A DNA stretch of 64,000 bases from Bacteroidales bacterium MB20-C3-3 (GTDB taxonomy: Bacteria > Bacteroidota > Bacteroidia > Bacteroidales > UBA932). The position numbers and the translations under genes were made by a program. The stretch is from assembly GCA_035609245.1 (NCBI GenBank), contig CP141202.1:1240001-1304000 (forward strand). Reading direction: 5' to 3'. Shown here piece after piece: positions 1-64,000 of the stretch. Positions within the stretch are counted from its first letter, which is position 1. Every line of letters starts with the position of its first letter. The notes below the pieces were generated by a model. That model was not told the DNA's origin. It saw only the letters and a program-made list of their open reading frames with translations, and did no database searches.

Positions 1-399
1 GACTGAATTTGCTATAAATAACAGACTTGAAGGATCTGCAGAGGGGAGAGAAGCAGATAATTTTTTGAAATAGAGATTAACATCAAATGGAGATTCCTGC
101 GGAAATCCAAGTGCTTTCTGAATCTGTCCCGCAGTATTACCTGCTGCACCATTCCAGGCCATTGCCATCGCAAAATTGAGGCTGAGGGGAGAGATCATAA
201 AATTACCCTCCTCCTCTATCATCCCGAGTAACTTAAAAGCAATAGAATTTCCGGAAGATGCGACCCTGGCCTCTCCGGGTGTAAGCTCAATAACCGGCGC
301 CGGTTGAGTATTCTCATTCTCCTCCCCGGGCTTTGGCCCTTTTGCACAAGAGGCTGAATACAAAACAAATAGACAAAGCACAATTACCCTACATTTCAT
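1..399 (-). CDS. Serpin-family protease inhibitor lipoprotein, N-terminal part
   Basis: The reading frame runs from an ATG at 399 off the left edge, so only the first 133 residues are visible. It opens with a hydrophobic signal ending in a lipoprotein-like Cys at about residue 18. After a Pro/Glu-rich linker comes a segment typical of the serpin N-terminus: a helix with NSIAFKLL, then NFMISPLSLNFAMAMAWNGA followed by a Gly/Thr-rich turn and a Gln-Ile-Gln-Lys-Ala-Leu helix, as in serpin helices A to D. Serpins are suicide inhibitors of serine or cysteine proteases; the reactive-centre loop that sets specificity lies outside the window. It follows the peptidase operon with a 70-base gap and may be its last gene. 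Family is inferred from the N-terminal core only. Confidence 0.82.
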   Translation of the reverse strand, partial: MKCRVIVLCLFVLYSASCAKGPKPGEENENTQPAPVIELTPGEARVASSGNSIAFKLLGMIEEEGNFMISPLSLNFAMAMAWNGAAGNTAGQIQKALGFPQESPFDVNLYFKKLSASLPSADPSSLLFIANSV

Positions 400-469
400 A
401 GCGAAAGTATTTAAATAAAACATCAGTAAAATGCAGGTAAAGGTTAAGTCATTGCAATATAGATATTTT

Positions 470-1576
470 TTAGATAAATACCTCTTTTCTGACAGTTACT
501 TTCTCCAGTCTTTTCTCATTAACCTCCACACCTATTCCCGGACCCTGCGGAACATCCATTGTCCCATCGGCATTAACGGTAAAAGCGGGATCTACAATAT
601 CCTCCTTATAGTACTTTTTGCTTGCCGAAATATCTCCGGGCAGAATGAATCCGGGAAGAGATGCAAGAGCTACATTTCCGGCCCTGCCGATTCCTGACTC
701 CAGCATACCTCCGTGCCACACCGGAATACCCATAGAGAGACAATAGTCATGAATCTTTCTGGATTCAGTAAATCCACCCACTCTCCCCGGCTTAATATTT
801 ATTATTCTGCAACTTTTCAGCTCAATGGCAGCCCTCGTATCATCCAGAGAGTGAATACTCTCATCCAGACAAATTGAGGTTTTAACCTCTTTCTGAAGTT
901 TTGAGTGGTCGTATATGTCATCATACCCCAGCGGCTGCTCTATTAGTGAAAGATTGTACTCATCCATCTTTTTAAACAGGGATATATCATCCAGTGAATA
1001 TGCCGAATTTGCATCCACCTGAAACATTATATCCGGAAACTCTCTGCGAACAGCCTTAACCAAATTGATGTCCTGCCCGGGTGCAATTTTAATTTTAACC
1101 CTTTTGTAACCCTCCTTAAGATAGCCCTCAATTTTATGTAAAAGAGCAACCTCAGATTCCTGAATACCTATGCTTACCCCTACATCAATTTTATCCCTTG
1201 TACCACCCAGAAGTTTGGAGAGAGATACCCCTTTGGTTTTGGCCAGCAGGTCCCACAAGGCCGACTCTATCCCCGCCTTGGCCATCATATGCCCCCTTAC
1301 CCTGTCGTACAGAGCAATTGCCTCACCTACGCTTTGGAACTCTTTACCCAACAATTCCGGAATTAGAAAATCTCTCATTATGTGCCAGGCAGTTGTCACT
1401 GTCTCGTATGAGTAGAAAGGGGTCCCTTCGGCAACACTCTCCCCCCATCCGGTAAAACCATCCCCGTCTATACGAACCATTATATGCTCCTCATCATACT
1501 CGGTACCCATAGATGTAGTAAACGGAGTTACAAGCTCCATCCGGGTATGCCTGATTTCTATCCTCTCTATTTTCAT
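470..1576 (-). CDS. Enolase-superfamily N-acylamino acid racemase / o-succinylbenzoate synthase-like enzyme
   Basis: 368 residues, full length for the muconate-lactonising subgroup. The catalytic set is complete: a K-I-K pair at K161/K163, metal ligands D188 (VDAN), E213 (IEQP) and D238 (LDES), and the opposing lysine K262 in NIKPGRVGG. The C-terminal VWHGGMLESGIGRA stretch is typical of the NSAR/OSBS (MenC type 1) group. Family members either form o-succinylbenzoate for menaquinone or racemise N-succinyl/N-acyl amino acids. No other men gene is nearby, while peptidases and an amino-acid-type permease are, so racemisation of acylated amino acids is favoured; the alternative MenC role cannot be excluded. 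There is no signal peptide, so it should be cytoplasmic. Its ATG overlaps the stop of the M14 gene by four bases, implying translational coupling. Confidence 0.85.
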   Translation of the reverse strand: MKIERIEIRHTRMELVTPFTTSMGTEYDEEHIMVRIDGDGFTGWGESVAEGTPFYSYETVTTAWHIMRDFLIPELLGKEFQSVGEAIALYDRVRGHMMAKAGIESALWDLLAKTKGVSLSKLLGGTRDKIDVGVSIGIQESEVALLHKIEGYLKEGYKRVKIKIAPGQDINLVKAVRREFPDIMFQVDANSAYSLDDISLFKKMDEYNLSLIEQPLGYDDIYDHSKLQKEVKTSICLDESIHSLDDTRAAIELKSCRIINIKPGRVGGFTESRKIHDYCLSMGIPVWHGGMLESGIGRAGNVALASLPGFILPGDISASKKYYKEDIVDPAFTVNADGTMDVPQGPGIGVEVNEKRLEKVTVRKEVFI

Positions 1577-3033
1577 TTTTTTCTTACTCTTATTACTGGG
1601 TAATCCGATTCTCTATTCATTAATAATTCAAACTCCCTGTATGTAGCCAAACCTAGCTCTGACTGGGGTTCCATTGCTATTACAAGCAAGTTCCCCTTTA
1701 ACTGGGCTGTTGGTACATACAGGTAATTATTAATCTGGATTCCGGCCTCAAAAGGAGAGGAAGAGATCTGCGGGAAAGGAATAATATCCCCCTCAAAGTC
1801 TGTTGAATCCACTGACACAATTCTTATCTTCTCAAATCTGTACTCTTTATCATTGGAAATTACAGAAACAGCTAAACCCTGTCTGTTAATCCAATCAACT
1901 AAAAGTGTATTAGAAACAGGAATCAGATAACCAACAGGTTTTTCAACCGATAGAGTAGTCTTAACTACAGGTCTGAAGTTTTTTACAATAACCACCGAAT
2001 CCTTGCCTGTTTTGTACGAAAGAACAGGGAGTTCAAGAGTACTGCCATCAGAGAAATGGTCCATTTGAAGAGCAACTTTCTCACCCTCTTTTGGAGATAA
2101 AAGTCTGCTCCTCTCCTCCTTTACAATTTGTTTCATTTCAGCCCCGTTTTCATATACAAAGTTTAAAAGGGTCATCATTCCGCAAAACTGTGAATAGGAT
2201 CTGTGAGAGAGGTTCTCAACATAGTTATCTTTGCCATTCATCCCCTCCTGTATAAATGAGAAGGTATTCTGAATACCAAAACTCTGCCTCCCGTCGTTAA
2301 TATCAAATGTGCTGTAGCGGATATAATCATCCTCCGGCGGCCCTCCCGGGCTGTACATCCCTGCAGAGACACCTTGGTTTTTTACGGAGTTATACCAGAA
2401 AGGCCAAAACCTCTCTCTTTGTAAATCCCTGATATAGGCGGGGATCTGAGGGTTTGTATTAATCCCCAGCAGGATGTCTGAGTTTTTTCTGAATCCGGCC
2501 TTTTCCCATGACTCTCCGTAAGGGGAGTATTCATGAGCATCCAGAGTGACTTCAAAAAGGTATTTGTCAAACAGTTTGTGAAGTGCAATGACTTCAGGCT
2601 CCGTCATTATAAGGTGATTCCTGTTCAGATCCATCCCGTTTGAATTTCTTCTTTCATTCTTTTCCGAACCATCCGGATTAACTTGAGGTACAATAACAAG
2701 ATCTATCTTCTCAAAAAAATAAGAATAGTTATCCTTAATAAGCTCTTTGGCAAGCATAAGGGCTCCCTCCTTCCCCGACTGTTCGTTACCATGTTGCTGA
2801 GCATGAATCAACACCTTGATTTTGGTTTGATCTGTGCCAAAGCCTGACTTTGAAAAAAAGAGGGCAGTAATCTCTCTCCCCTGAACAGAGGTGCCAATTG
2901 TTTCCATCTTCACCAGACCGGACTGTTCTGTAAGTATCCGGGCTGCCTCTCTAAGCTGTCTGTAAGAGGTTGGCTGACCCGATAGGGTCATATATACTAA
3001 TGTCGCAGCCAGAAGTATTGTTCTCTTAATCAT
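1573..3033 (-). CDS. Secreted M14-family zinc carboxypeptidase
   Basis: 486 residues with a signal peptide (about 1-20, ending LSGQ). The M14 zinc site is visible: H81-G-N-E84 as HxxE and H167 in TLDAHEY, with the substrate-binding DLNRNH segment at about 135-140 between them. A Glu in FSFIQEG (about residue 265) is a candidate catalytic base. The C-terminal 190 residues lie outside the peptidase domain and look beta-rich. Members of this family remove C-terminal residues from peptides; export suggests action in the periplasm or outside the cell. It sits between the permease gene and the racemase-like gene in the operon, consistent with trimming imported peptides before transport. Substrate preference (basic or hydrophobic) cannot be read from the sequence. 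Confidence 0.88.
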   Translation of the reverse strand: MIKRTILLAATLVYMTLSGQPTSYRQLREAARILTEQSGLVKMETIGTSVQGREITALFFSKSGFGTDQTKIKVLIHAQQHGNEQSGKEGALMLAKELIKDNYSYFFEKIDLVIVPQVNPDGSEKNERRNSNGMDLNRNHLIMTEPEVIALHKLFDKYLFEVTLDAHEYSPYGESWEKAGFRKNSDILLGINTNPQIPAYIRDLQRERFWPFWYNSVKNQGVSAGMYSPGGPPEDDYIRYSTFDINDGRQSFGIQNTFSFIQEGMNGKDNYVENLSHRSYSQFCGMMTLLNFVYENGAEMKQIVKEERSRLLSPKEGEKVALQMDHFSDGSTLELPVLSYKTGKDSVVIVKNFRPVVKTTLSVEKPVGYLIPVSNTLLVDWINRQGLAVSVISNDKEYRFEKIRIVSVDSTDFEGDIIPFPQISSSPFEAGIQINNYLYVPTAQLKGNLLVIAMEPQSELGLATYREFELLMNRESDYPVIRVRKK

Positions 3034-3047
3034 TTGTATTTTTCTGT

Positions 3048-4652
3048 TTAAAATCCATTAAGTTGCATATAAACCGTAGGCAGAAGAAGAAGAAGTCCTA
3101 CAATCATCAGGAATAGCAAGATCTTCCAGAACCATTTGATCCACACTTCGTATGGTATTTTTGCAATACCCAGTGCACCAATCAGAACCGCAGATGTAGG
3201 TGTAATCATATTTGTAAAGCCGTCTCCAAACTGGAAAGCCATAACCGTAGCCTGTCTTGAGAGACCAATTACATCAGAAAAGGGTGCCATTATAGGCATC
3301 GTAAGCGCCGCCTTTGCAGATCCGGATGGTATAAATATATTAATACAGGTCTGTATGAAATACATTATTGAGACAGTGGCACCCTTCCCTGTACCCTCCA
3401 TTGTTGAAGAGAGAGAGTAAAGAATAGTATCCATTATCTTTCCGGCAGTAAGCACCTCAATAATACCACCTGCCAGACCAACTATAAGAGCTGCGGTAAG
3501 GATATCCTTAGCACCTGCTATGAACTCTTTTGCAATACCATTTGCTCCCGCTCCCATCGCAAAGCCGGATATAATACCCATTGCAAGGAATAGTGCCGAA
3601 ATCTCTGTCAGATACCATCCGTATCCAAGTACCCCAATCACAAGGAATATTATTGTAAATGCAAGTATGTTGAGAATAAAGAAGAGATATGACTTTCTAA
3701 GTGTATAGAAACCGGTTACCGCAAAAAGGGTTGCAAGAATTGGAAGAGCAACAAATGTTATGTCTGCCCCTCCCAGGCTGATAGTAGTTTTTGGATGGAG
3801 ATACGAGAATATCCCCAAAACAGCAGTAACCATTATGTACATAATCCAGGCAGATAGTGGAGTCTTCTGTGAAAAATCCACCTTCACGGCTTCAGATTCT
3901 CTCTCCCTCCAGTATGCATCCAGCTCATACATTGGCGAGAGCCTTGGATTTTTCTTCACCCTTGCTGCATAAACCAGTGTAATTGCTAATATCAGTGAAG
4001 TAAGTATCATCCATACGACAAGCCTGTATTCAAATCCTGAGAAGAGCTGAAGGCCGGACAACCCCTGGGCAATTCCTATGGTAAACGGATTGATTATGGC
4101 TCCCGAGAAACCAATGTGAGCTGCTACATATACCATAAGAATACCGGTGATTGAGTCGTACCCCATAGATATAGCCAGTGGCACAAAAATAATAACAAAA
4201 GCAAGGGTCTCTTCACTCATTCCAAAAATTGCTCCAAAGAGACTGAATATGAGCATTGAAAAGACTATTACCAGATTATTCACACCTATTTTTTTCAGAA
4301 GTCTCCGTTTTTCGAGAGTACCGGTTTTTTCAAGAAATGATAGTATACCAAAGTCAATTGCCTTGCTGCTGTTCATTATCTGGAAAGCACCTCCGATTAT
4401 CAGGACAAAAGCAATTATACCCGCCTGTTTTTTAAACCCCTCCAGCAGCGATCCAAAAATTTGCCAGGTCTGGGGAGATGAATCCACCTCTCTGTATGAA
4501 TCGTTTACTATTACATCTCTGGTTACTCCGTTTACCTCTCTCTTTTCATACTGAAACTCTCCGGCCGGAACAAACCAGGAGAGTATCCCGCAAAAAATTA
4601 TTAATGAAAAGATTATAACGAATGTATGCGGTATTTTTGACAGCCGAGCCAT
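3048..4652 (-). CDS. YfcC/DcuC-family inner-membrane permease
   Basis: 534 residues made mostly of hydrophobic spans, about twelve by eye. The N-terminus (PHTFVIIFSLIIFCGILSWFVPAGEFQYE) has the WxxPAGxF feature of the YfcC family, and the C-terminal half contains the conserved region with PSGSAKAALTMPIMAP and a Gly-rich, Thr/Asn-containing segment with DGFTNMITPTS. The family is annotated variously as putative basic amino acid antiporters or C4-dicarboxylate carriers; few members have a proven substrate. Its place between secreted peptidases suggests uptake of amino acids or short peptides released in the periplasm. Gaps to both neighbours are 11 to 14 bases, so it is part of the same transcript. 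Confidence 0.85.
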   Translation of the reverse strand: MARLSKIPHTFVIIFSLIIFCGILSWFVPAGEFQYEKREVNGVTRDVIVNDSYREVDSSPQTWQIFGSLLEGFKKQAGIIAFVLIIGGAFQIMNSSKAIDFGILSFLEKTGTLEKRRLLKKIGVNNLVIVFSMLIFSLFGAIFGMSEETLAFVIIFVPLAISMGYDSITGILMVYVAAHIGFSGAIINPFTIGIAQGLSGLQLFSGFEYRLVVWMILTSLILAITLVYAARVKKNPRLSPMYELDAYWRERESEAVKVDFSQKTPLSAWIMYIMVTAVLGIFSYLHPKTTISLGGADITFVALPILATLFAVTGFYTLRKSYLFFILNILAFTIIFLVIGVLGYGWYLTEISALFLAMGIISGFAMGAGANGIAKEFIAGAKDILTAALIVGLAGGIIEVLTAGKIMDTILYSLSSTMEGTGKGATVSIMYFIQTCINIFIPSGSAKAALTMPIMAPFSDVIGLSRQATVMAFQFGDGFTNMITPTSAVLIGALGIAKIPYEVWIKWFWKILLFLMIVGLLLLLPTVYMQLNGF

Positions 4653-4663
4653 TATATCAGGAA

Positions 4664-5524
4664 TTAAAGCTTATAAATATCTCCGGGATTTAATATAGTG
4701 AGTTTGAAGCTGGAGAGATCTCCGCTGCCGTTTACTGCACTATAAGGTTCAAACAGCATAGCCTTGTTATCTCCTATTACCTCAATTGTATTATCAGATT
4801 TTACAACAATTGCAGTCTCTTCGTCAATTCCTATTCCTCTTAAGCCCGGATTATCCATCAGGACTGAGATAAGTCTGATCTGCCTCTTTCTCTTTAGGAA
4901 ATGCTGGTCAACTACAATATTGTCAAGAAAACCAAAACCTTTTGCAGTAATAACATCTCCTTTCTCAATTGTGTTAAATATCTGAGAGTTGGTTGTGTCA
5001 CTTCTCTGTTCACCAGTGAGCATTACTCTGCTCATTATTGCTGCTCCTGCACTTGTTCCGCTTACAACCCCTCCGTTCTTGTATATCTCCCTGATTTTCT
5101 CAAGAAATTTAGTCCCCTCCAGATAAGCACTTAAAATAACCTGATCCCCACCGGAAAAAAAGATTGCCGTAACCCCATCCAGTTTTGCAAGACTTGAGGG
5201 TGAATCAATGCTGTCTTTTTCACAAAAGATGTAGTCAGCAGATTTACAGCCCAGAACACGGAACTCTTCACTCTGTTTTATCCCCGTCTCCTCAGCTACG
5301 CCACTTGCAAATGGTACAACCAATACTTTGGAATTCACTCCTCCGCTGTACTCAATAATCGTTTTTAAAATAACCTCTATTCTGTCTCCACCCCCCTCAA
5401 TAACAAGTGTGCCTTTTGAATCTATCTTTTCTGCCTCATATTTAAGTTCTGTTTGTGGATTCTGGCTACAAGCTACCATGTGCAATAATATAATTATTGC
5501 AATAAAGAGTGTTCTATTTTTCAT
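4664..5524 (-). CDS. Peptidase S51 / cyanophycinase-like lipoprotein
   Basis: 286 residues beginning with a lipoprotein signal (MVAC, Cys19), so the enzyme should be attached to the envelope. The S51 signature is strong: FFSGGDQ at about 122-128, nucleophile Ser158 in GTSAGAA, DQHF at 206-209 followed by a basic Arg/Lys stretch, and GIGIDEETA, all typical of cyanophycinase rather than of dipeptidase E. Cyanophycinases cut multi-L-arginyl-poly-L-aspartate into beta-Asp-Arg dipeptides; other S51 enzymes cut Asp-X or isoaspartyl dipeptides. The enzyme sits amid peptidase, permease and SusCD genes, so polymer or isopeptide breakdown outside the inner membrane is a reasonable inference. Substrate is unproven. 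Confidence 0.87.
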   Translation of the reverse strand: MKNRTLFIAIIILLHMVACSQNPQTELKYEAEKIDSKGTLVIEGGGDRIEVILKTIIEYSGGVNSKVLVVPFASGVAEETGIKQSEEFRVLGCKSADYIFCEKDSIDSPSSLAKLDGVTAIFFSGGDQVILSAYLEGTKFLEKIREIYKNGGVVSGTSAGAAIMSRVMLTGEQRSDTTNSQIFNTIEKGDVITAKGFGFLDNIVVDQHFLKRKRQIRLISVLMDNPGLRGIGIDEETAIVVKSDNTIEVIGDNKAMLFEPYSAVNGSGDLSSFKLTILNPGDIYKL

Positions 5525-5527
5525 AAT

Positions 5528-6628
5528 TTATTCTATTTCAGTCGTTAATAATTGATAGGCAATCTCTGATGCCATTTTTAGGTCCTTATAAAGAATGAAC
5601 TCATCATTCCCGTGCGGGTTTTGTGCCCCTACTCCCAAATTGATTGTTTTTATACCCTTTACATTTAGAGAGTTAGCATCGCTTCCACCCATTGATTTTT
5701 TTGGTGACGGGTTGAGGCCGAGTCTCTTTGCGATTTTTAAAAAATGAGTGTATGGTTTGTCATCCTCTTTGACAGAGTATGGTAAAAAATCCCAGAAGTG
5801 TTTTGACTCAAGCTTACCTCCATATTTTTCACATACCTTATTGAAGTCGCTTATGACCTTTGCCATAATCTCCTCTCCATGATGAGTAAAATCTGTTCTT
5901 ATCTCACCTGTCATATGAACTTCATCGCATACAACATTTGTCCCGGTTCCACCTTTAACTATTCCAATATTTGCGGTAGTTACTTCATCTATCCTCCCAA
6001 AAGGGAATCCGGCCATTGCTTCGGCTGCTATTTTAATTGCGTTTACCCCCTTTTCAGGAGATATTCCTGCATGAGCAGAGACTCCCCTCACCACAAGTTC
6101 AAAATTTATTGCACCGCATGTCTCTGATACAAAATTACCCGGAGACAAATAGGAGTCAAATACAAATCCATATTTCACAGCTGGAGCCGGTTTGTAATAT
6201 ATTGACCCGGCAAGAGTTGTCTCTTCACATACCGTAAAGAGAAGTGTGCAGGGCTTTAAATTCCCGTCCCTTACTGCCCTTTCAAGGGCAAAAAGAATAG
6301 ACGAAAGGCCCCCTCGGTCATCAACTCCTAGAGGAGTGGTCCCATCTGAAGTAATTCTGTCCTGATGAAACTGATGATTAAGGCGGGCAGTAGATCTTGG
6401 CGTGTCCATATGAGCCACAAGTAAATGCTCTCCACCACCAAGAATTTCAACAATCATATTGCCCGAATTTCCATTTGACAGGTCGCTGGCTCCATCTGCA
6501 AAACCCTTTAACCCAAAATTTCCTATGAACTTATTAATATATTCAGCAACAGGAGCCTCTTTCCCTGAAACAGCATCAATTGATGTTAATTCAATGAAAA
6601 TGTGTTTGAGCCTTTCGTCTAATACCAT
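5528..6628 (-). CDS. M20-family metallopeptidase, PepT-like
   Basis: 366 residues, no signal peptide, so cytoplasmic. The dinuclear zinc site of the M20 family is visible: H73 in VAHMDTP (with D75), D103 in GVDDRGG, the catalytic Glu pair E135/E136 in CEETTLAGS, D158, and a C-terminal His in NPHGNDEF. The dimerisation insert with VRGVSAHAGISPEKGVNAI is in the usual place. The sequence order and ETTLAGS motif resemble the peptidase T-like group, which releases the N-terminal residue from tripeptides, but acyl-amino acid hydrolases of M20 cannot be excluded; that alternative would fit the racemase-like gene downstream. Three bases separate it from the S51 gene. Confidence 0.88.
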   Translation of the reverse strand: MVLDERLKHIFIELTSIDAVSGKEAPVAEYINKFIGNFGLKGFADGASDLSNGNSGNMIVEILGGGEHLLVAHMDTPRSTARLNHQFHQDRITSDGTTPLGVDDRGGLSSILFALERAVRDGNLKPCTLLFTVCEETTLAGSIYYKPAPAVKYGFVFDSYLSPGNFVSETCGAINFELVVRGVSAHAGISPEKGVNAIKIAAEAMAGFPFGRIDEVTTANIGIVKGGTGTNVVCDEVHMTGEIRTDFTHHGEEIMAKVISDFNKVCEKYGGKLESKHFWDFLPYSVKEDDKPYTHFLKIAKRLGLNPSPKKSMGGSDANSLNVKGIKTINLGVGAQNPHGNDEFILYKDLKMASEIAYQLLTTEIE

Positions 6629-6651
6629 TTGTATGTGATTTTTATACTGAT

Positions 6652-7692
6652 TTACAATCCAAATACATTTACATTAGCCAGTCGTATATAGTAACAATCT
6701 GTGCAGTTTCCGTGAACAAAAGCAATATATACACTCTTCCCTTTGTACTGAGTTATATCGATTGTCTCTGTTTTATCTGATGCATAGCTTGCATCCAGTT
6801 CTGTCCAGTCTCTTAATATTGTTGCCTCACGACAATTTGCTAATGTTATAGGAGATTCCGAAATCACTACTCTGTAGTTCTCTTCAGGATAATCTTCATC
6901 ACCTGCCGAAATATCAAATGTCAGCATCACTTTATCCATTGTACTTCCAATGTTAATAAGAGGTGATACCAGATAGTTCTCCGGTGTGAGGGCACCCACC
7001 CCACCGCTTCTGTATGAATCAGATGTAGCGTGGCTCTTGTAGTACTCCCAGTTATAACCATCTCCATCTTTGTCTATCAGAGTCCAGGTGTCAGGGATTT
7101 CAGTGAGGAATCTCTCTGTAAAGTAGTAAATCTTATCTGGAGAAATCTTATAATTCAAAATTGAGGTTGGTTTGTTTGCTTTTGTGTCAGGTGAATCTTT
7201 AAGCACAACATAAAAATTCTTGCCTGTCTTCTTAAGCATATTAACCTGAATATACCCAAAATATTCTCCCTTTGGTATCGTGAGTGAACCTTTCATTGTA
7301 CCTGGAGTAAATGAAGAGTTGTTTCCTGTAACTATTACAAAGTCCTGACCATGAACTGCCGTTGAGAAGACAGTATCAACTACTGAGATATCTGTACCGG
7401 CCGGTACCTCTTCAACATAATTATCTTTATCTGTCAGATAATAGAGTTTCTGAACAATTTCATAGTTTACGGTCACATTTCCTGTGGATGTTTTAATCAG
7501 CTGAATACAGATAGAATCCAGACCCACTCTGTTGTTCTCCTTTTGAAGAATATTGCTCACAGTACCCTGTCTGTTTTCAAATGCACTGAATTCGTAGTAC
7601 TGAGGTCCCTGATAAGTTCTGTCCTCTTTTTCACACCCGCTCAGCAACAAGGATAAGAGGATTACAAAATTGATGTATAGTAAGTTTTTCAT
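6652..7692 (-). CDS. Surface lipoprotein with choice-of-anchor J domain
   Basis: 346 residues. A lipoprotein signal ends at LLSGC (Cys20) and is followed by acidic residues. Residues about 25-180 look like a beta-rich DUF4843-type domain; the C-terminal half, from YYFTERF to the end, has the pattern of cleaved-adhesin/choice-of-anchor-J domains (opening with IPDTWTLIDKDGDGYNW, then SPLINIG and a GKSVYIAF strand), a fold used in gingipain adhesins and many Bacteroidetes surface proteins. It lies directly after susD with a four-base gap, the position normally held by a SusE/SusF-like binding lipoprotein. Inference: it binds the peptide or protein substrate of this system. No catalytic motif was seen. 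Confidence 0.75.
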   Translation of the reverse strand: MKNLLYINFVILLSLLLSGCEKEDRTYQGPQYYEFSAFENRQGTVSNILQKENNRVGLDSICIQLIKTSTGNVTVNYEIVQKLYYLTDKDNYVEEVPAGTDISVVDTVFSTAVHGQDFVIVTGNNSSFTPGTMKGSLTIPKGEYFGYIQVNMLKKTGKNFYVVLKDSPDTKANKPTSILNYKISPDKIYYFTERFLTEIPDTWTLIDKDGDGYNWEYYKSHATSDSYRSGGVGALTPENYLVSPLINIGSTMDKVMLTFDISAGDEDYPEENYRVVISESPITLANCREATILRDWTELDASYASDKTETIDITQYKGKSVYIAFVHGNCTDCYYIRLANVNVFGL

Positions 7693-7696
7693 AATT

Positions 7697-9130
7697 TTAA
7701 TATCCTGGGTTGTTAACTAATTTTTTGTTTACATCCATTTCAGTTGCTCCAATAGGGGCAACAACCCGATAATCTGCGTAAGGTATCTCAGGAAGCCCGT
7801 TAGGTCTTGAAATTGGTAGCCCAAGCCTCTTCATGTCAAAAAACCGGTGTCCTTCAAAAGCCAGTTCTATCCTTCTTTGAAGCAAAATTTCATTTATCAG
7901 CTCTGAGTTTGCAACATCTGTATCATCCAGCCCTCTAATGTTTCTCAATGCATTAATATCATTACGGGCCTGTGTGTAATTTTTCATGTGTGCATAAGCC
8001 TCTGCCCTGTTAAGATAAATTTCAGATATTCTGATTAATGGGACATCGTCCAATCCAAATGCACCACCCCAGCTGTTAAACTTGGTTGTCCACCACAAAT
8101 CCTGTCCGTAATAGTGAACTTTTCTAAGTGCACCAAACCTCTTGTCATTATCCTTATCTATAATATTTATAAAGTCAGGGGAAACTGAAAGTTGAGCATC
8201 TCCCGGTCCTGTCCCATCACCAAATCCCTCCTCATCCCTAAATCCATTATCCATTGTCCCATAAGTAGAGTGAAGGGATATTGATTTTAAATTTTCAGTT
8301 ATTGTATAATGAAGTTGCCAGATTGATTCTGTCCCTTTTGAAAAAATATCTGTATAGAGACCATTGTACAATTTAACCTTTGAATTTGTGATTGTTGTAC
8401 TTGCTGCAGCTATTGCATTATCCCACTCCCCCTTATAAAGATATACCCTGGATTGAAAAGCTTTTACTGCCAGAGCAGATACTCTGTAAGGGAAATTTGA
8501 TCCGTCATTGTTATTCAGCAGAGTATAAGAGTCGTTAAGATCCTTTACAATCTGTGTCCATACAACATCCACTGTTGCCCTTGGAACAGAGGCCTGTTCA
8601 GTAATACTTCCTCCCTCGTTAAAGAATGGTTCTGTAAGTAGTGGAACACAAAGATTAAAATTCTCAACCAGTTTTCCGGGAACTCTACTATATATAATAC
8701 TTAAATTAAAGTAGTTGTAAGCTCTCAGAAACAGTGCTTCTCCTGTAAGGGATTTAACCTTTGCTGTTTGGTCAAGTTGTGATAAATAGTAAATGGCCTC
8801 ATTCAACGCACCTATCTGCTTATATGCAATTTCCCATATATCCAGATTGTAATTTGGCTTAAAGTTATACTGGCCCGAATAGCTTGTAGCTCCGGGAGAG
8901 AGCTGTGTATTATCACCCAGAACATCCGGAATACATATCAGATCTCTTCCGGCATAGTATCCATCTTGTAGCTGGTCATATACACCTATTATTAAACTTT
9001 CACAACCGGTTACAGTTTTGATTTTATCTTGCGGCAATGCGTGCTTTGTACTCACATCAAGCATTGAATCGCAAGATGAGTTTGCAAAGAGCACAAATAT
9101 TGTGACAATAATTAAATTTATTTTTTTCAT
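7697..9130 (-). CDS. SusD/RagB-family nutrient-binding lipoprotein
   Basis: 477 residues with a lipoprotein signal (Cys20 in NSSC) and the SusD-like pattern: an N-terminal TPR-type region with EALFLRAYNYFNL, a middle variable part, and a C-terminal segment containing LIRISEIYLNRAEAYA, LRNIRG and LLQRRIELAFEGHRFFDMKR, which is highly typical of RagB/SusD. SusD proteins sit on the cell surface as the lid over the SusC channel and capture the ligand. It is paired with the SusC gene upstream (11-base gap). The surrounding peptidases imply a peptide-type ligand, in the manner of the RagAB system of Porphyromonas; that is inference. Confidence 0.93.
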   Translation of the reverse strand: MKKINLIIVTIFVLFANSSCDSMLDVSTKHALPQDKIKTVTGCESLIIGVYDQLQDGYYAGRDLICIPDVLGDNTQLSPGATSYSGQYNFKPNYNLDIWEIAYKQIGALNEAIYYLSQLDQTAKVKSLTGEALFLRAYNYFNLSIIYSRVPGKLVENFNLCVPLLTEPFFNEGGSITEQASVPRATVDVVWTQIVKDLNDSYTLLNNNDGSNFPYRVSALAVKAFQSRVYLYKGEWDNAIAAASTTITNSKVKLYNGLYTDIFSKGTESIWQLHYTITENLKSISLHSTYGTMDNGFRDEEGFGDGTGPGDAQLSVSPDFINIIDKDNDKRFGALRKVHYYGQDLWWTTKFNSWGGAFGLDDVPLIRISEIYLNRAEAYAHMKNYTQARNDINALRNIRGLDDTDVANSELINEILLQRRIELAFEGHRFFDMKRLGLPISRPNGLPEIPYADYRVVAPIGATEMDVNKKLVNNPGY

Positions 9131-9141
9131 ATCCGGATTGA

Positions 9142-12100
9142 TTAAAAGTTAATCTTAATACCTATACTTAAACTCTTTGACTGAGGATAGAGCCCTCTGT
9201 CTGAACCCACAGATTCAGGGTCATAGCCCTGATACGGAGTTGTTGTCCATACATTGTATGCATTTGCATATATCTGAGCATCTGATATTCTCAGCTTTTT
9301 AACAAGTTTCTGAGGTATGTTATAGCTTAGGTTTATATTTTTTAATTTAATAAAGTCCGTAGATTCGTAAATAAGACTCATTGAGGGATCACTATTATTA
9401 TCATACTTCATTGGATTTCCCGGATATAAACCATCAATTACAGGCCTTGGCACCCAGGTATTATCGCCAGGCTTTCTCCAGTACGAGTTATAGATATCTG
9501 CAAGAAGGTTGTTGTCTGCAGCTTGCCCTATTAACACAGCTTTGTCACTCCAGTATTTGAGGGCACCCCTCTGAAACTGGAAAAAGAAAGAGAGTGTGAA
9601 GTTTTTCCAGGAGATAGTATTTTCCATACCTCCAAAGAATGTTGGATCAAGACCTTTTGTCCAGACTCTGTCTTCAAGTGTTGGATTATAGGTAATATAT
9701 CCATCTTTATCATAATACATCGGACGGCCATCAGAGCTGTTTACTCCTGCCCACTGATATACATATTCTGCAGTAATAGGCTTACCCACCTTGTACTGAC
9801 CAAGCTCCTCAAGACCATCCTGTAATTCAGTAATAAAGTTCTTTGCAAGAGAGATGTTGAAAGAGGTTTCCCACTTGAAATTCTCCCCATCAATATTGAC
9901 AGTATTCAGCTGAATATCTATCCCTTGATTTCTAACACCGCCCATATTTGATGGAATAATGCTAAAACCTGTTGTCTGAGGTATTATCCTGTAATAGAGC
10001 AGATCTTTTGTGTCATCCATATACATGTCAACATTAGCACTTATCCTGCCACCAAAAATGCCCGCAGTCAGCCCCACATTCTTTGAGTGTTTCTTCTCCC
10101 ATGTAAGTTTAGGGTTACCTATGGATGAAGGAATAATCCCGGATGATCCGTTATAAGATGAATTTGCATCATAGAGTCGCTGTGATACATAGTTTCCAAT
10201 ACTGGCGTTTCCGGTTATACCGTAACTTGCTCTAAGTTTAAGGTCATTAAGCCACTCAACATCTTTAAGGAACTTCTCCTCCTTCATTCTCCAGGCAAAG
10301 GATACCGATGGGAATGTTCCCCATTTATTATCGGCACCAAAGCGAGATGAACCATCATACCTGATTGTGCCTGTGAGAATATATTTGTCTTTAAAAGTGT
10401 AGCTTGCCCGTCCAAAGAATCCTGCCATCTTCCATTCAGAGTACTCCTCCATTGTGGAAATTGGTGTGGCAGCGCTGCTCAGAAGAGTAAGATCAGGGCT
10501 GGAAACACCATTGGCCTCTGCTCCAATCATATGATATTTATAGCTGCTGTAAGAGAATCCGGCAACTGCACTTATTCTGTGTATATCTTTTATTGTAGTG
10601 TTATAAGTAAGGACCTGCTCAGACTGGAATTTATTCACATCAGATGAGTTTGCAATAATGGCTCCGTTAACCCTTGAACCGAGTCTTGTCCGGGGATCAC
10701 TGAACTGGTGCTCATTTAGCCAGGTAAGATCCAGGTTATAACTACTTTTAAATTCAAGTCCTTTAAGAATTTTGAAAGTCAAGTCATTTGCCGAGATCAG
10801 ATTATTAGTCTTGCCTATATACTCATTAAGTTCAAGCATTTGTGGAATATTATACAGAAAATAACCATACTGCAAATCTGAGTAGTAATTTCCCTCAGAA
10901 TCTCTGGGCGAAACTCCCGGTAACAAAAACATTGCAGTCCTGGAGGGGTTTGCTGCACCTACTGTTGATGACTGATTGTGAGTAGTCCCACTGAATGTAT
11001 TATTAGTATTAAAAGTAAGCCACTGAGTTATTGTGTGGCTAAGATTAAGCCTCCCGGAGACTCTGCTGAAGCCTGTGTGTTTAATTATACCATCTGTTTT
11101 GTTATATCCCAGTGAGGTATAAAACTTTGTGTTATCACCTCCTCCAGAAAGGCTTACCTGATAATTCTGTACCAGGGCTCTTCTGAATATTTCATCATAC
11201 CAGTTTGTGGTTGGTGCATTTGAGTATCCGTCATCTCCCCATCCAAAGCTTTTAAAAAGATCCAGCTTCTCATTGTACATGTTAGTACCATTGTACTCAT
11301 CATAATTTTTGTACTCAAGCAGGGCAAATTCGGCCCACTGCTTACCATTGAGAAGAGGAACCCTGCGGATAATATCCTGAACACCTGCTGTAGCTGTAAC
11401 CGATACCTTGGTTTTACCTGAAGCTCCCTTCTTGGTTGTTATTATTACTACTCCGTTTGCTGCCTGTGCTCCGTATATTGAGGCCGATGCACCATCCTTC
11501 AGCACGCTTATAGACTCGATATCCTCAGGATTAAGGCCGGCAAGGACATCTGCATTGGTTAAAATATTTGTTGTCTGTGCTCCGTTTGTTACCTGTACAC
11601 CATCAATAATATAGAGAGGCTGTGTATCGGCATTTATTGAACCGCGCCCCCTGATATTGATTGAGAATGACGAACCCGGGATACCGGAAGTAGAGGTAAT
11701 TTGAACTCCGGACATCTTTCCCTGTAGTGCCCTTTGAAAATTTGAGCTGTTTGTTTTTGCAAGAGATTCTGCAGTAATGTTTTCAATAGATCCTGCTATA
11801 TCTTTCTTTCTTGTTACACCATAACCCACTACTACAATCTGCTCCAGTTCATTTTCCGCCTCCCTGAGAGCTACATTAATAAATCGCTGCCCGTTAATTG
11901 CTATCTCCTGAGGTCTCATCCCCAAAAAATTAAAAACAAGAGTATTTTGCTTTGCAATATCCTCTACCCTGATTTTATAATTACCATCAAAGTCAGAAAT
12001 TACCCCTTTTCCTTTCTCTCCTTTTATTTCTACAGATGCACCAGGTAATGGCTCATTGTTTAAATCGGTAATTTTGCCGTAAACAAAGAGTGAATCAATC

Positions 12101-12471
12101 TTTTCATCTGGTTTTTTCTGATCTTTTGAGGGGGTGGCTTTCTCAGTAATCTTTTTTATGTAGATTACCTTCTTGTCTATGCTAAAGGTAAGCCCTGTCC
12201 CCTCAAGACACCCATCCATAATCTGGCTGATTGTACTTGATCTGAACTCCTTAGTTATTTTAGGAATTTTTACAATGTCCAGATCTTCGTAGACAAAGAA
12301 GTAATTACTCTGCGATGTTATCTGAACCATCGCCTCTTTAAAAGTAACATTGTTTAGCTTTACATTGTATACTTCCCTCTGTGTCTGTGCAGACAACTGT
12401 CCGGTACACAGAATCAGGGCGTACAATAAAAAGAAAACAAACAAATTTTTATACCCTTTGTTTTTTTTCAT
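9142..12471 (-). CDS. SusC-family TonB-dependent transporter with STN signalling domain
   Basis: 1109 residues. Domains in order: signal peptide (about 1-29), an STN (secretin/TonB short N-terminal) domain at about 36-107, a carboxypeptidase-regulatory-like domain at 128-205, a TonB-box-like VVVGYG at about 213-218, the plug with GSINADTQPLYIIDG and the SusC-typical DIESISVLKDGASASIYG, then a long outer-membrane barrel ending in a terminal Phe. The STN domain is the part that contacts a FecR-type anti-sigma protein, and one is encoded just upstream with an ECF sigma factor. This makes it a transducer as well as a transporter: ligand binding should induce its own operon. Neither of the other two SusC proteins in the window has an STN domain. 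Confidence 0.95.
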   Translation of the reverse strand: MKKNKGYKNLFVFFLLYALILCTGQLSAQTQREVYNVKLNNVTFKEAMVQITSQSNYFFVYEDLDIVKIPKITKEFRSSTISQIMDGCLEGTGLTFSIDKKVIYIKKITEKATPSKDQKKPDEKIDSLFVYGKITDLNNEPLPGASVEIKGEKGKGVISDFDGNYKIRVEDIAKQNTLVFNFLGMRPQEIAINGQRFINVALREAENELEQIVVVGYGVTRKKDIAGSIENITAESLAKTNSSNFQRALQGKMSGVQITSTSGIPGSSFSINIRGRGSINADTQPLYIIDGVQVTNGAQTTNILTNADVLAGLNPEDIESISVLKDGASASIYGAQAANGVVIITTKKGASGKTKVSVTATAGVQDIIRRVPLLNGKQWAEFALLEYKNYDEYNGTNMYNEKLDLFKSFGWGDDGYSNAPTTNWYDEIFRRALVQNYQVSLSGGGDNTKFYTSLGYNKTDGIIKHTGFSRVSGRLNLSHTITQWLTFNTNNTFSGTTHNQSSTVGAANPSRTAMFLLPGVSPRDSEGNYYSDLQYGYFLYNIPQMLELNEYIGKTNNLISANDLTFKILKGLEFKSSYNLDLTWLNEHQFSDPRTRLGSRVNGAIIANSSDVNKFQSEQVLTYNTTIKDIHRISAVAGFSYSSYKYHMIGAEANGVSSPDLTLLSSAATPISTMEEYSEWKMAGFFGRASYTFKDKYILTGTIRYDGSSRFGADNKWGTFPSVSFAWRMKEEKFLKDVEWLNDLKLRASYGITGNASIGNYVSQRLYDANSSYNGSSGIIPSSIGNPKLTWEKKHSKNVGLTAGIFGGRISANVDMYMDDTKDLLYYRIIPQTTGFSIIPSNMGGVRNQGIDIQLNTVNIDGENFKWETSFNISLAKNFITELQDGLEELGQYKVGKPITAEYVYQWAGVNSSDGRPMYYDKDGYITYNPTLEDRVWTKGLDPTFFGGMENTISWKNFTLSFFFQFQRGALKYWSDKAVLIGQAADNNLLADIYNSYWRKPGDNTWVPRPVIDGLYPGNPMKYDNNSDPSMSLIYESTDFIKLKNINLSYNIPQKLVKKLRISDAQIYANAYNVWTTTPYQGYDPESVGSDRGLYPQSKSLSIGIKINF

Positions 12472-12498
12472 AATTAAGTTTAGTTAGTAGGTAATAAA

Positions 12499-13620
12499 TT
12501 AGTATATCGTTACGGTTCTTCCATCAATTTTAATGTGTCCCGGGACCATCCTGGCAAAAGTATTGAGCAACTCCTCCGGACTCTCCTCCCTGCTGAGTTT
12601 TCCGGACAACACTCTCTCCTTAACAGAGCTCTCTTTAAATATTACTTCAAGACCGTACCATCTTGCCAAGTCTCTCATAATATCCTCAAGTCTTTGTTTA
12701 TCAAAAAAGTACACACCCTCTTTCCATGAAGTGTATATAGCTGTATTGACATCGGTTACCTCTAACCCTCCAGCCTTTTTATTGTATAGAGACTGTTCCC
12801 CAATTTTCATGTCATAGCCCTCTTTCTCTCCCATACTGTTTAAATATCCAATATTGATTCTCCCCTCAACGAGTGTGGCTGCAATTTTATTGTCCTCGCT
12901 ATAAGCTTTTACATTAAACTGAGTCCCTGTTACACTGACTTTTGCACCATCTGTAATTACGCTAAATGGTCTTGAACTATCTTTTGCAATATCAAAAAAT
13001 CCCTCTCCATCAAGATTTACAATCCTTGATGACCCTTTGAAATTTGTGGAATATGACAATGAGCTTTTTGAATTTAACCATACAACAGATTCATCAGGGA
13101 GAATAATTTTGAAAAGCCTTATTTCCGGGACAACTATACGATGCACTGCCACTCGTTTGCTCTTCTGAGGATAGTACTTAATTGTATTCCGGTCTATTTT
13201 CACACACACATTTTCAATGTCTGTACTATCTTCTATGGAGTTTAAACTTATTATTCTGGAGCCATCCACAATCAGAGTAATATCTTCAAAATGCATATTC
13301 CGGTCTATAGTTTTCTGCTCGTTTATCTCTATAATAATCTGGTATGCAGACAAAGCGACAATGAGACTTATTACCAGAACAGCTGCTATCCTCCTGAGCA
13401 TCGGACTAAAAAAGAAAGCTCTCTTTTTAGATGAGATCCTATTGTAGTCTTTGTATCTGCTCTTTATATACTCTCTGTTTTGAAGTCTGTTATATAGCTC
13501 CTCGTTCTCTTCAGAGAACTCTCTCCAGCTATTCAATTCTCTCTTTTCAATTTCATCAAGTTCTGACAATAAGTTTTTTGTCAGCAGCGACTTAATTCTG
13601 TTAATTTGTTCTTCTTTCAT
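12499..13620 (-). CDS. FecR-type anti-sigma regulator
   Basis: 373 residues from the ATG at 13620; a GTG eight codons upstream is less likely. The N-terminal 70 residues are charged and cytoplasmic, followed by one membrane span (about 70-88, IAAVLVISLIVALSAYQII region). The periplasmic part has the FecR pattern (DESVVWLNSKSSLSY, then GEGFFDIAKDSSRPFSV and VTGTQFNVKAY) and a C-terminal DUF4974-like domain with the segment EDIMRDLARWYGLEV, an STN-like fold. FecR proteins hold the cognate sigma factor inactive until the STN domain of the outer-membrane transporter signals ligand binding. Gene order sigma-fecR-susC with gaps of 87 and 27 bases supports this pairing. Confidence 0.93.
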   Translation of the reverse strand: MKEEQINRIKSLLTKNLLSELDEIEKRELNSWREFSEENEELYNRLQNREYIKSRYKDYNRISSKKRAFFFSPMLRRIAAVLVISLIVALSAYQIIIEINEQKTIDRNMHFEDITLIVDGSRIISLNSIEDSTDIENVCVKIDRNTIKYYPQKSKRVAVHRIVVPEIRLFKIILPDESVVWLNSKSSLSYSTNFKGSSRIVNLDGEGFFDIAKDSSRPFSVITDGAKVSVTGTQFNVKAYSEDNKIAATLVEGRINIGYLNSMGEKEGYDMKIGEQSLYNKKAGGLEVTDVNTAIYTSWKEGVYFFDKQRLEDIMRDLARWYGLEVIFKESSVKERVLSGKLSREESPEELLNTFARMVPGHIKIDGRTVTIY

Positions 13621-13707
13621 TATTCTGTCAATATTTTTACACACAAAAATAAGTGCCCTCTATATCAAGGACAACTGAAAACTTAAAAAGGGTGGAACAG
13701 GAGTTTT

Positions 13708-14262
13708 TTAATTGTAATTTTTTAGCAGAAACATTGCAATAACAAACAGCTCCTTCAAAGACTCTTTTAGAAGTTGTTTTGCTCTGCTTTTCTGACTTTT
13801 AACGGTGTTGACAGATATTCCCAGTTTGTCTGCAATCTCCTGATTACTCATCCCTTCAATATAACTTAATCTGAAAATTTTATTACACTCTTTTGGGAGT
13901 TCATCAAGACTGGAAAAGAGCTCAAAAAGAATTTCGGTCTCAATTCTGTCAATAAGATAACCGGAGTTATCAGCATCGCTCTCTTGAGAAAAAGTATAAT
14001 CAGCAAACCGCTTTTTGACGCCGTCTCTTTTTATGTGATTAAGTGAAGAGTTTCTTACAGCAGAAAAAAGATATGACTTCAAGGCATTTTCGTTGCTCAG
14101 GGAGATTTTTCTTTCAATGAGTCTGGTAAACACAGACTGGACTACATCTTCTGCTTCTGAGTATGATTTTGTGTACTTGTATGCATAAAAACAAAGCAAT
14201 GAATGATATTTTGCATATATCTCCTTAATGTCGCCATTGGATAACAGATTCTCAGTATTCAT
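13708..14262 (-). CDS. ECF RNA polymerase sigma factor (sigma-70 family)
   Basis: 184 residues from the ATG at 14262. Longer versions of the frame run back into the neighbouring terminator and are rejected. Region 2 is seen in the stretch YHSLLCFYAYKYTKS followed by EAEDVVQSVF; region 4 in LPKECNKIFRLSYIEGMSNQEIADKLGISVNTVK, the helix-turn-helix for the -35 element. This pattern is typical of the Bacteroidetes ECF group that pairs with FecR proteins. It is the first gene of the roughly 14-kb peptide operon and probably drives a promoter for susC and the genes behind it, although a target promoter could not be picked out. A housekeeping -7 element lies 22 bases ahead of the start. Confidence 0.93.
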   Translation of the reverse strand: MNTENLLSNGDIKEIYAKYHSLLCFYAYKYTKSYSEAEDVVQSVFTRLIERKISLSNENALKSYLFSAVRNSSLNHIKRDGVKKRFADYTFSQESDADNSGYLIDRIETEILFELFSSLDELPKECNKIFRLSYIEGMSNQEIADKLGISVNTVKSQKSRAKQLLKESLKELFVIAMFLLKNYN

Positions 14263-14283
14263 TGCTGTTTTACAAGTATCTTT

Positions 14284-14291
14284 CAAAGATA
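14284..14291 (-). promoter_or_regulatory. Putative -7 promoter element for the ECF sigma gene
   Basis: On the minus strand the bases read TATCTTTG, an exact match to the Bacteroides -7 consensus TAnnTTTG, 21 bases ahead of the sigma-factor ATG. No good TTTG was found at the usual 19-21 base spacing; that region is taken up by the terminator of the preceding gene, so the promoter may be weak. Confidence 0.45.
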
Positions 14292-14292
14292 A

Positions 14293-14317
14293 CAAAAAAG
14301 CAGGCATCACTGCCTGC
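14293..14317 (-). terminator. Rho-independent terminator after the acetate-family transporter gene
   Basis: A perfect 7-base stem (GCAGGCA/TGCCTGC) with a four-base loop is followed on the minus strand by a run of six T. It lies 25 bases past the stop of the transporter gene and separates that unit from the sigma/FecR operon. Confidence 0.85.
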
Positions 14318-14341
14318 TCTCTTTTATGTATTAAAGCCCTT

Positions 14342-14908
14342 TTACCTTTTTTCAAGGAATGGTTTTCCCATTGGCAGCACCGTTTTACCTGCAAGATCAT
14401 TAATGATAATGCCCGCCATCATATACCATGCACCTAATGCGCAGAAAATTAACTCATACCCTGCAACAACATTTAAAACAGGATATCCAAAGTGACCTGC
14501 AACCAGAAGGATAAATCCTATCAGCAGTAAGAAAAAGGTAATTGCCATTGCCTTATGCACTCTGAGGGAGGCAACGAACATAATAACAGTGTAGAGAGTC
14601 CATGCAAGCATAAAATACCCGACATCTGTTGTGGAAGATTTATAAACATCCAGGATATTCAGTATCCAGATAATTCCAAGACCTATCCAGAAACTTCCGT
14701 AAGCCACAAAGGCCGAATATCCAAAATTATTGCCCATCTTCTGCTCCTGAAAGCCTGCTATCATTTGAGCCAAACCTCCAAAGATGATTCCCATTGCGAG
14801 TACAGGACCCAATCCCAAAAGTCCGATGTTGTGAAACTGCAGTAAAAGCGTTGTCAATCCAAACCCCGCCAGACCTACCACTGCCGGATTTCCATTTTTC
14901 TGATTCAT
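14342..14908 (-). CDS. SatP/YaaH (GPR1/FUN34) family acetate/succinate transporter
   Basis: 188 residues from the ATG at 14908; an alternative start eleven codons upstream adds a non-conserved tail. The protein has about six membrane spans and the family signature near its N-terminus, a GNPAVVGLAGFGLTT stretch equivalent to the NPAPLGL motif, plus GLAQMIAGFQEQKMGNNFG in the middle, matching the conserved Gly/Gln/Glu segment of YaaH proteins. Family members move acetate, and in some cases succinate, with protons across the inner membrane. It forms its own unit between an AcpH gene read the other way and its own terminator. Confidence 0.9.
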   Translation of the reverse strand: MNQKNGNPAVVGLAGFGLTTLLLQFHNIGLLGLGPVLAMGIIFGGLAQMIAGFQEQKMGNNFGYSAFVAYGSFWIGLGIIWILNILDVYKSSTTDVGYFMLAWTLYTVIMFVASLRVHKAMAITFFLLLIGFILLVAGHFGYPVLNVVAGYELIFCALGAWYMMAGIIINDLAGKTVLPMGKPFLEKR

Positions 14909-14963
14909 TAAATAATGTTTTTTTATTAATAAAGTCGGCAAAAATAGCCTTATTTTTGAAATT

Positions 14964-15554
14964 ATGAACTATTTGGCTCACATCTATCTTTCCGGAGGTG
15001 ACAGGCAGCTTCAGGTGGGTAATTTTATAGGTGATTTTGTAAAGGGACGCCAATACGAAAGCTACCCTAAAGGCATCCGGAGAGGCATACTGCTTCATCG
15101 TGAAATTGACCGGTTTACGGACTGTCATCCCCTCTTTATTGAGACAGTTGAGCTGCTTCGGCCTGCCTTCGGAAGATATTCCGGCATAATTGCCGATATG
15201 TATTTTGACTACCTCCTGGCATCGGACTTTAAGAGGTACAGCCACTCCATCCCCCTCACTCTCTTTGCGGCAAATTTCTATATCTCTGCCACTCTTAACT
15301 ACAGATGGCTGCCTGAGCGGGTAAAGGGGTTCATATTTCACTTCATCTGGACAAACCGGCTAAAGCAATATTCCACATACGAAGGGCTAGAGTATTCACT
15401 CAAAATAATGTCACACTACAAAACAAAAGCAATAAACCCGGAGCTTAGCATCTCATTCCTCAAAGAGAACGAAGATGTACTAAGATCCGGGTTTAATCTC
15501 TTTATGCCGGAGGCAATTGAATTTGTCAGATCCTTGGCTTCTGAGGCAGTCTGA
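14964..15554 (+). CDS. acpH: Acyl carrier protein phosphodiesterase
   Basis: 196 residues, close to the 193 of the Escherichia coli enzyme. It opens with MNYLAHIYLS, then VGNFIGDFVKG, GILLHREIDRFTDCHP and GIIADMYFDYLLA, the His/Asp series that marks the AcpH family (HD-like metal site). The enzyme removes the 4'-phosphopantetheine arm from acyl carrier protein in the cytoplasm. It is transcribed away from the transporter gene, 55 bases distant, and ends 39 bases before a convergent ATPase gene. No lipid-synthesis gene is adjacent. Confidence 0.9.
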   Translation: MNYLAHIYLSGGDRQLQVGNFIGDFVKGRQYESYPKGIRRGILLHREIDRFTDCHPLFIETVELLRPAFGRYSGIIADMYFDYLLASDFKRYSHSIPLTLFAANFYISATLNYRWLPERVKGFIFHFIWTNRLKQYSTYEGLEYSLKIMSHYKTKAINPELSISFLKENEDVLRSGFNLFMPEAIEFVRSLASEAV

Positions 15555-15593
15555 GAGAGAAAGACTTCAGCAGATTAGCAACTTTGGGTAAAG

Positions 15594-16823
15594 TTACTTA
15601 AGGACTGAGTGAGTCAAAGTTGAAGACAAAAAATCCCTGATATAAATATGCTCAATTCCCTCATAACTATTTTCAAATGATTTCTCACCAGATACTACAA
15701 TTTTTGGGTAGTTGTCTTTAATTTTAAGAAGGTTACCAAACTCCCTGCTGATTGTATCCTCTCTGGTCAACTCAATTGCAACCTGTACATAAATTGTCTC
15801 TCCTGATTTAGTACAAACAAAATCAATTTCTTCGTTATCAAAAGAACCTACTTTAACATCATATCCACAGTATAGCAAGTGATTACACACAAGATTTTCT
15901 AACCTCCCTGCTCTGTCCTGTCTTTTGTATCCCGCTACGGCATTTTTTATCCCAAGATTTTCAAAATAATACTTCTCGCCTCTTTCAAAGTGTCTTTTAC
16001 CAATAATGTCATATCTTCCCAGACGGTGTACAACAAATGCTTCAGATAGAGAATTTGCATATTCTGATACTTGATTGGGAGATATCTCTACCTTCTGATT
16101 TTTAAGAAAATCGCTTATTTTTTTTGATGAAAAGAGATTCCCGACATTTCCGGCGAGAAATCTTATGAGTTGTTCCAGGAAAATTGTATTCCTTATCCCT
16201 TTCCTTTGTACAACATCTCTGAGTACAATTGTAGAGTATATGCCATTGATATACTCCATTACCACATCTTCTTTCAGGGGCAAATGCATCAAATAAGGAA
16301 GCCCGCCATAATGTGTGTAAAGCTCTAAGGAGGAGTCATCGTTTTGAAGTTTGTGAAAATTTATAAATTCTAAATATGATAAACTATAGATAACAAACTC
16401 AACATATCGGCCTCCAAATTCATTTGCAAGATCACTTGAAAATAAATTTGAATTACTACCGGTGATGTAAATATCATTGTTTTCATCCAGCGCCAGAGAC
16501 CGGATAGCAATTCTAAAGTCTGCTATCTCCTGTATCTCATCTATAAATATATAGTTCATCTTCTCCTTGCAGGATTTTGAAATGATATATTGATTGAGAT
16601 CCCTAAAATCTTTGATTTCTGAATACTCAATATCCTCTTTGTTAATGTAGATAACATTTGCAAGGGGCTCCTCCCGCTTAATAAACTCAATGAGCTGAAA
16701 GAGAATGTAGCTTTTCCCCACCCTTCTATGCCCAATCAGAACTTTTACCACAGATTTTCTCATAAATGGCACAATCCTCTTAATATAAGACTCTCTTTCA
16801 ATTATTATTTTTGGACTTTTCAT
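15594..16823 (-). CDS. AAA ATPase with DUF4143 domain
   Basis: 409 residues. The N-terminal AAA_14-like ATPase has Walker A GHRRVGKS (31-38), Walker B YIFIDEIQE (about 91-99) and a sensor-like ITGSNS. The second half is a DUF4143 region that ends in a restriction-endonuclease-like pattern with a conserved Asp (EEIDFVC) and a strand with VQVAIEL. These proteins are common and patchy in Bacteroidetes and archaea; their role is unsettled, with links to mobile or defence DNA suggested. The gene is AT-richer than its neighbours and has no partner gene, which fits acquisition by transfer. No function is assigned beyond ATP binding. Confidence 0.85.
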   Translation of the reverse strand: MKSPKIIIERESYIKRIVPFMRKSVVKVLIGHRRVGKSYILFQLIEFIKREEPLANVIYINKEDIEYSEIKDFRDLNQYIISKSCKEKMNYIFIDEIQEIADFRIAIRSLALDENNDIYITGSNSNLFSSDLANEFGGRYVEFVIYSLSYLEFINFHKLQNDDSSLELYTHYGGLPYLMHLPLKEDVVMEYINGIYSTIVLRDVVQRKGIRNTIFLEQLIRFLAGNVGNLFSSKKISDFLKNQKVEISPNQVSEYANSLSEAFVVHRLGRYDIIGKRHFERGEKYYFENLGIKNAVAGYKRQDRAGRLENLVCNHLLYCGYDVKVGSFDNEEIDFVCTKSGETIYVQVAIELTREDTISREFGNLLKIKDNYPKIVVSGEKSFENSYEGIEHIYIRDFLSSTLTHSVLK

Positions 16824-16928
16824 AATTTATTATAAATATACTTATAATTCATTTCAAATATAGTGTTTTTTACAATCATACTTACAATTATTTTTTTCAA
16901 GATAATTATTATCTAAGCATTTTTCTAA

Positions 16929-16936
16929 TAACTTTG
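16929..16936 (+). promoter_or_regulatory. Putative -7 promoter element for the GH18 gene
   Basis: TAACTTTG matches the Bacteroides TAnnTTTG element exactly, 23 bases ahead of the GH18 ATG. The -33 region at 19-base spacing reads TTAT and is not a good match, so only the -7 element is supported. Confidence 0.45.
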
Positions 16937-16959
16937 TTGCGATTAACCCTGCTTAACAA

Positions 16960-18084
16960 ATGACAAAAAAACTTCTCCCTGCAATATTCATTGCAGCAGC
17001 CTTGCTGGCAATCCCGCTCAGTTGCGAAAAAGAGCCTGTTCCACAACCAAAACCTGAAGAGAAACCATATGTACCGGCACCCCTTAAAGAGGGAAGGGTT
17101 GCACTGGCCTATGTTACATACTGGGGGACACTCATTCCTGATGCAAGAATTATTACCCACATAAACTACGCCTTTGCAGAGCTTTATGTAAGGAATGGAG
17201 AATACCAGGGATTTAAACTCCAGGGTAATGAGAGCAGATTCAAGCAGATTGTTGATCTGAAAAAGCAATTTCCTCATCTAAAAATACTGGTATCATTCAC
17301 CCATGTAGTAGACAATTATGACAATATCCAGGGCGGAGGATTCTCTGCTGTTGCCAAGTCAGACGAATACCGCAAAGCATTTGCTCAGGATTGTCTTGAA
17401 TTTATTGAAAAATGGGGAATAGACGGAATTGACATAGACTGGGAGTTTCCCGGTCTCTCATGGAGCGGAGCAGCATCTGACCCGGCAGTGGATGTACAGA
17501 ACCACATTCTTCTTATGAAACAGCTTAGAGAGACCCTTGGAAGCCGATACCTTCTCACATACGCAGGATATGTCATGGATAAACGAGCTGTCACCGGAGG
17601 TTACCGATACATTGATGTAAAGGCAGTTGACCAGTATGTAGATTTTGTTAACATTATGACATACGATATGGATGCAGCACCAAAACACCACTCGGCATTA
17701 AGCGATTCAAGAGCTTACTGGGACTGCACCCGAGCTGTAAGCGCATACAGAAATGCAGGAGTTGAATATAATAAGATGGTTCTGGGAATTCCATTCTACG
17801 GAAGGCACTCCTATTCCGAGAAGCCTCAGTCGCTTAACTACAGCGCCATTCTGGCCCTTGACAAAGCAGTGTATAAAATTGATAACTGGGACTCTTTTTC
17901 CAAAACCCCATATGTCACAAAAAGCGGAGTCTTCTTCTGCGGTTATGACAACACTCAGAGCATTGAGAACAAAGCTAACTGGGCAAAAGGGCTCGGCCTT
18001 AAAGGAATGATGTACTGGCAGTATGATGCCGATGATGCCAAAGGCACCCTTCGCAAAGCAGTGTGGGAATCAGTGATGAAATAG
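16960..18084 (+). CDS. Glycoside hydrolase family 18 lipoprotein (chitinase or endo-N-acetylglucosaminidase type)
   Basis: 374 residues. A lipoprotein signal ends at PLSC (Cys22), followed by a Pro/Glu/Lys-rich linker (23-45). The GH18 barrel then runs to the end, with the catalytic motif DGIDIDWEF at 155-163 (acid Glu162, part of DxxDxDxE), ILVSF strand two, IMTYDM strand six and the C-terminal GMMYWQYDAD. Such enzymes cleave chitin or the chitobiose core of N-glycans by a substrate-assisted mechanism. Lipid anchoring suggests the cell surface or periplasm. No SusCD pair is adjacent, so the target cannot be told; release of glycans from host or food glycoproteins is one possibility. Confidence 0.92.
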   Translation: MTKKLLPAIFIAAALLAIPLSCEKEPVPQPKPEEKPYVPAPLKEGRVALAYVTYWGTLIPDARIITHINYAFAELYVRNGEYQGFKLQGNESRFKQIVDLKKQFPHLKILVSFTHVVDNYDNIQGGGFSAVAKSDEYRKAFAQDCLEFIEKWGIDGIDIDWEFPGLSWSGAASDPAVDVQNHILLMKQLRETLGSRYLLTYAGYVMDKRAVTGGYRYIDVKAVDQYVDFVNIMTYDMDAAPKHHSALSDSRAYWDCTRAVSAYRNAGVEYNKMVLGIPFYGRHSYSEKPQSLNYSAILALDKAVYKIDNWDSFSKTPYVTKSGVFFCGYDNTQSIENKANWAKGLGLKGMMYWQYDADDAKGTLRKAVWESVMK

Positions 18085-18103
18085 TTCCGGCCTTCACTCC
18101 TTC

Positions 18104-18296
18104 GCTCAAAGACATGCTCCTCATCCCTAACTGAATCACCCGCAGCCACTCAGGAACTTTTCCTCCTCGCTCACTTTGTTCGCTGTGGCGGAGGTTCCTT
18201 TGCTCAAAGACATGCTCCTCATCCCTGCCTGAATCACCCGCAGCCACTCAGGAACTTTTCCTCCTCGCTCACTTTGTTCGCTGTGGCGGAGGTTCC
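18104..18296. repeat. 98-base tandem direct repeat, two copies
   Basis: A unit starting GCTCAAAGACATGC is present at 18104-18201 and again at 18202-18296. The copies differ at few positions (for example CTAAC versus CTGCC) and both end in GTGGCGGAGGTTCC. The end of a partial third unit (GTTCC) may precede the first copy. Apparent minus-strand frames through it repeat the same peptide and look spurious. It lies in the 599-base gap between the convergent GH18 and FkbM genes. The rest of that gap (18300-18560) holds nothing recognised. Confidence 0.9.
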
Positions 18297-18561
18297 ATCG
18301 TGTCTCGGTTGATTCAGGTAGGGACATGGCAATATAAACTGCAAAGCACCATATAAACTTGGAGGGAGGCGGTGAAGTGGTAGGAAGAGGGCGGTGGTTT
18401 GAGTGTGACATTCGTTTATCTAACAGGAAGTTAGATATTTAAAAATTGGTTTTTTAAATAGTTTTTCAAAAAGCAATTTGCAATTGCTAGATTTATAAGC
18501 ACATATACGAATATCCCTGTCAACCCGTGCGGTTCTAAGTCTCAGATTATCAATGTATAAA

Positions 18562-18596
18562 CAATCCACCTGTCAGGTGATCTGACAGGTGGATTG
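18562..18596. terminator. Perfect 14-base-stem hairpin, possible bidirectional terminator
   Basis: CAATCCACCTGTCA and its exact reverse complement flank a 7-base loop; after one mismatch, four more pairs extend the stem outward. It lies between the ends of two convergent genes, about 90 bases from the FkbM stop. There is no clear T run on either side, so termination is a weaker inference than the hairpin itself; a protein-binding or mobile palindrome is the alternative. Confidence 0.5.
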
Positions 18597-18683
18597 CTTA
18601 TGTTTAGGTAATCAGCGTGTTACAGCGGTGTGGGTAGGGCAGACGACCAACCGGGGAAGATAACCGGCCGCAAACCTTAAAAG

Positions 18684-19322
18684 TTAAATCCAGTTAAGCT
18701 TAATATTAGTAATACCCTCCTCATGAATTCTCCTTTTCAGTGCAGCTACCTTCTCTCTGTGGCCGGGGATTTTAGTTTCGTGGGTTTCTACCAGAATTAA
18801 GCCCACTTTATTGTAAGTGTTCTGGGCAATCATTTTATTTAGAACAGCTATCTCCTCCCCCTCTATATCCATTTTAAGAATATCCACTTTTCTGCCCAGA
18901 TCATCAATATATTTGCATAAATCTACAATCTCAACCTCAATTCCATGCTCACCGTCAACATTTATCTTCTCCCTCAGAAGAGAGGAGCTTACGGTAAACT
19001 CAACGCCTTCACTTTTTAGCCTCTCTTTATGATAGTAGAACATTGCCTTACCATCTGAATCGGCAACAGCTTTATTTATTAACTCTATCCTCTGAGCTCC
19101 GGAAAACCTTTTCTGAAGTCTGGAAAAAGCAAGCAGATCCGGTTCAAAAGCAATAACCTTTGCACCTCTTGATAAAAAGAGGGAACTTATATCTCCAACA
19201 TTTGCCCCGCAATCAATAAAGAGAAAAGAGTCTTCAACTTTTCTAAGTATAGGTATAAGTTTTACCAAACTTGTATAGTATGCACATTTATTGAGAACTC
19301 TCCTTTTTATAGATTCATACAT
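18684..19322 (-). CDS. FkbM-family SAM-dependent methyltransferase
   Basis: 212 residues, short for the family. The SAM-binding strand and loop read IDCGANVGDIS at about 35-45, with the acidic strand-two end FEPD, then KMDIEGEE, the segment that gives FkbM enzymes their typical Asp-Ile-Glu-Gly motif, and LVETH. FkbM methyltransferases O-methylate sugars or polyketide and lipid groups. No glycan cluster surrounds it and the substrate is unknown. It is a single gene between the repeat-bearing gap and a divergent exported-protein gene. Confidence 0.88.
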   Translation of the reverse strand: MYESIKRRVLNKCAYYTSLVKLIPILRKVEDSFLFIDCGANVGDISSLFLSRGAKVIAFEPDLLAFSRLQKRFSGAQRIELINKAVADSDGKAMFYYHKERLKSEGVEFTVSSSLLREKINVDGEHGIEVEIVDLCKYIDDLGRKVDILKMDIEGEEIAVLNKMIAQNTYNKVGLILVETHETKIPGHREKVAALKRRIHEEGITNIKLNWI

Positions 19323-19406
19323 ATAAGTGAAAATTAATTTATTAACTAAGTTATAAAGATTTTATCAATAATTATTATCTTTATTCAACTCAAAATCCGA
19401 TTAGAA

Positions 19407-20132
19407 ATGAAAAACACTGCAAAATCCTTAGCAGCAATTCTTTTAGCTGCAATATTTGTATTGCCTGCATCAATTAACGCCCAAAAGATGCCTAAGAAGT
19501 ATAAGAATTCACCGGACGAGACAATAGTAATTGTAACAAACTCTCCAAGGGAGGCTTTTGATGAAACTGAATACCCTCATCTGAAATTCTACTATACTCC
19601 TGAGGAGATGCCCGATTTTCTTAAGAGGCTGAATACGGTACAACCAATACCGGTAAATGATGGTATCACAGGAATGGTGGTTGATAAAAATGGTGTAATT
19701 GCTTACATCAGAGGATTCAGCAACGCACTTGCAAAGAATAACGACCGAGATGATGAGATGAGCTTTAATATTCTTAATGTTGCCGCCAGAAAGGGGACAA
19801 TAGGTGCAAAGGGTCCACTTGATGACTATTTGAAAGACTTTATAGCAAACGAAAAAAATGCTAAAAAGGATAGTAAAAAATCTTATAATGAGGGAGAAGA
19901 GCCTTCATTTAAAGGATGGGATAAGGGGGATATAGATGGACTTGAGCTCCCTGATTTCAAGCTTGTCAAAAAGGATAAAACTGAGGTTACAATTAAGGAG
20001 ATACTTAATGGAAAGCCTGCATTTATTGTTTTTGCAAAAATTCCTCCTGCTGCAGGATCCGGCATAACACCAATGTTCTGGCATATAGAAAATATAATGT
20101 ACAATTACTTTCCTCCCAGAATTAAAAGATAA
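19407..20132 (+). CDS. Exported protein with redoxin-like C-terminal domain lacking cysteines
   Basis: 241 residues with a signal peptide (about 1-25, cleaved after INA). The first half has no recognised domain and carries a charged low-complexity stretch rich in Lys/Asp/Glu (about 150-172). From about 175 the sequence DGLELPDFKLVKKDKTEVT then GKPAFIVFA resembles the opening of AhpC/TSA or thioredoxin-like folds, where a CxxC or peroxidatic Cys normally follows the last strand; here the next residues are KIPPAAG and the mature protein contains no Cys. A catalytic redox role is therefore unlikely. It precedes the S9 peptidase gene by 18 bases and may be co-transcribed. The fold call is tentative. 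Confidence 0.6.
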   Translation: MKNTAKSLAAILLAAIFVLPASINAQKMPKKYKNSPDETIVIVTNSPREAFDETEYPHLKFYYTPEEMPDFLKRLNTVQPIPVNDGITGMVVDKNGVIAYIRGFSNALAKNNDRDDEMSFNILNVAARKGTIGAKGPLDDYLKDFIANEKNAKKDSKKSYNEGEEPSFKGWDKGDIDGLELPDFKLVKKDKTEVTIKEILNGKPAFIVFAKIPPAAGSGITPMFWHIENIMYNYFPPRIKR

Positions 20133-20150
20133 TTTTTAATGAACTAAAAT

Positions 20151-22292
20151 ATGAAGACAATCGTTAAGCTAATTACAATGGGGAGCCTAATGGTGCTGGC
20201 AGCATCGTGCGGACCCAAAAAACAAGAGATATTGAAACAATCAGACTTTCCAAAACCACCTGTAGCTCAAATTATACCTCAGGTATTCAATGAATTTGGC
20301 AATGAGAGAACGGACAACTACTACTGGATAAGGGATAAAAATAATCCGGCAGTAATTGAATACCTTACCCTTGAGAATAACTATACAGACTCCGTAATGG
20401 CCTCAACAAAGGGACTTCAGGAGACCATTTATAATGAGATTATCGGAAGAATAAAGGATGTAGACGAGAGCTATCCGGTTCTTATGAACGGCTATAACTA
20501 CTATAGCAGAACCGAGACCGGAAAACAATACAGAGTCTACCTCAGAAAGTCAAATACCCCGGAGGCTGTTGAAGAGCTCCTCTTTGATGTTAACCTGATG
20601 GCAGAGGGTAAAAAGGCTATGAGATTTGCAGGATACAGCATCAGTCCGGACAACAAACTTGCAGCATACTCATTTAACGAAACAGGTTCCTTTGCAGACT
20701 ACACAATCAAAGTTAAAAACCTTGAAAAGGGAGATGATCTTGGTGTAAATATCCCTATGGCCACTTCATATGAATGGGCAAACGACAACAAAACTCTCTA
20801 CTATGTACTTGTAGACAACGCACTCCGTCCATACAAAGTCATGAGGCACAAACTGGGGAGCATGGGAAGTGATGAGGTAATCTTCACCGAGAACGATGCC
20901 AGATATAATGTGTATCTTTCAAAGACTAAAACAGATAAAGAGATATTTATTATCTCTTCAAGCACATATACAACAGAGTACCTTTCACTGGACGCATCAA
21001 ACCCATCGGCAAAACCTGTTGTATTCCTCCCTCGCGAACAGGGTGTGGACTACTCTGTAATTGCTCACAGCGATAAATATTTCTTAAGATACAAAGACAA
21101 TAACAACCTTAACGGAATGGTTTATGAACTTCCGCTAACAGGATTCAGAGACAAATCTACCTGGAAGGTATTTATAGCACACGACCCTCAGGTTAGGCTT
21201 GAAGGAATAGATGTTTTAAAGGATTATGTTGTTGTTGACCTTAGAAAGAATGGCCTGAACCAGTTTAAATATTTCTCATTAAGAGACAGTTCTACAGGAG
21301 AGATTACATTCCCTGAACCTGTCTACAGCGCAGGTCTTAACGGGAACCCTGAGTTTGACGCCACAACTGTAAGATACAACTACACCTCACTTAACAGACC
21401 AAGTACTCTTTACGAGTATGACCTTGCAAAAGGTGAGAGCATGAAACTCAAAGAGCAGGAGATCCCTTCAGGATTCAACGCAGACAACTATACTGTTGAG
21501 AGAGTATGGGCCAAAGCTCAGGATGGCGTAGAGGTTCCAATGGCTATCGTGTACAAAAAGGGGCTTAAAATGAATGGTAAAAATCCTGCCCTCCTCTATT
21601 CATACGGCAGTTACGGATCAAGCTCAGATGTATATTTCAGCCCTTCCTACTATAGCCTTATAGACCGGGGCTTTGTACTGGCCATTGCCCAGATCCGCGG
21701 AGGAAGCGACCTTGGCGAGCAGTGGTATGAGGATGGCAAATTGCTCAAAAAGAAAAATACATTTACAGACTTCATAGCCTGTGCCGAGAAGCTTATCGCT
21801 GACAAATACACATCGGCAGAGAAACTTGCCGGAATGGGAGGAAGTGCCGGCGGGCTACTGGTTGGTGCAGTAGCCAATATGAGGCCGGACCTCTTCAACA
21901 CTATCGTTGCCCATGTGCCTTTTGTTGATGTTATTAACACAATGCTTGACACATCTCTGCCACTGACAACTCAGGAGTATGAAGAGTGGGGCAACCCTAA
22001 CGAAGAGGAGTATTATAAATATATGCTCTCGTACTCACCATACGACAATGTTACTGCTCAGAACTACCCCAATATTCTTGCCACAGGCGGACTTAACGAC
22101 TCTCAGGTAGGGTTCCACGAACCGGCAAAATGGGTTGCAAAACTAAGGTCACTCAAGACCGATAACAACATCATTCTGCTACATACAAATATGGAGTCCG
22201 GCCATGGCGGAGCAACCGGCAGATACGACAGAGTGAAGGAGACTGCTTTTGAGTGGGCGTTTATTTTAAACAGAGTTGGAATTGATAAATAA
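20151..22292 (+). CDS. S9A prolyl oligopeptidase / oligopeptidase B-like lipoprotein
   Basis: 713 residues. The N-terminus is a lipoprotein signal (AASC, Cys20). A beta-propeller region with DNYYWIRDKNNP at its start leads to the alpha/beta-hydrolase domain. The catalytic triad can be placed: Ser565 in GMGGSAGG, Asp650 in GGLNDSQV and His685 in SGHGG. The arrangement RGGSDLGEQWY before the nucleophile is typical of oligopeptidase B and prolyl oligopeptidase. These enzymes cut short peptides after basic residues or proline. Anchoring in the envelope is unlike the cytoplasmic E. coli PtrB and is common in Bacteroidetes. The NUDIX gene overlaps its 3' end. Confidence 0.92.
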   Translation: MKTIVKLITMGSLMVLAASCGPKKQEILKQSDFPKPPVAQIIPQVFNEFGNERTDNYYWIRDKNNPAVIEYLTLENNYTDSVMASTKGLQETIYNEIIGRIKDVDESYPVLMNGYNYYSRTETGKQYRVYLRKSNTPEAVEELLFDVNLMAEGKKAMRFAGYSISPDNKLAAYSFNETGSFADYTIKVKNLEKGDDLGVNIPMATSYEWANDNKTLYYVLVDNALRPYKVMRHKLGSMGSDEVIFTENDARYNVYLSKTKTDKEIFIISSSTYTTEYLSLDASNPSAKPVVFLPREQGVDYSVIAHSDKYFLRYKDNNNLNGMVYELPLTGFRDKSTWKVFIAHDPQVRLEGIDVLKDYVVVDLRKNGLNQFKYFSLRDSSTGEITFPEPVYSAGLNGNPEFDATTVRYNYTSLNRPSTLYEYDLAKGESMKLKEQEIPSGFNADNYTVERVWAKAQDGVEVPMAIVYKKGLKMNGKNPALLYSYGSYGSSSDVYFSPSYYSLIDRGFVLAIAQIRGGSDLGEQWYEDGKLLKKKNTFTDFIACAEKLIADKYTSAEKLAGMGGSAGGLLVGAVANMRPDLFNTIVAHVPFVDVINTMLDTSLPLTTQEYEEWGNPNEEEYYKYMLSYSPYDNVTAQNYPNILATGGLNDSQVGFHEPAKWVAKLRSLKTDNNIILLHTNMESGHGGATGRYDRVKETAFEWAFILNRVGIDK

Positions 22293-22902
22293 ACTTCTAT
22301 TACCGGGTAAAGATGCACATATCCGCCTTGCTCCTCACCAGAGGAGGGCGGATATGTCTCTTGATATCCCACCCCCTCCAGATGCCAGAGAATCTGCCGT
22401 TCTTCTCCTACTTATACCTGACATCGCCTGCACCTGGAGAGTTCTTATAATTCTCAGAAACAGCTATAACGGCATACACTCTGCACAAGCGGCACTACCA
22501 GGCGGCAAAAGAGATTTAACAGACTCCACTCTTTATGAAACAGCCCTCAGAGAGGCTCGTGAAGAGATGGGCATTCTCCCTAATCAGGTAGAAACTATCG
22601 GCTTTTTGACAAAGCTCTATGTTCCCCCAAGCAATTTTATTATATACCCCCTCCTTGCCATATCACGGCAGGAAATTCATTACAAACCGGACCCCAGGGA
22701 GGTTGTCAGATATACAACTATTCCCATCAATCTTTTAAATCCAGATCTTGCAATTACCAAACATTTTCAAAGCCCCACCGGAGAGTGGCTTACCGCCCCC
22801 GGCTACGATTACGACAATCTATTTATCTGGGGCGCCACCGCTATGATTCTTAGCGAACTCTACCATCTCTCAGAGCAGGGTCATCTCAATCCACTTCTAT
22901 AA
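22276..22902 (+). CDS. NUDIX hydrolase, CoA pyrophosphatase type
   Basis: 208 residues if translation begins at the TTG at 22276; another TTG lies at 22282. The first in-frame ATG (22354) would remove the LPGKDAHIRLAP segment, which matches the conserved N-terminus of this group, so a TTG start inside the end of the S9 gene is preferred. The NUDIX box is complete: LPGGKRDLTD and ALREAREEMGI (GX5EX7REUXEEXGU form with the CoA-type extension). Members hydrolyse CoA or its derivatives, or similar nucleoside diphosphates. The 17-base overlap with the S9 gene suggests translational coupling. Confidence 0.85.
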   Translation: MELINKLLLPGKDAHIRLAPHQRRADMSLDIPPPPDARESAVLLLLIPDIACTWRVLIILRNSYNGIHSAQAALPGGKRDLTDSTLYETALREAREEMGILPNQVETIGFLTKLYVPPSNFIIYPLLAISRQEIHYKPDPREVVRYTTIPINLLNPDLAITKHFQSPTGEWLTAPGYDYDNLFIWGATAMILSELYHLSEQGHLNPLL

Positions 22903-22935
22903 ATATATCCCAATTTCACTTGTGTGAAATTTCAA

Positions 22936-22973
22936 TAAAAAAAAACTGCCCCGGGAAAATTCCCGAGGCAGTT
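22936..22973 (-). terminator. Rho-independent terminator of the large lipoprotein gene
   Basis: On the minus strand, the arms AACTGCC and GGCAGTT enclose a second stem CGGGAA/TTCCCG, giving a GC-rich hairpin with one internal mismatch, then a run of nine T. It lies just past the stop at 23006. Confidence 0.92.
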
Positions 22974-23005
22974 CCACCAAATATAGTTCTAAGAAATAAT
23001 TCTAA

Positions 23006-25699
23006 TTACGGTTTCTTAACTGTAACGTTAACTGTTCCTTCAAACCAAAGTCCGAATACATCTTTAACTCTTACTTTAACCGGTACCACTATGTCACCTG
23101 TGATAGGAGTAAGTGGTGAAACCTTAGATGCAACTGTCTTATTTGTTGTATTAATATCCAGCAAATTGTCATACTGAGCATCAATTACAAACTTGACATC
23201 GTAAACTGATGCATGAGGTGTACCGAATATTGTCAAATTATTGTTAAAGTAATCTGTAAACTTAAAGTAGTCAGCGAAGTTCTTTGTTCCGGCAACTCCG
23301 TGAGTTACAGTAAGTGGATCGTGAGCATCCATTATACCATCAGCATTTGTATCCTTATTTAGAAGATTAACCAGTTTACCCTCTACAATTTGAGACTTAG
23401 CTGTTACTGTAATGGTTTCAAGATCAACATAGTTTTTAGCATTTCCAAACCAGTAGTAACGAACTATCACATCTTTTGGAGTGTAAAGAGTAGTGTAAGC
23501 TGCTGAAGCAGGAGAAGTCTTTCTCTGAACAAGATAATTCTGTTTAGCTGTAACAAGACCTGTCAAACCATCTTCACCAACAACTTCACGATCAGTTTTA
23601 ACAGATGGAATAAACTCTACTCTACCCCAACCAAACTCAGTAACCATTTGTTGTGAGTAAGCACCGGTAAGGCTGTATCTGATACCATTAGTTGTTTGAC
23701 CGGCTACGCTGGTGTTATTACCAAATACTGAAAGGTTATTACCAGTCCACAGACCTGCTGTATGAGTCAACAGAGCAGTTACATTAGATGGAAGTGCAGA
23801 TGGGTTGGCAAATGTAATAGGAATATTGAATGTAAATGTTCCGAATGGTTCTGCCTGATTTTGCGGAATAGATACTCCAATTCTACCATCTTTAAATGTG
23901 AATTTCAGGTTGTATGTACCAGGAACTGTTTTAGCAGGGTTGAAACGGAATTCAATTTTACGAATATCCGCAGGACTTGTAGTAGCAACTCCTGTGAGTG
24001 TTAAGAAACGATATTCAATACCCAGAGCATAAAGAGATGTTGCAGGAACAGGATCATTACCACTATAAGTAACTGTACCTACTTTAGTTGAAAGCAACAT
24101 ATCTGCAGCATGAGCTCTCCAAAGAGCAGTTTTTCCTGCAGCATCAAGAGCTGTAAACATAGGATCAAGATTTATTGTAACTTTCTCTTCATTTACAGTA
24201 GTTGAAGTATTATCTTCTTGAATAGTATGACTAATTGCAGCTGCATCAGGAATTGTTGCTGTAAGGTCAGTAAAGTAGTTAACTTTTATTGGCTGAGCTA
24301 AATATTTACCAGTGTAGTCAAATGTCCTCAACACAAAGTTAGCAACCCTTCCATTAAGGTTAGCAACAGAGTGGTGACCCACTGCAGTTGTAATTATGCT
24401 ATTCGCAGGATTGATTGTAATGTATGGCTTAACATCCTCACTGGTAGCAAGAGTTGTTGAGTAAGAAACACCAACTTTATAAAAATTACTTGCAGATTGA
24501 AGAGGCTGAACATCATAATCAACAAATGTAGTATTCCAGTCAGCGCTAGGTATAGTTGTAAACGGAACTGAAGATAGAAGGTTCATTGCGTCTACACTTG
24601 TACCAGTTGGCAAATAATACTCAGCAAACAAAGGAGTAGTAACTTGCTCGTCTGCTTTCTTAACTTTAATTGAGTATTGATAACCTGAAACAATTTCACG
24701 ACCAGCTTTAGTTGCACGGACAGCAAGTTCATGTGTCTCTTTAGATGCTGAAGTTCCAAGGTGAGCAGTAATCTGAGCTAACGATGGATTTAATTTAATA
24801 CTGTAAAGAGCATTTGATCCGCCAGCGGCAGGAGCTAAATATTGCTGGAACGTCTTAGTAATATCATAACCTGGCTCAATTGTTCCCTGGAAAGCGTATG
24901 GAGTACCATCAGCTTTAATTATTTCAAATGTATAACCTGCTATAGCAGCTGCTGAAGGGTTAACAATTACAGGAAGAGCAGCATCAGAACCAAGTGATTG
25001 ACCATATGAAACACCTGCAAATGCAAGCGCTGCTGCAGAAGGTGCGTTAGCATCTGTTGACTTAGGAACTGCACCGTACTGAAGTAGAACTTTTGTATGT
25101 CCAATTGGAGAAACCAGACCTACGATATCAGTTGTAAGAACGATTTCGTCTGCAAGTGGAACATTGTACATTGTAGATGTACCATCTTCATTCTTAGCCC
25201 AGATCATAAGGGTTCTTGTAACTGCATTATAAGCAATGTTAGGAATGTAGATAGTAGTCTTTGTTCCGTTTACTGCAAGATAGTTGTCAACCAAAGTCAG
25301 GTTATCTGACATAGAGGCTTTAACCTCGTTGCCACTTGCATTCTTGATACGAACCGGAGTAGCACCCTGAGATGCAACAACTGTCCAGTAACCGTCAGCA
25401 TCTATACCGATAATTGGAGTGAAACCTGCAGCACCCGGAGTACCTGGAGTACCATTAGTTCCGTTTGTACCATGGTTAATTCTGATTGTACTGTTGTCTG
25501 AGAAGACAATATCATAACCGCCGGCCACAGGATTTACGGACTTAACGAGTTTACCGGAGTTAATTGCAGATTGAAGAGCTGCTACATCTGTAGTAAGCTT
25601 GTCAATCTGATCCTGTAAATCCTTCGTGCACGAAAACAGTGACAGAACGAGCGCACATGTAAGTACGCAAACACCGAAGAAGTTAAATTTACTTTTCAT
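23006..25699 (-). CDS. Large lipoprotein with coiled-coil start and collagen-like Gly segment
   Basis: 897 residues from the ATG at 25699. A lipoprotein signal ends at LFSC (Cys24). Next come a short coiled coil (about 26-47, LQDQIDKLTTDVAAL), a strand-rich segment, and a Gly-Thr/Asn/Pro stretch at 77-92 with collagen-like Gly-X-Y spacing. The remainder is long, Thr/Ala/Val-rich and beta-like, with no enzyme motif seen, ending in a TVNVTVKK strand. N-termini like this are common in Bacteroidetes surface lipoproteins (DUF4988/PL29 N-terminal type). Alone on its transcript, with a strong promoter match and a good terminator, it is likely an abundant surface protein. Function unknown. Confidence 0.85.
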   Translation of the reverse strand: MKSKFNFFGVCVLTCALVLSLFSCTKDLQDQIDKLTTDVAALQSAINSGKLVKSVNPVAGGYDIVFSDNSTIRINHGTNGTNGTPGTPGAAGFTPIIGIDADGYWTVVASQGATPVRIKNASGNEVKASMSDNLTLVDNYLAVNGTKTTIYIPNIAYNAVTRTLMIWAKNEDGTSTMYNVPLADEIVLTTDIVGLVSPIGHTKVLLQYGAVPKSTDANAPSAAALAFAGVSYGQSLGSDAALPVIVNPSAAAIAGYTFEIIKADGTPYAFQGTIEPGYDITKTFQQYLAPAAGGSNALYSIKLNPSLAQITAHLGTSASKETHELAVRATKAGREIVSGYQYSIKVKKADEQVTTPLFAEYYLPTGTSVDAMNLLSSVPFTTIPSADWNTTFVDYDVQPLQSASNFYKVGVSYSTTLATSEDVKPYITINPANSIITTAVGHHSVANLNGRVANFVLRTFDYTGKYLAQPIKVNYFTDLTATIPDAAAISHTIQEDNTSTTVNEEKVTINLDPMFTALDAAGKTALWRAHAADMLLSTKVGTVTYSGNDPVPATSLYALGIEYRFLTLTGVATTSPADIRKIEFRFNPAKTVPGTYNLKFTFKDGRIGVSIPQNQAEPFGTFTFNIPITFANPSALPSNVTALLTHTAGLWTGNNLSVFGNNTSVAGQTTNGIRYSLTGAYSQQMVTEFGWGRVEFIPSVKTDREVVGEDGLTGLVTAKQNYLVQRKTSPASAAYTTLYTPKDVIVRYYWFGNAKNYVDLETITVTAKSQIVEGKLVNLLNKDTNADGIMDAHDPLTVTHGVAGTKNFADYFKFTDYFNNNLTIFGTPHASVYDVKFVIDAQYDNLLDINTTNKTVASKVSPLTPITGDIVVPVKVRVKDVFGLWFEGTVNVTVKKP

Positions 25700-25782
25700 T
25701 TTAAAATTTTTAGTTAATATTTGGTTGGACATTTTGTTTCAATGTAGATTAGGTATCTTTTTACATTACTGGTTAACAGGTG

Positions 25783-25813
25783 CAAATATATGAAAAATGT
25801 TTTTCGCCAACAA
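25783..25813 (-). promoter_or_regulatory. Bacteroides-type promoter for the large lipoprotein gene
   Basis: Minus strand: TTG, 20 bases, then TATATTTG, a full match to the TAnnTTTG -7 element with a good -33 partner at normal spacing. It would give a leader of roughly 75 bases ahead of the ATG at 25699. Confidence 0.65.
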
Positions 25814-26124
25814 GAATTTTTCTTTTTTGCAGCAACAATTTCACTCTTTGCTATCAACCGGACTTTTCTAATTTGATTTAGATTTTGTTTCTCTTTAATT
25901 GATTATTTTTCAGTTTCTACAATGTTAAGTTTAAGTATTAGGGTTAGACTTGGGTATATATTGTTTAAAAATTTGCGTAAATATATTAATAAAATCTATT
26001 ATCAAAGCAAAAGTAGCAATAAAAACTTGCTTAATTAACATTTTGTTAACACAAATCTAGTGTAAAGATATAAAAATTCAAATATACAACAAGCAAATGC
26101 GCTAATTTTATTGATTATTTTATG
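25814..26124. other. AT-rich gap without a gene
   Basis: This stretch upstream of the lipoprotein promoter and downstream of the serine hydrolase stop is strongly AT-rich. Apart from a short TTAAC/GTTAA inverted pair near 26035-26050, no gene, hairpin terminator or repeat was recognised. Confidence 0.7.
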
Positions 26125-27552
26125 TTATTGCCAGGTTGAGGATGCCATCTTAAGGAGATTGTTGAGCATTACATACATGGAGTCGTCAAAATCATCAATA
26201 TAGGACCTGGAGTTACAGAGCACCACACAATTATATCCGTCTGCACCCATAACCCACATTGATGCTGTACCTGCCAGGTTACCGGAGTGATACCAGGAGC
26301 CGGAGAAGAGAGAGCTGTGGTTACACCGCCATCCGAGTGCATACCTATTATATACAGCTGATGGAGTGAGCATTATACCTCTTGTTGCCGGCTGAATAAT
26401 ATCAGCAACCTTTGGTCTGCCGTCAATATGGAACATAAGTTTCATCATCTCCTCTATAGATGCAATAACACCCCCTGCCGCTGCAATGACATTCATATCA
26501 TTTCCGTATCCGTTGGTTCCATCCTGAGAATAGTAGACAACCTCATTTGCTCTGCGGCCTGCCCTGTCACCACCTACATGAATATCAGTCACTCCCGCTT
26601 CTGCTAAAATCTCCTTGAGAAAAGCCTCATACTTTTTCCCTGAAATTTTTTCAATTATCATCCCCAGCATTCCAAATCCCATGTTAAAATAGCTGAAGGC
26701 TGTTCCGGGTTCACTCTGATTAGATTTAAGAACATACTCTACCCTTTGGGTCAGAGTCTGACCGGAGAAAGATGAGGTAAACATTGGATCCGGATTACTG
26801 GTCCATCCGCTGGTATGCTCAAGCAGATGTCTTACTGTAACCCTGGCTGCTCTCTCTGTTACTCCGGGAAATTCTGAAGATAGAATCCCTGATGAACCAA
26901 AGACCTTCTGATCAAGAGAAATTTCCCCCCTCTCCATTAATTTCATTATACATAATGAGGTAAATTGTTTTGAGACACTTGCCAATCTGTAAAGGTGGCC
27001 GGGAGTTGCCCGGGTATCACTCTCTGCAATTGCAAAGCCGAGCCCCTTACTGTATACAATCTCCTCATCCTTGGTAATTGCATATGATACTCCCGGAATT
27101 GAATACTTACCCATAAATGAGTAGAGTACATTGTCAAAGTTAGCTTTTCCAGTCTGTACCAGTATTTTATAATCTGCAATCTTTCCGCTTTGAGATTTAA
27201 CCTTTAGTGTTACAGTGTTTGAAAAATCAATTAAACTCTTCCCGCTTGATATTTCAGAACCATTGTAAGAAATGGTAGCCTTTGGAGAGATCGTAAAGCC
27301 GGGCTTGAGTCCGGAGAGGGAGATTCCCTCAGGAATAGTTAAGTATATAACTCTACCCGCTACTACACTCGGCACCTCACCAGAGAGGGACGGGTTATCA
27401 GATTTTGAGAAGTAGAAAGATGTTATGGAGTTGAGATTGCTTGTTGTCTCAGGAATCTCCTCCTTAGAACAGGATGTTGCAAATAGAATAAGGGCAAAAA
27501 TTGCCACCTGCGCAAATTTGTGCAGATGGCAATAGTTTTTGAAGTTTTTCAT
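26125..27552 (-). CDS. Serine beta-lactamase-fold hydrolase lipoprotein with DUF5018-like N-terminus
   Basis: 475 residues. A lipoprotein signal ends at ATSC (Cys28). Residues about 40-135 form a strand-rich DUF5018-like domain. The rest is a class C beta-lactamase/penicillin-binding-type domain with S192-V-S-K195 as SxxK, YFNMGFG as the YxN element and HSGNLAG in place of the KTG box. Such proteins include D-aminopeptidases, esterases and DD-peptidases; a true beta-lactamase is less likely because of the extra domain and the HSG motif. The enzyme is envelope-bound. It follows the Xaa-Pro aminopeptidase gene by 13 bases and is probably co-transcribed, fitting peptide or D-amino acid processing. 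Confidence 0.88.
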   Translation of the reverse strand: MKNFKNYCHLHKFAQVAIFALILFATSCSKEEIPETTSNLNSITSFYFSKSDNPSLSGEVPSVVAGRVIYLTIPEGISLSGLKPGFTISPKATISYNGSEISSGKSLIDFSNTVTLKVKSQSGKIADYKILVQTGKANFDNVLYSFMGKYSIPGVSYAITKDEEIVYSKGLGFAIAESDTRATPGHLYRLASVSKQFTSLCIMKLMERGEISLDQKVFGSSGILSSEFPGVTERAARVTVRHLLEHTSGWTSNPDPMFTSSFSGQTLTQRVEYVLKSNQSEPGTAFSYFNMGFGMLGMIIEKISGKKYEAFLKEILAEAGVTDIHVGGDRAGRRANEVVYYSQDGTNGYGNDMNVIAAAGGVIASIEEMMKLMFHIDGRPKVADIIQPATRGIMLTPSAVYNRYALGWRCNHSSLFSGSWYHSGNLAGTASMWVMGADGYNCVVLCNSRSYIDDFDDSMYVMLNNLLKMASSTWQ

Positions 27553-27565
27553 TTAGGTTCGCGGA

Positions 27566-28957
27566 TTAACGGGACATCTCTGCCTCAATTTTTTCAGGAG
27601 TATTTGGAAGTCTCTTTTTACCAAGCAGTCTGGCGCCGTTCTCTGTTACGAGAATATCATCCTCAATGCGGATACCTCCGAATGTATAGTACTCCTCAAG
27701 CTTTGAGAAGTTAATAAACTGTTTGTTTATACCTTCACTCTTCCATTTTTCAATAAGGGCAGGTATAAAGTAGCAGCCGGGTTCGTTTGTTATTACATGG
27801 CCCGGACGGAGCTTCTTACCCATCCTCAGAGACTTAAGACCAAACTGTGTAGCTCTTTTGTACACCTCATCGTATCCTACATAATTCTCCCCAAGATCCT
27901 CCATATCGTGCACATCAAGCCCCATCTGGTGGCCGAGTCCGTGTGGCATAAAGAGTGCGTGTGCTCCGGCTGCAACAGCCTCATCGGGGTCACCCATCAT
28001 AAGGCCGAGATTTATAAGACCTTGAGTAATGAGTCTTACGGCAGCAAGATGGACAGAGGTATAGGTTATTCCCGGTTTTACAAGTGCGGTTGCCATATCA
28101 TTTGCAGCAGAAACAATGTTGTAAATATCTCTTTGCCTCTCTGTAAACTTACCGCCAGAAGGAATTGTTCTTGTAAAATCAGATGCATAGTGCATATTTG
28201 TCTCTGCACCGGCATCAATTACAAGAAGACGACCATCTGTCAGTGTCTGATGATGTGTATGATTATGAAGCGTCTCTCCGTTCTGCGATAATATAATGGG
28301 AAAGGATGGCATATGGCCGTTAGAGATTGCAATACCCTCCATCAGCCCTACGAGCTCTTGCTCAACTATACCCGGTTTTGCCATTCTCATAGCTGTATAG
28401 TGCATTGCGTATCCTATATCGGCAGCCTTATCAAGCTCAGCAATCTCCAGAGAGTCTTTTATCTCTCTCAGGGCAACTACCCCTTTAATGAACTCTTCCG
28501 ATGCAAGCTCTCTCTGCTTGTCAAAAGGGGCCTGGAGTAATTTAAATAACTGTATCTGATTATAATATCTGTATGGAGGGAGGAAATGAACATCTCTGCC
28601 CAGAGACTTTGCTCTTGAAAGATACTCTTCCAGTTGAGCGGCCGGCCTGACATTTCTAACACCAACCAGTGAAGCCTTCTCTGACATTAGTGGCTGGGGA
28701 CCCATCCAAATTATATCATCTATTGTAACATCATTACCAAAAATAATCTCCTCTCCGCTGTCGATATCTATTACAGCTGATAAATCCGGTTCATCCAACC
28801 CGAAGAAATAGAGGAATGTAGAATCCTGACGGAATCTGTAAGTATTTCCAATATAGTTAATTCCGGCTTCTGAGTTGCCAAGAAAAAGGAGTACTCCTGA
28901 CTTAATTCTTGAGGCAAGTTCCCGCCTCCTTTTTGCATATACATCTTTTGAAAACAT
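27566..28957 (-). CDS. Xaa-Pro aminopeptidase (M24B)
   Basis: 463 residues from the ATG at 28957; an upstream TTG nine codons earlier is less likely. The N-terminal aminopeptidase-P domain (RRRELASRIKSGVLLFLGNSE) precedes a pita-bread domain with all five metal ligands: D248 and D260 (VIDAGAE, SDFTRT), H343 (HGLGHQMG), E392 (TNEPG) and E432 (RIEDD). The enzyme removes an N-terminal residue when proline follows, in the cytoplasm, since no signal peptide is present. Proline-containing peptides resist most peptidases, so this fits a peptide-using lifestyle shared with the S9 enzyme nearby. Confidence 0.94.
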   Translation of the reverse strand: MFSKDVYAKRRRELASRIKSGVLLFLGNSEAGINYIGNTYRFRQDSTFLYFFGLDEPDLSAVIDIDSGEEIIFGNDVTIDDIIWMGPQPLMSEKASLVGVRNVRPAAQLEEYLSRAKSLGRDVHFLPPYRYYNQIQLFKLLQAPFDKQRELASEEFIKGVVALREIKDSLEIAELDKAADIGYAMHYTAMRMAKPGIVEQELVGLMEGIAISNGHMPSFPIILSQNGETLHNHTHHQTLTDGRLLVIDAGAETNMHYASDFTRTIPSGGKFTERQRDIYNIVSAANDMATALVKPGITYTSVHLAAVRLITQGLINLGLMMGDPDEAVAAGAHALFMPHGLGHQMGLDVHDMEDLGENYVGYDEVYKRATQFGLKSLRMGKKLRPGHVITNEPGCYFIPALIEKWKSEGINKQFINFSKLEEYYTFGGIRIEDDILVTENGARLLGKKRLPNTPEKIEAEMSR

Positions 28958-28995
28958 ATCAATCTGTTTTTGTCGTTTCAACAAAGATACAATTT

Positions 28996-29028
28996 TAAAA
29001 AAAACAAGGTGGTTAAAAAACCACCTTG
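28996..29028 (-). terminator. Rho-independent terminator after the second SusC/SusD pair
   Basis: CAAGGTGGTT and AACCACCTTG form a 10-base stem around a short A/T loop, followed on the minus strand by eight T. It lies 26 bases past the SusD stop and separates this unit from the aminopeptidase gene. Confidence 0.92.
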
Positions 29029-29053
29029 ATTAATTTATTTTCGATAAATGAGA

Positions 29054-30904
29054 TTACTGCTGATCAGAATCCCACCATACCGGAATAGTCCAAATATCAT
29101 CAGCACTATTCCATTGAGTAAGCCCCATATTAGCACCCGGAACTTCTGCTCCTATTGCATGAAGATTTGCTGCGTTGTAGTTAAGTTCATGTGAGCATTG
29201 AATCCAACGGCGGTAGTGTTTACCGTTAGGAATTCCTTTTTGCGCAGCTGCATTAACAGCGTGATATGCAGGAATACCCCAATTGTGGAATAAGTCTTCA
29301 TCAAAGTCATAACGACGCATATCATTCCAGATTTCAACTGAGTAGTGTAGAGCAATTCGTTTTTGAGTAAGAATCTTACCTAGAGTAAGATTGCCTGCAG
29401 TACCAATACCATTATTCAAGAAATAATCCATATCGGCCTGACTCATAGGAGTAAATGAAGGACAATCTGCTAGGCTTGGATCTCCTGCGATCCAAGAGTT
29501 AAGAGTCACATTCATTTGCTCCATACTTGCCTTAACACCCTCTTTGTATGCAGTGAATGCAGCAGTAGCATTACCTTGGTTGAATAATACTTCTGCTTTT
29601 ATAAAGCAAGCTTCTGAGTATGTACCCAGGTATGTTGGGGAAGAAACTCTTGAGTAGAATGAGCCTGATTCCTTTGATGCATCAGTTCCGTCTCTTCTGA
29701 AAAGTAGATCTTGCTTAGCAGCGTAACCTTTAGATGTGCTTGTGGCCTCTACATAAACAGTATCACCCTTTCTAGCCGGAGAAGAAGAATCAATCCACCA
29801 ATGCTTCGCTGCAGTGTAACCGGCTCTTAGCGGCCCACCATTAAGATTTGGAGAATTATTTGTGACAATATCAACTCCAAGTGAACGTCTCCACTTACCA
29901 CTCCATTTAATTCCAGCAGGTGAGCTATCAGACTTTTGTGAAACAGCCCAAGGAATAATTTTATCTGCACGAGGGTCTTCAACACCACTACCTGCAAAAT
30001 TGGTAAGGTTTTTATATAGCATATCTGTTACCATATAACCGGCATTCATACCACAAACAGAATATATTGGAGAGTAGTCAACAGGTTCATTCCATCCAAG
30101 AACGTCATGAGTTGTACCATTGTCATCTGTATGATAAATAATTGTATTATCGGCATTGCTTTGAGGACCTTTTGAAAGGGCATCAAGAATTGCCGCAGCG
30201 TCATATTTACCATCAAGATAGTTTCCGGCCGCTTTTTTACTTAGTTTTACCAAGTAGCGTGCCTTAAGCAAATTACCAAATTTTATCCATTTGGCAACAT
30301 CCCCATTATTCCAAAAGTCACCCTCTGCCAACGTTGGAAGTTTTGAATCCTGAGTTTTAGCAAGAAGTTCAAGTCCTTCGTTTAATTCATTTAAGCAGCC
30401 CAGGTATATGGTTTTTCCATTATCATATTTAGGAGTTGCATTTTCACCCACTGCATCAGTGTAAGGCATTTCACCATAAAGGTCAGTCATTAACATAAAT
30501 CCATATGCACGGATAACTTTAGCTACTCCGGCATAATGCCAGGCTCCCGCCTCCATAGCTTTGTCATACATATAGGAAATGTTACTTGCAGCACCTACAA
30601 ACCACCACTGATATGGTGTGGTCACAGCTCCCACTTGAGGACTCCAGAAAGACATGCTCCAGTATGTACCTCCATTAAAGTATCTGGTCCAATCACCTGT
30701 GGACATATTTGAACGCCAAGCAGCAAACTGAGTTGCCGAGTTGGTATAAAATTCGATATGTGCCAGACGAGTTTGATATGTAGCACTTTCAGAAGAAGGA
30801 TTTTCAGGATCAACATTTATATTGAGCCAGTCGCTGCAAGAGACCAGTGAAAGTGACATCAAGCTTATGACACACAAAGTCATTATTGATTTAATATATT
30901 TCAT
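29054..30904 (-). CDS. SusD-like (RagB-type) nutrient-binding lipoprotein
   Basis: 616 residues, long for SusD. The signal ends at LVSC (Cys23), followed by SDWLNINVDPENPS, typical of the SusD-like 2 group. Helical segments with VIRAYGFMLMTDLYGEMPYTDA and the C-terminal LTQKRIALHYSVEIWNDMRRYDF match the TPR scaffold and the conserved Arg/Trp region. It is surface-exposed and partners the SusC encoded 29 bases upstream. Large aromatic-rich loops (several Trp) are visible; the ligand is unknown. No glycoside hydrolase lies next to it, so a sugar ligand is not implied. Confidence 0.92.
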   Translation of the reverse strand: MKYIKSIMTLCVISLMSLSLVSCSDWLNINVDPENPSSESATYQTRLAHIEFYTNSATQFAAWRSNMSTGDWTRYFNGGTYWSMSFWSPQVGAVTTPYQWWFVGAASNISYMYDKAMEAGAWHYAGVAKVIRAYGFMLMTDLYGEMPYTDAVGENATPKYDNGKTIYLGCLNELNEGLELLAKTQDSKLPTLAEGDFWNNGDVAKWIKFGNLLKARYLVKLSKKAAGNYLDGKYDAAAILDALSKGPQSNADNTIIYHTDDNGTTHDVLGWNEPVDYSPIYSVCGMNAGYMVTDMLYKNLTNFAGSGVEDPRADKIIPWAVSQKSDSSPAGIKWSGKWRRSLGVDIVTNNSPNLNGGPLRAGYTAAKHWWIDSSSPARKGDTVYVEATSTSKGYAAKQDLLFRRDGTDASKESGSFYSRVSSPTYLGTYSEACFIKAEVLFNQGNATAAFTAYKEGVKASMEQMNVTLNSWIAGDPSLADCPSFTPMSQADMDYFLNNGIGTAGNLTLGKILTQKRIALHYSVEIWNDMRRYDFDEDLFHNWGIPAYHAVNAAAQKGIPNGKHYRRWIQCSHELNYNAANLHAIGAEVPGANMGLTQWNSADDIWTIPVWWDSDQQ

Positions 30905-30933
30905 ATTATTAAATTTTAATATTTAAAACTTTT

Positions 30934-33900
30934 TTAGAAAGTTAAATTTAAACCAAATGTCATACCTGAAGTTGCAGGTACTCCACAATAGTCAAATCCA
31001 ACAGAAGATGAACCTCCGACACCTGCGCCTGATGCAGCAACCTCAGGATCTCCCTCGTAGTTTGTAAAGAGAAGAAGATTGTTTGCAGAAGCAGAAATAG
31101 AAGCACGTTTAATGAATCCTATTCTGTCAAGCCATCTCTTTGGGAAATCATACATTACAGATAGTGAACGCAGTCTAAGTAAATTAACATCAGTAATGTA
31201 GTTGGCAGTCTCTCTAGGATAATACGAAGTATAATAACTTTGAATAATATTATAGCCGCTTGTCTCTACACCATTAAAAAGGTATGTTTTATCGGTACTC
31301 CATGTGTTAGATACAGCGTTTCCGCTTGCATCAATACCGGTTACTGTAAGTTCTCTGTTACGAACATCGCCTGAGAATTTACTAACACCGCTGGCAGTCA
31401 TAGCATATTTTGTTCCATTTATAACATCGCCTCCCACTCTGAATTCCCACAACATGTTGAAAGATAAATTTTTCCATGTAAGAGTATTATTTAAACCTCC
31501 GGAGAACTTCGCCTCACGATTACCTACTTCTGACAATGAAGTTGTGTAGGTAGGCATCCCGTTTGCATCAAGAATAAGTTTTCCATCCAGCTCTTTTTTA
31601 GAGTTTGCATCTTCCGGATTATATTTATATCTCTTCCACTCTGTACCTGCAATTGCCATAAAGTTACCACCGTTGAATGATGCAGCCTGTGCTCCGGCAT
31701 ACTGAACATCAGTAACATACATCACATCCATGCCGGCAGGAAGACCATCCAGAGTACCGCGGTTACCTGCTACATTCAATCCAATGTCCCATTTAAGGTT
31801 TTTGGTCTCAACAGGAGTACCTGATATAGTCAACTCCATACCTTTATTATAAACATTTCCTGCATTGATTGAACAGAATATATAACCGGTTGATTGAGGT
31901 CCGCGAGGAGACAAAATCTGATTATAAGAGTCATTTGTATAGTACGCATAGTCAACACGTAAACGATCTTTGAAGAGGCTTAATTCAACGCCTATTTCAG
32001 TCGATTTTGTCATTTCCGGTTTAATATAAGGGTTACCGCGAGTCCATGAGTTACCTACACCAAGTTTACCACCAAGATAAATACCTACAGGCCAAAGAGA
32101 GGTATTTGTTTCATAAGCACCTGTATCTTTACCCACCTTTGCCCATGATGCTCTGAGTTTACCAAAAGTTAGAATGCTATTCTTTGGAAGAAGCTCTGTA
32201 AACACAAACGAACCACTCACAGATGGATAGAAATATGAGCGATTTTCAACAGGAAGCGTTGATGTCCAGTCATTACGTCCTGTAACTGTCATGTAAATTA
32301 TATTCTTCCAGGATGCACGGAATTCTCCGAACAAACCTACCAATCGCTTCTGAGATGCAGAACGAGCAAATTGTTTGTTCTCAGTTGAAGCATTTGCATA
32401 AGAATAGAAATCCGGAACAGAGAAGTTCCATGCCATCATAAAGTTACTGTTGGTTTGGGTATCATCTGTAGCAGCACCGAGTAGCAAATTAAGGTCAAAA
32501 TCTCCGAATTTCTTATTCATATTCGAAATGAAATTGTGTGACATATATTTGAAACGCATAGTGTTGTCACTCATCATACCATTTTGCCATACTTGTTTGA
32601 TAGCGCCTTTGGGTGCAATACGAGTTGAGTTGGTTTGAGTATATGAGTCAATACCCAATCTGTACTGAACGAACCACCAGTCTGCAATATCAGCCTTTAC
32701 ACTTAAACTGCCTGTAAAACGGTCTGTATCGTCAAACATTTTATTTCTGTTAATAATCCAATATGGATTGTCGCGCTCTTCCCATGGATCCAGCCTTTCA
32801 CCGAACATCCTGTAACGAGAACCGTCTTCATTCATATAATTAGTCATATCGTCAAACGGAGACCAGTTGTAAACACCGTAAAGAGCACCTGTTCCCTGTG
32901 ATCCATAAAGACCTGCAGATGTCAAGGTCCTGTCTGTATGAGCCTGAGAGTAAGCTGCATTAGCATTGAATGTGAATATACCTGCTCTCTGTTCACCATT
33001 GAAACGGAATGTGTATTTGTCATACCCAGTCTTAGGTACAAGACCTTGCTGATCATAATAAGATCCCGACAAGTAGAAGTTACTATTTTTTGTACCACCT
33101 GCTATGCTGGCACTTTGGTCATATATCAATCCTCCCTGGAAGAAGTTTCCAATATTGTCAAATGTCTGTGCATTAGATTTCTCTCCCCATGAATTGTATG
33201 AAAAATCATTAAAAACTGTTCCCAGATAATTCTTTTGATTATCATATTGATCTTGCATGTACCCTCTGGTGTACTCGTTCTGAACTTCAGGAAGGCTTTT
33301 TACCCATGAGGTGGATAATTTGGAGTTAATATTAACTTCAACTACGCCCTCTTTACCCTTCTTGGTAGTAATAATTACAACACCGTTGGCTGCACGCGAA
33401 CCATAAAGAGCAGACGCTGCCGGACCTTTCAAAACTGACATATTCTCAATATCCTCAGGATTTATGTCCATGATACGATTTGAAGTAGTGGATGCCGCTT
33501 TGTAAGAACCGTCAAACGCAGAGTTACCTACCAGAGTTGAAGAGTTATCATAAATAACACCGTCTACTACGAACAAAGGTTGATTGTCTTTACCCTCAGA
33601 TCCTGATGTACCACCACGAAGGATAATCTGTGCGCCGGAACCTGCTGCTCCGGAAGATTGTGTGATGTTAACACCGGCAATCTTACCTGAAAGTGAAGAA
33701 ATAGGGTTAGCTGTCTTATTCTTCATCAACTCCTCAGACTTGATATCAGATACAGCATATCCAAGTGCCTTTCTCTCCTTCTTGATACCGAGAGCGGTTA
33801 CCACAACATCTTCGAGAAATATTGAAGATTCGTTCATGGTAACGTTAATAACTGTGCGGTTATTTACCTGTTCTCTGATGTCCTCCATACCGATTGCAGT

Positions 33901-34143
33901 AAATCGAAGAACTGCATTCGCTGGAGCATTAATCGAGTAAGTGCCGTCCAGTTCAGTAGCAACTCCTGTCCTTGTTCCGTCAATTACAACAGTTACACCA
34001 ATCAGGGGCTCCCCCGATTTGTCGACCACCTTACCCCGTATACTGATGTTTTGTGCAAACATGTTCCCAGACACAAGGAAAATGGCCAATAGCGACAGAA
34101 TGATCACTTTCATCATTCCGGCCTTTTTTTGTGAGTAATGCAT
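30934..34143 (-). CDS. SusC/RagA-family TonB-dependent transporter
   Basis: 1069 residues. The start at 34143 gives MHYSQKK and a signal ending MFAQ (about residue 31); a start at the internal Met pair is possible. Next come a carboxypeptidase-regulatory-like domain (about 32-110, GKVVDKSGEPLIGVTVVIDG), the TonB-box-like DVVVTALG, the plug with GGTSGSEGKDNQPLFVVDG and NMSVLKGPAASALYGSRAANG, and the barrel ending in a terminal Phe. It forms the channel under the SusD-like lid. It lacks the STN domain, so it should not signal to a FecR protein. The 290-base gap upstream contains the terminator of the previous pair but no convincing promoter. Confidence 0.95.
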   Translation of the reverse strand: MHYSQKKAGMMKVIILSLLAIFLVSGNMFAQNISIRGKVVDKSGEPLIGVTVVIDGTRTGVATELDGTYSINAPANAVLRFTAIGMEDIREQVNNRTVINVTMNESSIFLEDVVVTALGIKKERKALGYAVSDIKSEELMKNKTANPISSLSGKIAGVNITQSSGAAGSGAQIILRGGTSGSEGKDNQPLFVVDGVIYDNSSTLVGNSAFDGSYKAASTTSNRIMDINPEDIENMSVLKGPAASALYGSRAANGVVIITTKKGKEGVVEVNINSKLSTSWVKSLPEVQNEYTRGYMQDQYDNQKNYLGTVFNDFSYNSWGEKSNAQTFDNIGNFFQGGLIYDQSASIAGGTKNSNFYLSGSYYDQQGLVPKTGYDKYTFRFNGEQRAGIFTFNANAAYSQAHTDRTLTSAGLYGSQGTGALYGVYNWSPFDDMTNYMNEDGSRYRMFGERLDPWEERDNPYWIINRNKMFDDTDRFTGSLSVKADIADWWFVQYRLGIDSYTQTNSTRIAPKGAIKQVWQNGMMSDNTMRFKYMSHNFISNMNKKFGDFDLNLLLGAATDDTQTNSNFMMAWNFSVPDFYSYANASTENKQFARSASQKRLVGLFGEFRASWKNIIYMTVTGRNDWTSTLPVENRSYFYPSVSGSFVFTELLPKNSILTFGKLRASWAKVGKDTGAYETNTSLWPVGIYLGGKLGVGNSWTRGNPYIKPEMTKSTEIGVELSLFKDRLRVDYAYYTNDSYNQILSPRGPQSTGYIFCSINAGNVYNKGMELTISGTPVETKNLKWDIGLNVAGNRGTLDGLPAGMDVMYVTDVQYAGAQAASFNGGNFMAIAGTEWKRYKYNPEDANSKKELDGKLILDANGMPTYTTSLSEVGNREAKFSGGLNNTLTWKNLSFNMLWEFRVGGDVINGTKYAMTASGVSKFSGDVRNRELTVTGIDASGNAVSNTWSTDKTYLFNGVETSGYNIIQSYYTSYYPRETANYITDVNLLRLRSLSVMYDFPKRWLDRIGFIKRASISASANNLLLFTNYEGDPEVAASGAGVGGSSSVGFDYCGVPATSGMTFGLNLTF

Positions 34144-34376
34144 GAATTTAATTTTTAGGTTAATAATGTTAACTTAATTATAATTTTTTCTGTATAAAAA
34201 CATCTAAATTATCTGTAAATAGTACATTTTATTACGATGTAAAACTATGAAATTTATTCCAATTATTGTAGCTATTACTAAAAAACTCACTATTTGGTTG
34301 CAAATATCAATCTAAGTAATGCTATATTTTATAAATTTTATGTAATAATTTGAAATTGATTAAAAATCGTAAGCTG

Positions 34377-34409
34377 AAAAAAAAGAGGACGGCATAAATG
34401 CCGTCCTCT
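34377..34409 (-). terminator. Rho-independent terminator after the third SusC/SusD pair
   Basis: AGAGGACGGCAT and ATGCCGTCCTCT form a perfect 12-base stem with a two-base loop, followed on the minus strand by eight T. It lies 24 bases past the SusD stop and shows that the two SusCD pairs are separate transcripts. Confidence 0.95.
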
Positions 34410-34432
34410 ATTGGAAGTTTTAATACTAAGTA

Positions 34433-36226
34433 TTAATTTACAGTATCCCAGCCAGGATTTTGACTTAGAGTAAAACCAAGGTCTTTATACAGTTTAATTT
34501 GATCCAGCGGAACTGCATTCTGATATTGTCTCTCATAATATGAGTCGCCTGGTATCCAGTCTCTTCTCATATTATTATCATAGAGATTGTAGATAAATGC
34601 TTTGGTCTGATCTGCAGGATTCGGATAGAAGAACTTAACCGCTTTCTTAATGTTTATAACCTGAGCTGCAGTAAATTTATTGAAATCTACATAGGCTCCT
34701 TTACCAAGAGTTGTAGGGCCGTTAGTCTCCATTGTCTTAAGGTACTCATACTTCTTCCATCTTCTCAAATCATTCTTGCGGAATCCTTCAAACAGAAGTT
34801 CAACCATTCTCTCTCTGCGAATCTCCCAAAGGATTGGAGATACAGATGGATCTCTGTCAGGATCGTTGATAACAACACCATTTGCAGTAACATTTGTTCC
34901 TGAAATTACCATATTTGGTAGTCTTGGAATTTCAGGGCCGGTGTTATTCTTCTTGATTTTCCTTGCACGAAGCTTGTTGATGGAAGCATCTGCAGCTGCC
35001 TGGTCAAACTGACCTAGTTCAGCAGCAGCCTCGGCATAGTTAAGAAGAACCTCGCCGTATCTTATAATAGGAGCATCTGTAGTGTTGGTAGAACCGTTAT
35101 AAAGAAGGTTTACCTGATCTGCCTCATAAGGAAGGAACTTCCATGAGAGGAAACCGGTTGTAGAGTAAGCATTGTGAACACCCTGAACTCTTATGGTATC
35201 AACGAGTGATGCCGCCATTCTTGGATCTCTGTTTGCATACTGCTGAGGATAGTAACGAAGACCATTATCAGCAGCATAGTTATATACTGGAGATTGTTTG
35301 ATTGGAAGACCATCAGCAGCCAGGTAAGTCTCAACTACCTTAAGAGTTGTTCCGGTTTGACCCTCTGTGTTATTATATGACACCAATGCGTGTGAAGCCT
35401 TTGCTGTTACATATTGACGATAGAAAATCACCTCTTTGTTTGCAGAAAGATCTTCGGATGCAAATATGCCTCTGTAGTCATCAACTATTTGGTATTTTCC
35501 ACCTGCCATAAGCTGCTCAGCAGCCCATTTAGCTTTCTGCAGGAGCAAAGTTGCAGTTGCATTGTCATTTTTGTGATACTTAAGGAATGTTCCAAAATAC
35601 AACATATGTCTTGACATAAAGGCAAGCACTACATCTCTGTTTATTTGCTGGGCTCCGTCGTTTTGACGAACATTTGCAGCAGCAAATTCAAAGTCTTCCA
35701 GCATCTTCTTGGTTACATCTGCCAGTGGATCTCTTGGTTTGTACATCTTGTCAGTCTCACCGGGGAATATCTCAGTATCGTAGTAAGGGACATCTCCAAA
35801 TGCTCTTGCAAGATCTGCATATTCTAATGCCCTGAAGAAGCGGCCGATACCTGTCCAGTGGGCCTTTGCCTCAGGAGTCAGATTGGTCATCCCTTCAATT
35901 CTGTTAATCATCACATTATGCCTTCTTACCCAGGTAAATGTCCATCCATTACCAGATGTAGCTGTGTTTTGTGTCCATATTGCAGATGAGCTGTACTCAT
36001 CTCCCCAGGCACCTCCTGTAAAGAAGTTTCCCCAGGTAAATCCGCTGCCATATCCTGTGAAATATGCAGTGTAAGATCCTTGAGCATATAGCCTCAGGTT
36101 ACCTTCGTTTGTCCAGAAGTTAGCCTCGTCAAAAGTATCCAGATTCTTTCTGTCGAGGTAGTTCTCGCAGCTGGAAAGGCCCAGCAGTACCGCTATCAGT
36201 ATTAAATATATCTTTTTCATTGTCAT
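34433..36226 (-). CDS. RagB/SusD-family nutrient-binding lipoprotein
   Basis: 597 residues; a start two codons later (Met3) is equally possible. The signal ends at LSSC (about Cys20) followed by ENYLDRKNLDTFDEANFWTN, which is typical of this group. FRALEYADLARAFGDVPYYD, RYGEVLLNYAEAAAELG and LWEIRRERMVELLFEGFRKNDLRRW are the standard SusD landmarks. It binds the nutrient on the cell surface above the SusC channel encoded six bases upstream. Repeated Tyr/Trp/Asn-rich loops could bind either sugar or peptide; no enzyme gene accompanies the pair, so the ligand is undetermined. Confidence 0.94.
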   Translation of the reverse strand: MTMKKIYLILIAVLLGLSSCENYLDRKNLDTFDEANFWTNEGNLRLYAQGSYTAYFTGYGSGFTWGNFFTGGAWGDEYSSSAIWTQNTATSGNGWTFTWVRRHNVMINRIEGMTNLTPEAKAHWTGIGRFFRALEYADLARAFGDVPYYDTEIFPGETDKMYKPRDPLADVTKKMLEDFEFAAANVRQNDGAQQINRDVVLAFMSRHMLYFGTFLKYHKNDNATATLLLQKAKWAAEQLMAGGKYQIVDDYRGIFASEDLSANKEVIFYRQYVTAKASHALVSYNNTEGQTGTTLKVVETYLAADGLPIKQSPVYNYAADNGLRYYPQQYANRDPRMAASLVDTIRVQGVHNAYSTTGFLSWKFLPYEADQVNLLYNGSTNTTDAPIIRYGEVLLNYAEAAAELGQFDQAAADASINKLRARKIKKNNTGPEIPRLPNMVISGTNVTANGVVINDPDRDPSVSPILWEIRRERMVELLFEGFRKNDLRRWKKYEYLKTMETNGPTTLGKGAYVDFNKFTAAQVINIKKAVKFFYPNPADQTKAFIYNLYDNNMRRDWIPGDSYYERQYQNAVPLDQIKLYKDLGFTLSQNPGWDTVN

Positions 36227-36232
36227 AAAATA

Positions 36233-39200
36233 TTAGAATTCAATCTGAACACCAAATGATAGAGTCCTTCTGTAAGGATAGCTTCTACCGAATGATCTGC
36301 TGTCATTTGCAGTAGTTGTTGTCCAGTCAATTTCCGGGTCAATTGGAATATCTCCCATGTTGTCAAATTCAAAGAGGTTTTCACCACTGAAATACACTCT
36401 TAGTTTTTGAATGTTTACTTTGCTAAGAAGGTTCTTAGGAAGTGTGTAACCAATGTTAAGATTCTTCATTCTTAAATATGCTGCATTAAGAAGATAACGA
36501 TCATTTGCAAGATAGTTCCACTTTGCAGTTTGTGCATATTCAAGAGGTCTTGGATAGAAGGCACTGGTGTTATCCTCTGTCCAGTAATCCATAGTGTGAG
36601 CATAGTTAGCTTCAGCTCCGTAGTAACCAGGAAGAACCATGTTACCTGTGGCCCAAATCTCTCTTTTACCTACACCCTGGAAGAAGAGGTCTATATCAAA
36701 TCCCTTCCAGTCTGCTCCTACTCTGAAGCCATACTGGTAGCGAGGGGTTGTGTTACCTATAACAGTTCTGTCACCTGGATCGCCAATAGTGTTAAGGCCG
36801 TATCCAATAACTCCGTCACCATTAAGGTCTTTAAACTTCACGTCGCCCGGGCTGAATTTGAATAGTCCGCTTTCGTAAATGTACTGATTTGGAATACCCT
36901 CTACAAGAGTGTTCTTAAGCTGACCATTTGGTTGCAGTGTCTGTTTGATGGCACCATTCTCCCAAACGAAGTCCTCTTTCTGATACAATCCGTCTGTTTT
37001 GTAACCCCAGATCTCACCTAGAACCTTACCTTGATAATAGGTAGAGGAGATTCCGGGATCGTTAGGAGATGAGAATTTGCTTACGATTGTCTTGTAGTCT
37101 GTAAACTGACCTGTCAAAGAGAGGTGAAGTCCGTTGTTAAATGTATGGTTATAGTTAAGAGCGATCTCAACACCATTAGTTGTAAGTTCACCAAAGTTTC
37201 TTCTTGGAGCAGATGCGCCAACTGTTGAAGGTAGTACCTCACCTGCAGATAGCATATCAAGAGTCTTTCTCTGATACCAGTCTACTGTTACTCCAAGTTT
37301 ATCCTTGAACAATCTGGCGTCCATTCCAATATCCAGTGTTGTTACAGTCTCCCATGTAAGTGACGGGTCAACAAGTGCAGGAGCTGAACCGATATATGGT
37401 TTGAAGTTACCGCCAACAAGCCAGTAGTTACCAGCTGCTGAAGGGTTTGTGATGGCCATTGTTGAAATATATGAGCTAAGTGGAACATCCTGGTTACCAA
37501 CCTCTCCGTAAGATGCACGAAGTTTAAGTGAGCTGACAATATGTTTCACAGGTTTCATCCAAGGCTCCTCTGTTACTCTCCAGGCTGCAGATGCAGATGG
37601 GAAGAATCCCCAGCGTTTGCCTTCACCAAATTTTGAAGATCCGTCGTAACGACCGTTAACCTCAAGAAGGTATTTATCATTATACGAGTAGTTTATCCTT
37701 GCAAACATACCTGCAACTGACCACCATGAGTGGTTAGATGAGGAGACCTGATCGCCACCTGCAAGGTTTACTTCGCCCTTCTCAAAATCGTAAACACCGT
37801 TTCTTCTTGACTGGTGCCATACATATTCTGAATCTTCAATGTTAGTTCCGGCCATAGCCTTAAGGCCATGTTTTCCGAATTTCTTGTCATATGTCATGTA
37901 GCCGTTGTAAACATTTCCAAGTCTTCTTGAAGTGTTGTACTGAGCATAGTCATAAGATGCTGTAGAATATATACCATTGAATTGGTCAAACGAGGTATTT
38001 GCAGTTCTGCTCCAGAAGTTGATACCGCTTACATAACCCCCAACAGTGTGACTTGTTGAGAAGTTTTGGTTGTAAGTATAGTCAAAGTCTGCAGTAAGTC
38101 CGTCAACTATCTTTACTGTTGCTCCCAATGTGTATCTGCTGTAGAAAGAAGACTCCTCAACAGGCCGCGCACCTTTAAGGTCGTTGACAGCATTACGGAA
38201 TTCGTTTCCGTTATATGTTCCGTATGGATATACCTGATGCCATCTGTAAAGGTAGTACATTGGATCATATGTAGCACTAGCATAAAGGAATGGAGACTCT
38301 TCGTATGTTTTAGCATACATAAATCTTGATCTTACTGTAAGCCACTTGTTTACATCTGTGCTGATAAATCCGGAAATGTTTTTCCTTGTATAGAAATCAT
38401 CAAAAAGTTTTAATACACCCTTTTGATTCATGTAAGCTGCAGAGATGCTGTACTGTGTCTTCTCTGAACCTCCGTTAACTGAGACATTTTGTGTCTGCTG
38501 AGGGGTCCACTGTTTGAAATAGATATCATAAATATCCCAAGGTCTGTAGAAATAGGCTCCACCGGAGGCTCTGTAATCAAAGTCTCTTCCTTCAACCATC
38601 TCTCTGCCAAGATCTTTTCCATCTCCATATGTATCAATCCACTGTTTTACTTTTGCAATAACATCAGGATTGTAGTAGTAACCAACTTGTCCGTACTCGT
38701 AAGTAGGGGTTGTCTTGAGTGAGTTCATCTGATCATAAGAGTACTGAAGGTTAAGGTCAGCTCTTGTGTGCTGAGGAACATCTGTTGGAGTTGCCCAAGA
38801 GAAGTTGTTTGAGTAGTTAACCCTTACTCTTCCGTCTTTGTTACCTTTTTTGGTGGTAATCAAAATAGCACCAAATGCAGCTCTTGCTCCGTAGATAGCA
38901 GTTGTGGAGGCATCTTTAAGTGTTGAGATACTTTCAATGTCATCCGGGTTAACATAAGATAGACTTGGAACCTCAACGTTGTCAACCATAATAAGAGGAT
39001 TACCTGAACCGCCGCCTATAGTACTAACGGTTGCACGGATCTTAATTGTTGGTGAACCTCCGATAGCTCCTGAAGTGGTGGTAATCTGAAGACCAGGTGT
39101 TGAGCCCTGAAGTGCCCTACCAACGTCAGAAATAGGCCTTGACTCAAGAGTTTTTGCCACATCAACGGTGGAAACAGCACCCGAAAGATTTTCCTTCTTT

Positions 39201-39559
39201 TGTGTACCCCAGCCAACTACTACCAGTTCGTCCAGCAGCAGGTTGTCGTCTTCCATAGTTATGTTAATAAGGTTTCTGTTGTTTACCGGAATCTCCAGGG
39301 TCTTCATACCCAGTGAAGTAAAAACAAGCACAGATCTTGGCTGTGCATTGATTTCATAAGTTCCGTCCAAAGCTGAGGATACACCTGTGCGGGTACCCTT
39401 GATAAGGATGCCTACGCCCATTAGTGGTTCTCCTTTGGAGTCGGTAACTTTACCGGTAACCTTGATGTTCTGAGCCCACATAGAACCTGCAAAAAGCAGA
39501 AGGGCAAAAACCGACATCACTTTAATAGCGATACGATTTCCATTCTTTGAAACATGCAT
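36233..39559 (-). CDS. SusC/RagA-family TonB-dependent transporter
   Basis: 1108 residues. A signal ending SMWAQ (about 30) is followed by the carboxypeptidase-regulatory-like domain (GKVTDSKGEPLMGVGILIKG), a DELVVVGWG TonB-box-like strand, the plug with NPLIMVDNVEVP and ESISTLKDASTTAIYGARA, and a long barrel ending in Phe. No STN domain is present. It pairs with the SusD gene six bases downstream. The closely spaced pair has no sigma/anti-sigma genes and no hydrolase, so it is either constitutive or controlled from elsewhere. Confidence 0.95.
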   Translation of the reverse strand: MHVSKNGNRIAIKVMSVFALLLFAGSMWAQNIKVTGKVTDSKGEPLMGVGILIKGTRTGVSSALDGTYEINAQPRSVLVFTSLGMKTLEIPVNNRNLINITMEDDNLLLDELVVVGWGTQKKENLSGAVSTVDVAKTLESRPISDVGRALQGSTPGLQITTTSGAIGGSPTIKIRATVSTIGGGSGNPLIMVDNVEVPSLSYVNPDDIESISTLKDASTTAIYGARAAFGAILITTKKGNKDGRVRVNYSNNFSWATPTDVPQHTRADLNLQYSYDQMNSLKTTPTYEYGQVGYYYNPDVIAKVKQWIDTYGDGKDLGREMVEGRDFDYRASGGAYFYRPWDIYDIYFKQWTPQQTQNVSVNGGSEKTQYSISAAYMNQKGVLKLFDDFYTRKNISGFISTDVNKWLTVRSRFMYAKTYEESPFLYASATYDPMYYLYRWHQVYPYGTYNGNEFRNAVNDLKGARPVEESSFYSRYTLGATVKIVDGLTADFDYTYNQNFSTSHTVGGYVSGINFWSRTANTSFDQFNGIYSTASYDYAQYNTSRRLGNVYNGYMTYDKKFGKHGLKAMAGTNIEDSEYVWHQSRRNGVYDFEKGEVNLAGGDQVSSSNHSWWSVAGMFARINYSYNDKYLLEVNGRYDGSSKFGEGKRWGFFPSASAAWRVTEEPWMKPVKHIVSSLKLRASYGEVGNQDVPLSSYISTMAITNPSAAGNYWLVGGNFKPYIGSAPALVDPSLTWETVTTLDIGMDARLFKDKLGVTVDWYQRKTLDMLSAGEVLPSTVGASAPRRNFGELTTNGVEIALNYNHTFNNGLHLSLTGQFTDYKTIVSKFSSPNDPGISSTYYQGKVLGEIWGYKTDGLYQKEDFVWENGAIKQTLQPNGQLKNTLVEGIPNQYIYESGLFKFSPGDVKFKDLNGDGVIGYGLNTIGDPGDRTVIGNTTPRYQYGFRVGADWKGFDIDLFFQGVGKREIWATGNMVLPGYYGAEANYAHTMDYWTEDNTSAFYPRPLEYAQTAKWNYLANDRYLLNAAYLRMKNLNIGYTLPKNLLSKVNIQKLRVYFSGENLFEFDNMGDIPIDPEIDWTTTTANDSRSFGRSYPYRRTLSFGVQIEF

Positions 39560-39629
39560 GAGTTTAAGAATTTTAGGTTAATAATTTTTAGTGGTTTATT
39601 TATTATGCAATTATGCAAAAGCACATTCG

Positions 39630-39637
39630 CAAAAGTA
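39630..39637 (-). promoter_or_regulatory. Putative -7 promoter element for the third SusC/SusD pair
   Basis: Minus strand TACTTTTG matches TAnnTTTG, about 70 bases ahead of the SusC ATG. The -33 region is not a good match, so support is limited to the -7 element and its position. Confidence 0.35.
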
Positions 39638-39736
39638 TGAATTATTTCTTTAAAAAGTTCAGATTCCTGAATAAAAAAACGAAAAAAGCTATTATGGTTA
39701 ATAAATAATTACTATATTATAGCGCGAACTTGGAAA

Positions 39737-40753
39737 TTATAACTTAGAGCCTGCCTTACCAATAGGAGCCACTTCAACCGGCAGATAAAACATCCTTGAT
39801 TTTACTTCATCAGGAAGTTGTACAAGGGCGGATAGTCTCTGAGCATCTTTCTCTGTTGTCATAATAAGTGCCTTATTATCTTTTAATGCCCATCTTTTTA
39901 TCTTTCCGGCATCTCTGTTTGAAAAATTATGATGATCCCTGAATTCAAGGCTTGATGATATCTTGTAAAAACTTAACAAATGATATCTTAAATGGCGTGG
40001 ATTTGCAATAGAAGTAAGTAAAAACGCAAATTTTGAATAGATATATCGTTTATCTGCCTCCTGAGGGAATACCGGAAGCGGATCTGCATATTTAAGTGTT
40101 GTAAATTGCACCTCAACTCCCGCAGGCATCTTTAGCCTCTGCTCCCAAAGAAACATATCGGCAGCATCCATCTCAGAGGGGCATTTTGTTACAACAACAG
40201 TATGGGCCCTCTTTATCTGCTCAGGGAGATCCCTGAGCCTTCCCAGGGGAAGAAGGTGGTCTCTGTCTATTGGTCTGCTTGAGTCTATCAACACAATGTT
40301 TTTAGAGGGCTTCACCCTCCTGTGCTGGAATCCGTCATCTAGTATGATAGTTGTGGGTCTTTTGTCTTCAGGTAAGGAGAGCAGCTTCTCAATACCTCGC
40401 CTTCTGTTTGTGTCAACACATACCAGCACATCCGGGAACTTTCTCTTAATCTGAAGAGGCTCGTCACCTGAATCGGCAGCAGAGTCTGCTATATTAACCT
40501 CTCTCCATCCTCTCCCCTTTCTTCCGTAGCCCCTTGAGAGAACTGCAGGCCTCTCACAACCGTGAAGTGTTTTGATAAGATACTCTACATACGGGGTCTT
40601 TCCGGTTCCTCCAACGGTAATATTCCCTACTGATATAATAGGTATGGGGTATTCACGGGATTTTATAATTGATGTATCGTAAAGGAAGTGCCTTGTTTTA
40701 AGGGCAAAATAGTATGGAAAAAGCAGAACTTTATCAATCAGAAAAGTTTTCAT
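39737..40753 (-). CDS. lpxK: Tetraacyldisaccharide 4'-kinase
   Basis: 338 residues from the ATG at 40753. The N-terminal membrane-associated helix is followed by ISVGNITVGGTGKTP, the offset P-loop unique to LpxK, and by LSRGYGRKGRGW, GDEPLQIKRKFP and DDGFQHRRVKPS, all hallmark segments. The enzyme adds the 4'-phosphate to the lipid A precursor at the cytoplasmic face of the inner membrane. The ATG lies 20 bases inside the end of the dus gene, so the two are translationally coupled. Confidence 0.95.
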   Translation of the reverse strand: MKTFLIDKVLLFPYYFALKTRHFLYDTSIIKSREYPIPIISVGNITVGGTGKTPYVEYLIKTLHGCERPAVLSRGYGRKGRGWREVNIADSAADSGDEPLQIKRKFPDVLVCVDTNRRRGIEKLLSLPEDKRPTTIILDDGFQHRRVKPSKNIVLIDSSRPIDRDHLLPLGRLRDLPEQIKRAHTVVVTKCPSEMDAADMFLWEQRLKMPAGVEVQFTTLKYADPLPVFPQEADKRYIYSKFAFLLTSIANPRHLRYHLLSFYKISSSLEFRDHHNFSNRDAGKIKRWALKDNKALIMTTEKDAQRLSALVQLPDEVKSRMFYLPVEVAPIGKAGSKL

Positions 40754-41729
40754 TTGCTGGGTATTTCTCTTTAATTTGGTCAAGAATATTCAGAAGCTCA
40801 ATATGGCTATCCTCAGTAACAAGTTTCATCCTGATGGGTTTAAAATCGGGAAGAGATTTAAAATAAGCGGAGAGGTGCCTTCTCATCTCCAGCACTCCTA
40901 CTCTTTCGCCTTTGACCTCCACAGATTTAAGCAAATGGCGTTTTGCGAGATCAACCTTCTCTTCAACTGTAAGAGGGGGCATATGCTCCCCTGTTTCCAA
41001 AAAATGTTTAATCTCCCGGAATATCCATGGCCTTCCGTAGGTTGCCCTCCCTATCATTACTCCATCAACTCCATACCTCTCAAAAGCCTCTTTTGCCTGA
41101 ATATCGGTTGTTATGTCTCCATTCCCGATTATCGGAATCCTCATTCTGGGGTTTCTCTTTATCTCTCCTATCAGTGTCCAGTCTGCTTCTCCTTTGTAGA
41201 GCTGGGCTCTTGTCCGTCCGTGTATTGTCAGCGCCTCAATGCCTGTCTCCTGCAACTGTTCCGCAAGTTCAACAATAATTTTTGAATTTTCATCCCACCC
41301 CAGGCGGGTCTTGACAGTTACCGGCAATTTTACTGCCTCTACCACCCTGCGGGTGATATCAACCATTTTATCGGGATATCTCATCATCCCCGACCCTGCT
41401 CCTCTGTTTGCAATTTTATTAACAGGGCAGCCAAAGTTTATATCAATGAAAGAGGGTTGCGCCTCCTCGGCCATCTTTGCTGCCTCCACCATAGCCTCCG
41501 GTATATGGCCATATATTTGTATGCCGATTGGCCTTTCGTAAGGGAATGTCTTAAGTTTTTCAAGTGATTTCCGGGCATCCCTGATGAGTCCATCTGACGA
41601 GACAAACTCGGTATACATAACATCAGCACCAAATTCCTTGCATATATACCTGAAGGATGCATCTGTCACATCCTCCATTGGGGCGAGGAAGAGGGGTCTC
41701 TCTCCCAGTTCAATGTCTCCGATTTTCAT
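40734..41729 (-). CDS. dus: tRNA-dihydrouridine synthase
   Basis: 331 residues from the ATG at 41729. The FMN-dependent TIM barrel begins LFLAPMEDVTDASFR; the catalytic Cys is in INFGCPVNK; GNGDI and a Gly-rich MIGRATYGRPW bind the flavin phosphate. The layout matches the DusB-like group used by Bacteroidetes. It reduces uridine in the D-loop of tRNA. It is the first gene of a two-gene unit with lpxK and is divergent from rplM. The specific Dus subtype cannot be fixed. Confidence 0.93.
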   Translation of the reverse strand: MKIGDIELGERPLFLAPMEDVTDASFRYICKEFGADVMYTEFVSSDGLIRDARKSLEKLKTFPYERPIGIQIYGHIPEAMVEAAKMAEEAQPSFIDINFGCPVNKIANRGAGSGMMRYPDKMVDITRRVVEAVKLPVTVKTRLGWDENSKIIVELAEQLQETGIEALTIHGRTRAQLYKGEADWTLIGEIKRNPRMRIPIIGNGDITTDIQAKEAFERYGVDGVMIGRATYGRPWIFREIKHFLETGEHMPPLTVEEKVDLAKRHLLKSVEVKGERVGVLEMRRHLSAYFKSLPDFKPIRMKLVTEDSHIELLNILDQIKEKYPANENFSD

Positions 41730-41748
41730 AACGCAAAAATATAGGTAT

Positions 41749-41779
41749 TTTGTCACTTTAAAAAATAGTTATAACTTTG
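41749..41779 (+). promoter_or_regulatory. Perfect Bacteroides promoter for the rplM ribosomal operon
   Basis: TTTG at 41749-41752, exactly 19 bases, then TAACTTTG at 41772-41779: the full Bacteroides consensus TTTG-N19-TAnnTTTG. Just downstream a small CCCCT/AGGGG hairpin (41784-41800) sits in the 5' leader of rplM; a feedback role for it is only a guess. Confidence 0.85.
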
Positions 41780-41841
41780 CACCCCCCTATGTGTAGGGGA
41801 ATCGCAACACAAATTAATATATTAACCTAAAAATCAACAAA

Positions 41842-42294
41842 GTGGACACATTGAGCTACAAGACCGTGTCGGCAAATCAGGCTACAGTTACAAAGAACTG
41901 GGTAGTCATTGATGCAACCGACCTGGTATTAGGAAGACTTGCGTCAAGGGTCGCTCTGATCCTTCGCGGCAAGCACAAAGCCAACTACACGCCACATGTG
42001 GACTGCGGAGACAATGTAATTATTGTCAATGCTACTAAAGTTCGCCTGACTGGCAAGAAGTTGACTGACAAGGTGTACGTTCGTCACACCGGGTATCCCG
42101 GCGGACAGAGATTTGCCACTCCTAAGGAGTTGCTGGATCGCAAGCCGCTGGCAGTAGTTGAGCACGCCGTGAAGGGCATGCTGCCAAAAAATCGTCTGGG
42201 AGCACAGCTGTTCCGTAATCTTTTCGTTTACGAAGGAGCGGAGCATCCTCATCAGGCACAGCAACCAAAACAAATCAATTTAAACGAAATTTAA
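41842..42294 (+). CDS. rplM: Large subunit ribosomal protein L13
   Basis: 150 residues starting at a GTG; the encoded MDTLSYKTVSANQATVTK matches the conserved N-terminus of Bacteroidetes L13, so the non-ATG start is well supported. WVVIDATDLVLGRLAS, YTPHVDCGDNVIIVNA, YRHTGYPGG-like RHTGYPGG and GMLPKNRLGAQLFRNLFVYEG are family landmarks. L13 binds 23S rRNA early in 50S assembly. It heads the rplM-rpsI-rpsB-tsf block, with six bases to rpsI. Confidence 0.97.
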   Translation: MDTLSYKTVSANQATVTKNWVVIDATDLVLGRLASRVALILRGKHKANYTPHVDCGDNVIIVNATKVRLTGKKLTDKVYVRHTGYPGGQRFATPKELLDRKPLAVVEHAVKGMLPKNRLGAQLFRNLFVYEGAEHPHQAQQPKQINLNEI

Positions 42295-42300
42295 ACGAGC

Positions 42301-42690
42301 ATGGAATTAATTAACGCCCTTGGAAGACGAAAATCAGCAGTTGCTCGCGTTTATGTGAACCCTGGAAAAGGCAATATTACAATTAACGACAGAGCTCTTG
42401 AGCAATATTTTGTTGACGAGTCTCTTCAGTACATTGTTATGCAGCCGCTTGTCCTTACAAACACTCAATCTCAGTTTGACATTAAAGTTAATCTTGATGG
42501 TGGTGGAGTTAAGGGTCAGGCAGAGGCTCTTCGCCTTGCAATAGCCCGCGCTCTATGCAAAATAGACGCTGAGGCTCATCGCTCTGTTCTAAAAGCAAAT
42601 GGTTTCCTTACTCGTGACCCCAGAGAGGTTGAGAGGAAGAAACCGGGACAGCCTGGTGCACGCAGACGCTTCCAGTTCAGCAAACGATAG
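42301..42690 (+). CDS. rpsI: Small subunit ribosomal protein S9
   Basis: 129 residues, normal length. GRRKSAVARVYVNPGKG at the start, the GGGVKGQAEALRLAIARAL middle segment and the basic tail PGQPGARRRFQFSKR are diagnostic of S9. The C-terminal Lys-Arg tail reaches the P-site tRNA in the 30S subunit. Directly downstream of rplM in the same transcript. Confidence 0.97.
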   Translation: MELINALGRRKSAVARVYVNPGKGNITINDRALEQYFVDESLQYIVMQPLVLTNTQSQFDIKVNLDGGGVKGQAEALRLAIARALCKIDAEAHRSVLKANGFLTRDPREVERKKPGQPGARRRFQFSKR

Positions 42691-42857
42691 TATTTATTAT
42701 CGGTTGAAACTGATTTTTTGCACGGAAAGGATAAAAATTCAAGGATCTTAAAATTTAAGCTACCGGAATTTGCCAATCCGCGGAAAATCCGGGAGACCTT
42801 CAAAAAGCTACTCCCGATTGAAGAAAAGAGAAAAACAAACATTTATTACAAGAAAAA
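42691..42857 (+). promoter_or_regulatory. Leader region ahead of rpsB
   Basis: 167 bases between rpsI and rpsB without a gene. It holds a 13-base palindrome CTTAAAATTTAAG (about 42749-42761) and a GC-rich segment with CCGCGG. S2 leaders are autoregulatory in several bacteria, so a control element is plausible, but no known motif is recognised here. Confidence 0.3.
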
Positions 42858-43724
42858 ATGCCAAGAACAAATTTCCAAGAACTACTTGATGCAGGTGTAC
42901 ACTTCGGCCACCTTAAGAGAAAATGGAATCCTAAGATGGCTCCCTATATCTTCATGGAGAAGAATGGGATACACATTATAGATCTGCACAAGACCGTTAT
43001 CAAAATAGATGAGGCTGCAAGCGTAATGAAACAACTGGCTCGCGCCGGTCGTAAAATACTATTTGTGGCAACCAAAAAGCAGGCTAAAGACATTGTAGCA
43101 GAATACGCAAAAGCAGTAAATATGCCATATGTTACCGAGCGCTGGCCCGGTGGAATGCTTACCAACTTCCCGACTATCCGCAAGGCAGTCAAGAAGATGA
43201 ACACAATTGACAAAATGATGACTGATGGTACCTACGAGACACTTGCAAAACGCGAGAAACTTCAGGTAACCCGTCAGAGAGCCAAACTTGAGAAGAACTT
43301 AGGTTCAATAGCAGACCTTAACAGGCTCCCTTCTGCCCTCTTTATTGTTGACATACAGAAAGAGATGAATGCCGTGAAAGAGGCAAATCGTCTGAATATT
43401 CCGGTTATCGCGATGGTTGATACATGTTGCGATCCAGGTCCGATTGATTACGTGATCCCGGCAAACGACGATGCTGCAAAATCTATCTCTCTTATTATGG
43501 AGAGACTATCACAGGCAGTAGCTGAAGGCCTTTCAGAGAGGAAGATGGAGAAGGAGAAAGAGGTACAGTCTGAATCTAAAGATGCTCCTGAGGTTAAGAG
43601 GACTCGCGCCCGCAAGAGTGCAGCTCCGGCAGCCCCTGCAGCAGAAGCTGAAGCAGCTCCGGTAGCAGAAGCTGAACCAGTAGTTAAAGCTGAACCAAAA
43701 GCAGAGGCTGAAGCTGAAAATTAG
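42858..43724 (+). CDS. rpsB: Small subunit ribosomal protein S2 with Ala/Glu-rich C-terminal extension
   Basis: 288 residues, longer than the usual roughly 240. The core is standard: LLDAGVHFGHLKRKWNPKM, FVATKKQAKDIV, ERWPGGMLTNFPTI, LPSALFIVDIQKE and DTCCDPGPIDYVIPANDDAAKSI. After about residue 235 comes a tail rich in Ala, Glu, Pro and Lys with repeated Ala-Glu-Ala units, which looks disordered. S2 joins the 30S subunit late and helps dock S1 or mRNA. It is followed by tsf after 26 bases, the near-universal pairing. Confidence 0.97.
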   Translation: MPRTNFQELLDAGVHFGHLKRKWNPKMAPYIFMEKNGIHIIDLHKTVIKIDEAASVMKQLARAGRKILFVATKKQAKDIVAEYAKAVNMPYVTERWPGGMLTNFPTIRKAVKKMNTIDKMMTDGTYETLAKREKLQVTRQRAKLEKNLGSIADLNRLPSALFIVDIQKEMNAVKEANRLNIPVIAMVDTCCDPGPIDYVIPANDDAAKSISLIMERLSQAVAEGLSERKMEKEKEVQSESKDAPEVKRTRARKSAAPAAPAAEAEAAPVAEAEPVVKAEPKAEAEAEN

Positions 43725-43750
43725 TAATAACTCCCTTATTTAATATAAAA

Positions 43751-44575
43751 ATGGAAATCAAAGCAACAGACGTTGCCAAACTTCGCCAGATGACAGGCGC
43801 AGGAATGATGGACTGCAAGAGCGCTCTTGTAGAGGCTAACGGCGATTTTGACAAAGCAAAGGACATCATTCGTGAAAAAGGCAAACTAGTAGCAGCAAAA
43901 AGAGCAGACCGCGAAACCACTGAGGGTTCAGTAATTGCTCTTGCAAACGCAGACAGAACCAAAGCAATTCTAACCTGCCTTGGTTGTGAGACAGACTTCG
44001 TTGCAAAGAATGCTGAATTCCAGCAATTGGCAAACAAGATTGCAGATGCTGCTCTTACAGCAATGCCTGCGGATCTTGCCGGACTTATGAAAGTAACTCT
44101 GGACGGCCAAACTATTGAAGAGGCTGTAACTCAACAAACCGGAAAGAGCGGTGAAAAACACGCTATTCCTTTCTATGCAAAAATAGAGGCTTCATATATT
44201 GCAACATATATCCATACAAATGGTAAAGTTGCAACTGTAGTTGGTTTCTCTAAGAAAGTAAGTGAAACTGTAGGTGACGAAATCGCTATGCAGATTACCG
44301 CAATGAATCCTGTTTCTGTAAACAGAGATTCCTGCCCTAAAGAGGTAATTGAAAAAGAGCTTGAAATCTACAGAATCCAGATCCGTGAAGAGGGTAAACC
44401 AGAGAATATGGTTGAGCAAATTGCACAAGGCAAGCTTAACAAATTCTTTAAGGAGAGCACACTGGAAGATCAGACATTCGTTCAGGATGGTAAAATCTCC
44501 GTAGCTCAGTACCTCAAAAGCGTAGATCCTGAAGTTAAAGTAACCGGATTCTTCAGATTCTCACTTAACGACTAA
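43751..44575 (+). CDS. tsf: Translation elongation factor Ts
   Basis: 274 residues. The N-terminal UBA-like domain carries VAKLRQMTGAGMMDCKSALVEANGDFDKA, diagnostic of EF-Ts; the core includes CETDFVAKN, and the C-terminal module the segment LEDQTFVQDGKISVAQYL. EF-Ts exchanges GDP for GTP on EF-Tu in the cytoplasm. It ends the ribosomal block and is followed by a strong terminator. Confidence 0.97.
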   Translation: MEIKATDVAKLRQMTGAGMMDCKSALVEANGDFDKAKDIIREKGKLVAAKRADRETTEGSVIALANADRTKAILTCLGCETDFVAKNAEFQQLANKIADAALTAMPADLAGLMKVTLDGQTIEEAVTQQTGKSGEKHAIPFYAKIEASYIATYIHTNGKVATVVGFSKKVSETVGDEIAMQITAMNPVSVNRDSCPKEVIEKELEIYRIQIREEGKPENMVEQIAQGKLNKFFKESTLEDQTFVQDGKISVAQYLKSVDPEVKVTGFFRFSLND

Positions 44576-44594
44576 TACTTCTACGACTAATTAG

Positions 44595-44630
44595 AAAAAA
44601 GGGGTGACCAGAAATGGCCACCCTTTTTTT
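44595..44630 (+). terminator. Rho-independent terminator after tsf
   Basis: GGGTGaCCA and TGGcCACCC form a stem around a GAAA tetraloop, flanked by six A and followed by seven T, 19 bases past the tsf stop. The A/T flanks make it potentially active in both directions. Confidence 0.9.
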
Positions 44631-44641
44631 CTTGCACGGCC

Positions 44642-44761
44642 AAACATCGCCTCAGAGGAAAAGTGTCAAACCATTAATTATCTGCACATTACTGATTGTT
44701 TTAAATTTTCTTAACACATTGATTTAGTGTAGTTTGACACTTTTCCTCTGAGGCGATGTTT
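44642..44761. repeat. Foldback element A: perfect 30-base inverted repeat with 60-base loop
   Basis: Arms at 44642-44671 and 44732-44761 are exact reverse complements over 30 bases. They enclose 60 bases of AT-rich sequence. The element lies between the tsf terminator and the end of the transposase gene, whose stop is 14 bases further on. Confidence 0.95.
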
Positions 44762-44775
44762 CTGGCTGCACCCAG

Positions 44776-45555
44776 CTACTCCGGATTAATCCTGCCTTTT
44801 GCAACATCTCTTACAAATGTGTAACTGACATGAAATAAACTAGCCACTTGAATGTAAGTTGCCCTAGTTTCATTACAAAATTTTTTAATCATCACAATTA
44901 ATTCATTTCGTGTCAATTCATATAAGGATTTGTTGTTAAGAAGTTCTAAAAGGCTCTTTGATAAATCAGAATATTTTACTGGCATCTCCAAATCCTTTTC
45001 TTCTCTGAAATCATTTAAATCAAGCTGTGAATTAAGCAGATATTCACTGAATTCAATATAATTTGAAAAGTGGATTTTTACTATCGTATCGTCAACATAA
45101 AGTATATTTGAACTCTTAGAGTCATTATTAAAATACTGATTTGCTGACGACCATTTATAGTGAATCGGCTGACTAACCATTCCCGCTTTAACCGGATTGT
45201 TTAAGATATAACCGATACAGGTTATTATTTTTTGAATTGTACTTTTGGGTGAGCTGGAATATGGTCCATTGCACAAATTCCCCCTCTTGCTGTATTTTCT
45301 ATTATACCATCTTACATAACTCATCAAGTATCTTTTCACGAAACTTGTTAGATCCTTTACATTAACCAACAGATGCCAATGATTATCCATAAGAACATAT
45401 GCATAAATAACAGCACCATTGATTCTTGCACTTTCTGCAATAAGTGACAAAAACTGGATTCGGTCCTCATCATCATAAAAAATAATAACCCTTGAATTTG
45501 CTTGCTGATATATGTGGTAGATCCCCACATCTGTGATAACTCTCTTCTTTCTCAT
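44776..45555 (-). CDS. REP-associated tyrosine transposase (IS200-like Y1, HUH)
   Basis: 259 residues. The HUH metal motif is H59-W-H61 in LMDNHWHLL, and the candidate catalytic tyrosine is Tyr116 in GYILNNPVKAG, the equivalent of YIHxNPVRAG in RAYT proteins. The segment YVRWYNRKYSKRGNL is also family-typical. The C-terminal 60 residues look like a helix-turn-helix (ATYIQVASLFHVSYTFVRDVAKG), which several RAYT groups carry. These single-strand DNA transposases nick and join at REP hairpins; they are usually domesticated single copies. All key residues are present, so the enzyme may be active. Confined between two matching palindromes that are its probable substrates. Confidence 0.92.
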   Translation of the reverse strand: MRKKRVITDVGIYHIYQQANSRVIIFYDDEDRIQFLSLIAESARINGAVIYAYVLMDNHWHLLVNVKDLTSFVKRYLMSYVRWYNRKYSKRGNLCNGPYSSSPKSTIQKIITCIGYILNNPVKAGMVSQPIHYKWSSANQYFNNDSKSSNILYVDDTIVKIHFSNYIEFSEYLLNSQLDLNDFREEKDLEMPVKYSDLSKSLLELLNNKSLYELTRNELIVMIKKFCNETRATYIQVASLFHVSYTFVRDVAKGRINPE

Positions 45556-45604
45556 CGCCTCAATCTCCCCACCTTTTAAGTTTTCTAAAGTTACAAAAAA
45601 AAGT

Positions 45605-45716
45605 ATCGCCTCAGAGGAAAAGTGTCAAACTAGTTTTAATCAAAGCATTATAAAAATGCCAAAGCCCACATAAGAACCTGTCCAATAAATGTTTGACACT
45701 TTTCCTCTGAGGCAAT
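45605..45716. repeat. Foldback element B: 26-base inverted repeat with 60-base loop
   Basis: Arms at 45605-45630 and 45691-45716 are complementary at 25 of 26 bases; one C/T change spoils a pair near the outer end. The arms are the same sequence as in element A, and the loop is again 60 bases but unrelated. The right arm ends 12 bases before a promoter element. Confidence 0.93.
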
Positions 45717-45728
45717 TTGTTTTTTCAC

Positions 45729-45736
45729 TATCTTTG
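45729..45736 (+). promoter_or_regulatory. -7 promoter element ahead of the FMN riboswitch
   Basis: TATCTTTG matches TAnnTTTG, 19 bases ahead of the riboswitch. The position for a -33 element at 19-base spacing (45706-45709, TCTG) falls inside the right arm of foldback element B, so the insertion supplies or replaces the upstream half of this promoter. Confidence 0.55.
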
Positions 45737-45754
45737 CACTTGAAAGAAAAATAA

Positions 45755-45863
45755 TCTTCAGGGCAGGGTGTAATCCCCGACCGGCGGTAAAGTCCGCGAG
45801 CCTGTAAAAGGGCAGAACCGTTGCAACTACGGTACCGACAGTTAGAGTCTGGATGAAAGAAGA
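45755..45863 (+). ncRNA. FMN riboswitch (RFN element)
   Basis: The sequence follows the RFN consensus in order: TCTTC (P1, 45755-45759), AGGGCAGGGTGTAAT-CCCCGACCGGCGGTAA, GTCCGCGAGC, a short variable stem, GGCAGAACCG-TTGCAACTACGGTACCGACAGTTAGAGTCTGGATGAAAG, and GAAGA closing P1 at 45859-45863. The closing strand is also the purine-rich region five bases before the ATG at 45868, so binding of FMN should hide the ribosome-binding site: translational repression when flavin is plentiful. It lies directly ahead of a TonB-dependent receptor and no riboflavin-synthesis gene follows. Confidence 0.95.
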
Positions 45864-45867
45864 AATT

Positions 45868-48318
45868 ATGAGACAGAAACAAAATACTTTTCTGGGGGCC
45901 ATTGCCGGTGGCATTGTCCTCCTGCTCCTGACGGGAGCAACAACTGCAGTTGCCACAACTTACAAGACAGCTTCTGCTGAGTCTTATCTTACAACTCCTG
46001 CTTTATCACATCTTAATCAGGACACAACTCAGGACACAACTCGTTTAACCCGTTTAATGTACTTAAGTGACAGTACGCTCTCTTCAAATCTTGGGGAGGT
46101 TGTTCTTACTGCTTCATTCCTCAGCGAAAAGAGAAGCCCTCTTAGGCTGGCAACAGTTAACAGGGAGATTATTGAAAGGAGGTCCGCAGGTGTAACATAT
46201 CCTGAGCTTGTAAAGGATATACCGGGGGTTTATGCCACGAGCGAATCCGGGAGTTACGGGGATGCAAGGTTAAACATTAGGGGATTCAAACAGGAAAATA
46301 TCTCTGTAATGTTAAACGGGATACCTATTTCCGGTTTGGTTACAGGTAATATGTTCTGGAATAACTGGCTGGGGCTTTCAGATGCTACCCAGGCTATTCA
46401 GGTACAGAAGGGAATCGGCGGCTCAATGCTCTCTGATAACTCTGTGGGAGGAACAATAAATATTATCACAACATCGCCATCTGCAGAATCATCTGTTACA
46501 ACATCTCTTTTCTATACTAGTTACGGGCAGGGGAAGAGCTCGCTTAGCTTGAATTCCGGTGCTCTAAAGGGTGGATGGAACATCTCTCTGATGGGCTCAT
46601 ACGCTTTTGGCAAAGGGTATGTTGAACATACCGATGTGAGCTCCTGGGCGTATATGCTTAATATCAGCAAACGGATTAACGAGAGGCACTCTCTGCTTCT
46701 CACTGCACTGGGCTCCCCTGAAAAACATGAACAGCGCTCAGCTAGGATGTCTTATGAGGAATTTGAGAAATATGGCAGCAAGTATAATAAAAACTGGGGC
46801 TACATGAGACCCGGAGAGCCATACAATCTAAGTAAAAATTTCTATCACAAACCATACATCACACTTCACCATTTTTACAGACCATCCAGGAGGGTGGAAC
46901 TTGCAACATCGGCATATATATCTTCAGGAAACGGAGGAGGAAGGTGGTCCGAGTCTAAAGGGAGGAGGATTATTGACTTTATAAAAGATGGTCAGATAGA
47001 CTGGAGAGGCGCAATTGCTGCAAACAGAAATCCTGACGGCTCCTCTTCAAGTATATTGTCCGATTATCTGGCCGGCCACACTCAGACCGGCATAAAGAGC
47101 AACCTTACTATTGAGGGGAAAAATGGATTTTCATATGTTGGAGGATTGCACTACCAGTTTTATTCAACCTGGGAGAAGGAGAGAATCACAGATCTGCTGG
47201 GCGGAGACTTCTGGTACGAGGATTATCAAAACAAGTCTCTTGCAGGGGTTGCAGGCAGAGATCCTGTTAAAAAAACAGGTGATATGATAAGGACTGACAA
47301 CGGAAAAATCATCAGCCATATGACTGTTTATGCGATGACCACATACAGCAAAGGGGGCTGGGAGGCAAGAGCCGGGGCATCTGTTATGGGAAGCACCAAC
47401 AGCCGCTGGGACAGATACAACTATATTGATGATATCCACAGTGGCACAGCTACTGCGTTAGGATACAGCGTTAAAGGCGGAGCCCTCTACAAGCTCTCAG
47501 GGAGAACTTCCATATATCTAAATGGAGCAGCATACAGCAGAGTACCATATTCAGATATTTTTTTCTCATCCGGGAACAATACAATAACTGAGAATGTAAA
47601 GAACGAGAGAAACTTTCTTGGCGAGACCGGGGTAAGATACCTCTTTGACAGAGGCTCCTTTGAGGCGACAGCTTACTCGGCTTTATGGAAAAATAAGAGC
47701 ATACTCTCCGACCCTTACAAACAACAAATGGATGATCTCCCGCATAAATATGTTGTTCAGGGGCTTGATGCTCTCCATTACGGGATAGAGGCCGATATTT
47801 TATACAGACCCGCCGGATGGGCCGAGTTGAGAGGCTTTCTCTCTCTGGGAAACTGGAGATGGAAAAATGATGTGTCGGCAATAATTTATGACACATATTC
47901 GGGACTGGAGATGGGAAAAATTAATGTTTACAGCGATGGACTGGCTGTAGGCGATGCGCCCCAAACACAAGTCGGGGCATCGGCACTTATTAAACTGGGG
48001 CGAAAACTGGAGCTTATGGCAGACTGGAAATTCAACTCCAGGCTCTATGCTGATTTTGATCCGGTATCAAGAAGAGACCCTTCTGACAGAGAAAATTCTT
48101 ACAGAATGCCGGACTACCATCTGTTAAACGCTACTCTTTCATGGAGGGAGAACATTGGTAAAAGCAAACTAACTCTTTATTTATCAGTTAATAACTTATT
48201 GAATACCACTTATATTGAAAGGGGGAGAGATGGCCGTGATCACTCTGCTGATACTTTCACCGGATACTGGGGTTTTGGAATAAATGGGAATCTTGGGGTG
48301 AGATTAGCTATTTTTTAG
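45868..48318 (+). CDS. TonB-dependent receptor under FMN riboswitch control, candidate flavin importer
   Basis: 816 residues from the ATG at 45868. An in-frame ATG at 45853 is part of the riboswitch itself and is rejected. A signal peptide (about 1-30) is followed by a TonB-box-like EVVLTA at 77-82, a plug with LRLATVNREIIE, ARLNIRGFKQENISVMLNGIP and GGSMLSDNSVGGTINI, and a barrel ending in a terminal Phe. It is not a SusC: there is no carboxypeptidase-like domain and no SusD. Receptor genes behind metabolite riboswitches usually import that metabolite or a precursor, as with BtuB and cobalamin, so riboflavin, FMN or FAD uptake across the outer membrane is inferred. Confidence 0.92.
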   Translation: MRQKQNTFLGAIAGGIVLLLLTGATTAVATTYKTASAESYLTTPALSHLNQDTTQDTTRLTRLMYLSDSTLSSNLGEVVLTASFLSEKRSPLRLATVNREIIERRSAGVTYPELVKDIPGVYATSESGSYGDARLNIRGFKQENISVMLNGIPISGLVTGNMFWNNWLGLSDATQAIQVQKGIGGSMLSDNSVGGTINIITTSPSAESSVTTSLFYTSYGQGKSSLSLNSGALKGGWNISLMGSYAFGKGYVEHTDVSSWAYMLNISKRINERHSLLLTALGSPEKHEQRSARMSYEEFEKYGSKYNKNWGYMRPGEPYNLSKNFYHKPYITLHHFYRPSRRVELATSAYISSGNGGGRWSESKGRRIIDFIKDGQIDWRGAIAANRNPDGSSSSILSDYLAGHTQTGIKSNLTIEGKNGFSYVGGLHYQFYSTWEKERITDLLGGDFWYEDYQNKSLAGVAGRDPVKKTGDMIRTDNGKIISHMTVYAMTTYSKGGWEARAGASVMGSTNSRWDRYNYIDDIHSGTATALGYSVKGGALYKLSGRTSIYLNGAAYSRVPYSDIFFSSGNNTITENVKNERNFLGETGVRYLFDRGSFEATAYSALWKNKSILSDPYKQQMDDLPHKYVVQGLDALHYGIEADILYRPAGWAELRGFLSLGNWRWKNDVSAIIYDTYSGLEMGKINVYSDGLAVGDAPQTQVGASALIKLGRKLELMADWKFNSRLYADFDPVSRRDPSDRENSYRMPDYHLLNATLSWRENIGKSKLTLYLSVNNLLNTTYIERGRDGRDHSADTFTGYWGFGINGNLGVRLAIF

Positions 48319-48319
48319 G

Positions 48320-48327
48320 TAATTTTG
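48320..48327 (+). promoter_or_regulatory. Putative -7 promoter element for the MlaE/MlaF-like genes
   Basis: TAATTTTG matches TAnnTTTG and begins two bases past the receptor stop, 19 bases ahead of the permease ATG. No clear -33 partner was found. If real, the ABC genes are transcribed separately from the riboswitch gene. Confidence 0.4.
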
Positions 48328-48346
48328 CGGAAGTAAAAATTATTCA

Positions 48347-49090
48347 ATGAAAAAGAGCCTCGAACTTCTTGGAAGATACTTTATTCTGATGAGGAAGGTA
48401 TTTACCAAACCGGACAGGAGATCAATATTTTTCAAGCAATTCTTTACTGATGTCGAGAAACTTGTAATTGACTCAATTCCCATTGTAGCAATTATCTCTT
48501 TGTTCATTGGTGCTGTTATTGTTATTCAGACTGCATCAAATATCGAGAGCCCCTTCATTCCCAAGATGTATGTGGGCTATATGGCACGGGAGAGCCTGGT
48601 GCTTGAGTTCTGCTCTACTATGATTGCTCTTATTCTTGCGGGAAAAGTAGGCTCAAACATATCGTCAGAAATTGGCAGCATGAGAATTAGCGAGCAGATT
48701 GATGCAATGGATATGATGGGTGTAAACTCGGCCAACTATCTTATTCTCCCAAAAATAGCCGCCTCAACTGTTTTTAATCCTCTGCTTATGCTCTTCAGTT
48801 TTATGCTTGGGCTGGTTGGAGGGGCTATGATAATTTTGTTTACCGGAATTGTTACTATGAGCCAATATGTTGATGGACTGCACTATGCCTTCAGATCATA
48901 TTACATATTTTACAGTATGATAAAGATGTCAGTTTTCAGCTTTGTTATTACAAGCATCTCCTCATTCTACGGATACAATGCATCAGGAGGAGCTCTTGGA
49001 GTGGGAAGCTCCAGCACAAAAGCTATTGTGGTAAGCTCTGTTATGATTCTTGTGGCAAACCTGGTAATCACTCAATTAATGCTGGGATAG
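48347..49090 (+). CDS. mlaE: MlaE-family ABC transporter permease
   Basis: 247 residues with about five or six membrane spans. VDSIPIVAIISLFIGAVIVIQTA, the ARESLVLEF segment, AGKVGSNISSEIGSMRISEQIDAMDMMGVN and the C-terminal GYNASGGALGVGSSSTKAIVVSSV are diagnostic of MlaE/YrbE. The family moves phospholipids between the inner and outer membranes to keep outer-membrane lipid asymmetry. The next gene, one base downstream, is the ATPase; no MlaD gene follows in the window. Confidence 0.93.
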   Translation: MKKSLELLGRYFILMRKVFTKPDRRSIFFKQFFTDVEKLVIDSIPIVAIISLFIGAVIVIQTASNIESPFIPKMYVGYMARESLVLEFCSTMIALILAGKVGSNISSEIGSMRISEQIDAMDMMGVNSANYLILPKIAASTVFNPLLMLFSFMLGLVGGAMIILFTGIVTMSQYVDGLHYAFRSYYIFYSMIKMSVFSFVITSISSFYGYNASGGALGVGSSSTKAIVVSSVMILVANLVITQLMLG

Positions 49091-49849
49091 ATGATAAAAG
49101 TAGAGAGATTAAATAAGTTTTTTGGAGAGAAACAGGTTCTGAAGGATATCTCCGTTGAGTATCAGCCGGGAAAGTGTTCACTCATCATAGGGGCAAGCGG
49201 ATCCGGAAAGACAGTGTTGTTGAAATCAATAGTAGGCCTTCATAAGCCGGAGAGCGGATCTGTCTGGTATGGAGATATAAACTTCACAACTCTTGACGAG
49301 CCGGGAAAAAAGGAGATAAGAAAAGAGATAGGTATGCTTTTCCAGGGTAGCGCCCTCTTTGATTTTGCTACAGTAGAGGAGAATATTCGGTTTCCCATGG
49401 ACTTTTTTACAAATTGGAGCAGCGAAGAGAAGCTTGAGAGAGTTAATTTCTGTCTTAAAAGGGTAAACCTTTTTAATGTCAACAAATTATTTCCAAATGA
49501 ACTCTCCGGCGGAATGCAGAAAAGGGTTGGAATAGCAAGGGCAATTGCCCTTAACCCAAAATATCTCTTTTGCGACGAACCAAATTCAGGGCTGGATCCT
49601 CACACATCCATTCTTATTGATCAGCTTATACAGGAGATTACTCAGGAGTATAATATAACAACTATTGTAAATACTCACGATATGAACTCTGTTATGGAGA
49701 TAGGAGATCAGGTCTCTTTTATCCATAAAGGAGAAAAGGTCTGGGAGGGCAGCCGAAATGATATTCTTACGGCTGACAACCCTGACCTTAATGAATTTGT
49801 ATTTGCCAACAATATGGCTAAACGGATGAAAGAGCTAATGCAGAAATAG
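49091..49849 (+). CDS. mlaF: MlaF-family ABC transporter ATPase
   Basis: 252 residues, a single nucleotide-binding domain. Walker A is GASGSGKT (about 35-42), the signature is LSGGMQKR, Walker B is YLFCDEPNSGLDP and the switch His follows in VNTHDM. The Met-Gln-Lys-Arg after the signature is typical of MlaF-type ATPases. It starts directly after the permease stop and powers it. It ends ten bases before a convergent cyclophilin gene. Confidence 0.93.
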   Translation: MIKVERLNKFFGEKQVLKDISVEYQPGKCSLIIGASGSGKTVLLKSIVGLHKPESGSVWYGDINFTTLDEPGKKEIRKEIGMLFQGSALFDFATVEENIRFPMDFFTNWSSEEKLERVNFCLKRVNLFNVNKLFPNELSGGMQKRVGIARAIALNPKYLFCDEPNSGLDPHTSILIDQLIQEITQEYNITTIVNTHDMNSVMEIGDQVSFIHKGEKVWEGSRNDILTADNPDLNEFVFANNMAKRMKELMQK

Positions 49850-49858
49850 TCTGAACCA

Positions 49859-50518
49859 CTATTTTACAGGCTTAACCGATATAATTCTTATATCATTAAC
49901 CGGTTTGTCTCTTGGGCCTGTTGGTTCTGCTGCAATTTTATCTATTATCTCAATACCACTTACAGTCTCTCCAAATACTGTATACTGACCATCAAGCTGA
50001 GCACAGGTAGATGGATCTTCAACAAAATAGAACTGAGAACCGGAAGACTCTCTCTGTGGATTTACCGAATCTGCTCTTCTGGCAGCTGCAATAGCACCTT
50101 TTTTGTGTTTGAACTGAGGAAGAATTTCTGCCGGAACAGTGTATCCGGGTCCGCCTGTACCATACCTGTCTGCTGCTGTTGGGTCCTTGGTCAGGGGATC
50201 TCCGGTCTGAATCATAAATCCTTTGATTATTCTGTGGAAAAGTATTCCGTTGTAGAAACTTTCAGATGCCAGTTTAACAAAGTTATCTCTGTGCAGAGGG
50301 GTCTCTTTATAGAGTTTAATCCTTATTGTTCCTGCAGATGTCTCAATGTCAAATAGTGGCTCCTCGCCTATCTCAGCGGGATTGAATGCTAAATTTGTAG
50401 TCATAACCGTAGTATCTTCTTGTTTAATTTGTTCAGATTCCTCTGTCTGTTTTCCTCCTTTGCAGGAAGTTGCCAATAATACTGTAATAATCAGTAGATT
50501 GAAAATTATTTTTTTCAT
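49859..50518 (-). CDS. Cyclophilin-type peptidyl-prolyl isomerase lipoprotein
   Basis: 219 residues. A lipoprotein signal ends at ATSC (Cys19), then an acidic Gln/Glu linker. The cyclophilin domain contains NFVKLASESFYNGILFHRIIKGFMIQTGDP and the active-site segments GSQFYFVED and LDGQYTVFGE. It speeds cis/trans proline isomerisation in folding envelope proteins. It is transcribed alone, divergent from the patatin gene with about 70 bases between them. Confidence 0.93.
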   Translation of the reverse strand: MKKIIFNLLIITVLLATSCKGGKQTEESEQIKQEDTTVMTTNLAFNPAEIGEEPLFDIETSAGTIRIKLYKETPLHRDNFVKLASESFYNGILFHRIIKGFMIQTGDPLTKDPTAADRYGTGGPGYTVPAEILPQFKHKKGAIAAARRADSVNPQRESSGSQFYFVEDPSTCAQLDGQYTVFGETVSGIEIIDKIAAEPTGPRDKPVNDIRIISVKPVK

Positions 50519-50551
50519 AAATTCAAGTTATAAGATTTATACAAAAATTAA

Positions 50552-50559
50552 TACCTTTG
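50552..50559 (+). promoter_or_regulatory. Putative -7 promoter element for the patatin gene
   Basis: TACCTTTG matches TAnnTTTG and ends 33 bases ahead of the ATG at 50593. It lies over the upstream TTG that would otherwise extend the frame, which supports the ATG start. Confidence 0.45.
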
Positions 50560-50592
50560 TTTGAAGGCAAAATTACCTCAATTACCCCTATT

Positions 50593-52908
50593 ATGCAAGT
50601 AAAAAAGATAACCGCCACGCTGCTTGCCGTGCTTATTTCCCTGACTCTGCATTCCCAAAGTGTTGGGCTGGTTCTTAGTGGTGGTGGTGCAAAGGGGCTC
50701 TCCCATATAGGCGTTATTAAGGCTCTGGAAGAGAACAATATCCCAATTGATTATGTTGCCGGCACCTCAATGGGAGCTATAGTCGCAGGTCTCTATTCTA
50801 TAGGTCTGAGTCCTGATGAGATGATTACTCTGTTCAGATCTGATGAGTTTAAATCGTGGCAACAGGGGCAGTCTGAAAAGATGTATGAAACCCATATTTA
50901 CAGAAGGGATGCTACTCCGGAGCTATTTGGAGCCACATTTAATTTTAGCAGAAAAGAGAAAAAGATAAACTACAACCTGCCAACCAACTTAATCTCTCCG
51001 TACCCTATGGATATCGCATTCATCCAGCTCTTTGCATCATCTTCAGCTGCTGCTGAATATGATTTTAACAAGCTAATGGTACCCTTCAGGTGTGTCTCTG
51101 CCGATATCGTAAATAAAAAACCTTATGTTCTCAGAAGGGGTGGAATTGGAGAGGCTATAAGGGCATCTATGACCTTCCCCTTTGCCTTCAAACCAATAAT
51201 GATTGACTCTGTATTGATGTTTGATGGCGGTTTCTACAACAATTTCCCATGGGATGTAATGATCAGGGATTTTAATCCGGACTATATAATAGGTGCCAAA
51301 TGCTCTACAAATCCCTCTGAGCCGGATACAGATGACCTGCTGGCTCAGCTGGAAAACATGATGATGGTTGAAACCAATTACAACATTCCTCCTGAAAAAG
51401 GGGTTCTTATTGATGGGGATTACACAAGCGTTGGTCTGCTGGATTTTGAGATGCTTGATGCAATGGTTCAGAAGGGTTATGATCTGGCAATGAAAAGTAT
51501 GCCTGAAATTCTGCAGCGGGTAAGAGATAGAAGAAGCGCAAAAGAGCTTTCAGAAAAAAGACTTGCGTTCAGACTTAAGACTCCTCAGCTAATATTTGAC
51601 AAGATAAAAATTATCCCTGATACTCTCAGAGGCGGGAAAAAGGAGTTTATAATAAACACGCTAACCAATCACAAAAAAGAGCCTGTTAGTTTTGAAATGC
51701 TCAAGAGAGGGTACAACAGGGTTGTTGCCTCCGGTTATGTTAACACCTTCTATCCAACAGCAAGGATGAACAGAGACTCTCTTTTTGATATGACTATCAG
51801 ACTTAGCGAGAGGCCGCCTTTCAGAATTTCAATAGGTGGCAACATCTCCTCATCATCTCTTAATCAGGGGTATATTGGACTTGAATACAGACACTTTAGC
51901 CTCTATCCGTGGAAAGTATTCATGGATATGAATCTCGGCAAGTTTTACACCGGGGTCTCACTATCTTTAAGGCAGGACTTTTCAATCAAGCCTTTGCTCT
52001 TCTATGAAGCGAGTTTTACTGCTCACAGATTTGATTACTTCAGAGGTAGCCAGACTGAGTCTTACCTTGATAAACTACCTACCAGTATTGAGGAAAATGA
52101 GGTTTTCGGAAATATAAAAGTTGGCAGTCCCGTAGATCTGAACAGGAGTATAATTGGTAAGTTCAGTATAACAGCAGGAAGAAACTCATACTCATACTAC
52201 CTGACAGATAACTTTACCTCTTATGATATTCCTGACAGAACAGGAATTACATATTTCTCACCATCCCTTATTCTGGAAAGAAATACAACAAATTACAGAA
52301 TTTATCCCACTTCAGGAATTAAACAAAGATTATCACTGGGGTACGCCTATATGTCTGCAAACTATTTTGCAGGAAGCACTTCCGATGAGATAAGATCTGA
52401 CATTGACATCATAAACAACAGATTAAAGCTGAATATCTATTCAGAGGTTTATCACTCAGTAAACAAGTGGCTAACTATAGGCTCTGTTGCTGAATTGACT
52501 ATTTCATCAAGGGTAATGCTTGGTGACTATATTTCTACTTTGATAGTCACCCCCTCTTTCCAGCCTACGCCACACAGCAAAACTCTGCTTTTGAAAGGAT
52601 ACAGAGCAAACTCTTTTCTGGCAGTTGGGGTCAACCCTATTTTTCATTTATCTAATTCTGTTTTTATCAGTACTCTCTTTTCATACTTCCAGCCATATAA
52701 GTCTCTGATAAAAAACAGTAACGGAACTGCGGGGTTTAGCGGGAGTTTCCCAAGGGGGGATTTTATGAGTAATATTGCAGCTGTATGGCAGTCACCTGTG
52801 GGTCCGGTCTCTATCTCTGCCTCCTACTATCCCGGAGCAGATGTAAAGTGGTATCCACAGTTTAATATCGGGCTACTGCTTTTTAAAAACAAATCACTTA
52901 ACAACTAA
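50593..52908 (+). CDS. Patatin-like phospholipase with outer-membrane barrel domain
   Basis: 771 residues from the ATG at 50593. After a signal peptide (about 1-21) comes the patatin domain with the oxyanion hole GGGAKGLSHIG, nucleophile Ser in GTSMG and catalytic Asp in FDGG. A linker with a POTRA-like segment (ELRL-type FRLKTPQLIFDKIKII to ASGYVNTFYPTARMN) leads to a C-terminal barrel of the BamA/surface-antigen kind, though the last residue is Asn. This design equals the PlpD class of type V secretion, where the lipase is moved to or across the outer membrane. Substrate is probably phospholipid. It starts a run of envelope genes with the flippase, dut and murF. Confidence 0.88.
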   Translation: MQVKKITATLLAVLISLTLHSQSVGLVLSGGGAKGLSHIGVIKALEENNIPIDYVAGTSMGAIVAGLYSIGLSPDEMITLFRSDEFKSWQQGQSEKMYETHIYRRDATPELFGATFNFSRKEKKINYNLPTNLISPYPMDIAFIQLFASSSAAAEYDFNKLMVPFRCVSADIVNKKPYVLRRGGIGEAIRASMTFPFAFKPIMIDSVLMFDGGFYNNFPWDVMIRDFNPDYIIGAKCSTNPSEPDTDDLLAQLENMMMVETNYNIPPEKGVLIDGDYTSVGLLDFEMLDAMVQKGYDLAMKSMPEILQRVRDRRSAKELSEKRLAFRLKTPQLIFDKIKIIPDTLRGGKKEFIINTLTNHKKEPVSFEMLKRGYNRVVASGYVNTFYPTARMNRDSLFDMTIRLSERPPFRISIGGNISSSSLNQGYIGLEYRHFSLYPWKVFMDMNLGKFYTGVSLSLRQDFSIKPLLFYEASFTAHRFDYFRGSQTESYLDKLPTSIEENEVFGNIKVGSPVDLNRSIIGKFSITAGRNSYSYYLTDNFTSYDIPDRTGITYFSPSLILERNTTNYRIYPTSGIKQRLSLGYAYMSANYFAGSTSDEIRSDIDIINNRLKLNIYSEVYHSVNKWLTIGSVAELTISSRVMLGDYISTLIVTPSFQPTPHSKTLLLKGYRANSFLAVGVNPIFHLSNSVFISTLFSYFQPYKSLIKNSNGTAGFSGSFPRGDFMSNIAAVWQSPVGPVSISASYYPGADVKWYPQFNIGLLLFKNKSLNN

Positions 52909-52909
52909 A

Positions 52910-54385
52910 ATGAGAGGTTCCATATTACGCAAACTGGCTGGTGAATCGGCAATATACGGGCTTAGCACTGTGCTTGCAAGATTCATAAACTTTCTGTTTG
53001 TCCCAATTTATACCACAATGCTTTCTACAGGAAGCTATGGTATTGCAACTGAATTTCTTGCCTATATTGCCATATTGCAGGTTATACTTACACTGGGCCT
53101 TGAGACTGGCTGCTTTAACTTTGCCAGTAAGAATAGTGAGCCAAATAAAGTCTTCTCTAATGCACTTATAACCATTGGTGCACTCTCTGCTATCTTCTTT
53201 CTTGCCCTAGCTCTGTTCTCAGGCGAGATCTCAGTATGGATGGGTTATAAGGGTTACGGACAGATTATAATTTTCATAGGGAGTATTCTGGCTATTGACT
53301 CCTTTACTGCAATACTATTCGCCAGATTAAGGTTTCAGAACAAAGCATACAAATTTGCAATGTTTAAAACCATTAAAATTCTCTCCGAAACTGCATTTAA
53401 CTTCATCCTCTTCTTTGGTGTTCCCGCCTTTTTTAAAACGCATCCGGATTCAATTCTTGCAGAGTTTATTTCTCTTACTCCGGATTTCACATACATTATT
53501 TTTGCAATTTTCCTGAGTGGTATTGTTTCATTGCTGATTTTCATTCCAGATATAGTGGCTCTCAGATTCTCTTTTGACAAAAGACTCTGGAGAGAGATGA
53601 TGCTCTACTCCCTTCCTCTTATGATCGCAGGTCTCCCGGGGATTATTAACGATACAATTGACAGACCTCTCTTCAGATTCTTTACCCCTGAGGGGCTGGA
53701 GTGGAATTCTGAGCTTGGAATTTTTCAGGCCGGAGTTAAAATAGCTGTATTGATGTCGCTATTTATTCAGATGTTCAGGTATGCAGCAGAACCATACTTC
53801 TTTAAAAGAGCAGGAGGAGAGAAGTCAAAAGAGGAGTATGCAATGGTGATGGAGCATTTCACAGCATTTACAATGCTGGTTTTCCTGGGTCTTACACTAT
53901 TTATAGATGTAATTGCGCTTATTATAGGGAAAGATTTCAGGGCAGGGATGGATATAGTCCCGGTTATGCTAATGTCTTATGTTATTCTGGGAATGAACTT
54001 TAATGTATCCATGTGGTACAAACTATCGGGAAAAACTAAATATGCAATTTATATAACAGCAGCTGCCCTTCCTGTAACCCTTGCCATTAATATGATTTTT
54101 ATGCCCCTCTACTCATATCACGCAGCAGCCTGGGCTCATCTGGCAAGCTATGCAGTCATGTTTATACTAAGCGTTTTTATGGGTAGAAAACACTATCCTG
54201 TACCATATAACTGGAGACGAATTTTTCTCTTCGTCTCTGCAGGAGTCGCACTCTATCTTATCTCAATCCCCTTTGCAGAGGTCCATCCCCTGTTGAGATA
54301 CTTTATCCACACCATACTGATTACTATATTCATATTAATATATTTTAAAGTTGAAAAGATAAATATATGGAGGTTAAAATTGTAA
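52910..54385 (+). CDS. Wzx/MATE-like oligosaccharide flippase
   Basis: 491 residues with about fourteen hydrophobic spans. The N-terminus [31 protein letters not shown] and the loop [15 protein letters not shown] are typical of the polysaccharide-biosynthesis (Wzx/RfbX) branch of the MOP superfamily. Such proteins flip lipid-linked sugars across the inner membrane. No surface-polysaccharide cluster surrounds it; the adjacent murF suggests a general cell-envelope role, but MurJ is a separate family and is not claimed here. It starts two bases after the patatin stop. Confidence 0.88.
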
Positions 54386-54801
54386 ACCGCTCAAAAAACG
54401 AGCTCCCTCAGTATGCCACAATACACTCGGCAGGAATGGACCTAAGGGCAGACATCAGTGATAGCATTCCAATTCATCCTTTGCAAAGAGTTCTTGTTCC
54501 AACCGGTCTCTATATTGAGTTGCCAGAGGGGCACGAGGCTCAGATAAGGCCGAGGAGTGGTCTGGCAGCAAAGCACGGGATAGGTATTGTAAATAGTCCG
54601 GGAACAATTGATGCCGATTACAGGGGAGAGATTAAAATAATACTTGTTAATCTCTCTGATCAAGAGTTCATATTAAATCCGGGAGAGAGGATTGCTCAGA
54701 TGGTTATTGCAAAATATGAGAGAGTTATCCTAAAAGAGGTAGAGGCATTGGGGGAGACAGAGCGTGGCGAAGGGGGATTTGGGTCAACAGGTAAAAAGTA
54801 G
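54367..54801 (+). CDS. dut: Deoxyuridine 5'-triphosphate nucleotidohydrolase
   Basis: 144 residues. All five dUTPase motifs are present: [40 protein letters not shown] and the glycine-rich tail [11 protein letters not shown]. The trimeric enzyme turns dUTP into dUMP in the cytoplasm. The gene overlaps the flippase gene by 19 bases and is followed by murF after four bases, so all are one transcript. Confidence 0.97.
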
Positions 54802-54805
54802 AGCA

Positions 54806-56110
54806 ATGAATATTAAAGATTTACACTCGTTGTTTCTTGAGTCATCAGGAGTAACAACAGATACACGGGAGATTAAGAAGGGGGCTATCTTTTTCGCCCT
54901 GAAGGGGGATAACTTTGATGGTAATGATTATGCACAGAAGGCAGTTGAGCTGGGTGCATCGTGGAGTGTATGCGACCGGAGGGGAGTTGAAGGGGCCAGA
55001 ATCATCTATGTTAAGGATAGTCTAAAGGCATTACAGGACCTGGCTGCATACCACAGAAGATATATTGGTGTTCCTCTTTTTGCACTTACCGGTACTAATG
55101 GTAAGACAACTACAAAAGAGCTTATCTCATCAGTCTTATCAAAGAGGTATAAGGTCCTCTCAACGGCAGGCAACCTAAATAACCACATTGGAGTTCCGTT
55201 GACCCTGCTTAAGATGGACAGAGAGACCGAGATAGCCGTTATTGAGATGGGCGCAAGCGCTCCCGGAGAGATAGAGCTTCTTTGTAAAATTGCAACCCCC
55301 GATGCCGGACTGATAACAAATGTAGGAAAGGCACACCTGCTGGGCTTTGGATCATTTGATGGTGTAAGACGCACCAAAGGAGAACTGTACGATTATTTAA
55401 AAGCATCCTCAGGGACTGCTCTTTATAATTCAGGAAATCCCATTTTGGTTGATATGATAAACGAGCGAAAAGGTTTAAAGATTATCCCATATGGAGCAGA
55501 ACTGGCCGGGACGTTAATCCTTCCATCATCCCCGGAGAATCCGTTTTTGAGTATGAAAATTGAGGGGGGAAGGGTAATCAAAACAAATATGATTGGCTCA
55601 TACAACTCAGATAATGTGCTTGCCGCACTGGCTGCAGGGGCTCTCTTTGAGGTTGATAAAGAGGAAGCTGTAAAAGCCATTGAAGAGTATTACCCATCAA
55701 ATAACAGATCTCAGCTCACCAAAGGAGAGCGTAACACCCTGATAATAGATGCTTACAATGCTAATCCTACCAGTATGAGGGCTGCTTTAGAAAATTTCAA
55801 GGATATGGATTGTGAGAAAAAGGGGCTTGTCCTTGGGGATATGCTTGAACTGGGAGAGTTCTCAGATCAGGAGCATCAGGAAATTTTAAAACTAGCACTT
55901 GCCATTAACCCTGATATTATCTTTCTTGTGGGGACTGAGTTTGGTAAAGCTCTTTTGAAAATTGCACAGGGCAATCCATATGTTGAACTTTTTGAAAACT
56001 CTGAGGCTCTGAGAGAGCGTTTGGAAAAAAGGGAGATGACAGGAATAACTTTTCTTGTAAAAGGGTCAAGAGGAACCAGATTAGAGAGGGCCATCCCTGC
56101 TCTTCTATAA
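54806..56110 (+). CDS. murF: UDP-N-acetylmuramoyl-tripeptide--D-alanyl-D-alanine ligase
   Basis: 434 residues from the ATG at 54806. An N-terminal Mur-ligase domain (SSGVTTDTREIKKGAIFFALKGDNFDG) precedes the ATP-binding LTGTNGKTTTKE and the Mur-family segments AVIEMGASAPGEI and GLITNVGKAHLLGFGS. The C-terminal part with IIDAYNANPTSMRAAL matches MurF rather than MurC-E. The enzyme adds D-Ala-D-Ala to the peptidoglycan precursor in the cytoplasm. Its end overlaps the convergent glycosyltransferase gene by six bases. No other mur gene is adjacent. Confidence 0.95.
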   Translation: MNIKDLHSLFLESSGVTTDTREIKKGAIFFALKGDNFDGNDYAQKAVELGASWSVCDRRGVEGARIIYVKDSLKALQDLAAYHRRYIGVPLFALTGTNGKTTTKELISSVLSKRYKVLSTAGNLNNHIGVPLTLLKMDRETEIAVIEMGASAPGEIELLCKIATPDAGLITNVGKAHLLGFGSFDGVRRTKGELYDYLKASSGTALYNSGNPILVDMINERKGLKIIPYGAELAGTLILPSSPENPFLSMKIEGGRVIKTNMIGSYNSDNVLAALAAGALFEVDKEEAVKAIEEYYPSNNRSQLTKGERNTLIIDAYNANPTSMRAALENFKDMDCEKKGLVLGDMLELGEFSDQEHQEILKLALAINPDIIFLVGTEFGKALLKIAQGNPYVELFENSEALRERLEKREMTGITFLVKGSRGTRLERAIPALL

Positions 56111-57169
56111 CATCTTTCTACCTTTTATGTATGGTGCAATATCCCCAAACCTTGGTTTCCCGCCTCTGATAAGGAATGAGAGTACAATAAGACCTCTCAT
56201 TACTCCTGAAAGTTTGATTACCGATGAGGATTTGCTCCTTTCCAGCCTATGTCTGTTTTGCCTGAACTCTTTGTGAGCCTGGACAACTGCATTATAAAAG
56301 CCCTTTTTACCCTGTATGAGAAATATTACAGCTGAGAGTCCATCAAAAATCATCCTGACAACAATAACAGGAAGTAATTTATGCTTGGGGAGATTCTTGT
56401 ACAGCATATAAAGATTGTTCCTGTAATTTAACATCAGCTTTCTGGGGGAGTTGTTTGGAAGTGTACCCCCTCCAACATGGTAAACTACTGATGATGGGAA
56501 TACCCAGATTTCAAAACCTGCCAACTGAGCTCTCCAGCAGAGGTCAATCTCCTCCATATGTGCGAAAAAGTTTTCATCAAGGCCGCCTAAATCTTTGTAG
56601 AGAGAAGACTTGATCATCATTGCGGCCCCGCTTGCCCAGAAAATTGTTGAGTCACGGTTGTACTGAGCTCTGTCCTTTTCAATATAAGATAGTATCCTCC
56701 CCCTGCAAAAAGGATATCCCAGCGAATCTATGAAACCACCAGATGCTCCGGCATACTCAAAAGCATCTTTTTCAAACGCAGACAATATCTTAGGCATTGC
56801 GACACCAGCTCCCGGATGGTTGGAAAACCCCTCATGCATTCTTTCAAGCCACCCCGGTGTCACCTCAACATCTGAGTTCAGCAGCACAAAAAAGTCTGCC
56901 TGAATTTGTGCAAGAGCTTTATTATACCCTCCGGTAAAACCATAATTTTTTTCAAATCTTATTACTCTTACCGAAGAGTAGTGAAGAGAGATCCATTCAA
57001 CAGATCCGTCTGTTGAACCGTTATCTGCAACTACTACAAAACTTGAAGGAGATGTTGAATATTTAACAACTCCCGGAAGAAAACGCTCAAGATAGTGCTT
57101 TCCGTTCCAGTTAAGGATTACTATGGCTGTTAATGGCAATTTGGCTGATTTTGATGATATGCTGTACAA
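56105..57169 (-). CDS. Glycosyltransferase family 2
   Basis: 354 residues. The GT-A fold is visible: AIVILNWNG at the start, VVADNGSTDGS, then VLLNSDVEV as the DxD-type metal motif, and EEIDLCWRAQLAGFEIW, the acceptor and base region typical of rhamnosyl- and related transferases. A C-terminal hydrophobic helix suggests attachment to the inner membrane. The sugar and acceptor are unknown. It follows the anti-sigma gene by eight bases and may share its transcript. Confidence 0.92.
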   Translation of the reverse strand: MYSISSKSAKLPLTAIVILNWNGKHYLERFLPGVVKYSTSPSSFVVVADNGSTDGSVEWISLHYSSVRVIRFEKNYGFTGGYNKALAQIQADFFVLLNSDVEVTPGWLERMHEGFSNHPGAGVAMPKILSAFEKDAFEYAGASGGFIDSLGYPFCRGRILSYIEKDRAQYNRDSTIFWASGAAMMIKSSLYKDLGGLDENFFAHMEEIDLCWRAQLAGFEIWVFPSSVVYHVGGGTLPNNSPRKLMLNYRNNLYMLYKNLPKHKLLPVIVVRMIFDGLSAVIFLIQGKKGFYNAVVQAHKEFRQNRHRLERSKSSSVIKLSGVMRGLIVLSFLIRGGKPRFGDIAPYIKGRKML

Positions 57170-57177
57170 AAATAGGA

Positions 57178-58323
57178 TTAAAAGCGATATCTCAAACCAA
57201 TTTCCAGTTTGAACTGAAGAGGTTGCACTGTTCTTATGCTTTTAGGCTGATAATTATAGAAGTAATATGTAAGCATTGGGTCTGCATATAGTCCAATATT
57301 CTTACCCAGCAAATACTCAGCTCCAACAGCAACTCCGGCTGACCACTGATAACCTCTTACAGAGTTTGTCTCCACATATGCCAGAGGCCCGTTTACCTTA
57401 ATTCTCTCTGATAACCCCTTCTCTAGAGTGACTCCGCCTCCCCCGTAGATAGAGAAATTCTTTGATGTTATTATTTTTGAATAGAGATAAAGTGGTATTC
57501 CAATGTAGTGCAGAGACTCCTCTTTTTTAAGAGCCTCATTGAATGTCCTCTCCTCAGTTATTGAATATAGCATGGTATAGTTAATTCCTGTAACTGCAAA
57601 AAGAGATTTAGTAAGAGGAAGAGAAACCTGAAGCCCTATTGATACCGGCGGAAGATATCTTGTATCGTAAAGCGTCTCCAGGTCATTTCTCTCTCTGGCA
57701 AGAGAGGATGAGAGTTCGTTGAAGGTTATATAATCAAAGGTCTGGAGCGCCCTCTCTGTACTTCCGGAAGCAGGCGAGACTGTTGTTGAGAAAGCAATGG
57801 TTGGCTTCCCAATGTTAAATCTTCTCTTTTTGACAACTACCTCTTCATCGGATGGCCAAAGCTGAACAGATGGCTCCTTTTTAGTATTCTGAGGTTGTTG
57901 TGAGGGCTTATTCTCCTCCGGCAGACTCTGAGGCTCTTGCTCCTCTGCGGGGATTTCAATCTTATCGCTATTATTAGCCGGAGTCTCTGCTCTTCTGTTC
58001 TTGGGACTAGCAGTTGTTACCACTTTATCAGCAGCGATTGCGGCAGGAGGCTCTTTCTCGCTTTGAGATTCAGATTCCTGAATAATTATATCAGCCTTCA
58101 GCGGAGGATCAAGCGATCTCCAGATTGAATCCTTTCCAATAATTAAAAACAGGGCAACTGCTGCGGCCAGCGCTGCAACAGCTCTGGTTGTTCTGAAAAA
58201 AACGACCCTTCTTCTTGCGGAAGATAGTTCGTTTTGAATAGAATCCCAAGACGAAGGGTCAGGAATCTCTTCGTAACTCTCCATCTTATCCTTTATTCGT
58301 CTATAAAAATCACTCTCCTTCAT
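57178..58323 (-). CDS. Putative dual-membrane anti-sigma protein: inner-membrane helix plus outer-membrane barrel
   Basis: 381 residues. The first 45 residues are charged and should lie in the cytoplasm; one membrane helix follows at about 46-63 (TRAVAALAAAVALFLIIG). Residues about 75-165 are rich in Pro, Glu, Ser and Gln, a likely extended periplasmic linker. From about 170 the sequence looks like a small outer-membrane beta barrel of the PorT/OMP type, with alternating strands and the terminal strand ending LRYRF. The gene overlaps that of an ECF sigma factor by 14 bases. This matches the dual membrane-spanning anti-sigma (Dma) design described in Bacteroides thetaiotaomicron, recalled from memory; the function here is inferred. 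Confidence 0.7.
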   Translation of the reverse strand: MKESDFYRRIKDKMESYEEIPDPSSWDSIQNELSSARRRVVFFRTTRAVAALAAAVALFLIIGKDSIWRSLDPPLKADIIIQESESQSEKEPPAAIAADKVVTTASPKNRRAETPANNSDKIEIPAEEQEPQSLPEENKPSQQPQNTKKEPSVQLWPSDEEVVVKKRRFNIGKPTIAFSTTVSPASGSTERALQTFDYITFNELSSSLARERNDLETLYDTRYLPPVSIGLQVSLPLTKSLFAVTGINYTMLYSITEERTFNEALKKEESLHYIGIPLYLYSKIITSKNFSIYGGGGVTLEKGLSERIKVNGPLAYVETNSVRGYQWSAGVAVGAEYLLGKNIGLYADPMLTYYFYNYQPKSIRTVQPLQFKLEIGLRYRF

Positions 58324-58870
58324 TCTGTCTCTTTATCCTTTCCTGAAGCCAAACCCTCGCTCTGCTTAGCTGTGAGCGGGAACTGCCTTCACTTATGTTT
58401 AACTCTTTAGCAATCTCCTGGTGGTTATAGCCTTCAATTGCATACATATTGAACACAATTCTGAATCCATCCGGCATTGACGCTATCAACTCCATAAGCT
58501 CTTTTGAACTCATTGTCTCCACTGCACCGGGAAAATCGCTTATTTCACCTATGGCATTATCAATCTCCTCTGTGTTTCTAAGTATATCTACTTTTCTCAG
58601 AGACATAAGTGCCGTATTCACGAAAATCCTTCTTATCCAACCCTCGAAAGAGCCGGTTCCGCTGTAGCTGTCAATTTTGTTAAAGAGCGTAATGAATCCA
58701 TCGTGCAGAATATCCTTAGCCCTCTCTCTGTCTCCTGCATAACGCGAGGCGAGGGTGAGCATTCTTGGAGCATATATCTCGTAGAGTTTCCGCTGAGCAG
58801 TTGGTTCCCGCTTTATGCAGCCCTCTATCAACTCCTGCTGTGTGGAATATTCTCTTCTTTGGATTCCCAT
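58310..58870 (-). CDS. ECF RNA polymerase sigma factor (sigma-70 family)
   Basis: 186 residues from the ATG at 58870; starts at 58900 or 58918 are possible, but the last overlaps a likely -7 promoter element (TATCATTG on the minus strand near 58916-58923). Region 2 contains YAPRMLTLASRYAGDRERAKDILHDGF and GSFEGWIRRIFVNTAL; region 4 has MPDGFRIVFNMYAIEGYNHQEIAKELNISEGSSRS. The sequence pattern is typical of Bacteroidetes sigma factors that lack a FecR partner. Its stop overlaps the start of the anti-sigma candidate gene, pointing to coupled control. Confidence 0.93.
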   Translation of the reverse strand: MGIQRREYSTQQELIEGCIKREPTAQRKLYEIYAPRMLTLASRYAGDRERAKDILHDGFITLFNKIDSYSGTGSFEGWIRRIFVNTALMSLRKVDILRNTEEIDNAIGEISDFPGAVETMSSKELMELIASMPDGFRIVFNMYAIEGYNHQEIAKELNISEGSSRSQLSRARVWLQERIKRQNEGE

Positions 58871-58963
58871 TTCTGTTATTAATAGATGCAAATTAACCAT
58901 CTTTTGTTGCATTGGCAATGATAATTGGACATTGGATTGATATTTGTAAAGGGATAATTTGAT

Positions 58964-58971
58964 TATTTTTG
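58964..58971 (+). promoter_or_regulatory. Putative promoter for the TPR protein gene
   Basis: TATTTTTG matches TAnnTTTG, with a TTTG 17 bases upstream (58943-58946), slightly short of the usual spacing. It lies 18 bases ahead of the ATG at 58990. Confidence 0.45.
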
Positions 58972-58989
58972 TAAATCACACTATCACAA

Positions 58990-60705
58990 ATGAGAAGCAC
59001 CTTGAAAAACAATGCATTAAAACACACATTAACAATACTGTTGATGGCCGTTGCGATTTTTTCGCACAACTCCCTTGATGCAAAAAAAGATAACAGAGAG
59101 AGAGATTTTTTATTTATGGAGGGGTTAAGAATGGTTAATCTGGGACAACTCTCAGGGGCAGAAAAGATCTTTACCGAACTTACCTCAAAATTTCCTCAGA
59201 TGGATGCTGCATATTATAATCTTGCAAATATTCATCTCAAAAAAGGGGATCTTTCAAAGGCTCTAAAATTTACCGAGAAGGCTGTTGCTGCTGATAGTTC
59301 TAACTACTGGTACTCTATTCAGCTTGCAAGACTATACTCTGCAATGGGAGATCTCGCAAAATCCACAGAGGTGTATGAATCTGTTAAAAGGAGAAATCCG
59401 GCCGGAACAAGTCTCTATATTGAGCTTATAGACATATATGTCAGAGGCAGGGAGTATGACAAAGCACTTCTTACACTGGAGGATATTGAGAAAAGAGGTG
59501 GAGTAAACGAAGCTACTGCCCTTACCAGATATAATATAATGGTTAACCAGGGGAAAATGGAATCGGCAATCCAAATGATTGAGGAGGTAGAGAAGAGCTC
59601 CCCCTCACCCAGAATATCTTCACTATTGGGAGATTACTACGCCTCTGTGAAGAAGGATACCCTGGCCATGCAATACTACTCGGCAGCTCTTGCTCTTGAA
59701 CCCGGTTATATTCCGGCAATATTCGGTCTGGCAGAGAGCTACAGGATAAGAGGACAATACGATCTTTACTTCCAGCATATGTTCCCGTTTATGGCAAATT
59801 CTGATGTTAATCCGGGAATGAAGGTTGAATATATGAAAGAGATCCTTGCAAATCAGAAATTTGTACAGACTTTTTATCCACAGATTGACACCTTAATGCA
59901 AAATTTATATACTGCACATCCTGAAGATAGCCTGGTTGCTTACAATCATGCTGTTTTTCTGGTACAGTCAGCCAGGCCTGAGAAAGGCCTTGATATTCTT
60001 AAAGACAACATTAAACGGTATCCGGAAGAGAGAAACCCTCTTCATCAATACCTCTCTCTGCTCTATTATCTTGAAAAATGGGATGAGCTTATAAGTATGA
60101 GTGATTCTGCTCTTCTCTCCCATCCGGCAGATATTGAATTTATGCAGCTCAAAGGTATTGGAGAGCTTCAGATGAACAAGACAAGCGATGCCATTGAAAC
60201 ATTTCTCAAAATACTTCCTTTAGCAAAGGGAGATAGCGCATCTACAGTTAGGATTCTCTCAATCCTGGGAGATACTTATTATATGGCCGGAAATAAAAAG
60301 GAGTCATACAAATACTACAAAAAGACAATCCGCCTGGAGCCAAATCATGCTCCTGCACTTAATAATTATGCATATTACCTGAGTGAGGAGAATAAACAGC
60401 TAAAGAGAGCTCTGGAAATGAGTAAAAGGACAGTTGAGCTGGAGCCGGAGAATTCGACCTACCTGGATACATATGCCTGGATCCTTCATAAACTGGGAAG
60501 AAACAGCGAAGCTAAGACCATCCTTAAACAAGCCATGGTATACGGAGGAAACGAAAATGCAGATATACTTGATCACTACGCCGAGGTCCTCTTTGCTCTC
60601 GGAGAAAAAGATCTTGCTTATATATACTGGGGGCAGGCCCATAAACTCGATCCATCGCTCGATATTGCAGCAAAAGTTGAGAAAATTAAATCCGGTAAAA
60701 GATGA
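58990..60705 (+). CDS. Exported TPR-repeat protein
   Basis: 571 residues. A signal peptide (about 1-31, ending SLDA) is followed by some eight to ten tetratricopeptide repeats with the usual Ala/Gly/Tyr/Pro positions, for example AAYYNLANIHLKKGDLSKAL, IPAIFGLAESYRIRGQYD, ALNNYAYYLSEENKQLKRAL and DILDHYAEVLFALGEKDLA. TPR proteins are scaffolds for protein complexes; the position next to an EnvC-like factor (ATGA overlap) hints at cell-envelope assembly or division. No lipobox is seen, so it should be periplasmic or surface-bound by other means. Confidence 0.92.
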   Translation: MRSTLKNNALKHTLTILLMAVAIFSHNSLDAKKDNRERDFLFMEGLRMVNLGQLSGAEKIFTELTSKFPQMDAAYYNLANIHLKKGDLSKALKFTEKAVAADSSNYWYSIQLARLYSAMGDLAKSTEVYESVKRRNPAGTSLYIELIDIYVRGREYDKALLTLEDIEKRGGVNEATALTRYNIMVNQGKMESAIQMIEEVEKSSPSPRISSLLGDYYASVKKDTLAMQYYSAALALEPGYIPAIFGLAESYRIRGQYDLYFQHMFPFMANSDVNPGMKVEYMKEILANQKFVQTFYPQIDTLMQNLYTAHPEDSLVAYNHAVFLVQSARPEKGLDILKDNIKRYPEERNPLHQYLSLLYYLEKWDELISMSDSALLSHPADIEFMQLKGIGELQMNKTSDAIETFLKILPLAKGDSASTVRILSILGDTYYMAGNKKESYKYYKKTIRLEPNHAPALNNYAYYLSEENKQLKRALEMSKRTVELEPENSTYLDTYAWILHKLGRNSEAKTILKQAMVYGGNENADILDHYAEVLFALGEKDLAYIYWGQAHKLDPSLDIAAKVEKIKSGKR

Positions 60706-61889
60706 GACCTCTCTTTAAAGTAGTTTTTATGGTTGTTCTAATATCTTTTTCTGTTATTGCGACAGGCCAGAGCATTGAGGAGCAGGAGCTTAAAAAGAGG
60801 CAAATTGAAGAGGAGATTGCTTTTCTTGACAGTCAGTTATCTACCACAAAGAAAAAGCAGGCTGATAATACCAAAGAGCTTAATTTCATCCGAAGAAAAA
60901 TTTCAAACAGGAAGAGACTTCTTAGTCAGATTGAGAATGAGATCCTGACAATCAATAAAGAGATGACGCAAAGTGAGGGGGAGATCAACAGATTGAACAG
61001 AGATCTTGCGCAGCTTAAAAAGGAGTACTCAAAGCTTATCTATGAGGCCTACAAACACAGAGATCAGGCATCATGGATGATGTATGTGCTTGCAAGCAAT
61101 ACTATTGATCAGGGCTATAAAAGATGGGTGTTTTTTAAGGATTTTAATAATTCAATGCAGGAGAGAGCTTCCAGAATCAAGGCTACATCTGAAGAGATAA
61201 GCAACAAGGTAGATGCTTTGGAAAAAATGAAGGAGAAGTCAATAAAAAGTCAGGAGCAGAGAAGCAGTGAATATAAAAAGCTTCAGACTGATGAAAAGGG
61301 GGCCCGTCAGACAATATCACAACTCTCAAGACAGGAGAAGCAATTCAGGGCTCAGCTTGATTCAAAAAGGAGAGAGGTAGAGCGGCTTAACCGTGAAATA
61401 GAGAGGATTCTTGCCGAGGCAATGAAGGCAAAGGAAAGTCCTGATTTTAAGGAGAGTGTTGCAGAGAGGAAGCTATCTGATAATTTTGAACTCAACAAAG
61501 GGAAACTACCCTGGCCGGTTAAGAGAGGTGCTGTTGTAGAGGAGTTTGGTCAACACAACCACCCGGTTTTTAAAAATGTTAAACTCCCCTTCAACAACGG
61601 AGTAAACATTGCAACCGACAAAGGGGCTGAGGTGTTTTGTGTTTTTGATGGTGTGGTAAAACAGGTCCTGGTTATGCCCGGATATAACCAGTGTGTACTT
61701 GTTCAGCATGGTAGTTTTTACACTTTCTACTGTAAACTTGATAAGGTTACAGTTAAGGCCGGCGAGAAGCTTAAAACGGGACAAGCAATGGGAGCCCTTG
61801 CTGCTTCAGATGAGAATGGATCAGTAATTCATTTTCAGCTTTGGCACGGCACAAACAAACAGAATCCGGAGCTTTGGATCAGTAAATAA
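60702..61889 (+). CDS. EnvC-like murein hydrolase activator with degenerate LytM (M23) domain
   Basis: 395 residues. A signal peptide ends at ATGQ (about 22). Two long coiled coils (about 24-110 and 150-245) precede a LytM domain starting near Trp271. In active M23 enzymes the first ligands form HxGxD; here the sequence is N298-N-G-V-N302, so both are Asn. YaHL has become YCKL, and HLHF has become VIHF. With most of the metal site gone, peptidase activity is unlikely; this matches EnvC and NlpD, which activate amidases at the septum. The ATG overlaps the stop of the TPR gene. Confidence 0.9.
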   Translation: MRPLFKVVFMVVLISFSVIATGQSIEEQELKKRQIEEEIAFLDSQLSTTKKKQADNTKELNFIRRKISNRKRLLSQIENEILTINKEMTQSEGEINRLNRDLAQLKKEYSKLIYEAYKHRDQASWMMYVLASNTIDQGYKRWVFFKDFNNSMQERASRIKATSEEISNKVDALEKMKEKSIKSQEQRSSEYKKLQTDEKGARQTISQLSRQEKQFRAQLDSKRREVERLNREIERILAEAMKAKESPDFKESVAERKLSDNFELNKGKLPWPVKRGAVVEEFGQHNHPVFKNVKLPFNNGVNIATDKGAEVFCVFDGVVKQVLVMPGYNQCVLVQHGSFYTFYCKLDKVTVKAGEKLKTGQAMGALAASDENGSVIHFQLWHGTNKQNPELWISK

Positions 61890-63579
61890 AACTGCTCCCG
61901 CCAATAAACTCTCTCATTACAGATGTAGGCGGAATATTGGTCATCTCTGATGGCTGAAGCTCTACAATATATGAGAGAAACTTAAGTAATCTCATGCTCT
62001 CTGTTGAGGCAGGTGAATTAGCCGGAATTCTTCTCAGCAATGGTTCTGCAAAATATTTTAAAAGAGGTAATTCATAAATAAGCGCAGAGTTAAACATTAT
62101 ATCTGCGTTCTCCTGGAATGGAAATATATTGCTTATTTCACCTCTTCTTACACTTGGCCATCTGAGTATAGTAGCTTCAGGACTTGCTCCTCTGTACTGA
62201 CTGTCTCTTACCATTCTTCTAATAAGACGGCTGTCAGATGTAGATATATTGTTATTCTCGTCTAATGAAAGAGAGGTCAGGGCGCTGGCATAAATTTTAT
62301 ATACTCTGTCTGCAGGAATATGATTTGTAAGGGCAGGATTAAGTCCGTGAATTCCCTCCATTATCAGAATATCCTTCTCTCCCAGGGTTAGTTTATCTCC
62401 GGGAAAAACTCTTTTGCCCTGAGCAAAATCAAATTTTGGAAGTTCAATGGTCTTGCCCTCAAAAAGTTCGTTGAGTTGCTGATTAAGAAACTCTGTATCC
62501 ATTGCTCCCAGAGATTCAAAATCAAAATTGCCATCTTTATCCCTTGGTGTTCTCTCTCTGTCTACAAAGTAGTTATCCATCTCAATTACTACAGGATTTA
62601 ACCCGAGCACCTTCGCCTGCAGAGCAACTCTTTTTGAAGTGGTGGTTTTTCCGCTGCTTGAGGGTCCGGCAATAAGCACCAGCTTAACCTTATCCCTCCT
62701 CTTATATATTTCATCAGCTATAGCAGCATATTTTCTCTCGTGAAGACCCTCTGAAATCTGAATCAGCTCCCTTGCCTTTCCCATTTTTATCGCACTGTTG
62801 AGGGCGCCAACTCCGCTTACACCTAAAATACTGCACCAGTTTGAGTACTCTTTAAAAACATCAAAAAGTTTATACTGGTAAGGAGTTTTGACTATTTTAT
62901 CAGGATTTGACGGGTTTGGAGTTCTAATGAGGAAACCTCTGCTGAAGAAGTCCAGATCCCAGGCCTGGATTACTCCGGTGGATGGGACAAGTGGTCCGTA
63001 ATAATGATCAGGATATCCGTCAAGGAAATATACAGTAGTGAAGAATTTGCCCCTCAGCTCGTGAAGCAGAGCCTTCTCCGGACGCCTGTTCTGCCTGAAC
63101 ATCTTTATTGCCTCTTCTGTCTTAATCTTGTGTCTGGTAAATGGCAAATCAGCATTAATTATCTGTTGAACTCTGTATTTAAGAGCTTTAACCTCCTCAT
63201 CACTTAGTGGTATCTCTTTAGGAGTACCATCTTCATCTCTCTGCAAATCTCTTATCTCTGCATACATCCCGTTTTGCAGGTTATAATCAATAACAAGTGA
63301 GTATTGTGGGTAGAGATCTGCAACAGCCTTTTGAACAATAAAATTAAGGGAGCGACTGTAGGTTCTCTGCCCATCTGTGTGTGAGTAATCAATAAACCTT
63401 ATATTGTTCTCAACATATATCTGGAAACTTAGCTCTTTAAGCTGATTATCAACAATAGCAGCCAGAACAGGTTGATCAGGTATATATCCTGTTCTCTCCA
63501 GCAATTCGCTAAGAGTGGTTCCCGGTTCACAATCAATTATTGAATTAATATTCTCGCAATAAACTTTAATGTTTGCCAT
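61879..63579 (-). CDS. Nucleoside (uridine) kinase-like protein with TGS and ThrRS-like N-terminal domains
   Basis: 566 residues. The N-terminus is a TGS domain (about 1-60, with SIIDCEPGTTLSELLE), followed by a region like the second domain of threonyl-tRNA synthetase (DLYPQYSLVIDYNLQNGMYAE, RVQQIINADLPF). From about 290 comes a uridine kinase/phosphoribulokinase domain with Walker A GPSSSGKTT, EMDNYFVDRERTP and LIMEGIHGLNP. This fusion is widespread in Bacteroidetes and Firmicutes and usually labelled nucleoside kinase or uridine kinase; its real substrate is not well settled. It is cytoplasmic. Its end overlaps the convergent envC-like gene by 11 bases. Confidence 0.92.
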   Translation of the reverse strand: MANIKVYCENINSIIDCEPGTTLSELLERTGYIPDQPVLAAIVDNQLKELSFQIYVENNIRFIDYSHTDGQRTYSRSLNFIVQKAVADLYPQYSLVIDYNLQNGMYAEIRDLQRDEDGTPKEIPLSDEEVKALKYRVQQIINADLPFTRHKIKTEEAIKMFRQNRRPEKALLHELRGKFFTTVYFLDGYPDHYYGPLVPSTGVIQAWDLDFFSRGFLIRTPNPSNPDKIVKTPYQYKLFDVFKEYSNWCSILGVSGVGALNSAIKMGKARELIQISEGLHERKYAAIADEIYKRRDKVKLVLIAGPSSSGKTTTSKRVALQAKVLGLNPVVIEMDNYFVDRERTPRDKDGNFDFESLGAMDTEFLNQQLNELFEGKTIELPKFDFAQGKRVFPGDKLTLGEKDILIMEGIHGLNPALTNHIPADRVYKIYASALTSLSLDENNNISTSDSRLIRRMVRDSQYRGASPEATILRWPSVRRGEISNIFPFQENADIMFNSALIYELPLLKYFAEPLLRRIPANSPASTESMRLLKFLSYIVELQPSEMTNIPPTSVMREFIGGSSFIY

Positions 63580-63596
63580 TTCGTTATTTTTTTGAC

Positions 63597-64000
63597 CTAA
63601 AGATATCGGCCTGTTACTGATTCTTCAATTTTCTTAATCTCCTCAGGAGTTCCTTGTGCAACTATTCTGCCGCCTCCCGAGCCACCCTCGGGCCCCATAT
63701 CAAATATATAATCAACTGACCGGAGCACATCCAGGTTATGTTCAATAATAATTACTGTATTCCCCTTATCAGTAAGTCTCTGGAGAACTCCAAGCAGGAC
63801 CCTTATATCCTCAAAATGTAAGCCGGTTGTAGGCTCATCCAGAATATAAAGGGTATTTCCTGTATCCTTTTTTGCAAGTTCTGCAGCTAGCTTAACTCTC
63901 TGGCTCTCCCCTCCAGACAGGGTTGTTGCAGATTGACCCAGGGTAACATAGCCAAGACCCACCTCATCCAAAGCTCTAAGTTTTTGCACTATAGATGGAA
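63597..64000 (-). CDS. uvrA: UvrA excinuclease ATPase, C-terminal part
   Basis: The reading frame enters from the right edge and runs 133 residues to the stop at 63597. [24 protein letters not shown] is the ABC signature of the second nucleotide-binding domain of UvrA, followed by Walker [16 protein letters not shown] and the [10 protein letters not shown] switch. The 3' end carries the usual [20 protein letters not shown]. UvrA binds damaged DNA and loads UvrB in nucleotide excision repair. The gene lies ahead of the nucleoside kinase gene on the same strand, 17 bases apart. Confidence 0.97.

Follow-up and report, generated by a model that had tools for sequence, protein, structure and literature searches.

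A SusCD operon of a Bacteroidales bacterium with an M20 peptidase beside a cyanophycinase-type S51 protein: a candidate locus for scavenging beta-aspartyl peptides

Introduction

Cyanophycin is built of L-residues throughout, and the exported forms of cyanophycinase are known as CphE. RagAB and other SusCD systems import peptides. Ben Hania et al. are said to have described, in 2017, a cyanophycin utilization locus with a SusC/SusD-like uptake complex in Salinivirga cyanobacteriivorans L21-Spi-D4. According to excerpts of PMC10206079 and PMC6243061, the Salinivirga locus holds a pair of cyanophycinase-type S51 proteins, one of them T9SS-borne, together with a transporter and IadA. The excerpts of PMC10206079 also present IaaA as a promiscuous isoaspartyl peptidase, and those of PMC9239234 recognise six clades in the S51 family and separate cyanophycinase from PepE. 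The operon analysed here is like the Salinivirga locus in placing a SusC/SusD pair beside a cyanophycinase-type S51 protein and a transporter; it differs in having M20 rather than IadA, a single S51 instead of a pair, and an additional M14 protein and racemase.

Results

Layout of the operon

The window, i.e. the whole stretch of 64,000 nucleotides that was analysed, contains ten closely spaced minus-strand genes at 470–14262, as the initial annotation had described (table 1). Gaps between neighbours, from the racemase end to the ECF end, are −4, 14, 11, 3, 23, 4, 11, 27 and 63 bp. The open reading frames as called reach 14400, but 14262 is the most likely start of the ECF gene, since homologues of this family are 181–190 aa long and a hairpin at 14294–14323 follows the upstream GPR1/FUN34/YaaH gene.

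Table 1. Genes of the operon, listed from the ECF end.
Feature	Coordinates	Strand	Basis
ECF sigma factor, TIGR02985 type, 184 aa	13708..14262	-	Pfam/NCBIfam; longer ORF to 14400
FecR-type anti-sigma factor, GTG start	12499..13644	-	PF04773 and PF16344 (FecR, FecR_C)
SusC/RagA TonB-dependent transporter, N-terminal STN-like and CarbopepD_reg_2	9142..12471	-	TIGR04056 846 bits, TIGR04057
SusD/RagB lipoprotein	7697..9130	-	PF07980, PF14322
Choice-of-anchor-J (Cleaved_Adhesin) lipoprotein, candidate surface binding protein	6652..7692	-	PF07675, NF038128
M20 metallopeptidase, PepT-like, candidate beta-aspartyl dipeptidase	5528..6628	-	TIGR01883, below cut-off
S51 lipoprotein, cyanophycinase type	4664..5524	-	TIGR02069 162.7 bits; residues as 3EN0; AF2 fold
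YfcC-type inner-membrane permease, DcuC/AbgT-like	3048..4652	-	PF03606 1e-95, NF008611
M14 zinc carboxypeptidase (accessory)	1573..3033	-	PF00246 7e-21; motifs
Enolase-superfamily enzyme, N-succinylamino-acid racemase family	470..1576	-	TIGR01928; 2zc8, 1sja

Pfam and NCBIfam agreed with the names first given to the genes, with the STN match of SusC (PF07660, E 2.2e-5) lying below the Pfam cut-off at 24.6 against 28.4 bits. Together, ECF, FecR and this STN-bearing SusC would make up a gene set for trans-envelope signalling. No carbohydrate-active enzyme family, glycoside hydrolases included, was among the Pfam matches of the ten proteins, which bears out the initial annotation, and the operon does not qualify as a glycan PUL. 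Signal peptides and lipoprotein starts were read by eye throughout. Peptidases are expected both outside and inside the inner membrane, as the initial annotation had proposed.

Conservation of the module

We compared 80 loci, those with the S51s most similar to the window's among 256 confirmed candidates; some are on short contigs and the rows are not independent. In 59 of these loci S51 is immediately preceded by M20, and in 52 it is immediately followed by YfcC; the three genes have near-zero or overlapping gaps. Carriers span Bacteroidales, Ignavibacteria, Neomarinimicrobiota and Elusimicrobia, and many are, by their record titles, environmental or rumen MAGs. On such comparative grounds, we regard the M20–S51–YfcC core as an old module. 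In Bacteroidales it comes after SusCD and the anchor-J lipoprotein, the gene for the latter sitting between SusD and M20 in all 23 loci (of the 80) that hold SusD, anchor-J, M20 and YfcC. The full order ECF-FecR-SusC-SusD-AncJ-M20-S51-YfcC was seen in 12/80 loci, and the same ECF-to-YfcC order recurs in a second genus of the window organism's family, with proteins 30–86% identical. Judged from these alignments of gene order, the conservation of the operon exceeds chance. The locus is patchy within the genus: a close S51 was found in one of 11 other listed genomes and a distant one in two, and eight had none.

The initial annotation had proposed a peptide-directed SusCD locus headed by sigma and FecR genes. 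This fits the window, but the head is not constant, as seven of the 20 loci with SusC, SusD and M20 have no ECF/FecR upstream of SusC and one more is cut there. It had also expected S51, M20, M14, YfcC and the racemase to recur as a set, and had named a lack of the peptidases in homologous loci as grounds for giving up its reading. Across the 80 loci, M20, S51 and YfcC did recur; M14 (at least 37% identity) was found in only five and the racemase in six, with no racemase seen in the other 74. By distribution, M14 and the racemase are accessories outside the conserved core.

The S51 protein

The window S51 exceeded the 126.6-bit cut-off of the cyanophycinase model TIGR02069. Its residues S158, Q128, D206, Q207, H208, R212, R214 and R217 correspond to S132, Q101, D172, Q173, H174, R178, R180 and R183 of 3EN0, which we take to be catalytic or substrate-site residues, and all eight are also invariant in 24 SUS and 39 MOD sequences, across phyla. 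The AF2 model (pLDDT 90.4) has 3EN0 and 7UQW as its nearest solved folds, then 6NQC and peptidase E. From its sequence, we conclude that the window S51 is of the cyanophycinase type. The eight residues do not fix the substrate, because 7UQV, a ‘pseudo-CphB’ by its title, has the same eight; for this reason we hold the cyanophycin-type reading set out below with less confidence.

In a quick tree, the module S51s formed a clade separate from the 22 S51s encoded in 32 Bacteroidota cyanophycin synthetase loci (22 versus 81 rows), and orthology with the CphA-linked S51 was rejected on this basis. A second S51 tree grouped 3EN0 and 7UQV with the synthetase-linked S51s (support 0.30). Nearly all module S51s start with a signal- or lipoprotein-like stretch, and in the few that do not, the start is plainly misplaced or truncated. 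The window genome gave a single S51 match, with no second, T9SS-borne S51, so intact polymer would need prior cutting by others.

M20 and IadA

The M20 protein scored 221.3 bits against the PepT-like model TIGR01883 (cut-off 274.25). Its metal-site residues are present and no signal peptide was visible by eye. The nearest solved relatives are named peptidase T or tripeptidase; further sequence and fold matches were PahZ2, carnosinase-2 and Xaa-Arg dipeptidase, which, going by their names, presumably act on polyaspartate or on beta-linked or Arg dipeptides.

For comparison we took 20 of the higher-scoring S51 regions from 85 order-level Bacteroidales genomes with an S51 match, excluding the window genome and G010; some of these regions and of the 80 loci come from the same genomes (e.g. 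L062, L034). Most of the 20 have SusCD. IadA is encoded in 13 of them and M20 in none, while module loci have M20 in 60/80 and IadA in none; the two were never seen together in any of the 80 + 20 loci. SusD is present in nine of the 13 IadA loci and a YfcC relative in eight, the window YfcC being 51–57% identical to seven of these permeases and 39% to the eighth. In the S51 tree, 19 of the 20 S51s grouped with those of the module (support 0.69). At the genome level, an M20 orthologue (56–100% identity) was found in 8/8 M20-type genomes; 17 other-type genomes gave 24–28% matches in six cases and none in 11, with G921, G761 and G891 left out of the test. The alternation is confounded, as S51 similarity guided the choice of both locus sets, which differ in S51 lineage: because the 80 loci were chosen by likeness to the window S51, the M20/IadA split is partly a split of S51 lineages.

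No IadA was found among the ten operon proteins, or in the window genome at E 1e-30. In our reading, the predicted cytosolic M20 stands in IadA's place in this locus. Neither IaaA nor IadA was over cut-off in 14 of 35 module genomes, and IaaA was present in 20. Four of the 80 loci encode IaaA near S51, and three of these also have M20; in L080 and L100 its gene is the immediate, divergently oriented neighbour of SusC. The dipeptidase gap is therefore not general, since IaaA occurs in 20/35 module genomes and beside M20 in three loci.

Cyanophycin synthetase and degradation genes

A cyanophycin synthetase over cut-off was found in 0/35 module genomes, which points to an outside substrate. We also read 32 cyanophycin synthetase loci out of 50 Bacteroidota genomes with a match. 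None had M20 or YfcC, so the idea that M20 is the dipeptidase lacking in cyanophycin producers finds no support; IaaA was present in 15 and IadA in three. In a search of 20 genomes, arcA-type (arginine deiminase) matches were found in 17, all under cut-off, and the aspartase match of the window genome was 2.7 bits under cut-off. These two enzymes do not discriminate, because they also occur in relatives without an S51 match.

Permease, M14 and racemase

The window YfcC scored 368 bits against NF008611, a putative basic amino acid antiporter model (cut-off 500). In the YfcC tree, the Bacteroidales permeases of M20-type and IadA-type loci did not join in a supported clade (0.258), so their likeness is argued from identities. 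M14 has a signal-like N-terminal stretch and HxxE, DLNR and DAHE motifs; the name CphZ was absent from its 34 solved-structure matches, and its match to AstE/AspA was weak (E 6.6e-5, below cut-off). The racemase-like protein passed TIGR01928, a model named o-succinylbenzoate synthase, with 382.6 bits (cut-off 200.65), and matched 2zc8 and 1sja at E ~1e-99. K161, K163, K262 and R265 provide the catalytic lysines and the equivalent of R266, which place it in the NSAR/OSBS subfamily; we take the significance of R266 for this subfamily from a reference title. It may epimerise beta-aspartyl dipeptides (beta-Asp-X), because beta-aspartyl amino acids are amino-succinyl amino acids.

Discussion

The gene set and its order, their conservation, the cyanophycinase-type active site and the M20/IadA alternation are observed in the sequences; from these we infer the substrate, activities, localisation, flow and induction of the locus. 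We propose, at slightly better than even odds (probability about 0.52), that it serves the SusCD-based scavenging of cyanophycin fragments or closely related beta-aspartyl (isopeptide-bearing) peptides. The initial annotation's assignment to peptides would stand, with a substrate that is probably narrower, given the cyanophycinase-type S51 and the sister loci with IadA. The anchor-J lipoprotein and SusD would capture the peptide at the cell surface and SusC would import it, after which the S51 lipoprotein would cleave the aspartyl backbone, yielding beta-aspartyl dipeptides (e.g. beta-Asp-Arg). YfcC would carry these across the inner membrane, and M20 would split them in the cytosol, the step for which sister loci have IadA. 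M14 may trim or cut basic residues outside. With ECF sigma, FecR and the SusC STN domain, the operon would be inducible by its own substrate.

Should the locus instead scavenge oligopeptides in general, as RagAB does, SusCD would import mixed peptides, S51 would be an Asp-directed exopeptidase, M20 a peptidase T and YfcC an amino acid exporter or importer. Peptide-importing SusCD systems are known (see PMC11817032), and the names of the closest solved M20 relatives fit, as does the closest YfcC model, though under cut-off. We consider this rather unlikely, as such a system would not be expected to hold a cyanophycinase-type active site invariant across phyla, or to show the M20/IadA alternation. 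The use of aged or damaged protein, with S51 and M20 acting on isoaspartyl bonds of peptides from detritus and the racemase rescuing D-residues, would explain the racemase, unlike all-L cyanophycin. The environmental and rumen origin of many carriers is in keeping with it, as is IaaA near S51 in a few loci (promiscuous, according to excerpts of PMC10206079). The scarcity of the racemase and the agreement of the S51 arginines with cyanophycinase 3EN0 nevertheless make it quite unlikely.

Two further explanations start from the racemase. A locus for N-acylated (N-succinyl) or D-amino acids, with M20 as desuccinylase, would have its model in the Geobacillus D-amino acid pathway of racemase and desuccinylase. 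It is very improbable: it gives no account of the exported S51, of SusCD or of the alternation with IadA, there is no acyltransferase among the ten proteins, and 74/80 loci have no visible racemase. That the gene is plain menC (o-succinylbenzoate synthase, menaquinone) adjoining the operon would agree with the name of the TIGR01928 model. Yet it overlaps the M14 gene by 4 bp, and in three further loci a relative (62–73% identity) is found no more than two genes away from M20. We rejected menC, leaving it an almost negligible probability, because the window genome has no MenD match; MenD was over cut-off in 0/16 genomes searched, the window's included, while 7/14 control genomes passed.

If cyanophycin fragments or related beta-aspartyl peptides are indeed the substrate, the M20 beside a cyanophycinase-type S51, at IadA's position, is a concrete dipeptidase candidate for scavengers rather than producers, in a pairing that Bacteroidales share with several phyla of mainly uncultured members. 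The locus would suggest that sigma/FecR-headed SusCD systems have been adapted to draw nitrogen from an isopeptide. It also gives orphan homologues of N-succinylamino acid racemase a function that can be tested, and would make peptide-directed SusCD loci sortable by substrate, as glycan loci are. A bolder proposal, which we think rather unlikely, is that the module M20s are a new beta-aspartyl dipeptidase family, unrelated to IadA and IaaA and present in several phyla, that replaces IadA, and that the associated NSAR homologue is a beta-aspartyl-dipeptide epimerase, the two forming a pathway for beta-aspartyl peptides with D- and L-residues.

Comparison with known systems

A Salinivirga-like build was seen in several of the fetched Bacteroidales loci (e.g. 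L244, L245, L247 and L261), with YfcC at 56–57% identity in three of these four. The window S51 shares its fold, catalytic Ser/His, compared substrate-site residues and TIGR02069 match with cyanophycinase (MEROPS S51; CphB 3EN0/7UQW), but is only about 33% identical to 3EN0 and 7UQV, falls apart from the Bacteroidota CphA-linked clade and is a lipoprotein. The expected role of M20, cutting the dipeptide product, is that of IadA, IaaA and the M14-type CphZ, but it belongs to a different family, and ‘M20’ is absent from the text of PMC10206079. The racemase is like the NSAR/OSBS enzymes of Amycolatopsis (1SJA) and 2ZC8 in its close match, lysines and R266 equivalent; it differs in lying in a putative beta-aspartyl peptide operon of a genome without MenD. 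As in RagAB, SusCD here would serve peptides and not glycans, while the window locus adds a cyanophycinase-type enzyme and sigma/FecR genes. SusCD-linked cyanophycin loci are already known; what is new here is a different final peptidase, M20 for IadA.

Operon layout and boundaries

The host, placed in Bacteroidales by relatives of the locus, has a genome of 2.38 Mb in a single contig. The operon consists of ten minus-strand genes in series, running from the ECF sigma factor to an enolase-superfamily enzyme (the racemase) and spaced -4 to 63 bp apart. Domain searches concur with the initial annotation of all ten: ECF sigma, FecR, SusC, SusD, a choice-of-anchor-J lipoprotein (AncJ), M20, S51, a YfcC permease, M14 and the racemase. 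A hairpin with a T-run lies between the operon and the YaaH-type gene upstream. At the other end, a consensus scan found no terminator-like site between the last operon gene and a serpin (PF00079) lipoprotein gene that starts 46 bp beyond it and into which transcription of the operon may continue. Among loci fetched from public genomes, the serpin gene is whole in L053 and also present in L060, and absent from L062 and L063. Elsewhere in the window, two more SusCD pairs lie by an aminopeptidase P (M24) and a beta-lactamase-fold protein, with a prolyl oligopeptidase nearby on the opposite strand, possibly forming another peptide-directed SusCD region.

Coordinates of the operon and associated features
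Sequence	Position	Strand	Feature
Window	14294-14323		Hairpin and T-run
Window	14262	-	ECF sigma factor gene, start
Window	470	-	Racemase gene, stop
Window	1-423	-	Serpin lipoprotein gene
Window	20151-39559		Possible further peptide-directed SusCD region
Window	29054-39559		SusCD pairs within that region
L053	7159-8424	-	Serpin gene
L091	10800-14332		Continuation of the module (S51 fusion and M14 relative)
G000 (L151)	C1:260402-261277		Separate IaaA gene (PF01112)

Conservation of the M20-S51-YfcC module

The public genome collection was scanned with an S51 alignment and the best 80 of 256 confirmed loci were kept. The closest named records among these by window S51 were the MAGs Gw_SlPrim_bin_240 (99%) and HJP_bin42 (86%) and Bacteroidales bacterium CF (CP006772, 73%). 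In these best 80 loci, the direct 5' neighbour of S51 is M20 in 59 and the direct 3' neighbour is YfcC in 52, with median gaps of 1 bp (M20/S51) and -1 bp (S51/YfcC) and frequent 4-bp overlaps. SusD, AncJ, M20 and YfcC are all present in 23 of the 80, and the full order from ECF to YfcC in 12; M14 occurs in seven (five with at least 37% identity) and the racemase in six (62-100%).

Within the family, 20 of 149 genomes, including the window genome, have an S51 match. The order ECF-FecR-SusC-SusD-AncJ-M20-S51-YfcC is found in the genus of the window and in one other (G003, G074, G108 and G097); two further regions (G012, G067) hold portions of it interrupted by contig ends, and G036 has an extra gene between M20 and S51.

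Beyond Bacteroidales, M20 and S51 occur together in Ignavibacteria, Chlorobi, Neomarinimicrobiota, Elusimicrobia, one Calditrichia MAG and one Deltaproteobacteria MAG. Loci from KSB1, Aminicenantes and Acidobacteria have S51 with YfcC or alone, and those from Kapaibacteria a lone S51. An RpiR/SIS regulator accompanies the module in 24 of the best 80 loci, often outside Bacteroidales, where a TonB-dependent receptor and a PorV-like protein are also often adjacent. These non-Bacteroidales loci are a second outer-membrane setting of the same module. In L086, L094, L118, L125, L129 and others, T9SS-tagged proteins, the regulator, the receptor and the PorV-like protein come after the module; in L091 (Ignavibacteriae MAG) it runs on into a 690-aa protein that joins S51 to a T9SS sorting domain, and an M14 relative (41% identity).

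A cyanophycinase-type S51

Judged from sequence, the window S51 is of cyanophycinase type. It passes TIGR02069, and alignment with the CphB structure 3EN0 matches S158, Q128, D206, Q207, H208, R212, R214 and R217 to S132, Q101, D172, Q173, H174, R178, R180 and R183, which we take to be the catalytic and substrate-site residues of CphB. All eight are invariant in 24 SusCD-type S51s, 39 others neighboured by M20 or YfcC and 17 that have neither beside them, while another S51 peptidase, 6NQC, departs at most of these positions. An AlphaFold model (pLDDT 90.4) found 3EN0, 7UQW and 7UQV as its closest solved folds (E 5.6e-21 to 1.4e-18), with 6NQC (1.7e-13) and then peptidase E (1.7e-12 and weaker) ranking lower. 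Nearly all module S51s have a signal- or lipoprotein-like N-terminus, as judged by eye.

No cyanophycin synthetase scored above cut-off in the 35 genomes carrying module loci, many of which are MAGs; weaker family matches occurred in all 35. However, 22 Bacteroidota S51s adjoining a cyanophycin synthetase form a clade apart from the module S51s, and in a second tree 3EN0 and 7UQV group, weakly, with synthetase-linked S51s. Moreover, 7UQV carries the same eight residues, yet is titled pseudo-CphB.

M20 alternates with the isoaspartyl dipeptidase IadA

An order-level search found S51 in 85 of 393 genomes, and 20 regions were taken from near the top of the list. Their S51s share 29-36% identity with the window protein and keep the compared residues, except that one has a gap in place of Q128 and another has T at the Q207 position; 19 of the 20 group with module S51s (FastTree support 0.69). 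SusD is present in 12 regions. By BLAST, 13 contain an IadA gene, two truncated by the stretch end. All nine full-length IadA proteins scanned exceeded the TIGR01975 cut-off (429-505 bits); a tenth protein, L246:12877, was a T9SS aminopeptidase. SusD accompanies IadA in nine of the 13 loci and a YfcC relative in eight (seven at 51-57% identity, one at 39%).

M20 was found in none of these 20 regions versus 60 of the best 80 of 256 clade loci, and IadA in 13 of the 20 versus none of the 80 (Fisher p ~1e-14 for 73 loci with either, the rows having shared ancestry and being sampled by S51 similarity). Across whole genomes, orthologues of M20 (56-100%) occur in all eight M20-type genomes; of 17 other-type genomes, six have 24-28% matches and 11 none. 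The 35 module genomes include 20 with the isoaspartyl peptidase IaaA, one with IadA and 14 with neither. IaaA is close to S51 in four of the best 80 loci (L080, L083, L100 and L118), of which three also carry M20; in L080 and L100 it is divergent from SusC. Taken together, these counts indicate that IadA and M20 are mutually exclusive in this sample, and that IaaA is compatible with M20. The separate IaaA gene of G000 encodes a signal-like N-terminus, and the gene immediately after it is for a sodium:dicarboxylate symporter.

The racemase and a proposed pathway

The best solved matches of the racemase are the N-acylamino acid racemases 2ZC8 and 1SJA (1e-99). Residues K161, K163, K262 and R265 are all present, the last aligning with R266 of 1SJA, which the title of a cited reference ties to racemase specificity. 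No MenD was found in the window genome. Adding an amino group to an N-succinyl amino acid gives a beta-aspartyl amino acid, and we propose this likeness as the chemical link between racemase and operon. Racemase homologues (62-73%) lie directly before M20 in L109 (unclassified MAG) and L118 (Neomarinimicrobiota MAG), and near M20 on the opposite strand, with one gene between, in L122 (Ignavibacteriae MAG). These positions differ from that in the Bacteroidales operon, suggesting that the gene was recruited more than once.

Based on protein families and apparent signals, peptides would be captured by AncJ and SusD, imported through SusC, cleaved by S51 outside the cytoplasm, passed across the inner membrane by YfcC and split by M20 in the cytosol. 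The window genome has a single S51 match, so fragments or soluble material, rather than granules, would be the expected substrate. It also has arginine-deiminase-like and aspartase-like genes, as do relatives without an S51 match.

Comparison with published systems

Excerpts of PMC10206079 describe scavenging clusters of a cyanophycinase, IadA or IaaA and transporters, credit Ben Hania et al. with a cyanophycin utilization locus, and state that the Firmicutes and Bacteroidota dipeptidases are still undiscovered. According to PMC6243061, strain Omega has an S51 pair similar to the one in Salinivirga, made up of a plain copy and a copy carrying a Por secretion domain; S51 pairs of this sort are also seen in the IadA-type loci of this study. 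Marine Acidobacteriota have exported cyanophycinases without a synthetase, as PMC8528874 reports. Among the literature matches listed, seen as titles and abstract starts with most subscription papers outside coverage, no description of the M20 arrangement in connection with cyanophycin was found. This kind of locus is thus known; what appears to be new is the variant in which M20 occurs together with M14 and the racemase.
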